Below, piece by piece: positions 1 to 64,000 of a DNA stretch of 64,000 bases. The notes beneath the pieces are model-generated. The model had not been told where the DNA came from. It saw only the letters and a list, made by a program, of their open reading frames with translations, and did not search any database. The DNA lies in assembly GCA_017893485.1 (NCBI GenBank), contig CM030360.1, positions 146,382,516 to 146,446,515 on the forward strand, read 5' to 3'. How positions within the stretch are numbered: the first letter of the stretch is position 1; every line of letters starts with the position of its first letter. Both the position numbers and the translations under genes were made by a program. The stretch is from Hemerocallis citrina (Eukaryota; Streptophyta; Magnoliopsida; Asparagales; Asphodelaceae).

Positions 1-412
1 TAATCTCCAGAAGACGAACAATGAAGATTGAAGATTAAAGATTAATGATGTGTTGTAGTGCAAGCTCACTATGGAATTTAGGGCGATGAGAACCTAGGTT
101 TATGTTAAGTTGAGGTGCACGAAAGTAGTCTAATTCTCTCTCTTCAATCTAACCCTAGGCTATCTCAATTTCTAGATCATCCTCTTACCATGTAATTTTT
201 AATTTTGTAACTTTGTATGTAATATTACATGTTTATTTTTTTAAAAAAACTCTACCTCTATAATTCATTTGAGACTACAATAATTGAGAAAAATCATTCA
301 TGATTCTTTTATATGATTCTTGTACATCAGAATTTTCTACAATATGATATATTTTTAATCTATTTTATATGTTAAGAGAAATGTAGGAAAAATGTTGTGA
401 TATATATATATA
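1..412. other. AT-rich non-coding sequence, nothing recognised
   Basis: No ORF with coding character, terminal repeat or RNA gene is visible. A short (TA)n run at about 400-410 abuts the 3' end of the reverse Helitron that follows. Confidence 0.5.
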
Positions 413-1622
413 CTAGGTTTGCCCGTTGACACGTGCCTACGGCACGTCTTCGGAACGGTGCACCTGGTTTGATCATATAAAATAGTTTTGGAGGTCCAGC
501 AAATTAATTGAAATAACAAACATATTATATGAGAAAGCAGTATATCTACCTTTAAGCTCAACCATCGCCTTCTTGATCATTAGCTTGAACTTACCTGGAA
601 TGCATATAGTTTGTTAGAAATACTGCATAAAGTTTTTTTTAACTTCAGCATCACTTTTAGATGCTTATAATAGTTATGCAAGGACATTATCATATAAGTT
701 TTATAGAGCTTACTCTAATCCCATAACCACTATGAGCATGTCTAAATACAATTGTAACGCAAGTACATGTATGAAGGTATCTACAATACCAATATCAATT
801 GTAAACTGAGACTCAGTTTACAATTGAAATACCTCTTATTATTATTTCAACCAAAATGAAATACATGAAGTTCTCAAAATTCTAATTCAAGCTAATCATT
901 TCTTTTATCTCCACTTTGTCTTCCCATTGCACCTTTATAAAAAAAAATTGAAATGGATAAATAAGAAATTTATTTTAGATGTCTTTCTTGAGTGGAGAGT
1001 TTGCACCCTTCACTGGTAAACTCCAGTCATCACAATCCTATATATCCAAACATACACTAAAAATTCTTACAGGCTATGTTATCCATGGTTTCTAATAATC
1101 AATGAAGGGAACACTCACGATAGTATTTTCTCTTGTAGTAAAGAAATTAATGTTACATATTTGTCAAGTTATTTTAGGTTGCTAGTCAGCTTACCTATCC
1201 AGCTATGGTTTGGAAGCCCAAATTGAGGCCACCAAATAATCCATATCTCACTTGCGTACACCTTAAATCAAAACCAAAAAAAAACTCGTCAAATAAATCA
1301 CCAAATAAAAATTTTTAAACCCAAAAATAAAACAATCATACCTCTTTGAACTTAAATCTCATGCACACACAAAATTTGAGTCAACAAAAAACTTAGTAAT
1401 CCTCTCCACACAAAAAATTAAAAATTAGAATAAGAATTCGGTTAATGAGATGAAATTAAAGTCGTCGCATCGCATATAGAGGCTCTCGATTCGGTGGAGG
1501 GGAGTCGCCGATACGGAGTCGTTTGATATTCGCGCGCGATTTGGTGGAGAGGAGCACCGATACGGAATCAGCAGCGGATCAGAAATCGGTGACGTCCTTT
1601 TGATTGGGGTTCGACATTGGAT

Positions 1623-1965
1623 TTGGATTAGCTTTGAGATTTTTAAAATTTCAAATTTTTAAATTTTCAAATTTTCAAAATTTAAAATTGTTCAAATTTT
1701 CAAAATTTTATAAATTTTTTTAAATTTTCAAAATTTTATAATTTTTTAAAAATTTTCAAAATTTCTAAAATTTAAAAAAAGTATTTTAAAATTTTTTATA
1801 TAACTTTTTAAATATTTAAAACAAATTATTTTTAAAAAAATTTAATTTTTTACAAGTTTTTAAATTTTTTTTGTTTTTTTTGAATTTTTTTAAAGTATTT
1901 AAATTTTTTAGTTTTTCAATTTTTATTTTTAAAAAAATTTTAAAATTTTATTTTCTTAATTTTTT
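1623..1965. repeat. Low-complexity A/T tract
   Basis: About 340 bp made almost only of short A and T runs (AAATTTT, TTTTCAAA). No coding or structural signal. It lies inside the reverse Helitron. Confidence 0.8.
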
Positions 1966-1969
1966 GAAT

Positions 1970-1973
<4 letters not shown>

Positions 1974-2009
<36 letters not shown>
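1974..2009. repeat. (GA)n microsatellite
   Basis: An uninterrupted GA run. Related Helitron copies carry the complementary CT run at the same place (53190-53226 and 57877-57914), so it belongs to the element. Confidence 0.9.
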
Positions 2010-2012
<3 letters not shown>

Positions 2013-2173
2013 TAATTAAATAGATAAAGGAGTTGTTTTGGGTGGGGAGATTTGAATTTGAGTTTTGGGAGAAAACTTTTGGAGGGAAAAATATGTTTGT
2101 GAGGTTAGATCTAGGCCTTTAATTTTGGGGGGATTGAATGAGAGCCACTTGATAGCTTTCTTTGTGTTTTATT

Positions 2174-2239
<66 letters not shown>

Positions 2240-2244
<5 letters not shown>

Positions 2245-2411
2245 AAAGGGATATGAGCAACTTGCTCATTTAGTAAATGAGCAATTGATTATGTGGCATG
2301 CATGTGATACATTGGACAACTAACCCTTTTAATGATTTTCCAATCACATGCATGCCACATCATCAATTGCTTATTTACTAAATGAGCAAGTTGCTCATAT
2401 CCCGTTTTCCC
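2240..2411 (+). mobile_element. 172-bp TA-targeting fold-back MITE, copy 1
   Basis: An imperfect palindrome whose arms both contain GAGCAACTTGCTCATTTA or its complement and the GGCATGCATGTGAT block. The ends are GGGTAAAAGGG and CCCGTTTTCCC. Both flanks are pure (TA)n. The layout resembles the rice Micron element, a MITE known to sit in (TA)n tracts; homology to Micron is not claimed. Confidence 0.75.
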
Positions 2412-2528
2412 ATATATATATATATATGGGAAAACTTTTGGAGGGAAAAATATGTTTGTGAGGTTAGATCTAGGCCTTTAATTTTGGGGGGATTGAATGA
2501 GAGCCACATGATAGCTTTCTTTGTGTTT

Positions 2529-2592
<64 letters not shown>

Positions 2593-2594
<2 letters not shown>

Positions 2595-2759
2595 GAAAAA
2601 GGGGTAGGAGCAACTTGCACATTTAGTAAATAAGCAATTGATGATGTGGCATGCATGTGATTGGAAAATCATTAAAAGGGTTAGTTCTCCAATGTATCAC
2701 ATGCATACCACATAATCAATTGCTCATTTACTAAATGAGCAAGTTGCTCATATCCCTTT

Positions 2760-2764
<5 letters not shown>
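2593..2764 (-). mobile_element. 172-bp TA-targeting fold-back MITE, copy 2
   Basis: Same family and exactly the same length as copy 1, in the opposite orientation, again bounded on both sides by (TA)n. Confidence 0.75.
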
Positions 2765-2795
<31 letters not shown>

Positions 2796-2894
2796 AAACA
2801 CAAAGAAAGCTATCAAGTTGCTCTCATTCAATCCCCCCAAAATTAAAGGCCTAGATCTAACCCCACAAACATATTTTTCCCTCCAAAAGTTTTC

Positions 2895-2950
<56 letters not shown>

Positions 2951-2952
<2 letters not shown>

Positions 2953-3117
2953 GAAAACGGGATATGAGCAACTTGCTCATTTAGTAAATAAGCAATTGAT
3001 GATGTGGCATGCATGTGATTGGAAAATCATTAAAAGGGTTAGTTGTCCAATGTATCACATGCATGCCACATAATCAATTGCTCATTTACTAAATGAGCAA
3101 GTTGCTCATATCCCTTT

Positions 3118-3122
<5 letters not shown>
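2951..3122 (-). mobile_element. 172-bp TA-targeting fold-back MITE, copy 3
   Basis: Same orientation as copy 2. The spacer between copies 2 and 3 (about 2795-2897) is an inverted copy of the spacer between copies 1 and 2 (about 2412-2532). Both spacers derive from the Helitron 5' block. Confidence 0.75.
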
Positions 3123-3172
<50 letters not shown>

Positions 3173-3175
<3 letters not shown>

Positions 3176-3840
3176 TCCTTCCATTGCGAACATGCCTGTT
3201 TGCACAAACCTATTGCCAACTCCCCTTAGGTCGTTGGATCAAACCTCATCTTGATCCAACGGCCAAAGATCTCCCCCGCCCAAACCGCCTCACACTCACT
3301 TAAAGCTCCGGCGGTAATTTGGGGATTTTCACCCCAAAATACCCCTTTACTCTTCTTCCTTGTTTTCACTCTCACACTCTCACTTTCCCAACTCTCTCTC
3401 ATTCCCGACGCCAGCAAAACCCCCAAATCCAAATTTCCAACTTCATCTCCTCTCCTCCTCCTCCTCCTCCTCATCCCCCTAATACCCAAACTAATCTGCC
3501 CCCTCCTCCTCCTGAAACCTGACCTCTCCCTCCCAAGCCCCGACCTCTCCCGAGCCTCCTCCTCCTCCCAAAATCCGATGCCTCTCTCTCTCTCACCTGA
3601 ACGCCCGATGCCGATCTCAGACACCCCTCACCTCCTCAAGCTCCAATCCCGTGCCTCCCCGATCATGAAGCTCCCCCAAAATCCCCCCTAACTTTTTACC
3701 ACCCCCTCCAATCTTCAAAACCCAATCGGGAACTCAAAACCCTACATCGCCTTTTAAATCCGTACACATCGCTGAAAATATCTATGTCATACAACTCCGC
3801 ATTGTGGAAGGTAATCGAAAACTCTGGCTTTGTATATTTT
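3173..3840 (+). repeat. Left terminal inverted repeat of MULE A
   Basis: Matches, inverted, 17640-18240 of the same element and, more distantly, 19630-20380 of MULE B. It contains a pyrimidine-rich stretch (3340-3600) that opens long proline/leucine/serine-rich ORFs on + and Arg/Glu-rich ones on -. These are compositional, not genes. Promoter activity towards the inner gene would be expected by analogy with Mutator TIRs; this is inference. Confidence 0.65.
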
Positions 3841-4032
3841 GTACTCATTACTTGCTATTCATAATCAATGAAGGCATAACTAATTTAAAATTTTGATTTT
3901 TGTGATGTGTAGTTATATAGATGAAGTTGTTTGATGTTTGTAGATGGTAGAATTATAGATTAAGTGTTGTTGTTCGCTAAATTTGAAAAAATATAGATGT
4001 TTTTTTAGTTGTAGTTGTTTGATCTTTGTTAA

Positions 4033-4313
4033 ACAGCATAAATGACCACAAAAAGTTACCAAACTTTGCGAGTAGGTCGGATTCACCACACACAAACTAA
4101 CACAACTTCTAGAAGTGAGTTTTGACTCACGGTTTACAAGATACGACAATGTGTCACTTTATTTCAAGGAATAAAAAAATAAACTGATACATTGTCGCAT
4201 CTTACAAACCGTGAATCGAAACTCACTTCTAGAAGTTGTATTAGCTTGTGTATGGTGAATCCGATGTACTTGCAAAGTTTCATAATTTTTGGTTGCCGTT
4301 TGTGCGGTTTCAC
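4033..4313. repeat. Subterminal palindromic unit P1 (MULE A, left)
   Basis: A ~280-bp fold-back. Each arm runs from CGTTTGTG / CAAAGTTT through a TAACACAACTT block and GTGAGT...CACGGTTT to a GTATCACTTTATTT loop. The same unit recurs at P2 (4371-4653), P3 to P5 (16521-17496) and P6 to P7 in MULE B. Confidence 0.75.
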
Positions 4314-4370
4314 ATAGATCAAACAACAACTATAATTTTGAAATTTTTGAGTATGAAAATATAGAAAACC

Positions 4371-4653
4371 ACACAAACGACAATAAAAAATTATGGAACT
4401 TTGCGAGTAGGTCAGGTTCACAACACACAAGCTAACGCAAATTGTAAAAGTGAGTTTCAACTCACGGTTTGCGAGATACGGCTATATATCACTTTATTTT
4501 GTTTTGCTTGTATGAAAGTGATACATGGCCGTATCTTACAAACCGTGAGTCGAAACTCAATTCTACAAGTTGTGTTAGCTTGTGTGTGGTGAATCCGACC
4601 TACTCTGAAAGTTTCATAATTTTTTGTTGTCGTTTGTGTGGTTTACTATGTTT
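4371..4653. repeat. Subterminal palindromic unit P2 (MULE A, left)
   Basis: Second copy of the ~280-bp palindrome, directly upstream of the PMD gene's first exon. Central loop region GATACATGGCCGTATC. Confidence 0.75.
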
Positions 4654-4729
4654 TCAGTCATTTTTTACAATATCACAAAGTTTTTTGTGTTTATTACTGA
4701 GAATTGTGGTATTATTTTTTATAGAGAAA

Positions 4730-6267
4730 TGGGCAGAACGAGGAGATCGCCGGGGCCGTCTGGAAGCGGTAGTGGCCACTAATTTACAGAAGTAAGATTT
4801 TTTATTAGTGTTAGTTTTGAGTATGAATATGTAACATTGTACTAATCATAATAAGATTTTTATACGTTCGGTAGGTTGGTGGCCACCATTCTTCTTCCGT
4901 CAAGTCCGGTCCGTCGTCTTCGGTTGGACGTATACTTCCAGGACCGAAAGACTCAAGCGTACTAGCGTTGCAACACATACACAGATCCCAAGCCGCGTGG
5001 GATGGGTCCGCAAAGAAGTGTAACTTCCAGATGCACGCGACTCTTCCCATGGACCCTCATACCCATGCGTACTTGGTCCAAGCCGAATTTTTACGGAGTC
5101 AGATTGATGGGGGGTGTGAAGCTCAATCGGTACTTACTTACAGCTTTTATCGAGCGATGGAGACCGGAGACACACTTATTTCATCTCCCGATAAGAGAGA
5201 TGGCGAACACTCTCCATGATGTAGCACTGATTTTCGAGCTTCCGATAGATGGGGTGGCTGTAACGGAGAACATGGACTTCGACTGAGTAGAAGTTGTACG
5301 TGATTACCTCGGTACTGATTTAGAAACTGAATGGGCTACAAAGAAATAGAAAGTTGCAGCTGAAGTTGGGGCAGTATATGAAGATGAAGCCTACACAAGC
5401 TATAGTTGTAGCTCAAGGTGAAGAAGAAGAAGAAAAAATTACAGAAGTTTTCAACGGTAAATCTCTCCGACTTGCATAGTTGAAGAGAAGGTTCACATGG
5501 TATTTGAATGAAGACTCCACTGACAAAGACATCCAGTACTACATGCGTGCGTACATTGTGAGTTTGATTAGATGTGTGTTCTTTTCAAACTCCTCTGGTG
5601 ACCTCGTGCCACTTATATATGTACGGTTATTGGGCGATTTCACTATAGTCTGCCGATATAGTTGGGGAAGTGCGGCATTAGCCTCATTGTTCAGGTCATT
5701 ATGCGCATGTGCATTGAATTCCCAGCAGATGGTGGGGCCAATGGTTTTGTTGCAGAGTTGGAGTTGGGAGCGTACACACATCAGTCGTCCCTGCATTGTT
5801 GAGTCATCACCGGCTTAGTTGGCCACTCCGCCGATTCCAGAGATGTTGCCTCCTTTAGGAGTGTATTGGGCAAGGCGACACACGTGGATCAATAACTCAC
5901 GCACAACTCTAGCGTACTATAAAGACGAGTTGGATGCGTTGCGATGAGTACGTCTATTGGGTGACGTACACCCCCGATCGATTGCAATGACTGTTACCCG
6001 CGTGTACGACCTCTTGCGAGCTTTGGTTGACGACTGTCCTATTGTCAACTACTATGTTGTGGAGTTCTGCTATCCAGATAGAGCACTTCGGCAGTTCGGA
6101 TTGTAGCAGAAGATTCCGAAAGCCCACTCGTACAAGTGAAAGGATGGGTCGCGTGACCAATTTCGACTGGGCAGATTTCTATCGAGTACAAGTGGCAAAT
6201 TGGAATCGGAGAAGTCATATGCTACTCGGACTTCAACTACCTTTCAATGTCTGGAGGAAAGATGTGT
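4730..6267 (+). pseudogene. Plant mobile domain (PMD) protein gene, transposon-borne, broken
   Basis: A short first exon can be read from ATG at 4730 (MGRTRRSPG), with a probable intron from about 4796 to 4873. The PMD core follows. The block at 5116-5285 contains ERWRPETHLFHLP and LPIDGVAVT, the hallmark of the plant mobile domain (aminotransferase-like, MAIN/MAIL1 and PP7-long-form family). A second block at 5480-5818 contains QYYMRAYIVSLIRC, YSWGSAALASLFR and SWERTHISRP. A C-terminal block at about 5990-6260 reads in another frame. Frame changes and stops (for example after 5283 and near 5345 and 5815) show it is dead. It sits just inside the left TIR of MULE A and faces the transposase. 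PMD proteins occur as host silencing factors and inside transposons. Its role in transposition is unknown. Confidence 0.75.
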
Positions 6268-6479
6268 AAAGAAGTGGTATAAGCACATTACGAGATTGTT
6301 ATATGAAGAATGAGATGGATGAGAATGATTATGATGTAGTGTGTATGCTGATGCTGTCTCTGAATGGATGAGAATGTGAGGGATTGTTGTTATTGTTGTT
6401 AGAACAACAAATTTTGTATGTTGATGCTGATTTTGTATGCAGCGAAATGTTGTTGTATGTTTGTATTTTTTGAGAAAAA
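6268..6479. other. 3' flank of the PMD pseudogene
   Basis: No further coding sequence. The stretch from about 6380 (TGTTGTTATTGTTGTTAGAAC) recurs inverted at about 10560-10660, so it is the outer end of the long inverted repeat that surrounds the palindrome array. Confidence 0.5.
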
Positions 6480-6838
6480 ATACTCAACCTAACCCGCTAT
6501 TGGCGATAACAGGTTAAGTTCACTTAACTCGTTATTACAAATAACGGGTTGTGTTGAAGAATTCAAATAGAGAACTTGGATTTTCTGCATAAAAAATTCT
6601 TCAACTTAACCAGCTATTGGCGATAACGGGTTAGGTTATCTAAATTCGCCATTGCCAACACGGGTTAAGTTGAATAATTCAGACAGAGAACTTGCAATTC
6701 TTCAAAATATCCACATAATCTAACTCGTTATTGGAGATAACGGATTATTTTATCTCAACCCGTTATCACCAACAATGGGTTAAGTGTTAGAATTCAAACA
6801 GAGAACCTGATATTATGCAAAAAAATCACTCCAACCTA
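6480..6838. repeat. Palindrome array, left part
   Basis: About three units, each with a half-site pair AACCCGTTAT / ATAACGGGTT around a TGG-CGA or similar centre, followed by TTCAACTTAA or TCAAACAGAGAACTTG spacers. The units recur inverted at 9830-10505. The solo LTR at 6840 is inserted in one of them. Confidence 0.75.
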
Positions 6839-6839
6839 A

Positions 6840-8494
6840 TGATGAACACATTATTATTCACATTTAGAAGCAATAATCTTATTATAAATGCACATTTAAA
6901 AGCTCTATATGTGGTATTTAACTCTTATTTTCTCTTTTTCATAGGAAACAGTCTATAACAGCAAAACGAAGCAAATTCAGGATTGTAAGGATGAAACACA
7001 GGAAACTGAAGAGATCAGTCGACTGATCATGCTTACAGGCGACTGGACAGAGGGAATCAAGTTTACACAACAGTCGACTGGGCTGATGAATCATGAAAAT
7101 ACTGAAGTCTCGACACAGTCGACTTACATCCGAAGGCAGTCGACTGATAGGCGGCGGAGTAAACAGATAAGATATTTGAAGATTCATCCAAATCTAATTC
7201 CAAATCTATCTGAATCCAGATTTATGCAAATCAAATCTAGAGACTGGGGATTTCCAAGAGCACGTGGTTAACAGATAAAGAAGGAAAGAAGAAAAGAGAA
7301 AGAAATAAATCATCAAATCAAACAAAGAAGGATTTTCCTGAAAAAGTGCAAAACCCTAATTCTCAGCCGTGTTCTATAAATATCAGAAAAGAAGCATTAT
7401 CTGGGGCTCTCTCGGTTGGCACTCTTCCAGGTTCCAAAACCACCGAATCACAAGAGTTTCTGAGCGTTCAAGTCATCAACAGGGGCATTATTCTATCAGC
7501 ATCGAGGAAGGAGAGAGGAGATCCAGTATTCGAAGGCAGTCGACTGTGTGACAGCCAGTCGACCTCATTGCCGGACTTCATTAGTTTATTTCTTCTCCTT
7601 CTATTCTTTTATGTTGATCATGTATTCAAACTTGTTGATTAATAAAAGTATTATTATGTGGAACTAATTTCATAGTTGGGTAGATTGAAACCGTAGTTAT
7701 GTAGTGCTATATTCTTCTGAACTCTTCTATTTTACTTATTGATTGAATCCGTTTGTATTGGTATAGATTGATGGTAATCAAACTTGTTCTCGAAGATCTG
7801 AGAGCAGTCGACTGAGGTGAGAGCCAGTCGACTGACATACAGAGCTTGAGAATATCAAGTTTGCATTACCATCCATCTGAATCTGTTAAATGAGCATATT
7901 GAGACGACCCGTATCTCGTGCCCATAAATTGTAACAAGGGAATCTTTAGGGGTTCTTGGTTCAATTAACTTAAGGGATCTAGATCTGATACCAATTTCTA
8001 GAACCTTGAGTGTTTGTTCGTTTCCACTGATCTTATGTTTTCTTTAAGCACAATTTAGTAGATACCATGCTAAAACACTTAATGAAAGAAACGAATTAGA
8101 GTAGATACCATGCCTAATTCTTGGCTTAGGGAAACAGTACTTTAAGGAGTAGATACCATGCCCTTGAAGGGAACAAACATGAGTAATGAGAAGAAGTTCA
8201 GAAGGTGACTTAGCATTACTAACTATTGGTGCAAATCTAAACCCAACTACTTAATCGATATTTGTGATTCAGCATTTTCTTAACTTAGTTTTGATCAGTT
8301 TATTTCTTTTAGACTTTTTCCACCAACCCTTTATGATTTTTAGTCTTTTTATTGATTAGTAAGTTAAAGTCTACAATCTCTGTGGGATCGACCCTTGCTA
8401 TTGCTACGCTTTTCTAAACGATTCGTGCACTTGCAAGGTTTATAATTTGTGTCTAGTTTTATCTATTTATTTAGGTAGCTAGAATCCAACAACA
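6840..8494 (+). mobile_element. Solo LTR, probably Athila/Tat-type Ty3/gypsy
   Basis: Begins TGATGAACAC, ends CCAACAACA, and is flanked by a perfect 5-bp duplication CCTAA (6835-6839 and 8495-8499). Removing it rejoins an ordinary palindrome-array unit. Near its 3' end it has CTGTGGGATCGACCCTTGC, a motif I associate with LTR ends of the Athila/Ogre/Tat group, but no primer-binding site follows, hence a solo LTR. It contains at least six AGTCGACT-type motifs (7016-7835) and three GTAGATACCATGC repeats (about 8050-8160). No coding sequence. Confidence 0.75.
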
Positions 8495-8499
8495 CCTAA

Positions 8500-8630
8500 C
8501 CCGCTATCTCCCTAACCCGCTATTGGAGATAACGGGTTAGGTTATCTAAACTTGTTCTCTTCAACAACATGTTAAGTTGAAGATAGAAATTGATTTTCTT
8601 TGAAATATCCATATAACTTGATTTTCTTTT
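8500..8630. repeat. Palindrome array, continuation right of the solo LTR
   Basis: CTAACCCGCTATTGGAG / GATAACGGGTTAGG resumes directly after the CCTAA target duplication. Confidence 0.7.
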
Positions 8631-9820
8631 AAGGGTTAGGTTAGCATTCGAGGGTTAGAGGGTTAGAGGGTTAGGGTTAGAGGGTCATGTTTTAACTCTT
8701 TTCTCATTACATATTCTCATTTTGGATCCCTAGTCATCTTGAACTTACTTACATGTAGTATTTTTTGAAATTTGCTGACCTTAATAACTTTATTGCCTTT
8801 CTTTTTTTTTTTAATTCTAGGGATTGTGAGTGGAAATGGAGATGGATTTTTTTTAAAAAAAATCCAAAAATCAAAAAACCAAATGGCAATTTTTAAAAAA
8901 TATTTAAAAAGTTAAAATAATGAAAAAAATACTTGAATCATGGCCATGTCTAATCCCTAGAGTTATATGATGTTCTGTCTATACATAAATAGGGTTTGTA
9001 ATAAGAGTTAGAATAAGGCTCATTACATCATTCGTCAAATCATGGCTTGTATGTAATAAGGGTTTTTTTTAATTGTATCACTTGAAAAAATAAAAAACTT
9101 GAAAAACTTGAAAAACTTAAAGAAATGAAAACTAAAAAAATAATTTTTTAAAAAAAATCTATACGTAAATAAAATTAAAAATAAAAAAAGTAGCAGATAC
9201 TTAACCTGTTGTTAAAAAGAATTTTAAAAAATAAAGTTAAAAATAAAAATAAAAAAAAACAAAAAAAAAAACAAAAAAAAACAAATGGCAAATTAAAATT
9301 AAAAATAAAAAAATAATTAAAAATGAAAGAAAAAAACAAAATGGGAAAACAACCTTAAAATAATAAAAAATGCAAATTAATTTTTTTAATAAAAGTATTA
9401 AAAATTATTTTAAAATTTTAAAATAATTTAAAAAATATTTCAAATAATTAAAATATATATAATTACGAGGGAAATTATATTTATAGAGTTAATAATAATA
9501 AAAATCAAAATCAACAATACACCGGGTTTGGTTACAATGGGTTAAGTTAACAGTGAAAAGAGTGTTATAGAGATATAGAGAGTCGAACTTCGAAGTTTGG
9601 TGGGTTAGAGATAAGTTAGAATGTTAGGGTTGAAGGACTAGTATGAGTTGGGAGTGTTAAAATAAGTTGTGTTCGTTAATGTGAAATTAAGAGAGTATTA
9701 CATCGAAGTTGTGTTCTTTAAAGTTAATATGCAAGGGTTAGGGGTAGGGGTAGGGTTATGGTTAGGGTTAGGGTTAGGGTAAGGGTTTGGGTTAGGGGTT
9801 GGACTTGGGTGAGAGAAAAT
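8630..9820. repeat. AT-rich centre of the inverted repeat with TTAGGG-like runs
   Basis: GGTTAG/GGGTTAGA runs occur at about 8640-8690 and 9730-9800 and resemble telomere repeats, though plants typically use TTTAGGG and the runs are irregular. Between them lies about 700 bp of A-rich low-complexity sequence (8800-9480). No ORF. Confidence 0.6.
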
Positions 9821-9829
9821 CATGTTCTT

Positions 9830-10505
9830 TTAACTCATTGTTGGTGAAAACGGGTTTATCTAACCTAATCATTTATCGCCAATAACATGTTAGGTTATGT
9901 GGATTTTTTTTCCAAAACTGAAGTTCTCTGTTAGAATTCTTCAATTTAAAACATTATTGGTGATAACGGGTTTGTTTAATCTAACATGTTATCACCAATA
10001 ACGGGTTAGGTTATGTAATTTTTTTTAAAAACATTAAATTCTCTGTTAGAATTCTTCAACTTATCCGTTGTTGGTGATAACGGGTTTATTTAACCTAACT
10101 TGTTATCTCCTATAGCCGGTCCGGTTAGGTTATGTGGATATTTTGAAAAAACATCAATTTCTCTATTAGAATTCTTCAACTTAAACCATTGTTAGTGATA
10201 ACGGGTTTATTTAACCTAATCTGATATATATCTCCAATACCGGGTTAGGTAGAAAATGAACGTGTTCAAATTTCCATTAAAAAAAATTCAAGTCTTTGTT
10301 TCTCTTCAACTTGTCCCGTTATCTTTAATAGCGAGCAAATTTAACTTAACCTTTGTTGGTGATAACAGGTTAAGTTGAAGCTGAAATTGTTCAAATTTGT
10401 TAAAAAGAAGCAAGTCTCTGTTTGAATTTTTCAACATAACCCACTATTAGTGATAACGGGTGAAGTGAACTTAATTCGTTATTGCCAGAAGCGGGTTAGG
10501 CTGAG
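9830..10505. repeat. Palindrome array, right part
   Basis: Six or so ~115-bp units. Each combines GGTGATAACGGGTTTATTTAA with CTAACNNGTTATC and AATAACGGGTTAGG, then a short AT spacer with CTCTGTTAGAATTCTTCAA. Degenerate toward 10500. Confidence 0.75.
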
Positions 10506-10509
10506 TAAT

Positions 10510-11293
10510 TTGTGTTAAAAGTTTACAAACACACAACAGCTATCAGCTGCATACAAATACATCATCAGCATACAATTTTCAAGTTCTAACAACAATAACA
10601 ACAACCCCTCACATTCTCATCCATTCAGAGAAGCATCAGTATACACACAACTTCATATACATTTTCATTCATCCCTCACATTCTCATCTCATTCATTAAA
10701 ACCATTACAACAATAAAAACCACAATACATTCACTTTCTCATCTCGTTCAATCAACACAATAACAATAACAACAATAACAATCTAAACAACAATAACAAC
10801 TATAATAATCTATAACAACTACAATACACAATTAAGCAATTACAATTACATGCACAATATTACACTTAATACTTCAATTACAATTCCCAACTTAGCATGG
10901 TTTCAAAATAGCAAATACATATACACATTTAGAATTATAAATCTTCTTGAAGATCACGATCAAGCTTCATTATGCATGATCATGTTCCAATCAAAACCTG
11001 CAACATACACTTCAAACTTCAAAATTCTTAAATTTTAAATCTAGTGAAATAAGTATTATAAGTTTAGAACTTGAATTTTACATACACAATAACAAATTTA
11101 CCTCACAGCGGTTCTTCAGAAATATTGTCAGAACTCTCTTTATCGGTTGGATCCACAATGGTAGCGCTAAATAAATGAAAAGATTGACTTAGTCAACTTT
11201 TATCTATCAACTTCAACTTTTAAAAAAAAGATTGTGTGATTCAATATTTTTTTAAGTTAAGTTATATACAATTCTACCAAAAAAAGAGATATT
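10510..11293. other. Non-coding, ACAATAAC-rich sequence downstream of the FAR1 pseudogene
   Basis: 10560-10660 is the inverted match of 6290-6470. 10690-10840 is low-complexity (ACAATAACAACAATAAC). No ORF with coding character. Confidence 0.5.
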
Positions 11294-12573
11294 TTACCTA
11301 ACAACTTTGTTTGGACAATTTCTTGAATCGTTCTTTTGTCCCTGCAAACCACATGCATTGCATCGATTATGTTTTCGTTGAAACTTCTCTTTTATTGGCT
11401 TCAATCTCTTCCCGCTAGGCATTCCCTTTGTAATGCACTGTTGAGGGACTCCCATGGCAACATGAGACATATCCACATATGTTCCATATCCATGCCAACT
11501 ACCTTATGCATGTTGTCCACTACTTTCGAGTTGTGCACTACCTTCATGATGTCCAATCAATTCGGATTGCACAAGATAAATGCCTTCAATGCCCTTGAGC
11601 ATGTGGTCGAGCATATATTTGTAACTTTCATCGGAAGAACAACCAAGATCGACAATGTGTTTTGCGTAATGGATCAACTCACAATAGCGAGAAGCAAAAT
11701 TCCCACTAGCGCCTTAGTGAACAGATGTATCGGGTCCATCTTCTTGTAATATATTTCTCTGGTACTGTAGTGTGATTGGTGAACCTGAGAACCACCAAAA
11801 TATATTTGCAGGGAATGTCTATGAATTCAAACAAGTAACATCCACAAGTAGTCATTTGACAGAGTGCGCAAAAATGAACCAGCATCCCCGGTTCTGAATT
11901 TTCACAAAGCTTCACAAAGAAAGTTGCACTGTTCGATGTGTCAAGATCGGCAACGAAAGTAATAATATATAATAATCTTTCTGTATTTAATCTTGGAATT
12001 TGTATAAAAGCTTCAATGTGTAGACTCGCATCGTTTGTTCCTCCATAGGCCGATTGGGTCTTCAATTTTGGTCTCTTCTCACGATTACGATGATTTTATT
12101 TCAGTTCCTCTTGTCTTTTCCTTGCTAAGACTTTATCAAAGATGACGAAAATTTAATGTAACGAGTACTTCTTTTGAGTTTGAAGCTTCAAGAAAGAAGC
12201 ATAGACTCTCTCCGTTAGCTACTCAACATGATGACCCAAAATGACGATCTTGCATAGACGGTGGCCCATTTCTCACGAATTTCTAATATATCGTTCAACC
12301 ATTTATTATTCTCACATTCATATTGCAAAATCAATAATTTCCATTTCGCTTCAAAATTATTTATAAATTCAGAATTATAGATAATACTCTTAAAAGCTTC
12401 CCTAAACTTATCAGTATCATTCATTATGCTCACCTCCTGCGGTAACTTATTCAAAATATGTCAAATTCAATACCAATGCCGAGACTTAGGGAAATTTGTC
12501 TTCACTGCAACACCGATCCAACGATCCTGATCTGTCACCATGCCGGATGTAATACGTTTCATTACTCCTAACC

Positions 12574-15497
12574 TGTAATCCCTGTTTTCCATTTTTATGT
12601 ATTTTGAGTGTATTTTCTTTTTTTCCCTTGTATTTGATTCAGCTTGTACCATTGGACCGTATATTGGATCTTTATCTTCAATATATTCATGGTATTTTTG
12701 GTTTTATCTTCTTGTATCTGCTTGTCTATCTTTTGTTTCATTTCTTGGATCGGGCCATTGTCTTTGTTCTCTGTTATTGTTTTTGCCCTATTTTATTTTT
12801 GGTTCATGTCCTTTTTTTTTCTTTTTTTTCTTTTTTTTTTCTATTTTTTTCTTTTTTTTTTGGTACTCTTATTGTTCTCATTCCCTATTCTTTATCCTTG
12901 AGCTTGAACCCAAATCTTATATTAGCTCTAATACCCATTAAAACCATATCCATTATATTTAACTCAATAACCTATTCACTTAACTACCCCATACCCATTT
13001 TGTTTCCCCTGTACACCCGAAACCCACACCCGCACTTCCATCCGACCCGTTAACACCCCAATGCCGCCTCCACCGTCCTCTAACCCTAATATACTTCAAC
13101 TCATATTTAAACCCCCCTTACTCCATGCAGTCGCCGTGCACCATCTCCCGTCTCTATCTCTCTTTCCCCTTGTGTCCTTGAGTGCAGCTGTCCTCCATCC
13201 CGATCAACCCCAGCCTTCTGTTTCCCTCTCCTCGTCCCTGTGCACCATGTGCCCCACCCTCCCGTTCTCCTCTTCATCTCCCTGCATCCCGCTGCTTCGC
13301 TATGCCCTTCGACCAGCGCTGCACCTACCTCCTGTGTGCTCCTCGACACCGACAACCAGCAGCAGCAACACCTTGCTGGTGCTGTGCTCCGACAACAGCG
13401 CCAATAGCAGTCGTCCTTCGTTCTCCCTCTCCCTCTCTTCATCGTGTTCGCGGTATTGGTTGTGTGGATATCGTGTGATCTCGAGTCTTGGTTCGTGGGT
13501 TCGTTAGTTGTTCGTGGGTGTTGCTCTTTTTTGGTTCGTGTGTTCGTTGAGTTCATTGCTTGGGAATTCGTTCCCGTTATTCTTTTTTGCACCGTTTTCG
13601 TCGTCGGTTATAAGGCAAGTAACTTGTATTCTTTTCTTTGTGTAATACAAGTACTAAATACCGCCTGTAGTGTAGTTAGGTTCTAGAGACAATTTGAGTG
13701 TGAAACCCTCTTGTTGATCTTGTCTCTATTGTGTTGATTCGACCATAGTTGCCTCACGACATACATGACACGAAATAACCTAAGGTTGACCACTTCTTGT
13801 TATATATATGCGTGTTGTTCATATGATATCATGTGCTCGTTCGTGTTATTCGTGGTAGACTTATTGTGGACTTGTGAAATACCCTATACCATATTGTTTG
13901 GACATCTAGTACACTATATTTCGTGTTTGGTTGTGTTCTGGATGAGTTTCGTATGAACTAGTTGATTTTGTATATGAAGGATATTTACAGTTTTGCCGGT
14001 TTTCCCGTTTTGATCAGTATTTTAGACCCTATTGAGGTCAGTATTTGAAAATATTTTGTGAACATGATTTGTAGAGGATTATGTCTATTTTCCAACCCTT
14101 TTGACGGATCTCAGTTTTGATTTACGAGTTGTGAGTTATGTCTATTTTACTACAGTGGTGTCGAGAGATTTCTAGATTTGATTTCTGTGAATTCTGAAGA
14201 GTAATCTATTTTTATCATGATGTCAAAAGTATTATTTTGATCCAATATTTTGCACAGTACAACTAGACCTGATTGGGATTAACCATGAATTTTTGTGGAT
14301 TTATTTGATGAGTTTTACAAACCGTTCTATGTTTCCAAACAATTACTATACATGCAGAATTTTCTTGCTATTCAGTAAAGAACCTGATTTACGACCTAAT
14401 TCTACTTGCTATTTGTAAAATGTTTGTGGATATGAAATTTAGCCTACTGTGTCTATTTTATCACCCTTTTTACAGATTTGGATTTTGATTTATGGTTTGC
14501 GAGATATTGCTGTTTTCGTACTGCAATGTTTGTGATTTCAGATTTACAAAACTGTCGTGTCTTGATATTTTCTGATTTTTGTGGACTAAACTATTTATAT
14601 TGAAAAATTATGAAACTTGATTTTCTGTTACTATACATATAGGGAAATAACCCAGATTTTTCGTGGATTTAATTTATGAGTTTTCGTACTGTTTTCCTGA
14701 CTTTGAATACAAAATACTGATTACTTGTACGTTTCACGTGAAGTGCTACCTAGATAGTAATAAATACAAGACTTGAACATAATACTTGATCACTTGACAC
14801 ATAATACTTGATTACTTGTACATGTTACATGATGCCTGATACTTGTTCACTTGATACTTGATACTTGCCACATGATACTTGATACTTGATACTCGTCACT
14901 TGTTACTTGTTTACATGATACTTGTTTACTTGACACTTGATACGTGCTACTTGCACTTGTTCATCTTGCCATGCTAGTTGTTATATTTTATTTCCATGCC
15001 TATTCCATGCTATTTGTTTAGTTTTTCCATGTACTTGTATCTTGCACTACAAGCGACCTGTAACTTGCATTGACGGGAATTTGTTTTCTCTTTCCTTTTC
15101 CTGCAATTTATTAAATTACAGATTTTGGAGAACAGTTGCCAGATGGAGTTGGTGACATGAGATACTAGCTGCTGGATTTTGCTATTATTATTTCTTGTTG
15201 CTTATTTTGAACAATTGTATTTTGCTACTTGTATTTATTTGTATTTGGGCAATGTGACCCAGGATATTGACTTATTCAGATATGAATTATTTGAGATTAA
15301 TATATTTTGTTTCAAGTATTCTTGTTGGTATTTTGATTCATATATGCATACTTGGTTGACTTTTCTTGCTTCCAACTTTGATTATTCTTATGAAATGTTG
15401 TAAAGATTCTGAACAGCTTATGGATGATAAAAACCATTCGCTGGGCTTAGTCACGTATCCGTATTCTGTATTCTCTTTTGAGAAGCGGGGCGTGACA
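12574..15497 (+). mobile_element. Solo LTR inserted in the FAR1 transposase, probably Tekay/Del-like
   Basis: Begins TGTAATCCCTG, ends GCGGGGCGTGACA, flanked by a perfect 5-bp duplication TAACC (12569-12573 and 15498-15502). Excising it with one TAACC rejoins the transposase in frame. The terminus style (TGTNAC.CCC) recalls Tekay/Del chromoviruses; that is a guess from memory. No coding sequence, PBS or second LTR. The proline- and serine-rich ORFs at 13061-13592 are compositional. 14740-14990 has a string of ACTTGATACTTG-type words. Confidence 0.8.
14740..14990. repeat. Degenerate ACTTGATACTTG short tandem words inside the LTR
   Basis: The words ACTTGATAC, ACTTGTTAC and ACATGATAC follow each other many times in about 250 bp. 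Confidence 0.6.
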
Positions 15498-16520
15498 TAA
15501 CCACTTTTCAAATAACCACACAAATGAAGAGGCCTTCTCCTTTGAAATGAACCCACAACCTAAGAAAGTTTATTGTCAAAGATGATTTATTTCAACAAAT
15601 GGAACAAATAACATTCTATATCGGTTTATTATGTATGGCATCAAAGGAAACTACATCACCAAATTCTTCATAATTCATCCTGGCAGACCATCCACCTATA
15701 TACAATGAGACAACCAGCCTTCGACATCTAGCTGGAAATCATTAAAAAAAACAGATCCTTCTCTTTTTATGATTCAAAAAATTCAATTAGTATTTGACCA
15801 TCGTGTCCTTTCATAGCTTCCCTCGAGTCTCTCTCATGATTTCTAGCATCGGTTTCGGTGAATTCTATTTTATTGTGACCTCTACTAGCACTTTCAAAGA
15901 AAAGCATTTGTTTGCACGTAGGAATACAAACTTGGGCAAGTTGATCAATTATTCTTTTATCAGATTTCGACACACTATGAGAACAATAAATATCTTCTAC
16001 CGGATGAAGTAAATTCATGATTGTGTAGTTCATGAAATGAATATAAAAGCAACTCATATATTACTTTCTTCGTTTAGTTCCACACAAACAAAAACTGTGC
16101 AATCCGTTCTGGAAGTAGTTCCCGGTCTAACATCATTAGGCTGACTCGATGATGCCCCGACTTTATTACATAGATATGACTTGTCCATTATCTCAGTGTC
16201 CTTTAATTTATTCTCACCCTTACACATTTGGAAACCCGCCCATCTACCATAACTCTTATAAAAATTCTCTGCTTCCTCTAGAGTATGGAACGTCATATAT
16301 ATCTTTTCTTTGAGGTGCTCGTCAACTTGCGATCTAGATTCACCTTCTTGTGGAGACACAAAATTGTCGGCGGCAACGAAATTTCCTTCATCACTCTTCA
16401 TATCTCACATAAAAAATAATGCAACAATTCTCAATACACTATTTATATAGACCAAATCATAAACACAACATACGCACACCGAATCACACTATTTTGAATA
16501 TACATACGAAACAACATATG

Positions 16521-16806
16521 TGAAAAAAATAGCACAAACGATAACAAAAAATTATGAAACTTTACAAGTATGTCGGATTCACTACATACATTCTAACACA
16601 ACTTGTAGAAGTGAGTTTCGACTTCCAGTTACGAGATACGGCTATGTATCACTTTCATACAAGCAAAACAAAATAAAGTTATACATAACCGTATCTCGCA
16701 AACTGTGGGTCTAAGCTCACTTCTACAAGTTGTGTTAGTTTGTGTGTGCTGTGAATCTGACCTACTCACAATGTTTCATAATTTTTTGTTGTTGTTTGTG
16801 CAGTTT
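16521..16806. repeat. Subterminal palindromic unit P3 (MULE A, right)
   Basis: Same ~280-bp fold-back family as P1 and P2, immediately upstream (in the minus sense) of the FAR1 start codon. Confidence 0.75.
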
Positions 16807-16864
16807 TTTATGTTTTCATACTCAAGAATTCCAAAATTATAGTTGTTGTTGTTGTTGTTTGATA

Positions 16865-17148
16865 TTTATAAAACCACACAAACGGCAACCAAAAATTAAG
16901 AAACTCTGCGTGTAGGTCGGATTCACCACACATAAGCTAACTCAACTTCTAGAAGTGAGTTTCGACTCGCGGTTTGCGAGATACAGCCATGTATCACTAT
17001 ATTTTTTTCTTCTTCTATGTGAGTGATACATTCCTATATCTTACAAACCGTGAATTAAAACTCACTTCTAACAGTTGTGTTAGCTTGTGTGTGGTGAATC
17101 CAACTTACTCGCAAAGTTTAAAAATATTTAGTGCTCGTTTGTGCGGTT
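16865..17148. repeat. Subterminal palindromic unit P4 (MULE A, right)
   Basis: Fourth copy; arms meet near GTATCACTATATTTTT. Confidence 0.75.
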
Positions 17149-17214
17149 TTACATAGATCAAACAACAACTACATTTACAACTAAAATTTGGGATTTTTTT
17201 TAGTGGGAAAACAT

Positions 17215-17496
17215 GGAAAACTGCACAACCGACAATCAAAAATTCCAAAACATTCGAGTTGGTCAGATTTACCACACATAAGATAACACAACTTGTAGAA
17301 GTGAGTTTCGACTCACGGTTTGTGAGATACAGCCATGTATCACTTTATTTGTTTTGCTTGTATGAAAGTGATACACGGCTGTATGTCGCAAACCGTGAGT
17401 CAAAACTCACTTCTACAAGTTGTGTTAGCTTGTGTATGGTAAACCCTATCTACTCGCAAAGTTTGGTAATTTTTTTTGGCATTTGTGCGGTTTTGC
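17215..17496. repeat. Subterminal palindromic unit P5 (MULE A, right)
   Basis: Fifth copy; arms nearly identical to P2 (CACGGTTTGTGAGATAC / GTCGCAAACCGTGAG). Confidence 0.75.
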
Positions 17497-17639
17497 AATT
17501 ATCAAATAACAACTACAACTACTTTTATAAATTGAGCGATCAACAACAACTACATCTACAATACTACCATCTATAAATATCAAATAACTGTATTCTATAC
17601 ACATCAAATAACTACATCTATATAACTACACATCACAAA

Positions 17640-18083
17640 ATAAATTTAAAAAATAACCTGTGCCGTAATTGATTAAGAATAGCAAGTAATTAGGGCCAAT
17701 TATACAAAGATGGGATTTTCGATTATCTTGCACAATGCGGAGTTGTATGGCATAGATGTTGTTGGCGATGTGTATGGATTTAAACGGTGAAGTAGGGTTT
17801 CGAGTTCCCGATTGGGTTTCGAAGACTGGAGGAAGAGCGGACCTGTTTGGGTTATCGACTTGGAGGAGGAGGAGGAGGATAAGGAGGGGTTTCGATGTTA
17901 GGGTGTTGGGTTTTGTTCGGAAGAGAAAGAGAGCAACAAGAGATAGATTGAGAGAGAGAGAAAAAAAAGGATGTGGGCGATTGGGAGGAGGATGAGGCAC
18001 CAGCGACCGGTGGACGGTGTCGGGTTTGGAGTTTTTTTTGTTTTTGTTTTGTTTGGGTTCGGTCGGGAGTGAGAGAGAGCAAC

Positions 18084-18122
<39 letters not shown>

Positions 18123-18240
18123 TGAAGGGGTATTTGGGGTGAAACCCCAGACAATCATGACTTTTGGATCATGATCAAGGTAATCCAACGGCCCAAGGGG
18201 GAGTTTGCATCGGGACAGACCCATTTTGCAATGGAAAGCA
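17640..18240 (-). repeat. Right terminal inverted repeat of MULE A
   Basis: Inverted counterpart of 3173-3840. It carries a (GA)n run at about 18085-18120 and ends GCAATGGAAAGCA against (TA)n. Confidence 0.65.
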
Positions 18241-18412
18241 TATATATATATATATATATAAGCATATATATATATATATATGCTTATATATATATGCTTA
18301 TATATATGCTTATATATATAAGTATAAGTATATATATATGCTTATATATATATATATATATGCTTTCCATTGCAAAATGGGTCTGTCCCGATGCAAACTC
18401 CCCCTTGGGCGA
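18191..18412. repeat. Perfect ~49-bp inverted repeat around a (TA)n-rich core
   Basis: 18191-18240 (CCCAAGGGGG...GGAAAGCA) is repeated exactly in reverse complement at about 18361-18410. The 120 bp between are TATA/GCATATA low-complexity. The right arm looks like an inverted fragment of MULE A's own terminus. Confidence 0.8.
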
Positions 18413-18428
18413 GAGAGAGAGAGTGAGT

Positions 18429-18781
18429 AATGTTTCGTTGTGCGCAGGGCCTCCGTGTGCACTCGGCCTTCCCACCTTCGTATCGACGATCCGAACCGTT
18501 CACATTGATCTACACATCTAAATTAATCTAAATATGTAAAATTAAATTATTTGAAATTTATTTGCCCATCCATTGAAGTGTTACAAAATTGTATGGCTGA
18601 AAATCGTTCTTTTTTATAGTCACGTGATGGATGGGTAAATGAATTTCAAATAATTTGATTTTACATATTTAGAATAATTTATATGTGTAGATCAATTTGA
18701 ACGGTTCAAATCGTTGATACGAATGTGGGAAGGCCAAGTGCACACTAGTGCACACGGAGGCCTAGTGCACAACAAAACATT
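18429..18781. mobile_element. ~350-bp palindromic MITE, copy 1
   Basis: Ends AATGTTTCGTTGTGCGCA and its inverse GTGCACAACAAAACATT. The arms carry GGCCTCCGTGTGCACT, CCTTCCCACCTTCGTA and GAACGGTTC, and the middle has CATCCATTGAAGTGTTAC. A second copy lies at 22795-23118 and a fragment at 23142-23222. No coding capacity. Superfamily undetermined. Confidence 0.7.

Positions 18782-18784
<3 letters not shown>

Positions 18785-18860
<76 letters not shown>
18785..18860. repeat. (TA)n microsatellite
   Basis: An uninterrupted TA run of about 75 bp. Confidence 0.95.
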
Positions 18861-18861
<1 letters not shown>

Positions 18862-19351
18862 TTGCCTCTTTTATCTCCAATTTCATATGCTTCGTGCAAG
18901 CGATTTGGGACAAGAATGTTTATTAAGCCAAGAGTTTTTTAGAATAGGAAGAGAAGGGTGGTACTGATTTGTCTTTCCTTCTCAATGTGGTAGCCCGCGA
19001 GTTCAAAGACTCAGTCACGGACAACGAACCACCGCGGGGCAAAGGCAACCCAATGCATTTCTCGTTACATAACATCTCAGGCTCAGGATCACTGTCATTT
19101 GGCTGACCTGGATTCGATTCCACATACCCATAGGTAAGAGCGTAGTGAGTTTCAATAGGGAAATCAAAACAAGCATAACAACCTAACCGCCAGCGAATGT
19201 GTAATATAAACGAACCATGATGCTAAGTAATTAAGAAGGAGCTACCTTCTTTCACTGTTTTTACACGACACGACACACCTATTTGATGTGAGAGCCGGAT
19301 ACAAGTACCATATATCCTGACGATGTGAAACCCCAACCTGGGGCTTCCGGG

Positions 19352-19354
<3 letters not shown>
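18861..19354. other. Unassigned sequence with balanced composition
   Basis: Differs from the neighbouring transposons. It has a 66-codon minus-strand ORF (19123-18923), but I recognise no family. It could be a gene or organellar fragment. Confidence 0.3.
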
Positions 19355-19392
<38 letters not shown>

Positions 19393-19397
<5 letters not shown>

Positions 19398-19567
19398 TAA
19401 GGGATATGAGCAACTTGCTCATTTAGTAAATGAGCAATTGATTATGTGGCATGCATGTGATACATTGGACAACAAACAACTAACCCTTTTAAGAATTTTC
19501 CAATCACATGCATGCCACATCATCAGCTGCTCATTTACTAAATGAGCAAGTTGCTCATACCCCTTTT

Positions 19568-19571
<4 letters not shown>
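19393..19571 (+). mobile_element. TA-targeting fold-back MITE, copy 4
   Basis: Same family as 2240-2411, with a ~7-bp duplication in the loop (ACAACAAACAAC), between (TA)n runs 19355-19392 and 19573-19628. Confidence 0.75.
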
Positions 19572-19632
<61 letters not shown>

Positions 19633-19859
19633 TTTCTTCGTTTGCAAACAGGTTTGTTTGCACAGACTCGTTGCAAATGGCATTTTGAGCCGTTGGATCG
19701 CTCATGATCTAATCCAATGATTCAGATCGCCCCCGCCCAAACACCCCCATCTCACTTAAGTTTTGGAGGGTATATTGGGTATTTCACCTCATTATACCCC
19801 GTCAACGCTTAAGCTTTTCCCATATTTTCTCTCTCTCGATGTCGTTAAGTTTTTTTTTT

Positions 19860-19975
19860 TTTTTTGCAAAAATATAACTTAGTCCGTCATTAGCAACGAC
19901 GAGCTAAGTTATATATTTAAAAAAAATACAACCTAGCCCATTATTGGCAACGGCGGGCTAAGGTATAATAAGGTT
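19860..19975. repeat. Short palindromic units in the MULE B TIR
   Basis: CCGTCATTAGCAACGACG and CCATTATTGGCAACGGCGG, each flanked by TAAGTTATA/AGCTAAG. A single match recurs at 22501-22530 next to the deletion point. Confidence 0.55.
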
Positions 19976-20610
19976 ACATTTTTTTTAAGTACTACTTACT
20001 CTATCTTCTCTCTCCCACTCTCTCCCTACTCGCTCTCTCTTCTTCCTCATTCTCAAACCCAAACCCAAACTCAACCACCTCACCCAAATTCTCTCTCACT
20101 CCGATACCTCCTCATCCTTCAATTCACTCTCCCACTCACTCACTCTCTCTTCCGAAGGACCTCCCGAAACCCAAAAACCCTAACCCTAACCCGTCATTGA
20201 AACCCCTCCTCCTCCATCCACTGTTGTTGCATCTCCTCCATTCTCACACTCTCTCACTCCCAATCTCTCCTCCCTTCTTCCAAAGCAAATCGGGAACTCG
20301 AAATTCTAGTTCGGCGATTAAATTTGAGCACATCGTCGACAACACCTAAACTGTGTAAATCTTAATTGTACAAGGTATTTATGTTGATTTTTTGTATCTA
20401 TGTTGATTTTTATGCTTCGTAATTGTATTTATGTAGATTTATATGTTTACTAATTACTTGAATATATTTTTGTGATTCGTAATTAAGTAGATGAGGTAGT
20501 TAGTATGTAGTTAATTGATTATTGTAGACAGTATAATTGAAGACGTAGTTGTTATTGTTTGCTCAAACTGTTGATCTAATAGATGTTTTTAATTATTCAA
20601 TATTAGTAAA

Positions 20611-20905
20611 ACCCCACAAACGACCATAAAAAAAATTCCAAAACTTTGCAAGTAGGTCGGATTCACGATACATAAGCTAATGCAACTTGTAGGTGTGAGT
20701 TTCGACTCACGGTTTGCAAGATACGGCCGTGTATTGTTTTCCATTCTTATTCGTGAATGAAAGCGATACACGGCCGTATCAAGCAAATCGTGAGTCGAGT
20801 TGGTCGAAACTCAATTATACAAGTTGCGTTGGCTTGTGTGGGGTGAGCCCGATCTACTCGCAAATTTTTGGAATTTTTCGATGCCGTTTGTCTGATTTTA
20901 TACGT
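20611..20905. repeat. Subterminal palindromic unit P6 (MULE B)
   Basis: Same fold-back family as P1 to P5; a TCGAGTTGG insertion lies in the right arm. Confidence 0.7.
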
Positions 20906-20959
20906 TTTCGTACCACAAACCACTAAATCAAATATTTTTGTTAATTTGAGTACATAAAA

Positions 20960-21245
20960 GTAGAAAACCTCACTAACGGCAACTAAAAATTTTGAAACTT
21001 TGCGAGTAGGTCTGGCTCACCCCAATCCAACGCAACTTGTAGAATTGAGTTTCGATTCACGGTTTGCTAGATACGGCCGTATATCACTTTATTTTGTATT
21101 TTCTTGAAATAAAGCGATATTCGGTCGTATCTCGCAAACCGTGAGTTGAAACTCAATTTTACAAGTTGCGTTGGCTTGTGTGGGTTGAGCCCGACCTACT
21201 CGTAATGTTTCGTAATTTTTTGATGTCATTTGTGTATGTTTTCTG
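20960..21245. repeat. Subterminal palindromic unit P7 (MULE B)
   Basis: Seventh copy, immediately before the FAR1 pseudogene, as P3 is in MULE A. Confidence 0.7.
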
Positions 21246-21326
21246 GTGTGTTTATATATGCAAATAGTATAATTAGGTCCATATAATTAGTGTATTGATA
21301 ACTGTTCTACTATTTGTTATGTTAGA

Positions 21327-22497
21327 AATGAATAGTGTAGAATGAAGTTCCTTTTCCGGTGATAAATTTGTTTGTGCACAAGAAAGTGGTGAATCTCGGC
21401 CACAAGTTGACGAGCACCTAAAACCAAAGATAGGTATGACGTTTCATACTTTAGATGAAGCAGAAAAATTTTATGCATCATATTCTAGATGTGCAGGTTT
21501 CGCTATGCGTATGGTGTGGGAATAAATACAAGGGAATCAATGTAATCGATAAACCATATGTATGTAATAAAGCTGGGAAGTCACCGAGTCAGCCTAATGA
21601 TGCTAGACGGGGAACTACTTTTAGAACAAGTTGCAAAGCTTCCGTTCGTGTAAAACTAAATGAAAAAAGTAATTACATGAGTTATCTATTCATTTAATGA
21701 ATCACGCAATCACAAATTTATTTCATCCGGTAGAAGTCATTTGGTACCTTGAAACCGTAAAGTGTCAAAATTCGATAAAAGAGTAATTTGTCAACTTACC
21801 GAAGCTAATGTTTCTATATGCAAACAAATATTTTTCTTCGAAAGTGCAAGTGGAGGTCATGATAAAATTGGATTCACTGAAACTGATTTTAGAAATCTAA
21901 GGAGAGACTCGACAGAAGGTATGAAAGGACATGACGGGCAAATGCTCATTGAGTTCTTTGAAGACCGATCATTTATTTTTGTATGATTACCAATTAGATT
22001 CCGAATTTCGATTGTCCCATTATATTTGGATGGATGGTATTGCTAGGAAGAATGTAGAAGTATTTGGGGATGTAGTTTGCTTTGCTGCCACCTACAACAT
22101 GAACCGATACGGAATGTTATTCGTATCATTTGTTGGAGTCAACCATCATTGGTAATCAACATTCTTAGGTTGTGGGTTCATTCCAAATGAGAAGGCATCT
22201 TCATTTGAGTGGTTCTTTGAAAAGTGGCGAGGAGCTATGTACATGAGCCGATAGGCATCATGACGGATGAAGATCGTGGAATTGGTGCTGCACTGAAGAA
22301 AGTTTTCCCATTGACTGAGCATAGATATTGCATTTGGTATATTTTGGATAAGTTACCACAGGAGGTGAATATGTTGAATAATATCGATGAGTTTAGGGAT
22401 GCTTTGAAGAGTATCATCTATACGGAAGAATATAAAAATAATTTTGAAGAGAAGTGAAAATTATTGTTTTTGCAATACAAAGTTGAGAATAACAAAA
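21327..22497 (+). pseudogene. FAR1-type MULE transposase, 3'-deleted and frame-shifted
   Basis: The N-terminal FAR1 region is at about 21420-21660 (GMTFHTLDEAEKFYASYSR, then VCNKAGKSPSQPNDARRGTT in another frame). A middle block is at 21762-21986 (SKFDKRVICQLTEANVSICK). The DDE-type core is at about 21990-22460 (DGIARKNVEVFGDVVCFAAT, GIMTDEDRGIGAALKKVFP, LDKLPQEVNMLNNIDEFRDA). Several stops and frame changes separate the blocks. It has no SWIM finger because the gene is cut at 22497 by the internal deletion of MULE B. It is parallel to the A copy, and the two give a useful unbroken reference for each other's lesions. Confidence 0.8.
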
Positions 22498-22737
22498 ATG
22501 GTTACCAACGACGGGCTAAGTTATATTTTTTGTAAAAAAAACTTAACGATGTACAAGAAAGAGAGTAAGTGTGAGAGAGAATTAAGCGTTGAAGGGGTAT
22601 AATGAGGTAAAATACATATTCTACCCCTCTAAAACTTATGTGAGGTGATGGGTATTTGGGCGGGGATGATCTGAGCCAATGGATGCCGTTTGCAACAGGT
22701 ATGTGCAAACAGACTCATTTGCAATGGAATAAGTATG

Positions 22738-22739
<2 letters not shown>

Positions 22740-22775
<36 letters not shown>
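22740..22775. repeat. (TA)n microsatellite
   Basis: TA run immediately after the right end of MULE B. Confidence 0.9.
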
Positions 22776-22778
<3 letters not shown>

Positions 22779-22794
22779 GGGGATTCCGGGTTCA

Positions 22795-23118
22795 ACCATG
22801 GTGTGCACTTGGCCTTCGTATAGACGATCTGAATCTTTCACGTTGATCTACATATCTAAATTAGTCTAAATATGTAAAATCAAGTCATTTGAAATTCATT
22901 TGCCTATGCATTGAATTGTTACAAAATTGTATGGTTGAATATCGTTTTATATATATATATAATGACATGATGGATGGGCAAATGAATTTTAAATGACTTG
23001 ATTTTACATATTTTTAGACTAATTTAGATGTGTACATCAATGTGAACGGTTCGGATCGTCGATATGAAAGCTCGAAGGCCGAGTGCACACCATGGCTAGT
23101 GCACAATAGAAGGTTTGT
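22795..23118. mobile_element. Palindromic MITE, copy 2
   Basis: Same family as 18429-18781. Arms CATGGTGTGCACTTGGCC and GCCGAGTGCACACCATGG; a short (TA)n lies in the centre at 22949-22960. The outermost TIR is lost on the left. Confidence 0.65.
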
Positions 23119-23141
23119 CTATATATAGAGAGAGAGTCCCC

Positions 23142-23222
23142 TCCTGTTGTGCACTAGGCCTCCGTGTGCACTCGTGTGCCCACGACCTTCCCACCTTCGT
23201 ATTGACGATCCAAACCGTTCGC
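23142..23222. mobile_element. Palindromic MITE, left-arm fragment (copy 3)
   Basis: GTTGTGCACTAGGCCTCCG through GACGATCCAAACCGTTCGCA, then cut by the MULE D-type fragment. Confidence 0.6.
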
Positions 23223-23225
23223 ATG

Positions 23226-23428
23226 ACAATTTTTTTAAATATAGATGCCGTTATTGGGAAAAACGGCATGTAAATAACCAATGCCGTTTTTCCCAATAAC
23301 GGTTTTTGCTGACGTGTCCAAAATTGGGTCAGTTCGCTAATTATTTTTGAAAGTAGGTCAGAGCGCCAAATATTTTCAAAAAGTGGGTTAGTACGGCAAA
23401 ATTTTCTAAAATGATATGAACAGCCCAC
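23226..23428. mobile_element. Truncated fold-back MULE, family D
   Basis: Contains ATGCCGTTATTGGG / CCCAATAACGG palindromes and then the same subterminal order as the right end of 54894-55643 (GTGTCCAAAATTGGGTCAG, GCGCCAAATATTTTCAAAAA). The left end is missing. Confidence 0.6.
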
Positions 23429-24020
23429 TGACAGAGGGGCAGATGGTGGGGATAGTGTTCTAAGAATATAAATCGAATTTTGGGAGGTTACATATAATGA
23501 AGTATAGTTATGGTAGTTTCTTTTTTAAATAACCGAAAGCTTAGGGTAGTTTGTTGTAGTCTAGCCTTCAATTTTCGTTCCAAAATTAATGTTGCTGCAT
23601 TTGGATATGTAATATGTGAGGAACAATACTGAAAAGTTGAATAACCACCTCTGTAATGTCATCTCACTTACTATCATCGACAGTGGAAAAAAAAAACAAT
23701 AACCTGTTTTCTGTAGTCTAATAAGAGTTGAGAATTGATTATCGAAAAAATTAGAGTTGGAGTTACATTGCAGACCCAACTTCATCATATCAAACAGTTT
23801 AAAATTCCTCTGAAGTAACCTCGTATTATTAGGCTAACTAATGTGGTACAAGTTCTTCCACAAGTGACTAATTGATAAAGGAATTGTGGACTGTTTTGCT
23901 TCCCATTGTCACCTGATGAAATGGTTCCAATAATGTTGGTGGAGAGTCTTATTCAATCTCTCTCATCCGCTTGTTGGGTCATTTTCACTTGTGAAAAGAA
24001 TAAAAGGCATAATGGCCCAT
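23429..24020. other. Non-coding, nothing recognised
   Basis: Only short ORFs without family resemblance; no terminal repeats seen. Confidence 0.5.
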
Positions 24021-24178
24021 CCTTCTTTAGAGCCACCACTTGAGGGTTCATTTGGTTGCATGTTTACTCTGTCGAGGTTCATTTGGTTGCATGTTTACTC
24101 TGTCGAGGTTCATTTGGTTGCATCCTTCTTTAGAGCCACCACTTGAGGGTTCATTTGGTTGCATGTTTACTCTGTCAA
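24021..24178. repeat. Small compound tandem repeat (31-bp unit)
   Basis: A 31-bp unit (GTTCATTTGG...TCTGTCGAG) starts at 24046 and 24077, is truncated at 24108, and recurs at about 24148. The 25-bp CCTTCTTTAGAGCCACC segment occurs at 24021 and again at about 24124, so the block has been duplicated as a compound. Confidence 0.85.
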
Positions 24179-24283
24179 GGTTCCTATAGCTCGTAAAATG
24201 TATTGAATGTCTTGGAAGTTTGATGATGTCCAGAGTACCTACATCAATCATATGCCCAAGTCGAGTGGGCATAAACAGAAATT

Positions 24284-25734
24284 GGGATAATTTAGCAAAT
24301 GCCCCCATTCAAAATATAGAAACTAGCATATACCAACATTATTTTAAAAAACTAAGAAATGTCCCAAATTTGGACGGAACCGTTAAAATCTCTGTTAAGT
24401 GAACTCACGTGCGTCACACGTGATATATAAAAAGACCTAAATACCCACGATAAAATGTATTTTAGCAAATACCCTCATTCAGAATGTGGAAAGTAGCATA
24501 TACCCCTACTATTTAAAGAAAAAAAGATATTTGAGATATTTTTGCAAATGCCCTCATTCAAGTACGGAAACTAGCATATACTCCCACTATTTTAAATAAA
24601 AACTAAGAAATACCGTTAGTTTAGACGGAACAGTTTTAGGGTTTTGAATACTATATAATACGTGTTTGTTGTTTTGACCAAAAAAATATCAATGCCAGCA
24701 TCAATGCTTTGTTTCCATATCTCAACTTGGGTGTTGTTGAAGATGATGCACAATCTAGTGTGACGGTAGGTAATACCATATTAATCAAATTCGTGAATAA
24801 TTCGTTAAATTTGTAAATTATTCACTAAGAAATAATTTGCCGAATAGATTCGCGAGTTATTTGCAGGTTTGCATTTAATTCCCGCAGATCGCGAATTATT
24901 CACGAAAATCACGAATTAAACAAATGTTTCATGAATTTAATGAATTATACAAGAAATATTTATGCATTTATATATATTTTACTTTGGTGATGAGTACTAC
25001 ACTTAGATGCATTAAATTTTGTATTTCTTTCTTCTTGAATTTTAGCCGAATTGTTTTCCCGAATTTTCTGGATTTTTGTTGATTTCCAATATTAGATCTT
25101 GTCAAATTATTTATAAACGACGAATTTGTGGCTATGGGTAATACACAAGTTACTATTGAACCTATTGTGAATGAAGATGATGGAAATGATGTTGCACATT
25201 CTAGAGTGGAACATGAGACCACACAATCTATTGTAAGAGATAATGGTACACAAGCTAGTGATAGTGCACAACAATCCGTTATAATAGATGATGATTTTTT
25301 TATTTTTTGGGATCAAAATCTGACGTAGAACCTCTTTCCATTACATTGTTATCATCAGTACATGAAGAAAGTTGTTCAGACTGACTAACAACACATACAC
25401 TCACATTTTTCACAACACCTAATACTGAAATAGTTGGGATATATGCTAGTTTCCCAATTTTGAATTGGGACATTTGCTAAAATATCTCAAATATTATTTT
25501 TTTTAAATAGTGGAGGTATATGCTATTTTCCACATTCTGATTGGAGACATTTGCTAAAATACATTTTATTGTGGGTATTTAGGTCATTTTACATATCACA
25601 TGTGATGCACGTGAGTTCACTTAACGGAGATTTTAACGGTTCCATCCGAATTGGAGGTATTTCTTAGTTTTTTAAAATAGTGGAAACATATGCTAGTTTC
25701 CATATTTGAATGGGGGCATTTACTAAATTATCCC
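24284..25734. mobile_element. Non-autonomous MULE with ~300-bp TIRs
   Basis: Left terminus GGGATAATTTAGCAAATG, right terminus its inverse, and the ~300-bp arms match closely (including GAACTCACGTGCGTCACACG). The flanks ACAGAAATT (24275-24283) and AAAGAAATT (25735-25743) agree at 8 of 9 bases, consistent with a 9-bp MULE duplication. The interior has CGAATTATTCACGAA-type repeats and a 66-codon acidic ORF (25128-25328) that I do not recognise. No transposase. Confidence 0.7.
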
Positions 25735-25942
25735 AAAGAAATTTTCTAGTATTTTTGCTCCATATATCAATATTATCTGACAAAAGAAATAACATTTTAA
25801 CATAAAAGAACGCAAAGTAACCTCAGTATTCCACCAGGCTCGAGCAGCAAAACCTGGATGTACTTTGCAGCCTTGAACACGACCAATTCAATAGAAAGAA
25901 CCTGAAGTTGTCCTCAATTTGCAGCCTTTCAAACATGACTAA

Positions 25943-26262
25943 TCTCTAATACTATAATGCGAGAGAGTTGGGGTTGTGTATATAGTCTCAACCATTTATT
26001 TTTAAGTGAGAGTTATATTAACCATTTATTTACTTAACTGTTGTTAGTTACCATAATACCCTCAAAGTTCAAATTTATCTAACGACATAATTATTTACAT
26101 AAGTGTCATTCATATAAAATAAAAGTTGATGCCACTAGGGGTAATTTGTAAAGAGTATGCGATGAGTAAAGGGAGGTCTCAGGTTCGATGTCAGATTACG
26201 TCTTAGTATTTACTTTAAAATATATATATATTAGGATGTGCATCACACATGCAAATTACTAG
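25943..26262 (+). mobile_element. Non-autonomous Helitron, family 1
   Basis: Starts TCTCTAATACTATAATG after A and ends hairpin ATGTGCATCACACAT, 9 nt, CTAG before T: the Helitron A^T insertion rule and 3' signature. Confidence 0.65.
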
Positions 26263-26559
26263 TTCAATAGATATAGAACCTGAAGTTGTATGATGCAGTC
26301 TTTTTTTTTAATAATTAACAGTGGGTACGAATCCCCCACGATCCATTAAAAAGAGTATAACGAAACATACAACCAAAGATGGATTATGAAGTTCTGGAAA
26401 TCCAACAGGCTAGGTCATGGAACTTATACTCCGCAAAAAAGAGAACTCGCCCCAAACATGGGAGTTCCCTACCAAAAATAATAATAACTAACAATCAAAT
26501 AATACAACAGAACCTATTCCTACTTGTCGACCAACCCAACCAACGCAAGTCCTTTGCGC
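26263..26559. other. Probable retroposon tail and unassigned sequence
   Basis: A T run at 26301-26310 followed by GTGGG-TACGAATC-CCCCAC looks like the reverse-oriented 3' stem-loop and poly(A) of a LINE-type retroposon. I could not find a target duplication. Confidence 0.3.
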
Positions 26560-27011
26560 CAACCCAATCTGACCTAAATATGTCAAGAAATTGAGCTCTT
26601 TCTCTCATCCCCTTGCTTGTACACCGTTCATTGTCGCCGTCATTAACAACCACAACTTTCGTTACCCTAACCGATAACACAAACTCCATCGCCAAGCTCA
26701 CTGACACGAGTGACACCACAGACATCCACCAATCTGACCTGAATATGTCCAAATTGAGTCATTGCTCTCATCCCCTAGCTTGACCCCCGTCTATTGTTAC
26801 CGCCACCCGCAACCATATCTGCCGTCGCCCCCAACAGTAACACAAACGCCACCTCAAAGCCCATAAATATGGGAGAAACCATAGACATCCCTCCAATATG
26901 GCATGAATATGTCAATATTGAGTCATTTATCTCATCACCTAGTTTGTCCACCGTCTACTGTTACCTACAATCGCAAGTGCCACTTGCCTTCGCCCCAACG
27001 GTAACACGAAC
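26560..27011. repeat. Degenerate ~170-190-bp tandem repeat, left part
   Basis: Repeated words: CCAATCTGACCTGAATATGTC, CTCTCATCCCCT..CTTG, GTCCACCGTC, CAACGGTAACAC, ACAGACATCCA. The array continues across the solo LTR at 29542-29795. Confidence 0.65.
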
Positions 27012-29541
27012 TGTAACACCCAAAAATTTTAAATAATGTTTTTTAGATTAAAAAATGAATTAAAGTGATTTTTGGTGATTTAATAAATATTTTTCTGAAA
27101 TATATCTTTTTGCACGTGCAAAACACGTGCAAATATTTTTTTTGGGAAACTCAAAGTTGGAAAATATTTTGGGGAGTATGTATTATTTATGAATTTTCTG
27201 GATTCTTTTTTACATATATTTGGCATATTTGCAAATATTACAAAAAGATGGGCTTTTGTGTAAAATTACCACTCGGGGTAAAAACTCCAGATTTTCGAAT
27301 TTCTGGGCTGGGCATGATGGCCGGCCAACTCAGAGGTAAAGGGTTTAATTTTTGTTCTAATAGACTAATACATGTTGTAGATGCTTATAATCAAGGGCAA
27401 ATTGGTTTAATTAGTTGTATTTGTGTTTAACCAATTGCAAGAGAGGTTTTGAGATCAAAAGATCAAGTCTTTATGCACTAAAAGCTTAGGTTTTGAATTC
27501 GGATCTGATGTGCAGGCCGAAAGTGATATTTTTGTCTTTCCCAAAGTTTTTCAAGTAGATTTTGATTTATATTGATACTGAGATTGAATTGAACATCGTA
27601 CTACTCTTATACACTGATTCTTGTTAGTTTTGATGATACATATACACATATATACCCATATATATATATAAGCATATACATTTCCTGATGATGAAGGATT
27701 TATTTGGAAAATTGCTCTTTTGTGAAATTGTTGAGAGTTTAATTTGACTTATGAATTCCAGTATGTTAGACAAGTTGTATTTGATTATCTCAAAGTTTTA
27801 ATCATTTGAATTCATGCTTTTAAAGAGTATAAACTAAGTATCAAATGAAAAGCGCATGAATTTTAAAGCGGGCTGAGTATCAGCTGTCAGTCGACTGCCC
27901 CATTTTGAACTAAGGGTGACAGTTGACTGACATTCTTTTGGATTTGGGAATTTGGCATGACAGTCGACTGCCTCGAAATTGAACTGAGATGTCAGTCGAC
28001 CGACAGCCGTTGTGTTGATTGTTTTGTTGAGTTTTTCGTTGTTTTTCTTAAACGATTATTTATTCGAACTTATGGATTATTGAACTATTGTTTTAGATGA
28101 AGTTTTTGCTACAGATTACTGTATTCTGCAGAGAGTTATATTTTGATTAATAATAGAATTTAATTGGTATTTCTACGACTAGGAATCAAAATATATATGG
28201 ATTTCAAGATATTGATGTTTTGTGACTTCTCTGTGATTTCAAATTGTGAAACTTAGTGATTCGAGCGGATTAAACTCAGATTTTACTTCTGGAAAGTTGT
28301 GAGTATTCGGATAAATTTGGATTTGCTTGATTTAAAGAAATTTTCTTAATATGAATGAATTGATGATGGAATCATGAGTTTTGATGAAAAGATTTTTGTT
28401 GATATTTGGGTTGTGAGTCTCTAAAGATTAAGTGGAATTCCTGTAAACCAGCAGATGAGATTTTGTGGATCTTGGCCAGTTGGGGCTTTGGTGTTGTTGT
28501 AGTGGAATTAAGTCCGACGGGGTACACCAACTCTAGCGAAGGGAAAGTTGTGTTTTAATTAATCATAATCAACCTAAGGACAGACACTAGTGGAGATGTG
28601 ATAGAACTTGGAAAACGTAAGTATGGACTCTGTTGTTAGTCCAACGGATGTATTCCAGGACTGTGTGTTGTTGTGCCCTTAGTATATTCGTGTGTCGAGG
28701 GTCGGCAGGCCTATTCACTGAATGTCTAGATAACAGTTTGTATGTTCGCGTGTCGAGGATAGGTAGACCTAATCACGGAACATACGGTGCATTCGCGCGT
28801 CGAGGGTCGGTAGGCCTATTCACGGGATGTACTGTGCATCTGCACGTCGAGGGTCGGTGGGCCTATTCGTGGGGTACATGGCAGGGAGGTGATTCTCCGG
28901 AGTTAGAGCTATGCTTACATGATGCTTACGCGTCAAGGGTGGTTAGGCCTATTCGTGGAGTATTCTAGATCTTGTTTCTATCACCGTAGTAGAATTAGTT
29001 GCATAACGAAGGATTTAACCCTATAAAGTGGAGAACGATAAGGGCTTGCACCGGACTATGTAGTATAGAATGCATAGAATCAGACAAGTATGCATTAGAG
29101 AGTCATCACACTGCATTTGTGTTTTCTTCACTTGTATTATGCATGATGTTTTTCTATTTCCTACACTGGACACTTAGCCTAGTTTCACTTGATGTTTTAT
29201 GCTTATTTATCGTTATTTCATTTTCCATTTGTTACTACTGTGGGAATGTGTCGATTATGAATTTATTATTTATGCTTCATTCAAATTGTGTTTCTTTTAT
29301 ATCACTCCCATCGTTATGGCTGACCCTATAGTTTTGGGGGTTAGGGTTATCTCTAGCCGCATGTTTTACAGGTAGGTACCATTAGCTTGGGATTGGATGC
29401 TAATATGCTATGTAAAGAGTTGATGTAATAAAAGTTGAAAAAAATTATGTGTGTGGCTATGTTTACTATTACATTGAGGTAGATGCTGGGAATTATGCCA
29501 CATATTTCTAAATTTATTTATAGAAAATTCTGGGTGCTACA
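27012..29541 (+). mobile_element. Solo LTR splitting the tandem repeat, probably Ty3/gypsy
   Basis: Begins TGTAACACCC, ends GGGTGCTACA (imperfect inverted repeat of the start), with perfect 5-bp duplication CGAAC (27007-27011 and 29542-29546). Excision rejoins the tandem repeat unit (GTAACACGAACGCCACC). 28660-28970 contains four ~50-60-bp repeats with GGGTCGGTAGGCCTATTC. Three AGTCGAC-type motifs lie at 27880-28000. No coding sequence and no PBS. Confidence 0.85.
28690..28970. repeat. Four short repeats inside the solo LTR
   Basis: GTGTCGAGG-TCGG-AGGCCTATTCACGG recurs at about 28690, 28750, 28797, 28846 and, weaker, 28930. The opened ORF (28633-28968) is a shadow. Confidence 0.65.
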
Positions 29542-29546
29542 CGAAC

Positions 29547-29795
29547 GCCACCTTCAAGCCCACTGGTACAAGAGAAACCCCAGACATCCACCCAATCCGA
29601 CCTGAATATGTCAAAATGGAACTCTTTTCTCTCATCACCAAGCTTGTCCATCGTCCATTGTCACCTCCAACTAAAACCACAACTGCAACCGCAACTGCTG
29701 TTGTCCCCAACGGTAACACCAACGTCACCTTTAAGCCCACTGATACGAGAGAGGCCAGGTGCTCACCCAATATGACTTGAATATGTCAAAATTGT
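29547..29795. repeat. Degenerate tandem repeat, right part
   Basis: Continues the 26560-27011 array after the solo LTR. Confidence 0.6.
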
Positions 29796-30293
29796 CCAAA
29801 CTTTGAACTACCTTGCCCACCTTTGTCCCATAACATATGTTGATTTTCTTGATTATTAGATGATTTTGGTTGTATTTGGATATGATGGGAGATATTTTGG
29901 ATGGACAAGGAAGGAGGGATGAGCCAACGGCCTCCTCCCCTTCCCAAATCAGCATTTAGTCATTTGGAGAAGGAGGGAGAGAGGGGAGAGGGGAGGGGTT
30001 TCAGAAGGGAGGTAGGGAGGAGGGGTTTCGGGAGAGGAGATAAGAAGAAGGGAGCGGGAAGGGGTTAAAGCCGGGGAGAGAGGAGGGTGGAAGGAGGAAG
30101 ATGGCTAAAACTCAGATATTAAATTTTATATCTGAGTTTTAGATTTAAAATTTCAATTCTAACGGAGAGGGAGGGGGGGAGGAGGGGAGGGGATGGACGG
30201 GGAGGGAGGAAGGGAGGGACGGGGTTGAAGGGTGCTGACGGAGAGTGTGGGACGGGGAGGGTGGGAGCAGGGTGACGAGGAGGGAGGGACGGG
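29796..30293. other. Purine/G-rich non-coding stretch
   Basis: From about 29960 the + strand is dominated by GGAGGG, GGGGAGGGG and AGAGGGG. No gene. Many runs of 3 or more G could fold as G-quadruplexes. Confidence 0.6.
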
Positions 30294-30446
30294 CAAGGAG
30301 GGGATTTTTTTACCAAACTATCCCACTTTTTGTAAATATGTACCAAACTATCCCTATTTGAAAATTTAATACCAAAACATCCCAGTCGCTAACGGGGTTA
30401 ACATGTCTAGTAGTTTCCCAAGTGTTAACCTCATTAGCGTGGGTTA

Positions 30447-30734
30447 GGGGATAACACTTTTTCCCTCGAGTGGGGGTGTGCCAAAAAACTCATTCAATAT
30501 AGTAACGCTAACCCCGTTAGCGTTAGTTTTCAAACCACTCGCGTTAATGGGGTTAACGTTCGTAGTTGGGACAATGGGGGGGACTTATTCAAAGAGGGGT
30601 GTTGGTAAAAAAATCATTAAGTATAGACTCGTTAACCACGTTAACGTGCCTCATTATACCAGGCGCACTAACGGGGTTAACGAGTGTCGATTGGGTTCAT
30701 CTTTAAGTAACCCATGCTATCTCACTCTCTTCTC
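30447..30734. repeat. 288-bp tandem duplication, unit 1 (MULE C)
   Basis: GGGGATAACACTTTTTCCC starts at 30447 and again at 30735, with near-identity over the whole unit. The overlapping ORFs (30478-31172) are a by-product. Confidence 0.9.
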
Positions 30735-31021
30735 GGGGATAACACTTTTTCCCTCGAGTGGGGTGTGCCAAAAAACTCATTCAATATAGTAACGCTAACC
30801 CCGTTAGCGTTAGTTTTCAAACCACTCACGTTAACGGGGTTAACGTTCGTAGTTGGGACAATGGGGGGGACTTGTTCAAAGAGGGGTGTTGGTAAAAAAA
30901 TCATTAAGTATAGACTCATTAACCACGTTAACGCGCCTCATTATACCAGGCACGCTAATGGAGTTAACGAGTGTCGATTGGGTTCATCTTTAAGTAACCC
31001 ATGCTATCTTACTCTCTTCTC
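30735..31021. repeat. 288-bp tandem duplication, unit 2 (MULE C)
   Basis: Second unit, with a few substitutions (GTTAACGCGCC for GTTAACGTGCC). Confidence 0.9.
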
Positions 31022-31289
31022 ACATCTCTTCATTAAAAACCCTACCAAGGCGATTTATAACCCAAAACCCCCAAACCCTAGTCTTCGGTTTCGCCATCTA
31101 CTCATCTCAATCTATTGTAATTTTTGGTGGAATCTCTTCATCCCTCTAAATCTCCTAAAACACGCCATTTAAATCTCCTAAAACACGCCATTTGAACCCA
31201 TTTACCCGTTTCCCCAATTTATCGAAAGGAGTGGATCGTGGTGCTTGACGTGGACTTGTTACTTCCGCCATACATTAGTTTGTAAGTGT

Positions 31290-31735
31290 TGCAACTTTCT
31301 GGAAACCAAGGCCGTTAACTGAGTTAACGAGTCTTAGTAACTTCAATTTCCAGAAAGTTGCAACTTTCTGGAAAGTGAAGAACCTCCACAGTCATTAACT
31401 GAGTTAACGAGTCTTAGTAACTTCAATTTCCAGAAAGTTGCAACTTGGCAACTTTCTGGAAAGTGAAGAACCTCAACAGTTGTTAACCTCAACAGTTCTT
31501 AGTAACCTCAACAGATGAGGTTCTTCAATTTCCAGAAAGTTGCAACTTTCTGGAACCAAGGCCGTTAACTGAGTTAACGAGTCTTAGTAACTTCAATTCC
31601 AGAAAGTTGCAACTTTCTGGAAAGTGAAGAACCTCCACAGTCGTTAACTCAGTTAACGGCCGTAGCTTTAAGAAGGCCGTTAACTGAGTTAACGAGACTT
31701 AGTAACTTCATTTTCCAACAAGTTTCAACATTATT
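31290..31735. repeat. Array of GTTAACTGAGTTAAC and GAAAGTTGCAACTTTC palindromes
   Basis: CCGTTAACTGAGTTAACGAG occurs about five times and the second palindrome CAGAAAGTTGCAACTTTCTG at least three times, alternating with CTTAGTAACTTCAATTTC and GTGAAGAACCTC. Confidence 0.85.
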
Positions 31736-31928
31736 GAATTTTCTCATCTGCGGAGTCGTTAACTTTCAAACTAACATATATCGTACAAAGTTTCAATACA
31801 TATAACATAAATCATGATTCCATACAAACTTTCAAACTAACATATAACATAAATCATGATTCCATACAAACTTTCAAATTAAATATTACATCATCAAAAA
31901 AATTCAACTGACAAAACTCCAAAACAAC

Positions 31929-33959
31929 TCAATGTTGGCTTTGAGTAGACTGACTCGTTCCGACATGGTGTTTATTGTGACCCCTCAAACCACATTTTGA
32001 ACACGTCATTCCCGAAGCCCTGCTAGACTCCTCTCGTACATCCATATCATTATGTACTCTCGTACTCTTCGACCGACCTTTCTGAGAACGTCGAATGCTC
32101 GCATCGGGTACAAGTTTGTTTCCAGTATTAACTGGCCAATATGCAGGATCTAGTGTAGGATGAAAATTAGGAGCCCATGTTTGTGTTAACGAAATAGTTG
32201 AGTAAAATGTATCAACATATGGTTTGTAATCAATAGCGCGATATGCACAAGTTGCTAGAACATGAGAACATGGTATATGATATAACTGAAATTTTTGACA
32301 AGTACATGTTTTATTGCCCAAGTTAACGGTGTACAAGTTACCACCCTTTTGATTCTCACCTACTCTTCGTAGACCTGTTTTGACTGCAAAAACTCCAAAT
32401 TGATGGCTAAACAATATCACCTCATGCATGTTGGCTCTTTCACGTCGGAGATCTATCAAATCTTATACTCTTTGTGCAAAAATTTTACCCTCCGTAATTA
32501 GCTTGTTGGCTAATTGACGCCGTGTGGCAAAGTACAAATTAAGACGGTAAAAGATCATGTCCACAATAGCAGTTACTGGTAAACTACGCATGCCTTTCAA
32601 AACCGAGTTGAAAACTTATGATAGGATGGTAGTCATTATCCCATATCGCCGTCCTCCATCTTCAGAAAGTGCCCATTTCGCAACTATTTTCTCTTTCAAC
32701 CAATTTGCCGCTTCCGCATTGATTGTTTCCAATTCCGCGAGTTTGCTTTGAAATTTTTTTGGTTGGTTTTGACATGCTATAATTTTGACTTTCGTCCTCA
32801 TTATTTTGCTACCAAATTTGGTAAAGAAATTGGTAGCAAAATAATGAGGACGAAAGTCAAAATTATAGCATGTCAAAACCAACCAAAAAAATTTCAAAGC
32901 AAACTCGCGGAATTGGAAACAATCAATGCGGAAGCGGTAAATTGGTTGAAAGAGAAAATAATGTCGCATACAATAATGATGATAAGCATTGGGTTCGTTC
33001 CAAGCACCATTCTGCGATTCTATGGGGGCCAAAATACCTGCGTGCCACGGACAACCACCCTCACTTGGAACCGGTGGGATTTGCACCAACTCCTCAAGTG
33101 AACGTTTTCACTGAACCAATTTACATTTTACAACAAAGATGGTAGGTGAAGATTTCATTGTGATAAATTCCCGATGTTTGTTGATGGAGTACAACTTTAC
33201 CGCATGTTGAATTGAATCTTTACTTTGAAACTCTTGCCTAATGTAGAACTCATCTACGGATGAACCAGACAATTCTTGTGGACCATGATTTACTCTCGCA
33301 CTATGTGCCATTTCCTCCATAACATGAGCGTTGACATTATTGAAGCCATCAGTAAAGTTCACATTGACATCAATACTCTCATTCATATTAATATTCAAAT
33401 ATTCGTCTACTTCTTCATCATTTTCATTATGTAATCCCGCTTCAGCTTCATCATCTGTTTCTTCGTCTTCTTCTTCATCATCAACTAAATCATTATTAAC
33501 TGTAGCATTTTCAAATATCCCGAAAAAATTGGTATTCGGAACATAATCATTATCCAAATTTGGTTGACCTGGCAATTCAAATTCAGTATGATCCGGGCAT
33601 GTAGTATTTGGAAAGGTGTGTTCTTGTGAAGACGGAGGAATTTCTTGGAATGTTTGAACTGGATTCGAAACAATCTTACGGATCGGCAATTCACGAGCGG
33701 AGCTTGAGCCAGGGTTAGCATGTGGTTGGGCATTAATATTTTCAATTTGCTGAATATATAGCTCTAGTGCAAACCAACTAAAATTCGGACAAAGTATTCT
33801 ACCAATCATGGACTTCAGAGAGTTGTCGTTTCCTACGGGCACAGTCATAAAATATTGACCATCACCTTTTTCCGCTGCATAACAGGCTAAAATTTTAATC
33901 TTCCATCGTTCTCTATCCCAATTAGTGACCTCATAAACATTCTCTACAAGTTCTTCCAT
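31929..33959 (-). pseudogene. MuDR-type transposase, DDE core deleted
   Basis: Reading from 33959: MEELVENVYEVTNWDRERWK (N-terminal MULE region), an acidic linker (DEEEDEETDDEAE), then the MuDR-type domain (FYIRQEFQSKDSIQHAVKLY) ending at about 33108. After that the zinc-binding and DDE segments are missing or scrambled. The distal part resumes near 32800-32560 (KFQSKLAELETINAEAANWL) and 32459-31929 with the SWIM finger (CTCQKFQLYHIPCSHVLATC, intact C-x-C..C-x-H) and a CCHC-like knuckle (CSKCGLRGHNKHH). A stop near 32462 and the missing core make it inactive. A 131-bp hairpin sits at the deletion. Confidence 0.85.
32685..32960. repeat. 131-bp near-perfect hairpin at the transposase deletion point
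   Basis: 32685-32815 and 32830-32960 are inverted copies with a 14-bp loop and about one mismatch. Both arms are transposase coding sequence, so one is an inverted duplicate. Confidence 0.9.
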
Positions 33960-34938
33960 TGTGATTGTACGAAGTACCTAAATTATTTCGGGATCAACGG
34001 CACTATAAGAACAACCTATTTTTGGGTCATGAATGATCTCACCACCAAAATAAAGCCAAATAGGAATATCATAATCCATACCTATACATATATATATATT
34101 TTTTAAAAATTCAATATCTACTATACAAAATGTATTCGATAAAATGACATAAAAATCATACCTTCAAATGGATGATCAGAAAAGATGAGGAATTTCGAGC
34201 TTGAAGAAGACGGGGTAGTGAAGAAGAGCCACTTGATAAAAATTCCGCTATGTTAATCTCCAAACTAACAATACCCCAAACATGGATTTAGGGTTTTCAA
34301 GGTGGAAGGATATATGAGTGTCAGAGAAGAAGAAGATGAATGTGAGAGAAAAAGAAGAATATCCCTTTAAAATTTTGTAAAGTAATTTTGGACTAAGATC
34401 TACAATTGGGATGCTAGGGTTTTGGAGTTGGGTTCCGAAATTGGGGGAGAAAGAGGAGAGAGAGACACTAAAAGTATAATGATGTTACCTATCAGCGTGT
34501 CTTATTTAAAACTCACCCAAACGACACTAAAAGTATAATGATGTTACCTATCAGCATGTCTTATTTAAAACTCACCCAAACGACACACGCTAACCCGGTT
34601 AGCGCGCCTGATATAAATAAGCACGCTAACAGGGTTAGCGTCCCTATACTAGGTTATTTACAGTTGTCCTAACTACAAATGTTAACTCCGTTAGTGGTTA
34701 AAATACTACCACTAACGGAGTTAACAAGTCAATGTTGGATGAGTTTTTCTGCAAATTCTGACTCAAGAAAAAAAGTGGTATCCCCTAACCCACGCTAACG
34801 GGATTATTGCTAGAGAAACTACTAGACTCGTTAACCCCGTTAGTAACAGGGATGTTTTGGTATTAAAATTTCAAACAGGGACAATTTTGTACGTACATAC
34901 AAAAAGTGGGATAGTTTGGTAAAAAATTCCAAGGAGGG

Positions 34939-35369
34939 AGGGGATGGACGGGGAGGACTCTTACCCCCTTTCGTACTGTTTCCTGTCGGTCACCAATTCA
35001 ATGAAAAAAGAATCGACAAAGAATTTTAAAAGATTATAAACCCATTCACCACCAAGTAATATTCAATTAACTCTGAGAAATGTGTAACCATTAAACTGAT
35101 AAACTGTCAGAATATCGAAAATGTTCATAATGAAATCATCACATAGAGAATTTAGAAGCAAAACAACAGAAAAAGTCATAACCGGGTGACATTGTAAGGA
35201 CTGATCCAGAGTCAGCTAAAAAACCGTTTAGAACATCAGCCATTTATTTTTGCAAGAAAAGGGCAAACCATAACCATCTTGAAGGAGATGGGAGTTATAA
35301 AGTACAGCCTTATTTAACTTTGGAAGTTCGAGTTGCCATTAGTTTTCTTCAATGCTTACAACAGTGATT
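34939..35369. other. 3' flank of the amine oxidase gene
   Basis: G-rich at first (empty-site flank of MULE C), then AT-rich. On the minus strand a possible poly(A) signal (AAATAAGG) lies about 60 bp past the stop codon, near 35312. No other gene. Confidence 0.5.
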
Positions 35370-38300
35370 TCAAAGCTTCGCTACCAAACCATTAGGAATT
35401 GACTTTGAAGTGCCATTCTCCTTCAGCTCAATTTCATTACTACTGGGAGGAACGTCCACTGCTGGAGAACAGTTGAAAAAACCATGAGGCTGAAAACCCA
35501 AACAAGACGAATACATTAGTGCATCTTTTGAACAGAAGTGATGAAAAAATCAACACATAATCAGTCAAATTAATTCTCTAAGATAATGCTCAATTGGGTT
35601 AGCAGCACCAATGATTTTTAAAATGTTATGAAACAGATGTGGAAGAGGAATTAGGTGCTTTGAAGATTTCTAAACAATTCATCAAATTTACGCAAAATGA
35701 ATAGCAGGTTGTTATTATGACGAGAGGGTTCATTTGCTCTCCATGGCTTTAGAAATTTTCAAATCTCATAATCTACATCCAAATATTTCAAGTGACGTGC
35801 GGATGAAGATGTGACCGCTGTTGATCACTTGTTGAGATTGCCCACCATGTAGTTTTGTTGATAGGGGACAAAATGGACAAATAAGTGTTAAGGTACGCCA
35901 TTCAAAATAAAGCTACAGAAGGCTAACAACATTAGTTTTTACAGGATAATATTTCTCTTGAATAAAATAATTGGCATATTACCTTGACAGGTATAAGTCT
36001 CGAAACCATTCAAGTGTTGGGTTTATGTCTTGCATACAATGTTGGATAAGAAGACGATAAGACGATGGAGGGATCAAGACGATTGGAAACGGAGTGGAGG
36101 CGAGAAGTAGTCAGCAGCAGCGGCAGAGGAGGTTGCGGTCGACCGACCCCTGCACGATGTCTTCCAGAGAGGACAGTTGACCGATTTGTTGGTACAGTCG
36201 ACCGTTTGCGGCGCTGATGGGTTTCGGGCTTGAGTCTGGCTAATTCGTGAGAAGCCCAACTTGCTCTTCAAGTTAGATCGTGTGGCTCTTATCGTAAGGT
36301 TATCTATTCTGTACTATCCAATGGCTATTGTAACAATATATTAACTTTAGGGTTTGTCTCTAGATATATATATAAACAATTGTAAAGGCTCATAGATCCA
36401 TATGATTCTATTGAGTGCCGAATAGAAAAAGGGAGTACTTCATAGAAAGGGTGAGATAGTTTCTCCATTATAAGCAGTATCAAGTTCCAATTAGGCTTGA
36501 GAGAGGGTCGTGGTGAAAATTGTAATATTCTTGTATCTTCTCTAGTTGAAATAATATCTCGGTTCTTCCTCCCCCGGATTAAGGCGAAAGCTCCAACCGG
36601 GACAATTCTTGTGTGCTTTGTGTGATTAGAGCGATCTAGTTTTGCTTGGCGGTTTGTGTCGATTGTGTTAAAGACTCAACAAGATCCTCAAATTCCTAAC
36701 ATCAAGAAGCTGGGGAAAAGAGTGCAAATTTAAAAAACGGGAACAAGTGTTCTTAATATGTTAACAACTGAAAACAAACTTCTTGAATACAAACGCAAAT
36801 AATTGACAGGTATAAGTCTCTTCACAGGTTTTTTCAATGCCTATCAAAAGAATAGAATTAAAAAGAAGTTGTGACTAGCCTAATACAAACTTCTAGAACA
36901 TACAAAAGCAAATAATTGCACATAAATATAAAAAATGTCAGATATATGTAGATTGTAAAAAAAGGTCGAAAAGCTAAAAGAGAATTGTAGACACATAGGA
37001 GAAAAGGAAACAGAGAGCAAGCAATACCATGAGCATGAAACCTGTGCGTTCCACAGGCATAACTGGCCAATCTTCCAGCCGAGGAATATGAGTGACTCCA
37101 AACACGTACCTGCAAATAATAAATGACTATAACTGTTGACGCAAGAGTAAGTAGCATATCAAAATGAACCTCAACACAAATTGAAAACTCAAGAAGAGAA
37201 ACAGCTTTTATGGACAAAATCAAGAGAGAAAAAAAACTTTAGTTGCAAGTAAATATATCAACTTAATAATAAAAAGTTATCTTACCAATATAAAGGTGAG
37301 AGAACCTAAGTTCGGAATGCATTTCAATAAGGAAGTTGGGGCTCAATTGTGGCTTAAGAGATCCGTGCAATTCCCTATAGCTATTATCATTGAAAAACTT
37401 TTTGAAGAAAGCTAAATTGGTTGGATTTCTTCGGGTGCAATATATACCTGAACAATGAGGCTATAAGGTTCTGGTGCAAGACACTTCTTTACATGGCTTT
37501 TTCCCCAGTTACATTTCTATCAAGGTTTAAAGTCAATTTGATTGCTCATGTAAATGTCTACATTTCATAGAATGGAAGTGATATCAGCTCATGCATTATC
37601 CAACATGACTGAAATTAATATATTATGGAAAGAAAAAGGAAAATGACATTTTCTTAACATTGGTTTCATTGCCCAACATTTGTAGCATTGTCTAAAGGAG
37701 AAAGATTACTACCATCTAGTGTATATGTGTGAGTGTAATGTTATGCAGGGATATAATTCTACAGATTTTCATTCAAAAAAATGGGTAATAATGTATATGT
37801 GTGTGATACAATCCAAGGATATCAAGCAAGGCTTACGCATTAGCATGCACATAAAGCATATATAAAAAAATATTATATCTATATGCGCAAGCACAATAGC
37901 ATTATAAATATAGCAATACCACAAGAACAAAAGTAGCTCAACAATAAAAGATGATGCACAAAACTAACCAGAGAACAATGTTAGTCTCCTCAAGTGATCT
38001 GTTCTTCTTAACCCATGTAGCTAATCCCTCATTCACACGTGGATTTTGATTGGGAAATTCTCCACCTGGGAATATCTCATCACGTTTGTATTGTGTGACC
38101 CAAAGGTTGTGCTTGAGAAAGGCTGCCCTTCTCAGAAAGGCTGCCTCTGGACTAGCCAATGGTAGGCAGTTAGAACCAGGAACAAGCTTATAACCTGTAA
38201 GCTGTCCTGTTCGATTAACAGTTCTGGTATTCCTTACCTGTAAACAACATAGTGCACAAAAAATACTTAATATTTTATCAAACAAAAACAAGATCACAGG

Positions 38301-41300
38301 AGACAATTGTAAGCTTAGTTATCTCGTCTCCTAAGTCCCATATAATAATAAGTAATCAGTAATGATTAAGGCTTTTATGATCAAAGCCAAGAGGCTGGTA
38401 ACTAAAATGAAAGAAAATTTGCCACGTGGGAGGTCTTGGGTTCAAAACTCCCTAAATTATGATTGTTTCCTATAAAACCACAGGCAGTCACCCGTTTGCA
38501 GAAGCAGAACTTATAGCCAGTGTTTAAGACCATAGCTCTTCGTTGAATGGCAAAATAATGAACTACTTTCCCCTGAAAATGTTCACTACTAAATTCATTT
38601 CCAGAAGGGTATTAATCTGAATCCACTGGACTAGGAAGGTACAAATCCAAATTTTGATGCTTTTGGATTTGTGGACATTGGAGTGATTTAGGATTAAGGC
38701 TGGAACCTGTTTGGAGTTTAAATGGATGTGATTCACCTATGATATCAGGTGGCTAATAAAGAAAAGAGAAGCATAGAAGAGTAGAAAGGGGGGGGGGGGC
38801 GAGGGGGAGAAGAGAGGTTAATTTGTAACTAAGGTACTATAGTCCATATATAGGGTCGATGTATATAACTGATTTTGAATCTATGACATGTGAAGGACAA
38901 TCAACGGAAACTTGGATTTCAATTCTTCCAAAAACCAACACAAAAAGCCTCTCGTAGTTATACAAAAATAGTCTAACTGCATCAAACATCTTTCGAGACA
39001 AACTGTTATTAAATTATTTTCTCTACAATATATCCCAAAAGGAGATTTCTTTCTCATGCATAGTCTATCGTACAATGTAGATTATTGAATATGTAATGCA
39101 AATATTACTTATGCCAAGTCAGTTCAAGAAAAAATCTTTTGTTCTAGCTACAAACAAATAAAGAAAAATAATAAATAGGAGTAACAGGAAATATAGTAAA
39201 CATATATGCCAACAGAGAGAAGGATCAATCGCCTCACAATCCAATGGCGTGCAGCAAGAGGGTCACAGTCACGCATTGCTTGTAGTTCAGACTTAAGGAG
39301 TTTCTCTTCAGCATAGAATGCATTATTATGAACATTACTTTGGCCTGGCTTTTCAACTTTAACATTCACCTCAACCACCTGAGAAGAGGTCAACAATGTT
39401 TATTATAACATATCAAAAGATTTATCATTTCAATGGTATCATTGTAATAGAACAATTACATATGAGAAAGCATATGCCCTAGTAATCAGTTTACAGTGAA
39501 ATTATAACAATCGAGCATAAAATAAAGTTTACTTAGTTCTAAAAATCAGCACTGGGAACAGATTCATAAATATTTTTATAGAAGCAACAGTTTCATGATT
39601 CTGCATATCAAAAAATATTGCTAAGCTTGCAACTAGTGCATAATTTTCATGGAATTGAATGGATGATTGTCCCACTGCAATAACTCAAAAAGAAGCCTAA
39701 CTCATCTATCCGGAGTCAATCCGTTCACGGCTTCTCATCGCATATATAATTTATGTTTGCTGAAATATTTACATATAGCCTCTATGCCTAAACTTCTTCA
39801 AAATATATGGCAATAGTGGTTAAATTTGCAGATATTACAAATTAGAAACTTCTAATGGATCAAAAAATATGAAACTTCTAATGGATCAAAAAATATTTGT
39901 GATTAGAACCTATCCTAGAGTGGCCTTCACGATCAAAACTGAGTGCTCAATTCATGACTCCATTGACAAGGAATTCTCTATAAAATTACACAACTAGTTT
40001 TATGATCCGTAACTAGTGAAACATATTCCCCTAAGCTTGCTGAAAGTACAACTACATGTTAAAGAATAAAGACTGCTGAAGAAAATCAACAAGTCAAAAA
40101 AATAATAAGGGTAAAAGAGGCCAACATCGTAACAAACAATGAGAGCTCACCTGATTGAAGGTTTCATTGGGCTTACAATCAACAGCCATGTCCATACGAG
40201 CAACAAAAAAATGTTGATGGACTGGAGCATATAAACCTGGAGCAATTGTAGTTCCATATTTTCTTGATTCTCCAGGAGGCAATGCTCCCAAACTGAGAAT
40301 CCCAGTAAGTTTTACTTCTGCTTCAATTTTACCGTCCTACAAACAAAAATAAGCAAATACCTGTCAATGATACCTGCATGAATATGCCAAAAAGTGCAGC
40401 AAACCAAGTGTCATTGATTAACATACATACACAGCATGATCAAGTAGACCAAGACAGGAATAAGAGAAAATGGCTACAAAGCATACATTATGAGCACTGA
40501 TTGGTGGTAACAAGATTGCTCAATATTTTGAGCCACGAACACACTAAAATATGATTAAGAACGTAAATTTTTGTCACCTGATCACCATGTATCTACAAAC
40601 TAATTTGGTGCATGCATATCAATTCAGATTAAACTAAAAAGCTTCAAACAACTACAAAGTAGCATGTGTAGATTCCGTAAAAGACCAAAAGAACAATAGG
40701 AGTTCAGGTGATAGATGCCACAGATTGAACTTTATATATGGGGAGTTCAAGATGTGGAAATAGCACAACCAAATATGGAATGCCTGATCATCATCAAACT
40801 AAGCATAACATATCCAACTCTGGATTAATGAGATTTTATAACATAACATCAAACCCATCCACTTTAATTCCAAAAATCAAGTGGAAATCCACCTTATTGG
40901 TTGACTTGAGGGAGTTAAATGTAAATAAAAATCATAAAACCAGCTGAAACACACGAAATGACAAATTTTCAACACTAATTGTTCATAAGAGTACCTGATA
41001 GAAATGCCAAAAAAAGCCATATTCGTAGTTAGCTACCGTACATATAAAAGAAACAGTCAGCCTTCTTGAGCGTCGTACTTCCGCTAATCCTGTTCTCCAA
41101 TCTTGATGCTTCCACAGTAATCCATGATCCTCTTCGTGCAAGCAAACACAATTTTCAATAGTCTCTACACCCCCAGTGTAATTAGTAAAATGTGCATCAA
41201 AATATTTTATGTAGCCTAGACAGTCGCATCCCTGTACAAAGAACAACACTATTCAGCACTATCAGGAAAAGAACAAAAAAATTGTAAGAGAACATTAGAA

Positions 41301-44300
41301 CTGGAAGCTGAATAGCTCACCTTTTTAAGAGAGTGGGCATTTTTTCCAAGCCCATCCTCCCCAGCATCAAATGCATTCTTACGGTAATGAGGTTCATCTG
41401 GATCTCCATAAGGCACTACCATTTCAACAAAACTCAACCTGTGAGCTACAGGTCTGCGACCACGGCTGCCATCGATATATGCTACAGAATATATAACCAA
41501 TCCCTCTCTGGGAGTGAACCCAATTCGAAAATTCCACTAGTCAGGGTAAAAGGGAAGGGAAAAAAAAGAAATTTCAGTAGAAGCTTAACGTACATTAGAT
41601 AAAAACAGGGAGATTATATACAATGCCAAGACCACTTTTTGGTGTTTATCATCCAACAGATTCAACCAGAAGTAAAGGAAAAGACAACACTTAATTACAC
41701 GTATACGCCACCAATAACAAACATTGCATTTGGCATACAAACCCAAATACCATTCAAACACAGAAGATTGCGATCTGCATACAAATATCACATTTGCGTA
41801 TAAATCCAAAACAGCACTAGTATGGAACGGTATACAGATGATGCTTACTTGTTGAAATGTGAAATTTATATATCCCATCAGAATGTTTTGTAACTGTGAG
41901 ACTGATACAGAACATTACTTTTGGTGTCTGCAAACATCTACTAAATCTAAAACAAAAAAGCAGAGACACGAATAATAGAAAGATACCTTCTGCCATTCGA
42001 TAAAATGACCATTCACACGAAAGCTTGGGCCATCAGGCTGCAGAATTTGCAAAGATTTCACATCACTACGATCAACACCTCCTCTTGTATCTCCTGGAGT
42101 GTAGTTTCTTAACGGATCTGCTGGAGGAAGAGGAACCAGCTTCCTATCTTCGAACTCAACGATAACCACATTTTGGATATCAACAAGAACATAGATGCCC
42201 TCAACGGGGCGTGCATAACCATTCTCCATAGGACAGTCACTCTCTGTCCGACAAAAAATCAGTGGTTTAGCAAGTCGTCGGCTAGGAGAATCAGCTTCAC
42301 TGTGATAACCAACACACCTGCAAAAATTAGCAAATAGTTGCATTAATGATCTGAGTCAAAAAAGAAAACCCTAAGAAGAATTTTACAAACATGAGAATAT
42401 ATTAAAAGAACTCTAAAAAAAGCTTACCAGGCATCTACCATCACCAGGTCCATATCCTCTATGCCTCGCCTCTTCATTGCTTCTCTGAATGGAGGATAAT
42501 CTTTTACAACAGCTTCACATTCTGCATATTCCACAGCATCCTACAATTGAAGAGAAAATTTATTGGGAATTAGAAACTTCAATTAACAGCATCTCTACAT
42601 GCCATTTAACTATTACATTTAAATGGAAAAAGATTAATTAAATTAAATCAAGTCCAACAGACTTGACCATTGCATTTAAATACAACAGTCTGGAAATTAG
42701 AGGTGGCATGTTGCGTCTATTAGATTTGTTTCAACCATTCTCATTGTGTTAGATGATGTTGTTCAGCCATTACAGAAGTGAATTCTTCAGAAAAATTACT
42801 CAGGAAAAAGGTTTTAAGTCAAATTTCTTTTACTTACGTACAATACCTTTCAACTATTGCATTTAGAAGATAAATTTCTTCCAGTGTAGAAGTTTTTAAA
42901 TTTCTAGATGTTGTATTTATATTCAACAAGCATATGAAAGATATACCATTGGCGGTTGTACGTCAGGTACAACTTCTGATGAAATGACCCTCCCTCTATG
43001 ATGACCGCCACGAGTTGCAGCATGTACTTCAGTCAGCTCGACAATCCATATGCTTGTTTCATTTGATTTCTTGTTATAGACAACCAGCCTAGCCCTCCTC
43101 GGAGGTAACTTGCTGGGAATGATGGGTCCACCTTTTGTTCTGGGCACCAGTGATGGTTGGAAGGGAGGGAAAAAATATGCATCAGCCAGAGCGACGATAT
43201 TCTTCTCAGGTTCCAATAGAACCACTTCAACAAAGCGCATGCTATCTCTAACCTGAAAAGAACTTTTGGTTCAACAACTGACGCCTAATAACATGCATAA
43301 AATTCATGTATATAAAAAATGCAAATGGAGATAGGATGTAAACCTCTGGAGTTGCCCCAGCAGCCCTGACCGTTCCTACTGCCACAGAGATTTCGGCAGC
43401 AGATAATGGATCTAAAGGGTGGCTTGATTGAGCCCTCATCATCACTGGGATACCTTAACAAATATATTATAATCAACCAGAAATTAAACTAAACATTAAC
43501 ATGCAAAACAATTTATCCATCTGATCAACAAAAACTCACAATGAGGTTAACTCGTTAAGCAAAAGAAGAAGTGGCAACCAGTGTTAGGTTGCAACATAAA
43601 CAGCAAAAATGAAAGCTAGGCAAGTTGAATGACAACTTTATAATAATAATAAAAATTCTCCTTTTTGTAAGAAATTATTTTCAAGAAAAGTGTAATACAA
43701 CAACTACATGTAATACAACAACTACAGAACCTTTTTCCCGACTAGTTGGGGTCGGCTACATGAATCATAGTTTTCCATTATGCTCGGTTTAGCGCAATAT
43801 ATTATGGAAGGCCACAAACTATCATATCTTCTCTCACCTTTTCCACCCAAGTAAGTTTAGATCTTTCCTTACCCCTAACTCTACCATCAATACTTATTAA
43901 ATCACCTTTCTCTAACTGGGGCATTACTATGTCTACGTGTGACATGTTCAAACCACCAAAAGCGATTTTATCTTATTTTATCTTGGATAGGAGCTACATT
44001 TACCATGTCTCGTACATGCTCGTTTCTAATTCTATCATTCATGGTTTTATCACACATCCATCTTAACATCCTCATCTCCGCTACACCAATTTTTTGGATC
44101 TAGGTTTCTTTGTTAACCAACACTTTGCTTTATACATCATTGTTGGTCTAACAACCGTTCTATAATTTTTCTTTCAATTTCAAAGGTATACGTTTATCAC
44201 ACAAAACACCACTAGTGTTTCTCCACTTAAGCCGCCCTACTTGGATCTTATGAATAACATCTTCATAAATCTCCTCATCTCTTTGTGAGCCTAAATATTG

Positions 44301-47300
44301 GAAATGGTCTCTCTTAGGTATCTCTTGACCATCAAGTTTCATTGTTTCTTCATTTGTGTTCCGAATATCACTAAAATTACACTTCATATGTTATGTTTTG
44401 TTCTAAAGCCTCTAACTTCCAAAGTTTCTCTCCACAATTCGAATTTAGCATTGATTCATACACTAGTCTCGTCTACTAAGACGACGTCATCAGCAAAAAT
44501 CATACACCAAGGCACCTCATCTTGTATTTCTCACGTCAATTCATCTATAACCAAAACAATGAATTAGGGACTTAAAGTCAAACCTTGGTGTGAACCCACT
44601 GTAATAGGGAATTCACTACTCTCTCATGTAGTTGTTCTATCTGTGGTCATTGCCCCTTCATTCATATCCTTAATCACTTCAATATATCAAACAATTACTC
44701 TTTTGTTATTTAACACCCACCATACTGTCTCTAGAGACTTTATCATATACTTTTTTCTAAAACTTTAAACATTATATATAGATCTTTCTTGTTCTCCCTA
44801 TATTTTTCAACAAGTCTTCTTAGTACATAAATTACTTCCATTGTTGACCTCCCAGGCATAAATCCAAACTGATTCTCAGAAACTATTGTTTCTAGTCTTA
44901 ATCCATGTTCGATCATTCTCTCCCAAAGTTTCATTGTATGACTCATTTATTTAATCTCTCGGTAGTTTGAGTAACTTTGTATATCTCTTCTTTTTTCTAT
45001 ACATAAGTACTAAAACACTCCTTTCTCCATCCATTGGGCATCTCCTTGGTCTTCAAAACCTCATTAAACAATCATGTAACCCTACCGACTCCTACATCCC
45101 CAAGACACTTCCAAACTTCAATGGGTATACCATCCGATCCTAAAGCTTTTCCTATTTTCATCCTTCCTAGAGCATTCGAACCTATAAGATCCTAATTCTA
45201 AGGAAAAACATATGCGCTCGACTCTCCATCGATTCTTCTATATTTAAGTTGACCACGACCTTTTCATTAATAACTTATCATAGTAACGTTGCCATCTTTT
45301 CTTAATTTTCTCATCTTTTTGAATCCTCGGTCTTAATATGCATAATTGTATCCAAATCTTTTATTTTCTTATCCCTTTGTTTAGCAAGCTTATAAATGTT
45401 ATTTCTTCTTTTGTTCCTAATTTTGTGTATAAATCATCGTAAACTTACTTTTGCATCACTTACCATTTTCTTAACTTCTTTTCTAACGGTCTTATATCTC
45501 TCCAAATCCTCCCCATTTATACTCATTTGTCATATTTTGAAGGTTAATATTTTTTCCCATAATATTTTGGACTTGCCCCATGTTTCTTTAGTTTGTAGTC
45601 CTTTACTTTTAAATTTTCCAAGTACCTTATTTGATATTTCTCTTCTGCACGTAGTCATTTTAATCCGCATCATATTTGTCTCCTTTTCCCAATTACATGT
45701 CACTCTTTTAAGGACTTCATCTATAAAAACCGCTAGGTTATCTCCCTTCAAGTTCCACCGCCTAGCTAAGCAGTTAAAATCCCCGATTACGCCCGATTAA
45801 TCCCCGCTTAATCGCTAATCGGACGCTAAGCGATTATTTTTTTAACGATTTATAATATTTCAATAGTTAGCGATTTAATTGAGAATAATCGGCCAATTAG
45901 TAGTTAATCGGTCAATTTTAAGTGGCCGATTAACCGATTAAATCTCCTTCTCTAATTTTCATGATCGTTTGCCTTATTCAAAATCTAAATTCAAAATTCA
46001 AACACCTTCTGGTCCTCACGGAAACCCAAATCCGACATATTGCTGCTCTCTTCTTCCTCGTGCAACCCCAAACCCAAACTGGTTATCTTCAAACCCAAAC
46101 CCAAATCCAAACCGATTCTCTTCTTCTTCCTCAAGCAAACCAAAACTCAACCCGCCATTGCTCCCCCTGTACCATTGCATACTTGACCCGGCCCGCATCT
46201 GCACCTCCTCCTCTTGTTGCTCGCACTGCTCTTCCTCCCCAATTGTTTTTGTTTGATGGAACCGACCAGTAAACCCGACTCAACCCGCATCCAGAATCCA
46301 AACTCAGCTCAAACCAAGTGCTCTTTTTTTTCTTTAACTATATGTCCTATTTGTTAATCTCATAACAGTTTTATATTAGGATTTAGGATTGCTACATAAT
46401 AAGGATATATCTTTTTTAATTATATATATAACGATTTTCCGATTTAATCCCTGATTATTTTCCGATTAACTGATTAATCACTAATCGCTCATAGACCGAT
46501 TAGTTCTAAAAACCGATTTTAACTGCCTAGCCACCTAGTTCTTGGGTCCTTAGTGTCCTTCCTCATACATGTGTTTTCCGATCTTAACATTTAACACCAT
46601 TAATCTATGAGGTTAAACATTCTCCCGATATAACTTTACAATCTTTACACGTCAAGCGATTCACCTTTCTAGTAATGAAAAAATATCAATTTGGCTTATA
46701 TTTGTCCCACTTTTAGAGGTTATCTAATATTTTTCTCCTCCTAAAATGAATTTGCTGGTATAAGATCATAAGACGTTGCAAAATCCAAGAAAGCCTCTCC
46801 ACCATCGTTCTTATATCCAAATTCATGTCATCCATGCACCATTTTATATCTCATGTTCTCTTCTCCTACATGTCCATTGAAATCTCCTCCTATAAATAAT
46901 TTCTCACCTAGGGGCACTCCTTAAATTATCTCATTCATATCTTTCCAAAATTTATTTTAGCTTATGTATCTAATCCTACTTGGGGTGGATAGACACTAAT
47001 GATATTAATTATATTATCTCTTAATACAAGCTTAATTTGTATTATTTTATCTTTTTTTCTATTAACACCTACTATATCTTCTTTGAATTTATTATCTACC
47101 AAAATTTCTACTCCATTTCTATTTCTAATTTTACCGGTATAATATAATTTAAAGTAATCTATCTCTTTAGCTTTCTCCCTTACCCGCTTTGTTTTTTGTA
47201 AATAGACTATATTAATATTCCTTCTAATCATGGTATCAAGACTAGCCCTGAGTTTACGGGCTAGGCAGTTAAAATCGATTTTTGGAACTAATCGCTCTAG

Positions 47301-49985
47301 GAGTGATTAGTGATTAATCGATTAATCGGAAAATAATCGGGGATTAAATCGGAAAAATCATTATATATACAATTAAAAAAAGATATATCTTCATTATCTA
47401 GCAACCCTAAATCCTAACATAAAACTATTATGAGATTATCAAATAGAAACATATAGTTATAGAGAAAAAGAAGAGAGTATAAGGTTTGAGCTGAGTTTAG
47501 ATTCTGGATGTGGATCGGGTCGGATTTGCTAGTCTGTTCCATCAAACAAAAAACAATCGGGAAGGGGCAGTGCGAGCAATGAGAGAAGGAGGTGCATATG
47601 CGGGCTGGGTCAAGTATGCGACAGTAGAGAGGGAGCGATGGCGGATTAGGTTTAGGTTTGCTCGAGGAAGAAGAGAATCGGTTTGGGTTTGGGTTTGCAG
47701 GAGGAAGAAGAATAGAGCGGCAATATGTTGGGGTTGGGTTTACGCGAGGATCAGAAGGGGTTTGAATTTAGATTTTGAATTTGTCGCTCGGACCAAGACA
47801 TAACTTTTACCAAAAGTTGGGCCAAATTGAGCCCAAATAATACAAACAAGCATGAAAATTAGAGGAGAAAATTTAATCGGTTAATCGACCACTTAAAATC
47901 AGCCGATTAACCACTAATCGGCCAATTATTCCCGATTAAATCACCAACTATTGAAATATTTTAAATCGCTAAAAAAATAATCGCTTAGCCTCTGATTGGC
48001 GATTAATCGGAGATTAATTGGGCGTAATCGGAGATTTTAACTGCTTAGTTTACGGGGGCCCAAGGCGAAATCCCAAAATGGGGCCCCCATACAAAAAAAA
48101 GTTGTTAAAAAAATTGGAAATTTCTTTTGCTACAATTCTTAAAAACTGATATATATGAAGAAATAGATGGAGATTTAGGGAATTGAGAAAAAAATCTCCA
48201 TACAAATTCAAACCCAACTAAAAATAAGCCTGTCTAAGTACTAATTTTAAAAATAAAAGCTAAAAAAATTAAATTCGGGGGGCCCTAAAAAAATATTACA
48301 CGCAAAATTTGTATATGTAAATACAGGTAAAACAAATTTGGGGGCCCGAGGCGACCGCCTCCCCGGCCTCCATTGGGGGGCCAACCCTGGATGGTATCTA
48401 CAAGTTATAAGCCATTTTCTGTCAATGTTCATATATTCCAAATAGCTAACTTAAGCATACTATCATGGACTAGCTTGTTTACCCGCACGCGTTCAGATTA
48501 GTGCGGGAATCCCTGCCCATTTTCCATCACACCAGAGCGCTGGTGTCTTCCCTTGCACATTTTTCGAAGCACCCGGGGACAGGCACAACGCATTTCTTAC
48601 AGGAAATGCCCTAGCATTTGTGCATATAATTTTACGATTCATATTCATGGGATTTGACAGGTTTTACGTTAACTACCTAACGCAACCCTCCTTCTCCGGT
48701 TTGTGACCAGATTATTGGCTTGAGACAATAATACATATGTTTTTTTTTCCTGATAGAATAGATAGAGCCCAAACAGACTCCAGCCAAAATATAAAAAATA
48801 TCGCCCAGTGTGGGGCAGGGCACGAACCTATCAATACAACAACGAGGACTTCCCAATAGGTCATCCATCTTAGTACAACTCTAGCCCAAGTGCAATACAT
48901 ATGTGGAAAATATATTTTTCTGATAAAATATATAATGTAAAAAAATGAAACTAGAACATATTTATTGCTGGTGATTGTGAAGCAATTTCACTTTAGTAAA
49001 AGACTCAATTTTTAAACATAAACAGGGACTGGTGCATCTTCTAATCTTCTCAGTCTCCAAAAATGCAATTTTACTCTATGGAACTTGAGAGAGGAGTATA
49101 TTTTGACCATTATTTGACTACAACTAGCTTAACTTGTTGCAACTCACGACCTCAACAATAGTGATAAAGCCTCACTCAGTTGTGCAAGAAGTAGGTAGGC
49201 CCTCGGTTGTGACCTATGACCATTTCTACAACAAATAATCTATTTTTTTTTAATAAGACATTTTCCCAGCTATGTTTGATCCCTGCAAACTATAAACCCA
49301 ACATGGAATAGAAACATGACATAACTAATCACCTAAGATATTGACCCATTGACTAATCCCCTTAAGATATTGACCCGTTGTGTGCATTTATATGGTTTAT
49401 GAATAACAACTTTAGAGTATTATTTACTACCGGTAACATAAACAATGCAAGTTAAAGCACAAAATCTTCATAACCAAGAAACACAGTTGACTCATTGCAT
49501 ACCGTAAGATAAGCATCCCTATTATTTCTCATAAAACTAATAAGCGATCTCATAAAACTAATAAGCGAGTGGTGATAAGCTATCACTTATCCTAACAACA
49601 ACGAGATCAGCACGCAAATTACAGCACAAAATTAATTAATTTTTTTTATTAAAAAAAAGATAGATGATCACTGTAATTAGCATTTTAACAAGCAAATTAA
49701 TCCGAAGATCTCAACTTTCTTGGAATTCAAGAATCAAAACGTGACTATACACATACCCTTTGGCGAAGCCTTGGTAGTCGGAGCCGGATCTTGAAGATCA
49801 TCAACCGGCGTGATCAGGGTCGCCACAGCCGTCGATCTCTTGACGCCACTCCTTCCTGCATCTACCGTCCATTCCTCCTGCACCAAACCGACATCCTTGG
49901 AATTCGCCGCGACGATCTTGACCTTAGGTTTAGGGTTGGGATTTGGAACGCAGCAAGGCGTCTCTTTTTCCGAAGTTGCGGCCAT
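35370..49985 (-). CDS. CuAO: Peroxisomal copper-containing primary amine oxidase, 12 exons
   Basis: Oxidises primary amines and diamines (putrescine-type) to aldehydes, releasing NH3 and H2O2. Exons, 5' to 3': 49757-49985, 43344-43453, 42947-43252, 42428-42540, 41987-42317, 41321-41536, 40995-41231, 40151-40336, 39238-39378, 37969-38237, 37028-37109, 35370-35489. Joined length is 2340 nt, 779 codons plus stop, in frame throughout with GT/AG splice sites, close to the ~776 residues I recall for Arabidopsis At2g42490 (CuAO3/CuAO-zeta). Key residues: topaquinone precursor Tyr504 in NYEY, copper ligands His554 and His556 (VHQH) and probably His720 (VTHIP), candidate catalytic base Asp420 ([10 protein letters not shown]). 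The C-terminus AKL is a PTS1 peroxisomal signal. The start is the first ATG in a frame homologous to the family's N-terminus. Introns 1 and 11 are enlarged by transposons. Confidence 0.95.
36015..36701 (+). mobile_element. Solo LTR in amine oxidase intron 11, probably Copia
   Basis: Begins TGTTGGGTTTATG, ends ATTCCTAACA (TGTTRGG inverted ends typical of Copia LTRs), with perfect 5-bp duplication TCAAG (36010-36014 and 36702-36706). TATATATATAAAC at 36366 could be its promoter. It has GTCGACC-type motifs at 36138-36200. No coding sequence. Confidence 0.85.
45766..46530. mobile_element. Non-autonomous hAT element 1
   Basis: TIR CTAAGCAGTTAAAATC / GATTTTAACTGCCTAG; flanks CCGCCTAG (45758-45765) and CCACCTAG (46531-46538) match at 7 of 8, as for an 8-bp hAT duplication. 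Removing it rejoins the LINE linker (RTRWW-LKG). The subterminal regions are full of CGATTAATCGG-type repeats. The ORFs at 45961-46272 are shadows. Confidence 0.8.
47237..48389. mobile_element. hAT-like element 3, host of element 2
   Basis: Ends CAAGACTAGCCCTGAG and GGCCAACCCTG (inverted CAGGGTTGGCC), flanks CATGGTAT (47229-47236) and GATGGTAT (48390-48397), 7 of 8 matching. It carries GGGGGCCCAAGGCG and GGGGCCCGAGGCGACCG subterminal blocks. Excision restores the LINE reading LVDTMIRRN. Confidence 0.7.
47261..48048. mobile_element. Non-autonomous hAT element 2, nested in hAT element 3
   Basis: Same family as element 1 but inverted relative to it. TIR CTAGGCAGTTAAAATC / GATTTTAACTGCTTAG; perfect 8-bp duplication TTTACGGG (47253-47260 and 48049-48056). 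Confidence 0.85.
48441..49756. other. Remainder of amine oxidase intron 1
   Basis: AT-rich intron sequence. The only feature recognised is the retroposon at 48741-48893. Confidence 0.6.
48741..48893 (-). mobile_element. Short LINE-type retroposon copy 1
   Basis: Reverse orientation with an A tail (T run at 48741-48748), flanked by perfect 11-bp AATACATATGT duplications (48730-48740 and 48894-48904). The 3' end has GGCTGGAGTC-loop-GGCTC. Confidence 0.75.
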
Positions 49986-50340
49986 TGAAGAGGGTTTGCG
50001 AGCTCACCACCGAATCCACCGTAGTTTAGTAAGTCTCCCTCCTCACAACGATCTGACATACAGCAGATCTCCGTTGCCTTGTTTTCACCTCTTACCCCTC
50101 CAAAACCCTACAAAGCCCCCACCCACTCCCGCCCTTTTAAGGATAAAAATCGCACCTTTTTGGGTATGGAGAGGAGAGAGGGGGGAGGGTTGAAAAGATG
50201 GCAACTTTGGTGGGTTTGTCGTTCGCCGTCAAGAAATGACAGAGTGATAAAGAGAGAGAGATTGAAGGGATTGCGAGAAAAAGGTAAGAAAGAAACAGAA
50301 ATGGCAGTCGAATATTTAAGGGGAGCAGGAAGGGGGATAT
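49986..50340 (-). promoter_or_regulatory. Putative promoter and 5' UTR of the amine oxidase
   Basis: Upstream on the minus strand there is CT-rich sequence (complement of AGAGAGAGAG at 50250) and a TATA-like CTTAAATATT at about 50315, which would give a 5' UTR of roughly 300 nt. Position is inferred only from spacing. Confidence 0.35.
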
Positions 50341-50579
50341 GAGAGAGAGCCCGTATCCGTTTTACGTCCATTTATAAGAGCATCCACACCAAAAATATAG
50401 TGAACTTTGATGGTATTATAATACCTAACAATAGCTGAGTAAATTGATGGTTAATATAACTCTCATTTAAAATGAGTAGTTGAAATTAGATTGTTGGATA
50501 TTTACAAATTACATAATCTCAACTCTCGCATTGTAGTATTACTAGTAATTTACACGTGCGGTGCACATCTTTATAAAAA
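50341..50579. other. Degenerate Helitron-derived sequence
   Basis: CTAGTAATTTACACGTGCGG at about 50541 is a reverse family 1 Helitron 3' end. A 5' partner was not found, so this is a fragment. Confidence 0.45.
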
Positions 50580-50867
50580 TCTCTACTATTATAATGGGAG
50601 AAGGGGTTAGTGTCATTTGTCATTGTTTGTCATTTTGTCAACACGTGCAGCGCACGTGTTGGCTTTTTTTTTATCCTTTTCATTCCCCTCCCCATTTTTC
50701 CACGTGCAACGCACGTGTATAATACTAGATTTTTTTTTGGGGCCCTTTTCATTCCCCTCCCCATTTTCCCCACATGCGAAAAAAACACGTGCAGCGCACG
50801 TGTTGGTAGGTTTTTTTTTGGTCTTTTTCCTTCTTCCTCCACGTGCATCGCACGTGCATGATACTAG
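50580..50867 (+). mobile_element. Non-autonomous Helitron, family 1, with two stacked 3' ends
   Basis: Starts TCTCTACTATTATAATGGGAG. A first CTAG end follows hairpin CACGTGCAACGCACGTG at 50728, and a second, complete CTAG-T end follows CACGTGCATCGCACGTG at 50867. Four such hairpins occur in 290 bp. Confidence 0.7.
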
Positions 50868-51216
50868 TATTTATAATAATAAAAAATCCGACGTTGCCTG
50901 GCATCAAACCTAAGATCTCATTTATATAAGTTATACATCTGCATTGCACGTGTTTGTTTGGTGACACTCTCCCAGTAAAATAGTAGAGATAGATATCGCA
51001 ATGCTTATTTTATTTGGTTTTTTTTTTTCTTTTTTCCATATCTTTTTCTTTTTTATTTTTAGGATTTTATTTGCGTAATTTAATAAGGTTACTTCAAATG
51101 TTATTGTTATGTAAAATGTAAATTCATTTTTTTTTTTAATGAAAAGTTGCTTTTATCAAACCGGAGTGAAATTTCTATTTTGAAAAAGATGTACATAAGC
51201 TCTGTGGACAAGTTTT
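50868..51216. other. AT-rich intergenic sequence
   Basis: A fragment of reverse Helitron (CACGTGTTTG, AATAGTAGAGA near 50985), then T-rich low complexity. Confidence 0.4.
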
Positions 51217-51437
51217 TTTTGATGTGAACGGATAGAGTCTATCAGACTCCAGCCACAGCAAAAATATATTAATAATAATAATAATGTACGTCGAGGGTTT
51301 TACGATATGTAAAACTGAATAATACAGACCTAAGTTCTCCAATACATATACAATCAACAGTAGAGAGTGGACAGAGGGGAATACTGAAAACCCGCCAACC
51401 GCAAGGGGAATACTGAAGAGCAGCCAGACACTCAAAA
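51217..51437 (-). mobile_element. Short LINE-type retroposon copy 2
   Basis: Flanked by a perfect 17-bp duplication CTCTGTGGACAAGTTTT (51200-51216 and 51438-51454). T run at the left end, so it is reverse with a poly(A) 3' end. The terminal stem-loop reads GAGTC-TGATA-GACTC on the minus strand. Confidence 0.85.
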
Positions 51438-51454
51438 CTCTGTGGACAAGTTTT

Positions 51455-51843
51455 GAGTGTGTTTAAAATGTGATAATCTATATACTGCAAGTGATCTTTA
51501 ATCTCTCTTTTATTTTCTTTCTCTTCTTCTGGCAAAAGTTTCGATATGTTAAATGCCGTAAACTGTCCTTATGTCTTTCGTATTGCATGTGTGTAATGTG
51601 TATAATGAGAGACAAATACCAAATTTATAAAATGTCTAACACAAACATGGACATTCCCCTTCTGATTATTCATGATATTTAAAACAAAAATTCACTGCTA
51701 AGGTTACTCTTATCCTACAATTACTTTGCAACTCTCAGTCACAGACTAGTGTCTTTTGTTTGTTTTTTTATTAGCCACATATCCTCTGCTGTTAAATTCT
51801 TTACTAATGAGTAATGAGCAAAAACTGAAGTTTTGAATCCAGC
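51455..51843. other. AT-rich non-coding
   Basis: Nothing recognised. The 70-codon ORF at 51470 has no family features. Confidence 0.4.
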
Positions 51844-51846
51844 TTA

Positions 51847-52624
51847 GAGCATCCACAGCGGTTTCTTATAATTGACAATTTGCTATTTTATAAGAAACGA
51901 TCGTCTGCAGTGATTTTCTATTTTCTCATGTTTTAGCAAACTCGCTATATCTGTTTCTCATATATGAGAAACGAAATACCCATTCTCAAATTATAAAGGA
52001 CGGGATATCATATACCGTCGCTCCGATTTTATAATATTTTAATCACGTCAAATGGGAAAACATATACTGTCCCTCCGATTTTTTTTTTTTTTTTTTTTAA
52101 CTCCTCAGACGGGATATGTTATCTCGTCTGAATCGGACGGGAGAACATATCCCGTCCCAGGAGATTTTCAAATTTTTTTTAAATTTTTTTTTTTAAATGA
52201 ACGGCCAAGATTCGTCCGATAAAAAAATGAAAATTAATTAATTCTCGGACAGGATATTATCCCGTCCTTGAATTGGGGTATTAGTTAGGTAGTGGGTGGG
52301 TTTAGGGGTATTAGTTAGGTATAGTTAGTTAATTAATTAGGTTTAGTTATTATAATATTATTTATTTTATTTAATTAATATATTTTAATAGTTAACTAAT
52401 AATTAAATTTTTTAATTTTTTTTAAAACGAGAGAGACGGTATAACATATACCGTCCCACGCAATTTTTTTAAAAAAATTGCGAGACGGTATATGTTATAC
52501 CGTCCTACGCAATTTTTTTTAAAACGCGCAGAATATAGCAAACAACCACTGCAGCGTTCTTCGCTATTTGCTATTACTGTAGCATCCATTTTTTACAAAA
52601 TGAGAAACACCATTGTGGATGCTC
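51847..52624. mobile_element. PIF/Harbinger-like MITE E1 with iterated palindromes
   Basis: TIR GAGCATCCACAGCGG / CCATTGTGGATGCTC with 3-bp TTA duplication (51844-51846 and 52625-52627). Inside are about seven palindromes of the form GACGG-TATA..TATA-CCGTC or GACGGGATAT..ATCCCGTC (near 51990, 52055, 52108, 52136, 52245, 52432 and 52484). No ORF. Confidence 0.8.
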
Positions 52625-52781
52625 TTACACGTAATATATATCACCTATGACGTGTATTTATGTTATCTTCTCCCTCTTTTTTTTTCATCATAAACGAGAT
52701 TCATTAAAAAAGGGAAAAACATCTAATATATTTTATTTATGTATTTTTTCAGTATGATGTACTTAGGGATTGTTCTATTAA

Positions 52782-52959
52782 TCTCTAATATTATAATGGG
52801 AGAAAACCTTAGTGTCATTTGTCATTTTGTCATCCTATCAACATGTACAACGCACGTACATAACTAATATAAAAGAGGTTTCGGTTCAAATTCTCTTTTC
52901 GTCAGAGTTTTTTTTAAAAAAAAATTATTAAAACGTGCATCACACGTGTAAATTGCTAG
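52782..52959 (+). mobile_element. Non-autonomous Helitron, family 1
   Basis: A, then TCTCTAATATTATAATGGG; ends ACGTGCATCACACGTG, TAAATTG, CTAG, then T. Confidence 0.75.
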
Positions 52960-53186
52960 TTTTTTATTAATGAAATATGATAACTATATTCTATTTTTTA
53001 TGAAGAGAAAAAAAAATAAAAAATATCTATATAATAAAACAAAAAAAAACTATCAAGTGGCTCTCTTTCAATCCCTCCCAAATCAAGGGCCCAGATATAA
53101 CATCACAAAACACATTTTTTTTCCAAAAGTTTTTCCCCAAAACTCAAATTGAAATTCCCCAAAAACAACTTATTTATTTATTTAAT

Positions 53187-53230
<44 letters not shown>

Positions 53231-53252
53231 ACACACACACACACACTATATA

Positions 53253-53433
53253 CTAGTAATTTACACGTGCGATGCACGTTTTTAATAATTTCAAAAAATA
53301 AAAATAAAAACTCTGACGTAGGAAAGATTTGAACCGGAAACCTCCTTTGTGTTATGTACGTGCGTTGCACATGTTGGTATAATGACAAAATGACAAATGA
53401 CACTAAGGCATTCTCCCATTATAATAGTAGAGA
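53253..53433 (-). mobile_element. Non-autonomous Helitron, family 1, reverse
   Basis: CTAG then AATTTACACGTGCGATGCACG at the left; CCCATTATAATAGTAGAGA at the right. It lies head-to-head with the copy at 53434. Confidence 0.7.
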
Positions 53434-54390
53434 CTATTAGAGCATCTGTAGTCGTTATCTATATATCGATAATATCGATATTTGGTATAAAAAACAGCTG
53501 CAGTCGTTTGCTATATATCGATATTATCGATAAATCGCTACAGTAGATTGCTATAAATGAGAATCGATATAGCATTTATCGATAAGTGAGGGACGGCATG
53601 CCGTCCGTTTGAAAAAATTAATATTTTATTCGTCGGACGGCACTTGAAGTGCCGTCCGTTTGGAAAAATTATAATTTACCCGAATTATTAAACCCAAAAA
53701 ATGAATTAAAAGCCGCTTTACCCGGACGGCACTTGATGTGCCGTCCGTTGGAGATTTCTTTAAAAAAAAAAATAGCTAATTAATTATTCTGTGAGTTAGT
53801 GTGTTTTAGTGTCAGTGTAATAAGTGTTGTGTCAGTGAGTGTGTTAGTGTAATTAATTAGTGTGTTAATTAGTGTTGTGTTAGTGTGTCAGTGAGTGTTA
53901 GTGTAAGTTAGTGTTTAGTGTAATTAATTAGTAGTTTAATTAATTAAGGTGTGTCGGACGGCACTTCATGTGCCGTCCTAGACACACGGGTTGCGATTTT
54001 TTTTTTATTATTATTTTTTAAAACAGACGGCACTTCGTGTGCCGTCCGACGATTCCGCGCCCAATTTTTGCTTTTTCGCCCTCCGACGGCATATCAAATG
54101 CCGTCGCTTAATATTAAATGATTGTTTGCTATAATATAGCTTTCGACGAGTGCAGCGAAATCCAAATTTTTATTTCTATTTATCGATATATGGATAAAAA
54201 TAACATTAACGACTACAGATACTCTTATAATGGGAGAATGCCTTAGTGTCATTTGTCATTTTGTCATTATACCAACATGTGCAACGCACGTACATAACTA
54301 ATACAAAGGAGATTTCCGGTTCAAATCATCCTTACGTCAGAGTTTTTTTTAAAAAAAAATTATAAAAACGAGTCATGTGTAAATTACTAG
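53434..54390 (+). mobile_element. Non-autonomous Helitron, family 1, split by MITE E2
   Basis: The 5' tip CTATTA (before 53440) joins TAATGGGAGAATGCC at 54228; the CTAG 3' end is at 54387-54390. Confidence 0.6.
53440..54224. mobile_element. PIF/Harbinger-like MITE E2 with iterated palindromes
   Basis: TIR GAGCATCTGTAGTCG / CGACTACAGATACTC, TTA duplication (53437-53439 and 54225-54227). Six palindromes GGACGGCACTT-GAAGTGCCGTCC type (near 53592, 53636, 53728, 53954, 54024 and 54082). 53790-53950 is a GTGTTAGTGT low-complexity stretch. Confidence 0.85.
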
Positions 54391-54391
54391 T

Positions 54392-54462
54392 GATGGGAGA
54401 ATGCCTTAATGTCATTTGTCAATCTACCAACACGTGCATCGCACGTGCATAACTAATACTAG
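54392..54462 (+). mobile_element. Truncated Helitron, family 1
   Basis: ATGGGAGAATGCC to CACGTGCATCGCACGTG and CTAG before T; about 70 bp. Confidence 0.55.
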
Positions 54463-54893
54463 TATATATAAATGGAAACATGGACTTTTATATCCTTATT
54501 TATAATTATTTTTCACCATAAACTAATAGAAATATGAACTTTATTTATAACTAATTATTGTCATATTATTCAAACTTCAGATACATAACTGTTGATTTAC
54601 TGTTTACAAAACTTTTCATACGCTGTATGGTTCGGCAACTTTTCATATGCTGTATGGTTCGGCACGTGGTCACGGACAAATCTAGTATATATATAGTACT
54701 CAATAATGTACAAATTTGGGATTTGCATAACCATCAACACGTGTACATGTACTTGCTGCTGTTTTGAAATAGAGTCATCTATTTTGTCACGCAAAAGGAC
54801 GATGGAGTTATTTTTGTCCTTCCTAGTTTAACATATTCATTCATTGCCAGCCTGTAAAGAATTGATCTTTCATCTTTCCACCCACTTATCTCT

Positions 54894-55643
54894 GAAAGAT
54901 TTGCTGTACTGAGGCACTTTTTAAAAATATTGGGGTCTGATTCACTTTGGAAAATAATTAGCAATTTGACTCAATTTTGAACACGTCAGTCGTCAGCATA
55001 AGCCGTTATTAGAAATAACTGCATATAAATAACAGATGCCGTTATTTTCAGTAACGGCATTATTTTACATTTTTTTTGTATGTAGCTTTTTGGAGTAACG
55101 GTATCAGTATATTTCTCATACGAGCGTGAATTTTCTGACTTGGAAAAAATTCTAAGTGTTGAAACAACTTATAAATAATGTCGTTATCCCCAAGAACGGT
55201 ATTCGAATTACTGATGCCGTTATTGAAGATAACGACATCAGTTATGATAAAATAAATTGTTGTCGTTGTTTCAAACAAATGTAACAGTTCATTTTATTAT
55301 AACTGATGTTGTTATTTCCAATCATGACATCAGTAATTCGAATACTGTTCTTGGGGATAACGGCATTATTTATAAGTTGTTTCAACACTTAAATTTTTTT
55401 CCCAAGTCAGAAGATTCATGCTCATATGAGAAATATACTGATGTCGTTACTCCAAATAACGGCATGCAAAAAAAATGTAAAATGATGCCGTTATTGGAAA
55501 TAACGGCATAGGTTTTTATGCCGTTATTTTCAATAACGGTTTATGCTGACGTATCCAAAATTAGGTCAGATCGCTAATTGTTTTCGAAAGTGGGTCAGAC
55601 CCCCAAATATTTTCAAAAAGTGGGTCTGTACGACAAAAAATTC
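54894..55643. mobile_element. Fold-back MULE, family D
   Basis: Nearly the whole 750 bp is one palindrome centred near 55265. Termini GAAAGATTTGCTGTAC / GAATTTTTTGTCGTAC, perfect 9-bp duplication CTTATCTCT (54885-54893 and 55644-55652). Internal GCCGTTATT / AATAACGGC palindromes recur about six times. No transposase. Confidence 0.85.
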
Positions 55644-55699
55644 CTTATCTCTATGATCAGTAGTTAATAAGAAAAGTACGACAACTATTCTGTACCTTA

Positions 55700-56577
55700 G
55701 AGCATCTGTAGTCGTCTGCCATTTACCCATATTTTGGAAAATTTGGAAAAAAAATATCGCTCTAGTCGTTGGCCATTTACCCAAAAAATGGCAATCGAAT
55801 AAACAGTGGTCGGCCAAATTTGGGAGACGAAATGACTTTTGCCAAAATATAGCTAACGGCAGATTATCTTTCGTTATTGTTGGGACGAAAGATTATCTTT
55901 CGTCGGAGACGTCGGAAGGAAAATAAAACATCGTCCCTACACAATTTCAGCAGAAACATCGACGGACGGGAGATAATATCCCGTCCGATGAATTAATTAA
56001 AATTAAAGTTGAATGACAGCAAACAATGTACCGCCCCTTAACAAAAAAAAAAAAAAAAGGGGGGTGGCACGGTGGATTATCTACCGTCCCTCCATTTAAA
56101 TTTTTTTCCCTTAAATCAAAAATTACATATATACCCTTATTCACCTTTTTTCCCATCCAATTCACTTAAAATTATGGATTATTTCCCGTCCAACTCACTT
56201 TTTTTATTTTATTTTTTAATTATAGGTGTTAGACGGTAAACAATGTACCGTCCGGTACATAGGTAAAAAAAAAAATTCATTTCGACGGACGGGATATGAT
56301 TTCCCGTCTGTTCGAATTTTATTTTTTTATTTTTAAATTTCGTCGGACGACAGTTTATTTCCCGTCCCGTATATTTTTTAATAAATTAGTTTTTTCCTTT
56401 CGATAGATGATATATAATCCTCCGTCCGTTCTAACTTACCTCTACAAATCGCTTGGACGATAGATAATCTTTCGTCTGACCCAATTTTTAGCTTTCGACG
56501 ACTGCAACGCAAACTCATTTTTTCTATTTCCATTTTCCAAATACCCAAAACTTGGCTCACGACGACTACAGATGCTC
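55700..56577. mobile_element. PIF/Harbinger-like MITE E3 with iterated palindromes
   Basis: TIR GAGCATCTGTAGTCGTC / GACGACTACAGATGCTC, TTA duplication (55697-55699 and 56578-56580). Up to eight palindromes of GACGGGAGATAATATCCCGT type, with variants GACGAAAGATTATCTTTCGT and GACGGTAAACAATGTACCGT. Confidence 0.85.
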
Positions 56578-56731
56578 TTAAAGTTCTTATCCTCATTGGT
56601 TATGATACCACTTCCTTATCCTCACGTAATACAAATCAGACATGAGAGAGTTATATGTCTAGCTTTTGAATTATAATACTAGTATAGATAATAAATTGTC
56701 AATTAAATTTATCTAGAATACTTATCTCTAA

Positions 56732-57270
56732 GAGCATCCACAGTCGTTTGCTATTTATGCATATTATACATATTTTAGCTAAAAAAGCATTGTAGTCGTT
56801 TGCTATTTATGCATATTTTTACGATTTCGCAATAGTAGATTGCAATATATGATAGCGCAAATGAGAAAATGCATATTATACAGGACGGGTCTTGAAGATC
56901 TGTCCCACGAAAAAAAAAATTCTAATTGGTCGGACGGAACTTGAAAGTCCGTCCGACGTTTTTTTTGAATTTCTAAAGAAAAAAAAATTCCACAAATAAG
57001 CCTAACTCCCCTTGGACAGATCTTGAAGATCCGTCCGTGGAGGGGCCCACCAATTTTTTTTTATATATTTTCACTAAAAAAATTGTTTTAAATTATTAAA
57101 AGAATCACAAAAATTATTTAAAATTTGTGGGTCGGATCTCGAAGATCCGTCCGATCATAATTTTTTTTTGTTTGCTATATTATAGCATTTTATCACTGCA
57201 GCAAACTCGCTTTGCTATATGTATAATATACATGTATGCATATTTTAGCAAATCACGACTGTGGATGCCA
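56732..57270. mobile_element. PIF/Harbinger-like MITE E4 with iterated palindromes
   Basis: TIR GAGCATCCACAGTCG / CGACTGTGGATGCCA, TAA duplication (56729-56731 and 57271-57273). Four palindromes of GGACAGATCTT-GAAGATCCGTCC type (near 56881, 56932, 57013 and 57121). Confidence 0.8.
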
Positions 57271-57709
57271 TAATCTCTAATCTCTAATAGTAGTATTATA
57301 CACGTGTTGTGCACGTGGAGAAAATTTTTGGGAAAAAATGAAAAGGCCAAAAAAAAAAAAAATCTACCAGCACGTCCGTTGCACGGGTTGGTAGATGGAT
57401 AAATTACACTAAGGCCTTCTCTCATTATAGTAGTAGAGATTAAACGTGCATTGCACGGGTTGGAATATGGACAAATTACACTAAGGCCTTCTCCCATTAT
57501 AGTAGTAGAGATTATAATGAGAGAAAGCCTTAGTGTCATTTGTAAATCTACCAACATGTGAAACACACATACATAACTAATATAAAGGAGGTTTCAGGTT
57601 TGAGTCCTCCATATGTCAGAGTTTTTTATTTTTATTTCTATTTTTTAAATTAATACAACGTGCATCGCACTTGCAAATTAATCTCTAATCTCTACCCTCT
57701 ACTCTCTAA
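57271..57709. mobile_element. Cluster of partial Helitrons, family 1
   Basis: Reverse 5' ends ATTATAGTAGTAGAGA at about 57425 and 57498, a forward copy from about 57505 (TATAATGAGAGAAAGCC) to an ACGTGCATCGCAC 3' end near 57675, and a reverse 3' hairpin near 57300. Ends are degraded. Confidence 0.55.
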
Positions 57710-57873
57710 TCTATATAATAAAACACAAAGAAAGCTATCAAGTGGCTCTTATTCAATCCCCCCCAAAATCAATGGCCAAGATCTAATCTCACAAAACACA
57801 TTTTTCCTCCCAAAGTTTCATCCCAAAATTCAAATTCAAATCCCTCCCAAAACAACTCCTTTATTTATTTGAT

Positions 57874-57930
<57 letters not shown>

Positions 57931-58139
57931 CATACTTATGGAAACATGGACTTTTATACCTCGATTCATAATTATTTTCAACATTTACTAATGAAAACAT
58001 GGACTTTTATTTACAACTAATTATTGTCATAGTATTCAAACTTGAGCTATATAATTGTTGATTTACTATTTATAAGGCTTTTCATATGTTGTATCGTTCT
58101 GAAGACGTGCCGTAGGCACGTGCCCACAGACAAATCTAG
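57710..58139 (+). mobile_element. Non-autonomous Helitron, family 2 (reference copy)
   Basis: A, then TCTATATAATAAAACAC; the 3' hairpin GACGTGCCGTAGGCACGTGC, 16 nt, then CTAG before T. It contains (CT)n at 57877-57914. 430 bp, uninterrupted. Confidence 0.8.
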
Positions 58140-58405
58140 TCTATCTATAATATTATAATGGGAGAAGGCATTAGTGTCATTTGTAAATCTACCACTTTAC
58201 GTGTTTTGCACGTGCAACTCCAACTCTCTCATTATACATTTTATTTAAATCTACTAATTTACGTGCATTACACGTATAACTTAAACTCTCTCATTATACT
58301 CTTTATATTACTTTTAAAAATATGTACCTATTAACACGTGCTATATTATATTACTTTAAAAACTATATAATGATTAAAACGTGCATCGCACGTGTTAAAT
58401 ACTAG
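58140..58405 (+). mobile_element. Non-autonomous Helitron, family 1
   Basis: TCTATCTATAATATTATAATGGG at the 5' end; ACGTGCATCGCACGTG, 9 nt, CTAG, T at the 3' end. It directly abuts the family 2 copy. Confidence 0.65.
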
Positions 58406-58408
58406 TAA

Positions 58409-58682
<274 letters not shown>

Positions 58683-58742
58683 ATCTAAAAAATGTCTCAC
58701 TTTCGAGGACAGACTACAACAAAATTTTTACTTTAAAAAATA

Positions 58743-58922
58743 CTAGTAATTTACACGTGCGATGCACGTTTTAATAAATTCAAAAAATAAAAATAAAAAC
58801 TCTGACGTTGGGAGGATTTGAACTGGAAACCTCCTTTATATTAGTTATGTACGTACGTTGCACATGTTGGTAGAATGACAAAATGACCAATGACACTAAG
58901 GCCTTCTCCCATTATAATATTA
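58743..58922 (-). mobile_element. Non-autonomous Helitron, family 1, reverse
   Basis: CTAG then TAATTTACACGTGCGATGCA at the left; GGCCTTCTCCCATTATAAT at the right. Confidence 0.7.
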
Positions 58923-58942
58923 TTATTACTATTATTATTATT

Positions 58943-59030
58943 AGTAATATACACGTGCGATGCACGTATTAATGGGAGAGTTGGAGTTGCACGCAAGCAG
59001 GTAGATTTACAACTCCAACTCTTCCATTAT
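58943..59030 (-). mobile_element. Helitron fragment, family 1
   Basis: AATATACACGTGCGATGCACG followed by an unrelated GGAGTTGCACGC segment and TTCCATTATAATAG. Confidence 0.45.
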
Positions 59031-59039
59031 AATAGTTAC

Positions 59040-59251
59040 TATATATATTATATTATAGATAGATAGATAGATAGATAGATAGTAATTTACATGTGTGATG
59101 CACAATTAATATATTAAAAAATTAAAGTAAAAAATTTGACGTAGTGAGGACTCGAACCTGAGACCTCCTTCATATTAGTTATGCGCGTGCAGTGCACGGG
59201 TTGGTAGATTGACAAATGACACTAAGCTCTTCTCCCATTATAATATTAGAG

Positions 59252-59303
<52 letters not shown>

Positions 59304-59560
59304 GAGATTTATTTATTAAAACGTGCATCGCAAAGAAAATAATAATTATCCCTAATATTATGATGGGAGAAGGCCTTAGTGTCATTTGCAAATCTACCAA
59401 CGCGTACATTGCACGTGCATAACTAATATAAAGGATGTCTCAGGTTCGAGTCCTCACTACGTCAGTTTTTTTACTTTAATTTTCTTTTAATATATTAAAT
59501 GTACATTACACGTGTAAATTATTATCTATCTATCTATCTATCTATCTATAATATAATATA
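59040..59560. repeat. Long inverted duplication built from two Helitrons
   Basis: A reverse Helitron (about 59082-59252) flanked by (GATA)n mirrors a forward Helitron (about 59345-59524) flanked by (TATC)n; an (ATT)n run (59253-59302) is the spacer. The outer TATATTATATTATAGAT also mirrors. Confidence 0.75.
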
Positions 59561-59564
59561 TAAT

Positions 59565-59736
59565 GGGTAAAAGGGATATGAGCAACTTGCTCATTTAGTA
59601 CATGAGCAATGGACTATGTGGCATGCATGTGATACATTGGACAACTAACAATTTTAAGAATTTTTCAATCACATGTATGCCACATCATCAATTGCTCATT
59701 TACTAAATGAGCAAGTTGCTCATACCCCTTTTCCCC
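59565..59736 (+). mobile_element. 172-bp TA-targeting fold-back MITE, copy 5
   Basis: Same length and ends as copies 1 to 3, here flanked by short AT sequence (ATATAAT / ATATATAAT) rather than a long (TA)n. Confidence 0.75.
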
Positions 59737-59744
59737 ATATATAA

Positions 59745-60015
59745 TCTATAACTATTATAATGGGAGAGATGGGGTTGTAAACAAATAAACAATTTTTTAT
59801 TCCTTAGTGTGTGTGTGTCAACACGTGCAGCACACGTGTTGGTAGATTTTTTTTGTCCTTTTCATTTCCCTTCCCCATTTTTCCCACGTGCAACGCACGT
59901 ATATAATACGTAGATTTTTTTTGTCCTTTTCATTCTCCCTCTCCATTTTTTCCACGTGCACCGCACGTGTATAATACATATTTTTAAAAAATACATCGCA
60001 CGTGCATTATACTAG
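59745..60015 (+). mobile_element. Non-autonomous Helitron, family 1, with stacked hairpins
   Basis: TCTATAACTATTATAATGGGAG to CTAG before T. It holds four CACGTG-NNN-CACGTG hairpins and repeats TTTTTTGTCCTTTTCATT, like 50580-50867. Confidence 0.65.
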
Positions 60016-60214
60016 TAACTATTATAATGGAAGAGTTGGAGCTATAAATCTACCTACTTACATGCAACTCCAACTCTCCCATTATAGTCTTCACATTTAC
60101 TTTTAAAAATATATAATCCTATTTATTAAGACATGCATCGTATGTGTAAATCGAAATTTTTACTTTATTTTTTAAAAAAAAAATAATACGTGCATCGCAC
60201 GTATATATTACTAG
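60016..60214 (+). mobile_element. Non-autonomous Helitron, family 1
   Basis: CTATTATAATGGAAGAG at the 5' side; ACGTGCATCGCACGTATATATTACTAG at the 3' end, followed by T. Confidence 0.6.
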
Positions 60215-60478
60215 TATATTTAATTACATTAAGACTAGAGCTAGTTTAATCATTTCTTTTTCTAAAATGATAAGACAATAGTCAATTTATGGTTTTTAAA
60301 AAAAACACAAAATACGAGTAAAGTAATGTGAAAACTCTAAAAACATAGAATCAAGTAAAACCCAACACATTTCAGAATGCTTCGATATACTTCATTATAG
60401 TAAATGTACTTTTCGTACAACTAGACAGCTTGAAATGTAGTTGTACAAACGGCAGTTCTACCATCTCACATGTAGTGC
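60215..60478. other. AT-rich non-coding
   Basis: Nothing recognised. Confidence 0.5.
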
Positions 60479-60493
60479 AATACGTTGTGATTT

Positions 60494-60687
60494 TTTTGAT
60501 GAAAGGGATAGAGTCCGAAGACTCCAGCCAAACGATATAATATATAAATACAAATGAAAGTCTTACAAGGAGTAAAACGAAACGAGCAGCTAAACAATTC
60601 TACTAACAGTCATTAGGTGCAACTAAGTACACCAGAAACGCAAACAACAAACAAAGACCCAAACACCATCTCGATCTCCATAGCCCA
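60494..60687 (-). mobile_element. Short LINE-type retroposon copy 3
   Basis: Perfect 15-bp duplication AATACGTTGTGATTT (60479-60493 and 60688-60702), T run at the left. The minus-strand 3' stem-loop is GAGTC-TTCG-GACTC. Confidence 0.85.
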
Positions 60688-60734
60688 AATACGTTGTGAT
60701 TTAAAAATTGTTTACAAAACTTATTAGTTGAGAG

Positions 60735-61254
60735 AAACAACCAAATACTTGATGGCCACCAGCATCTTGAGTCTACTTTCTGGGGCACGCCACTTTGCCA
60801 ATGCATCAACGTATTTACAAGTTATTATGGGATTGCCGGTTGTACGATATCGCTTTAATAAGTTCAATTAAGGCCGACCATTCTCTTCTAACTGCCCTTC
60901 TTGAATGTTGGCAACCGGAAACGCACAGTTTTCGCTTGTCGGTAGGGGGATGTCTGTCACACTATAGGGTGTTGCAGTGATCACAGGTCTTCCCATCAAT
61001 GGACATGCTATAACTGGAATGATGCAGTTCGATTCATAGTTTTTTATCACAGAATATCCTGGGGTTGAGCCGATCTTAGGGCTATTGTCGGGAAGTCTCT
61101 TCGGTTGAAATGGTTGAAGGATACTTTCACTGATAAGTTGAATGAAGATTCAAACGACTACCAAGTCCAGTGCTGTTGCAGGACATATATTATGTCTTGT
61201 TTGAAGGTGTCATGTTCTAGAACTCTACCGGTATTTCTGTTCCCCTAATGTACT
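60735..61254 (+). pseudogene. Second plant-mobile-domain relic, cut by an LTR retrotransposon
   Basis: Reads LYDIALISSIKADHSLLTAL and LLECWQPETHSFRLSV, then in a shifted frame LPINGHAITG (all PMD signatures), then a weak match to the second PMD block (NEDSNDYQVQCC at about 61140). Stops are frequent. The sequence breaks off exactly where the LTR at 61255 begins, in the part equivalent to about 5620 of the first PMD gene. It is divergent from that copy, so it is an older or separate lineage. Confidence 0.7.
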
Positions 61255-62049
61255 TGTGGTAGGGTAAAAATGGCCTGGGGGCCCAACCGGGGCCCAATAC
61301 AACTCTCACTCAAGAAAGGTAAAAATAGCAATCTAGTTCGGCTTCGAACCACTGCAGGGTCGGCACCGAACCTCAAGTTCACCCCCGCAGAACTGGCCTC
61401 CTCGTATCCGACGAGCCTCAGTGGTCCTCGGCCTCCGATCCGTGACAGCCCCACGGGCTGTCCCCCCTTTCTGGCGAAGCATGGGGATAACCTGGCACAG
61501 TCTAGGCCCTCCGATTCTCCCAGAAGCGCAGGAGACCCACGATCAGCCATGTCAGCTCCAAATACCACCAAGGGTTCTGCCACGTCAGCCCTATACCGCT
61601 CCTGGTATTGCCACGTCTGCCCTAAACCCCCTGGGCCTTCTGCCACGTCAGGCCCATGGGCTTTCGGATCCAGACCCGGCCCCCAAGCGGAACCAAACCC
61701 GGTTGGGATTCTCTATAAATACTAGACCCTCACCCACCTTTTGAGGTTATCAGTCTTTTACCACTTAAATTCACCTAGTTATTGCTACTCTCTCACAGAG
61801 ACTGACTAGATCGTCGGAGGGTCCGCCACCGGGACAAACTCCGGTGTTTCAGGACCGTCTGCAGGTACACAAGACCTCGGATCCGAACGCTCTGATCCGA
61901 GCCCAGATCTCCGCCTCATTCCGAGGTCGCCGCAGGTTCCGCCCGGTCAGCCGAGGGTCGTCAGACGAGCAGCTTTCTCCTTCAAATACAAATTGAGTCC
62001 GAACTCACACCTGGTGCATCCACACGTCTCCCAGAAATAAACCGCATCA
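61255..62049 (+). mobile_element. 5' LTR of a Ty3/gypsy (Tat-like) retrotransposon
   Basis: GC-richer than its surroundings. It begins about TGTGGTAGGG and ends CGCATCA just before the primer-binding region. TATA box CTATAAATAC at 61712. The ORFs inside (61270-61744 and 61245-61646) are not genes. The left edge is placed where PMD homology ends. Confidence 0.7.
61711..61722 (+). promoter_or_regulatory. Candidate LTR TATA box
   Basis: CTCTATAAATAC in the middle of the LTR, about 335 bp before its end, a normal place for the U3/R border. Confidence 0.55.
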
Positions 62050-62052
62050 GGT

Positions 62053-62071
62053 TGGCGCCGTCTGTGGGAAC
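62053..62071 (+). other. Candidate primer-binding site
   Basis: TGGCGCCGTCTGTGGGAAC, three bases after the LTR CA. This sequence is usual at this place in Tat-like elements. The cognate tRNA was not determined. Confidence 0.65.
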
Positions 62072-62129
62072 ACTGCTTCAGAAGCCGACCCGAGCCCGAC
62101 CATAGAGCGACCTCGACAGCCGAACTCTC

Positions 62130-63755
62130 ATGGCCTCCAAGGGCAAGAGGGCCGCGTCCTCCGTCAACCGACGGGACACACCCCCACCAAATACCAATGC
62201 CGGGCCACACGCATCAAGGCACGGAGATTCCCATCAGGGATCCCGGCGAAGCGCCACCCGTACAGTCCAGCCCGACCTACGGGGAGTAATCGTCAACCGA
62301 CAGATTAGCCGCAACAGGGGAAGGGCCGCTTCCAACCCGGCCCCGAACCATCCGAGACCGCCGCCCGAGGGACGAAGGTCGGCACTCAGCCGCATCGGAA
62401 GGCAGCCTCCAGACCGACCAAACCGGGTCGAGGGAGCCCCCGTCACTCACAAGGAGTTCCAAGACTTCCGGAGAGAAATTCTCGGGGCCCTCCGACGGAC
62501 CCCCAGGGAGGAAACCCTCCGCTCCCAAACAGGATCGGATGCCGAGACCAGCGCGTCACGCCCTTCAACAAACCAGCCAGAAGACGATGGCATACTCCTA
62601 AGGCGCCTCCAAGAAATGGAGGATCGCCTCGATCATATAGGAGACGGCGACCGACGGGCGGCTCAGGGGTACAGACCTGTCCGACCTCTCTTCTCTGCCC
62701 CCATCCTCCAAGCGGAAATACCCAGGAATTTCCGACCACCTCAGTTCGAGACCTACGACGGCGAGGGAGATCCCGCTGATCACATGGAAGGTTTCAAAAC
62801 CCTCATGATGATTCACAGCGCCTCGGATCCCCTGCTATGCCGAGCCTTCCCCGCCACGCTTCGGGGTCCGGCTCGTGAATGGTATTCGAAACTCACCCCC
62901 GGCTCCATTTACTCCTTCAACCAACTAGAGGGCAATTTTCTCGCCCACTTCGTCACCAGCCGGAAGGCGGAAAGGACTAGCGCCTCTTTACTTGGGCTCA
63001 AGCAGATAGAGGGAGAGTCCCTCAGAGTGTTCGTCCGGAGATTTACCACGGAGGCGAGGTCGGTCAACTCTCTTGATCCAGGCGTCGCCTCTGCGGCCTT
63101 TCGGTACAACGTTCGTCATGGACAGCTGAAAGCTTCTCTGGCGAAGAGACCCCCCATCGACTTTCCCGATCTCCTCAACAGGGTCGAGAAATACATTAGG
63201 GCAGAAGAGGCCCTTAACCCCGAAGATACCAGGGAGGCCATAGGGAAGGGAAAGCGGAAGGTCGAAGAGGTCGAACCATCAAAGAAAGCTCCGAGGGACG
63301 CGGGGGCCATGAAGAAGGTCCCGCCGGTCCCCCGCTTCGAGAGGTACACTCCCTTGACGCATAACGTATCCGCCATCCTCTTAGAAATCGAAGACAAAGG
63401 CATTGTCCGACTACCCCCCCGATCTAATAACAACAAGAATCGAGATCAACGCTTCTACTGCCGCTTCCACAGAGATCACGGGCACGAAACCGACCAGTGC
63501 CGGGCCCTGAAAGACGAAATTGAGGAACTCATCTCCAGGGGGTACCTCCGAGAATTCACCCGAGAAGTCCCGCGGGATCGACGAGATACTAGGAACCGAG
63601 GTCCTCCCCTCCGAACCCTACCCCGAACCGCATCTAGGGTCGGGATCCCGAATCCGAGGGAGCCGCAGATACACCCTTCATCTTGCACTGTATCCACGGA
63701 GGGCCAATGGGAGGAGATTCAAATACTTCCTGAAAAGCCTTCATCCGGGAGGTGA
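62130..63755 (+). CDS. gag: Retrotransposon gag polyprotein (Ty3/gypsy, Tat-like), 541 codons
   Basis: Structural protein of virus-like particles. An Arg/Pro-rich basic N-terminus (residues 1-120) is followed by the retrotransposon gag core at about 185-330 (RAFPATLRGPAREWYSKL; LKQIEGESLRVFVRRF). The C-terminal zinc-binding region is at about 445-475 (YCRFHRDHGHETDQC, an H-rich knuckle typical of this group). Composition is GC-rich and codon use differs sharply from the AT-rich surroundings. The ATG at 62130 lies 59 nt after the PBS. The frame closes at 63755 while the protease continues in another frame. A long intact gag suggests a recent insertion. Confidence 0.85.
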   Translation: MASKGKRAASSVNRRDTPPPNTNAGPHASRHGDSHQGSRRSATRTVQPDLRGVIVNRQISRNRGRAASNPAPNHPRPPPEGRRSALSRIGRQPPDRPNRVEGAPVTHKEFQDFRREILGALRRTPREETLRSQTGSDAETSASRPSTNQPEDDGILLRRLQEMEDRLDHIGDGDRRAAQGYRPVRPLFSAPILQAEIPRNFRPPQFETYDGEGDPADHMEGFKTLMMIHSASDPLLCRAFPATLRGPAREWYSKLTPGSIYSFNQLEGNFLAHFVTSRKAERTSASLLGLKQIEGESLRVFVRRFTTEARSVNSLDPGVASAAFRYNVRHGQLKASLAKRPPIDFPDLLNRVEKYIRAEEALNPEDTREAIGKGKRKVEEVEPSKKAPRDAGAMKKVPPVPRFERYTPLTHNVSAILLEIEDKGIVRLPPRSNNNKNRDQRFYCRFHRDHGHETDQCRALKDEIEELISRGYLREFTREVPRDRRDTRNRGPPLRTLPRTASRVGIPNPREPQIHPSSCTVSTEGQWEEIQILPEKPSSGR

Positions 63756-64000
63756 ATGCTGTCCACGACAATCCCTCGCCCAAGCTACAACCGATGCCGG
63801 TCTCCTTCTCAGGAGAGGACCTCGAAGGCGTTCGCCTACCCCACTGCGATGCCCTCGTCATTAATCTCCACATGGTTAATTGTGAAGTTCGCCGAATCCT
63901 CGTCGACAACGGCAGCTCGGTTAATATTCTTTTCCTCGAAGCCTTCGAGAACCTCAAGCCTAGAGGCAAGCTCAAGCCGGCCGGATACACCTTGCATGGG
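63756..64000 (+). pseudogene. pol: Start of pol: aspartic protease, truncated by the window end
   Basis: In the -1 frame relative to gag, KAFIREVNAV is followed by HCDALVINLHMVNCEVRR and the active-site motif VDNGSSVNILF (D-N-G-S in place of the usual DTG/DSG). In that frame a TGA lies just upstream (about 63762), so gag and pol are separated by a frameshift plus a stop, or by a lineage-specific arrangement. The rest of pol is outside the window. Confidence 0.7.

Follow-up and report, generated by a model that had tools for sequence, protein, structure and literature searches.

We identified four MITE-like elements (E1–E4) in the 64-kb stretch of DNA analysed here (the window), each filled with its own series of palindromes of fixed spacing and orientation, whose inner bases are symmetric and specific to the element subfamily. 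With a probability of roughly 0.5, we read E1–E4 as non-autonomous Tourist/PIF-Harbinger-like MITEs whose interiors carry arrays of dimer-type sites to be bound by the putative protein of an autonomous partner. The elements lie as follows.

51847..52624, unstranded: E1, MITE-like element, 778 bp; TTA duplication; TAT/GAT palindrome codes
53440..54224, unstranded: E2, MITE-like element, 785 bp; TTA duplication; CAC code
53440..53590, plus strand: E2 left end, TIR and repeated subterminal motif TATCGATA
55700..56577, unstranded: E3, MITE-like element, 878 bp; TTA duplication; mixed AAG/GAT/TAG codes
56732..57270, unstranded: E4, MITE-like element, 539 bp; TAA duplication; degenerate right end; ATC code

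A preliminary description of this DNA had proposed four PIF/Harbinger-like MITEs with related GAGCATC-like termini and TTA/TAA duplications, and this anatomy held up. All four complete elements have GAGCATCYRYAG-like ends, and the 3-bp TWA duplication of PIF/Harbinger elements (Tourist-like MITEs) flanks each of them, as TTA in E1, E2 and E3 and as TAA in E4. The TIRs are short, start with G and are GAGCATCYRYAGYSG-like at both sides; the right end of E4 is degenerate, reading GGATGCCA (TGGCATCC) instead of GGATGCTC. At the ends, GAGCATC is followed by YR, and the G(N)5GTT motif used for Medicago elements does not occur; in the accessible part of that study (PMC2213677) this is the motif of one search in one species, and we do not regard it as diagnostic of the superfamily. 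The elements are small, non-coding and present in many copies, with sizes of 539–878 bp in the window and 536–1710 bp among those fetched. No recognisable coding content was found in E1–E4; the single frame of at least 130 aa that touches them (57180–57593, minus strand) crosses the end of E4 into the flank, and Rfam at gathering thresholds gave no match in the window. When E2 and one TTA are taken out, its flanks join into an uninterrupted inverted repeat (58 of 60 bases match in the printed arms, and the best dyad across the empty site agrees at 82 of 90 bases), and E2 is thus a true insertion.

Dyad-symmetric palindromes built from GACGG/CCGTC half-sites number 6, 6, 7 and 4 in E1, E2, E3 and E4, 23 in total.

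51999..52019, unstranded: E1 palindrome 1, centre GATATCATATA
52108..52128, unstranded: E1 palindrome 2, GATATGTTATC
52136..52156, unstranded: E1 palindrome 3, GAGAACATATC
52248..52266, unstranded: E1 palindrome 4, spacing 9
52435..52455, unstranded: E1 palindrome 5, TATAACATATA
52484..52504, unstranded: E1 palindrome 6, TATATGTTATA
53591..53606, unstranded: E2 palindrome 1, collapsed; the dyad scan registers 53588–53609, spacing 12
53636..53656, unstranded: E2 palindrome 2, CACTTGAAGTG
53725..53745, unstranded: E2 palindrome 3, CACTTGATGTG
53957..53977, unstranded: E2 palindrome 4, CACTTCATGTG
54026..54046, unstranded: E2 palindrome 5, CACTTCGTGTG
54085..54105, unstranded: E2 palindrome 6, CATATCAAATG
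55855..55875, unstranded: E3 palindrome 1, half-sites with 3 mismatches
55884..55904, unstranded: E3 palindrome 2, AAGATTATCTT
55965..55985, unstranded: E3 palindrome 3, GAGATAATATC
56068..56088, unstranded: E3 palindrome 4, TGGATTATCTA
56232..56252, unstranded: E3 palindrome 5, TAAACAATGTA
56288..56308, unstranded: E3 palindrome 6, GATATGATTTC
56456..56476, unstranded: E3 palindrome 7, TAGATAATCTT
56884..56904, unstranded: E4 palindrome 1, GTCTTGAAGAT
56933..56953, unstranded: E4 palindrome 2, AACTTGAAAGT
57015..57035, unstranded: E4 palindrome 3, ATCTTGAAGAT
57131..57151, unstranded: E4 palindrome 4, ATCTCGAAGAT

Exactly 11 bases separate GACGG from CCGTC in 21 of these 23 palindromes. Pairs with at most one mismatch numbered 6, 7, 6 and 4 in E1, E2, E3 and E4, compared with a mean of 0.02–0.07 in 300 dinucleotide shuffles of each element. 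Across the rest of the 64 kb, a looser scan listed 15 matches, every one with 2–3 mismatches, and a stricter scan listed one match outside E1–E4. The possibility that E1–E4 are simply long inverted repeats, with sites mirrored as a consequence, was rejected by the lengths of half-to-half alignments, which span 46–95 columns in E1, E3 and E4 and 157 in E2; by comparison, the halves of an element at 55 kb align over 366 columns, nearly the entire half. Between E2 and E3, at 54.9–55.6 kb, lies a separate and unrelated inverted repeat filled with palindromes. CCGTTA/TAACGG or CGTTA/TAACG occurs in the arms of three other palindrome-filled elements of the window; these motifs resemble plant MYB sites.

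We confirmed that the palindrome arrays occur genome-wide, in thousands of short non-coding elements. The 3.78-Gb host genome holds 25,036 exact GGACGG-N11-CCGTCC sites, compared with 375 at N10 and 345 at N12; the direct orientation gives 265 and a reversed control 32. Together with the element shuffles, these spacing counts led us to reject a chance origin of the palindromes. To relate the sites to element ends, we used 20 fetched loci, each chosen for holding an exact site, and window positions 51001–58000; here, all 20 TIR pairs with equal TTA/TAA duplications enclosed at least two sites with the 11-base gap. Three of the 20 (L013_4349, L021_4326 and L024_4398) had not themselves been the basis for choosing a locus, and all three had sites. 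The strict elements contained 78 sites, with 33 outside, in 10 of the 20 loci; inspection by eye placed most of the 33 next to a TIR whose partner or duplication failed the strict criteria. Scatter independent of the termini or shuffle density, either of which would have refuted an element property, was not observed, and the data support the proposal that the array belongs to the elements.

We explored how the composition of the centres varies within and between elements. The module consensus is GGACGG-NNN-WT-S-AW-N'N'N'-CCGTCC. Across 20 elements and 78 sites, inner bases agreed at 7.79 of 10 positions within elements versus 4.92 of 10 between them (0 of 2000 permutations), bearing out the earlier claim of element-specific centres, and in the window alone the values were 8.2 of 11 versus 4.65 of 11 (0 of 5000 permutations). 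The 30 bases flanking the window sites showed no such agreement within elements (p = 0.35). Because same-element sites agree while their flanks do not, the sites are dispersed modules rather than tandem repeats; a tandem-repeat origin was rejected on these unrelated flanks and on the tandem-repeat listing, which held no array of the palindromes. The code also goes with the type of element end (Mantel rho = 0.33, 3 of 5000, 20 elements). The further claim that copies within an element agree stands strongly for E2 and E4 and only statistically for E1 and E3, since GAT and TAT centres occur together in E1, and AAG, GAT, TAG and others in E3. Concerted evolution of the sites is compatible with these data, in which the effects of selection on the sites and of copying from site to site are not distinguished.

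The symmetry of the centres bears on what the palindromes are. The whole triplet was equal on both arms in 34 of 50 sites, but in only 15 of 28 distinct centres, and position 6 was equal across arms in 24 of 28 distinct centres versus 7.2 by random pairing. Positions 5–8 covaried between arms beyond the element consensus (p = 0.0055, <0.0005, 0.0015 and 0.0135, respectively), which a plain consensus half-site does not predict and which hairpins or copying of whole sites would. It is this arm-to-arm covariation of the triplet that keeps in contention the unlikely alternative that the palindromes are maintained as hairpins, whether small cruciforms in DNA or RNA stem-loops whose loop is 5 bases long, or are kept symmetric without selection by template switching from arm to arm (quasipalindrome correction). 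Consistent with hairpins, the would-be loop positions 9 and 10 showed no symmetry beyond the element's own consensus, and the fold of E2 as RNA is far better than those of 20 shuffled sequences (z = −13.2). However, a hairpin has no need of an exact length, yet spacing 11 exceeds 10 and 12 about 70-fold; the symmetry stops at the site, the 8 flanking bases per side showing none beyond the element's own consensus; and the outer GGACGG is fixed in sequence, beyond what pairing alone demands. G.T was not preferred among opposed mismatches (A.C 25, G.T 19, A.A 17, T.T 16), and the would-be loop is itself constrained in base choice, position 9 being A or T in 144 of 144 arms (119 of 120 and 98 of 100 in two other arm sets) and position 10 never G in any of the three sets. 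Stems of only about 9 bp also speak against this alternative, being short for plant Dicer-like enzymes. We favor binding sites over hairpins because the spacing is rigid and the core constrained in its bases.

Copies elsewhere in the genome show that the E2 family moved recently. We fetched seven full-length copies, 98–99% identical to E2 and each with its own TTA/TAA duplication (7 of 7); in L060 the aligned end is followed by TTA. The 151-bp left end of E2 occurs with 100% identity at eight places, E2 counted, among 40 scored of 1596 first-look candidates. The collapsed first palindrome of E2 (53591–53606) lacks 7 bases that are present in 10 of 10 fetched family copies. Over 11 pairs of related copies, which share members, identity was 0.80 in sites, 0.645 in spacers and 0.79 in ends, values biased toward sites since these were marked where one copy was intact. 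Sites were better conserved than spacers in two of three subfamilies compared, and hardly so in the E1 subfamily (0.50–0.83 versus 0.48–0.75).

These copies also invite an explanation by descent and exchange, in which old sites are shuffled and homogenised in blocks by recombination or gene conversion among related MITEs, with no protein reader today. Two copies, L055 and L058, share the 151-bp E2 end at 100% and have partly different spacers with same-code sites, symmetric codes are mixed in E1 and E3, and in very recent copies the sites decay like spacers (0.83 versus 1.2 per 100). We nevertheless regard this account as distinctly unlikely, as block exchange would bring the spacer along, yet the flanks of same-element sites are not alike, and the 11-bp rule and constrained core are left unexplained. 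Very unlikely, in our view, is that a host transcription or chromatin factor binds the sites, making the elements portable operators or decoys: the one outer motif common to all subfamilies and the three other palindrome-filled elements noted above would fit such a factor, whereas subfamily-specific inner bases tied to end type point to element-specific readers.

We searched the genome for an autonomous partner, which for a PIF/Harbinger MITE would encode a DDE transposase and a Myb-like ORF1 and have the same ends. Transposase relatives are abundant (4009 PF13359 and 5839 PF04827 first-look candidates). Within ±1.5 kb of 30 PF13359 loci, we found no site of the 11-base-gap type (0 of 30), and 12 of the 30 had one TIR-like match each, with 2 mismatches and none flanked by TTA/TAA. 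None of the 40 scored E2-end places lay within 10 kb of the 150 listed PF04827 places in a by-eye comparison of these two small samples. A decayed PIF-like remnant at locus L012, with pieces matching PF04827 (E = 3.4e-12) and PF14303 (E = 7e-4, below the PF14303 cut-off), seems to lie beyond the right end of the neighbouring MITE, as placed by reading the sequence by eye and by a weak end alignment. Neither PF13359, the L012 remnant nor the PF04827 coordinates yielded a partner linked to GAGCATC-type ends.

Returning to the reading of the palindromes as binding-site arrays, E1–E4 would belong to a single large superfamily that comprises several subfamilies in this genome. Each palindrome would be a two-fold symmetric site of about 21–23 bp, most likely for a homodimer (or two protein copies), with the DNA-binding protein supplied in trans by each subfamily's autonomous partner. 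One part of the protein, shared across the subfamilies, would recognise the outer GGACGG and another, variable part the inner triplet, with the AT-rich core WTSAW spacing the two monomers apart. Multiple sites in an element may allow the protein to gather there, where it could help the transposase assemble or keep silencing off. The triplet and subterminal motifs would have changed along with the cognate protein while the subfamilies diverged.

Arrays of many short transposase-related binding motifs per element are familiar from CACTA transposons (En/Spm TNPA sites, Tpn1), where the motifs are subterminal, mostly non-palindromic and belong to a superfamily other than PIF/Harbinger. VANDALs, another system with repeated motifs, are MULEs. 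We compared E1–E4 with published systems through the accessible parts of the papers cited. Tourist/PIF-Harbinger MITEs such as mPing, with Ping/Pong, share their 3-bp duplications, TIRs and sub-kilobase non-coding copies, and DNA binding in this superfamily is assigned to the Myb-like ORF1 protein; however, the accessible part mentions no internal palindrome series in mPing, whereas the interiors of E1–E4 are filled with binding-site-like modules (PMC2836001). The Medicago truncatula PIF/Harbinger element MtPH-A6-4 shows that such an interior can be repeat-filled, but its repeats are tandem VNTRs of 60 bp, in each of which the AAACNNCTTATT motif is triplicated, between G(N)5GTT TIRs, in contrast to dispersed palindromes between GAGCATC ends (PMC2213677). 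In VANDALs, element-specific short motifs are likewise repeated through the non-coding parts of the transposon, and are read by, and evolve with, the element-encoded anti-silencing protein VANC (PMC5735166, PMC10398659). The VANC21 motif YAGTATTAY lies in one orientation in VANDAL tandem repeats (PMC5735166), unlike the self-symmetric palindromes in unrelated spacers of E1–E4. Coral CMITEs also have an unusual interior, which is better conserved across families than the TIRs are and for which the authors suggest a role in transposition, but they are piggyBac-related and apparently lack a variable code (PMC2872659). Our literature search returned no MITE with this palindrome layout, which is weak evidence of novelty, most subscription journals lying outside its coverage.

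A more specific reading, which we advance tentatively and consider rather doubtful, is that the modules act as addresses. A constant frame (GGACGG, 11-bp spacing, WTSAW core) would carry a variable symmetric triplet naming the subfamily. Paralogous dimeric proteins supplied by the partner transposons would read this palindrome, such that, out of tens of thousands of sites, each transposase or anti-silencing protein would recognise only those of its own copies. The finding bears on the open question of how the proteins of a transposon distinguish its non-autonomous copies from closely related ones. Address changes of this kind seem to form a natural series within this one genome, and with a constant frame, a variable triplet and recent copies, the coevolution of site and protein is therefore directly testable by binding assays. 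The sites may also provide the genome with thousands of ready-made operators.

The host assembly comprises 3.775 Gb in 701 contigs, and the window corresponds to C3:146382516-146446515. Its transposons suggest a flowering plant. Among other features, the window contains four MITE-like elements, E1–E4, a gag frame and an exon:

Elements and coding features (window positions)
51847-52624, element E1, TTA flanks
53440-54224, element E2, TTA flanks
55700-56577, element E3, TTA flanks
56732-57270, element E4, TAA flanks, right end degenerate
62106-63755, retrotransposon gag frame (PF03732)
41915-42355, copper amine oxidase exon (PF02728)

The preliminary description had proposed four elements with related termini and TTA/TAA duplications, and these proved real: their left ends are GAGCATCYRYAGYSG, their right ends are the same sequence inverted or a near variant (degenerate in E4), and removal of E2 with one TTA joins the flanks as one uninterrupted inverted repeat, which is independent evidence that E2 inserted. 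By duplication, size and ends, E1–E4 are Tourist-like MITEs; the ends do not match the Medicago TIR motif. Within 20 elements (E1–E4 and 16 fetched from the same genome), CpG observed/expected was 1.35–1.37 vs 0.81 for the whole window, and thus there is no CpG depletion of the sort long-methylated copies would show. E2 sits between two inverted copies of a repeat with TAATGGGAGAAGGCCTTAGTGTCATTTG, present several times at 52771-59428, which we take from its ends to be Helitron-like. Between E2 and E3, a long inverted repeat (54900-55640, arms 79–87% complementary) is filled with GCCGTTATTnnnAATAACGGC-like palindromes; it does not belong to the GAGCATC elements.

Scanning for GACGG/CCGTC dyads, we found 23 sites in E1–E4, 21 with exactly 11 bases between half-sites, and almost none in shuffled elements. 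Genome-wide, exact GGACGG-N11-CCGTCC occurs 25,036 times and the pattern read backwards, as control, 32 times; N10 gave 375 (control 159), N12 gave 345 (control 27), and direct orientation gave 123 on one strand (control 86) and 142 on the other (control 102). The excess of N11 over these arrangements makes spacing and orientation rules of the module. Among exact GACGG/CCGTC pairs in 20 loci from the same genome (L005–L024) and the window, 60 had gap 11 and every other gap from 0 to 25 at most 3, a count on which the choice of these loci by the gap-11 pattern bears.

The claimed tie between sites and termini held. We fetched 20 loci, each chosen for an exact site on contig C1, and scanned them and window 51001-58000 for gap 11 alone; every one of the 20 TIR pairs whose TTA/TAA duplications match contained at least two sites (78 in total). 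A further 33 sites lay outside strict TIR pairs, in 10 of the 20 loci, and by eye most adjoin a TIR whose partner or duplication fell short of strict pairing. Locus choice is biased toward site-bearing elements; three elements other than those chosen (L013_4349, L021_4326, L024_4398) likewise carry sites. Exact sites make up 28 of the 78, or 1.4 per element; on that ratio the genome-wide count suggests, very roughly, ~18,000 elements, an order of magnitude from a biased sample.

The element-specific centres also stood up statistically, with inner bases agreeing at 7.79 of 10 positions within elements vs 4.92 between them (0/2000 permutations); in the same test, the 30 flanking bases of window sites showed no within-element agreement (p = 0.35). 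Elements with more similar codes also have more similar 140-bp ends (Mantel rho = 0.33, 3/5000), as expected if the code, the inner triplet, is a subfamily trait. By eye, subterminal motifs differ too (TATCGATA in E2, TATGCATA in E4, TTTACCCA in E3).

The module follows the profile GGACGG-NNN-WT-S-AW-N'N'N'-CCGTCC, often preceded by TC in exact sites. The 50 exact sites that come first on C1 include 28 distinct centres. Their arms were equal in 24 at position 6 (7.2 expected if arms pair at random, and never more than 15 in 5000 trials), in 21 at position 7 (13.1 expected), in 19 at position 8 (9.8), in 22 at position 9 (13.0) and in 18 at position 10 (17.7), and the complete triplet was equal in 15/28 centres and 34/50 sites. 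When arms were re-paired inside elements with at least three sites (17 elements, 72 sites), positions 5–8 remained symmetric beyond expectation (p = 0.0055, 0/2000, 0.0015 and 0.0135), and positions 9, 10 and eight flanking bases per side showed no such symmetry. Position 9 was A/T in 144/144 arms of this set, 119/120 arms of the exact pairs from L005–L024 and the window, and 98/100 arms of the first 50 C1 sites. Related dimeric DNA-binding proteins would leave just this set of features: rigid spacing, a fixed outer motif, a base-constrained core and a symmetric triplet specific to the subfamily. A putative family of such proteins may read the module. Arm-to-arm covariation exceeding the element consensus counts against this reading and is also compatible with template switching, whole-site copying or hairpins. 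RNA folding of E2 is strong (z = −13.2), as any such palindrome series would give.

Homologous site positions are kept between related copies. For 11 pairs, whose overlap in members makes them non-independent, pooled identity was 0.80 in sites (733/918), 0.645 in spacers (2037/3159) and 0.79 in ends (2068/2617), with 132/1050, 912/4071 and 23/2640 bases, respectively, absent from the second copy. The site–spacer difference comes from four CAC-type pairs (E2 code; 0.78–0.90 vs 0.56–0.61) and three ATC-type pairs (E4 code; 0.89–0.90 vs 0.67–0.76); three of four E1-type pairs showed little or none (0.74–0.83 vs 0.73–0.75), and the pair with L013 showed none (0.50 vs 0.48). The E2 family moved recently: the 151-bp left end matched at 100% in 8 of 40 scored places, E2 included, and 7 of 10 fetched copies were full-length, 97.9–99.0% identical to E2 and flanked by their own TTA or TAA duplications (another copy, L061, runs into N at its end). 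Substitutions among E2 and the seven recent copies vary little between sites (10/1200 cells), spacers (37/3080) and ends (13/2080), as expected for post-insertion drift. Two further copies, L055 and L058, have the E2 end in common and largely different spacers, and keep same-code sites.

Other palindrome-rich regions occur in the window. A MULE-like element (30303-34929; 9-bp duplication CAAGGAGGG) encodes a SWIM zinc finger (1.4e-10), together with a piece of MuDR type that misses the cut-off (2.2e-4), and has its own palindromes in ends and interior (TAACGCTAACCCCGTTAGCGTTA, and TTCCAGAAAGTTGCAACTTTCTGGAA repeated). At 6480-10510, a AACCCGTTATTGGnGATAACGGGTT-like series lies, by eye, between apparent long inverted ends. 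CGTTA/TAACG, common to the arms of the window's non-GAGCATC palindrome elements, resembles plant MYB core sites.

A genome-wide first look for an autonomous partner gave 4009 candidates for the transposase profile PF13359 and 5839 for PF04827 (Plant_tran); the 150 PF04827 candidates listed mostly have, by eye, open frames of ~280–480 aa, suggesting recently active PIF-type elements. Palindrome sites were found at 0/30 PF13359 loci, and among the PF13359 and PF04827 matches listed no place linked GAGCATC-type ends to a transposase. L012:4800-7600 contains a decayed PIF-like coding element, one piece of which matches PF04827 (3.4e-12) and another NAM-associated PF14303 (7e-4, below cut-off); it adjoins a palindrome MITE and apparently lies outside it.

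Repeat-filled interiors and element-specific arrays are already known: MtPH-A6-4 has the former as 60-bp tandem units (PMC2213677), and VANDALs have element-specific motif arrays. The literature searched yielded no dispersed palindrome array with a constant frame and subfamily triplet, and this combination may be new. PMC2836001 describes labour in PIF/Harbinger elements as split between the transposase and a Myb-like ORF1 protein that binds DNA, which makes the latter the first candidate reader of the sites; a VANC-like anti-silencing protein (PMC5735166) would be the second.
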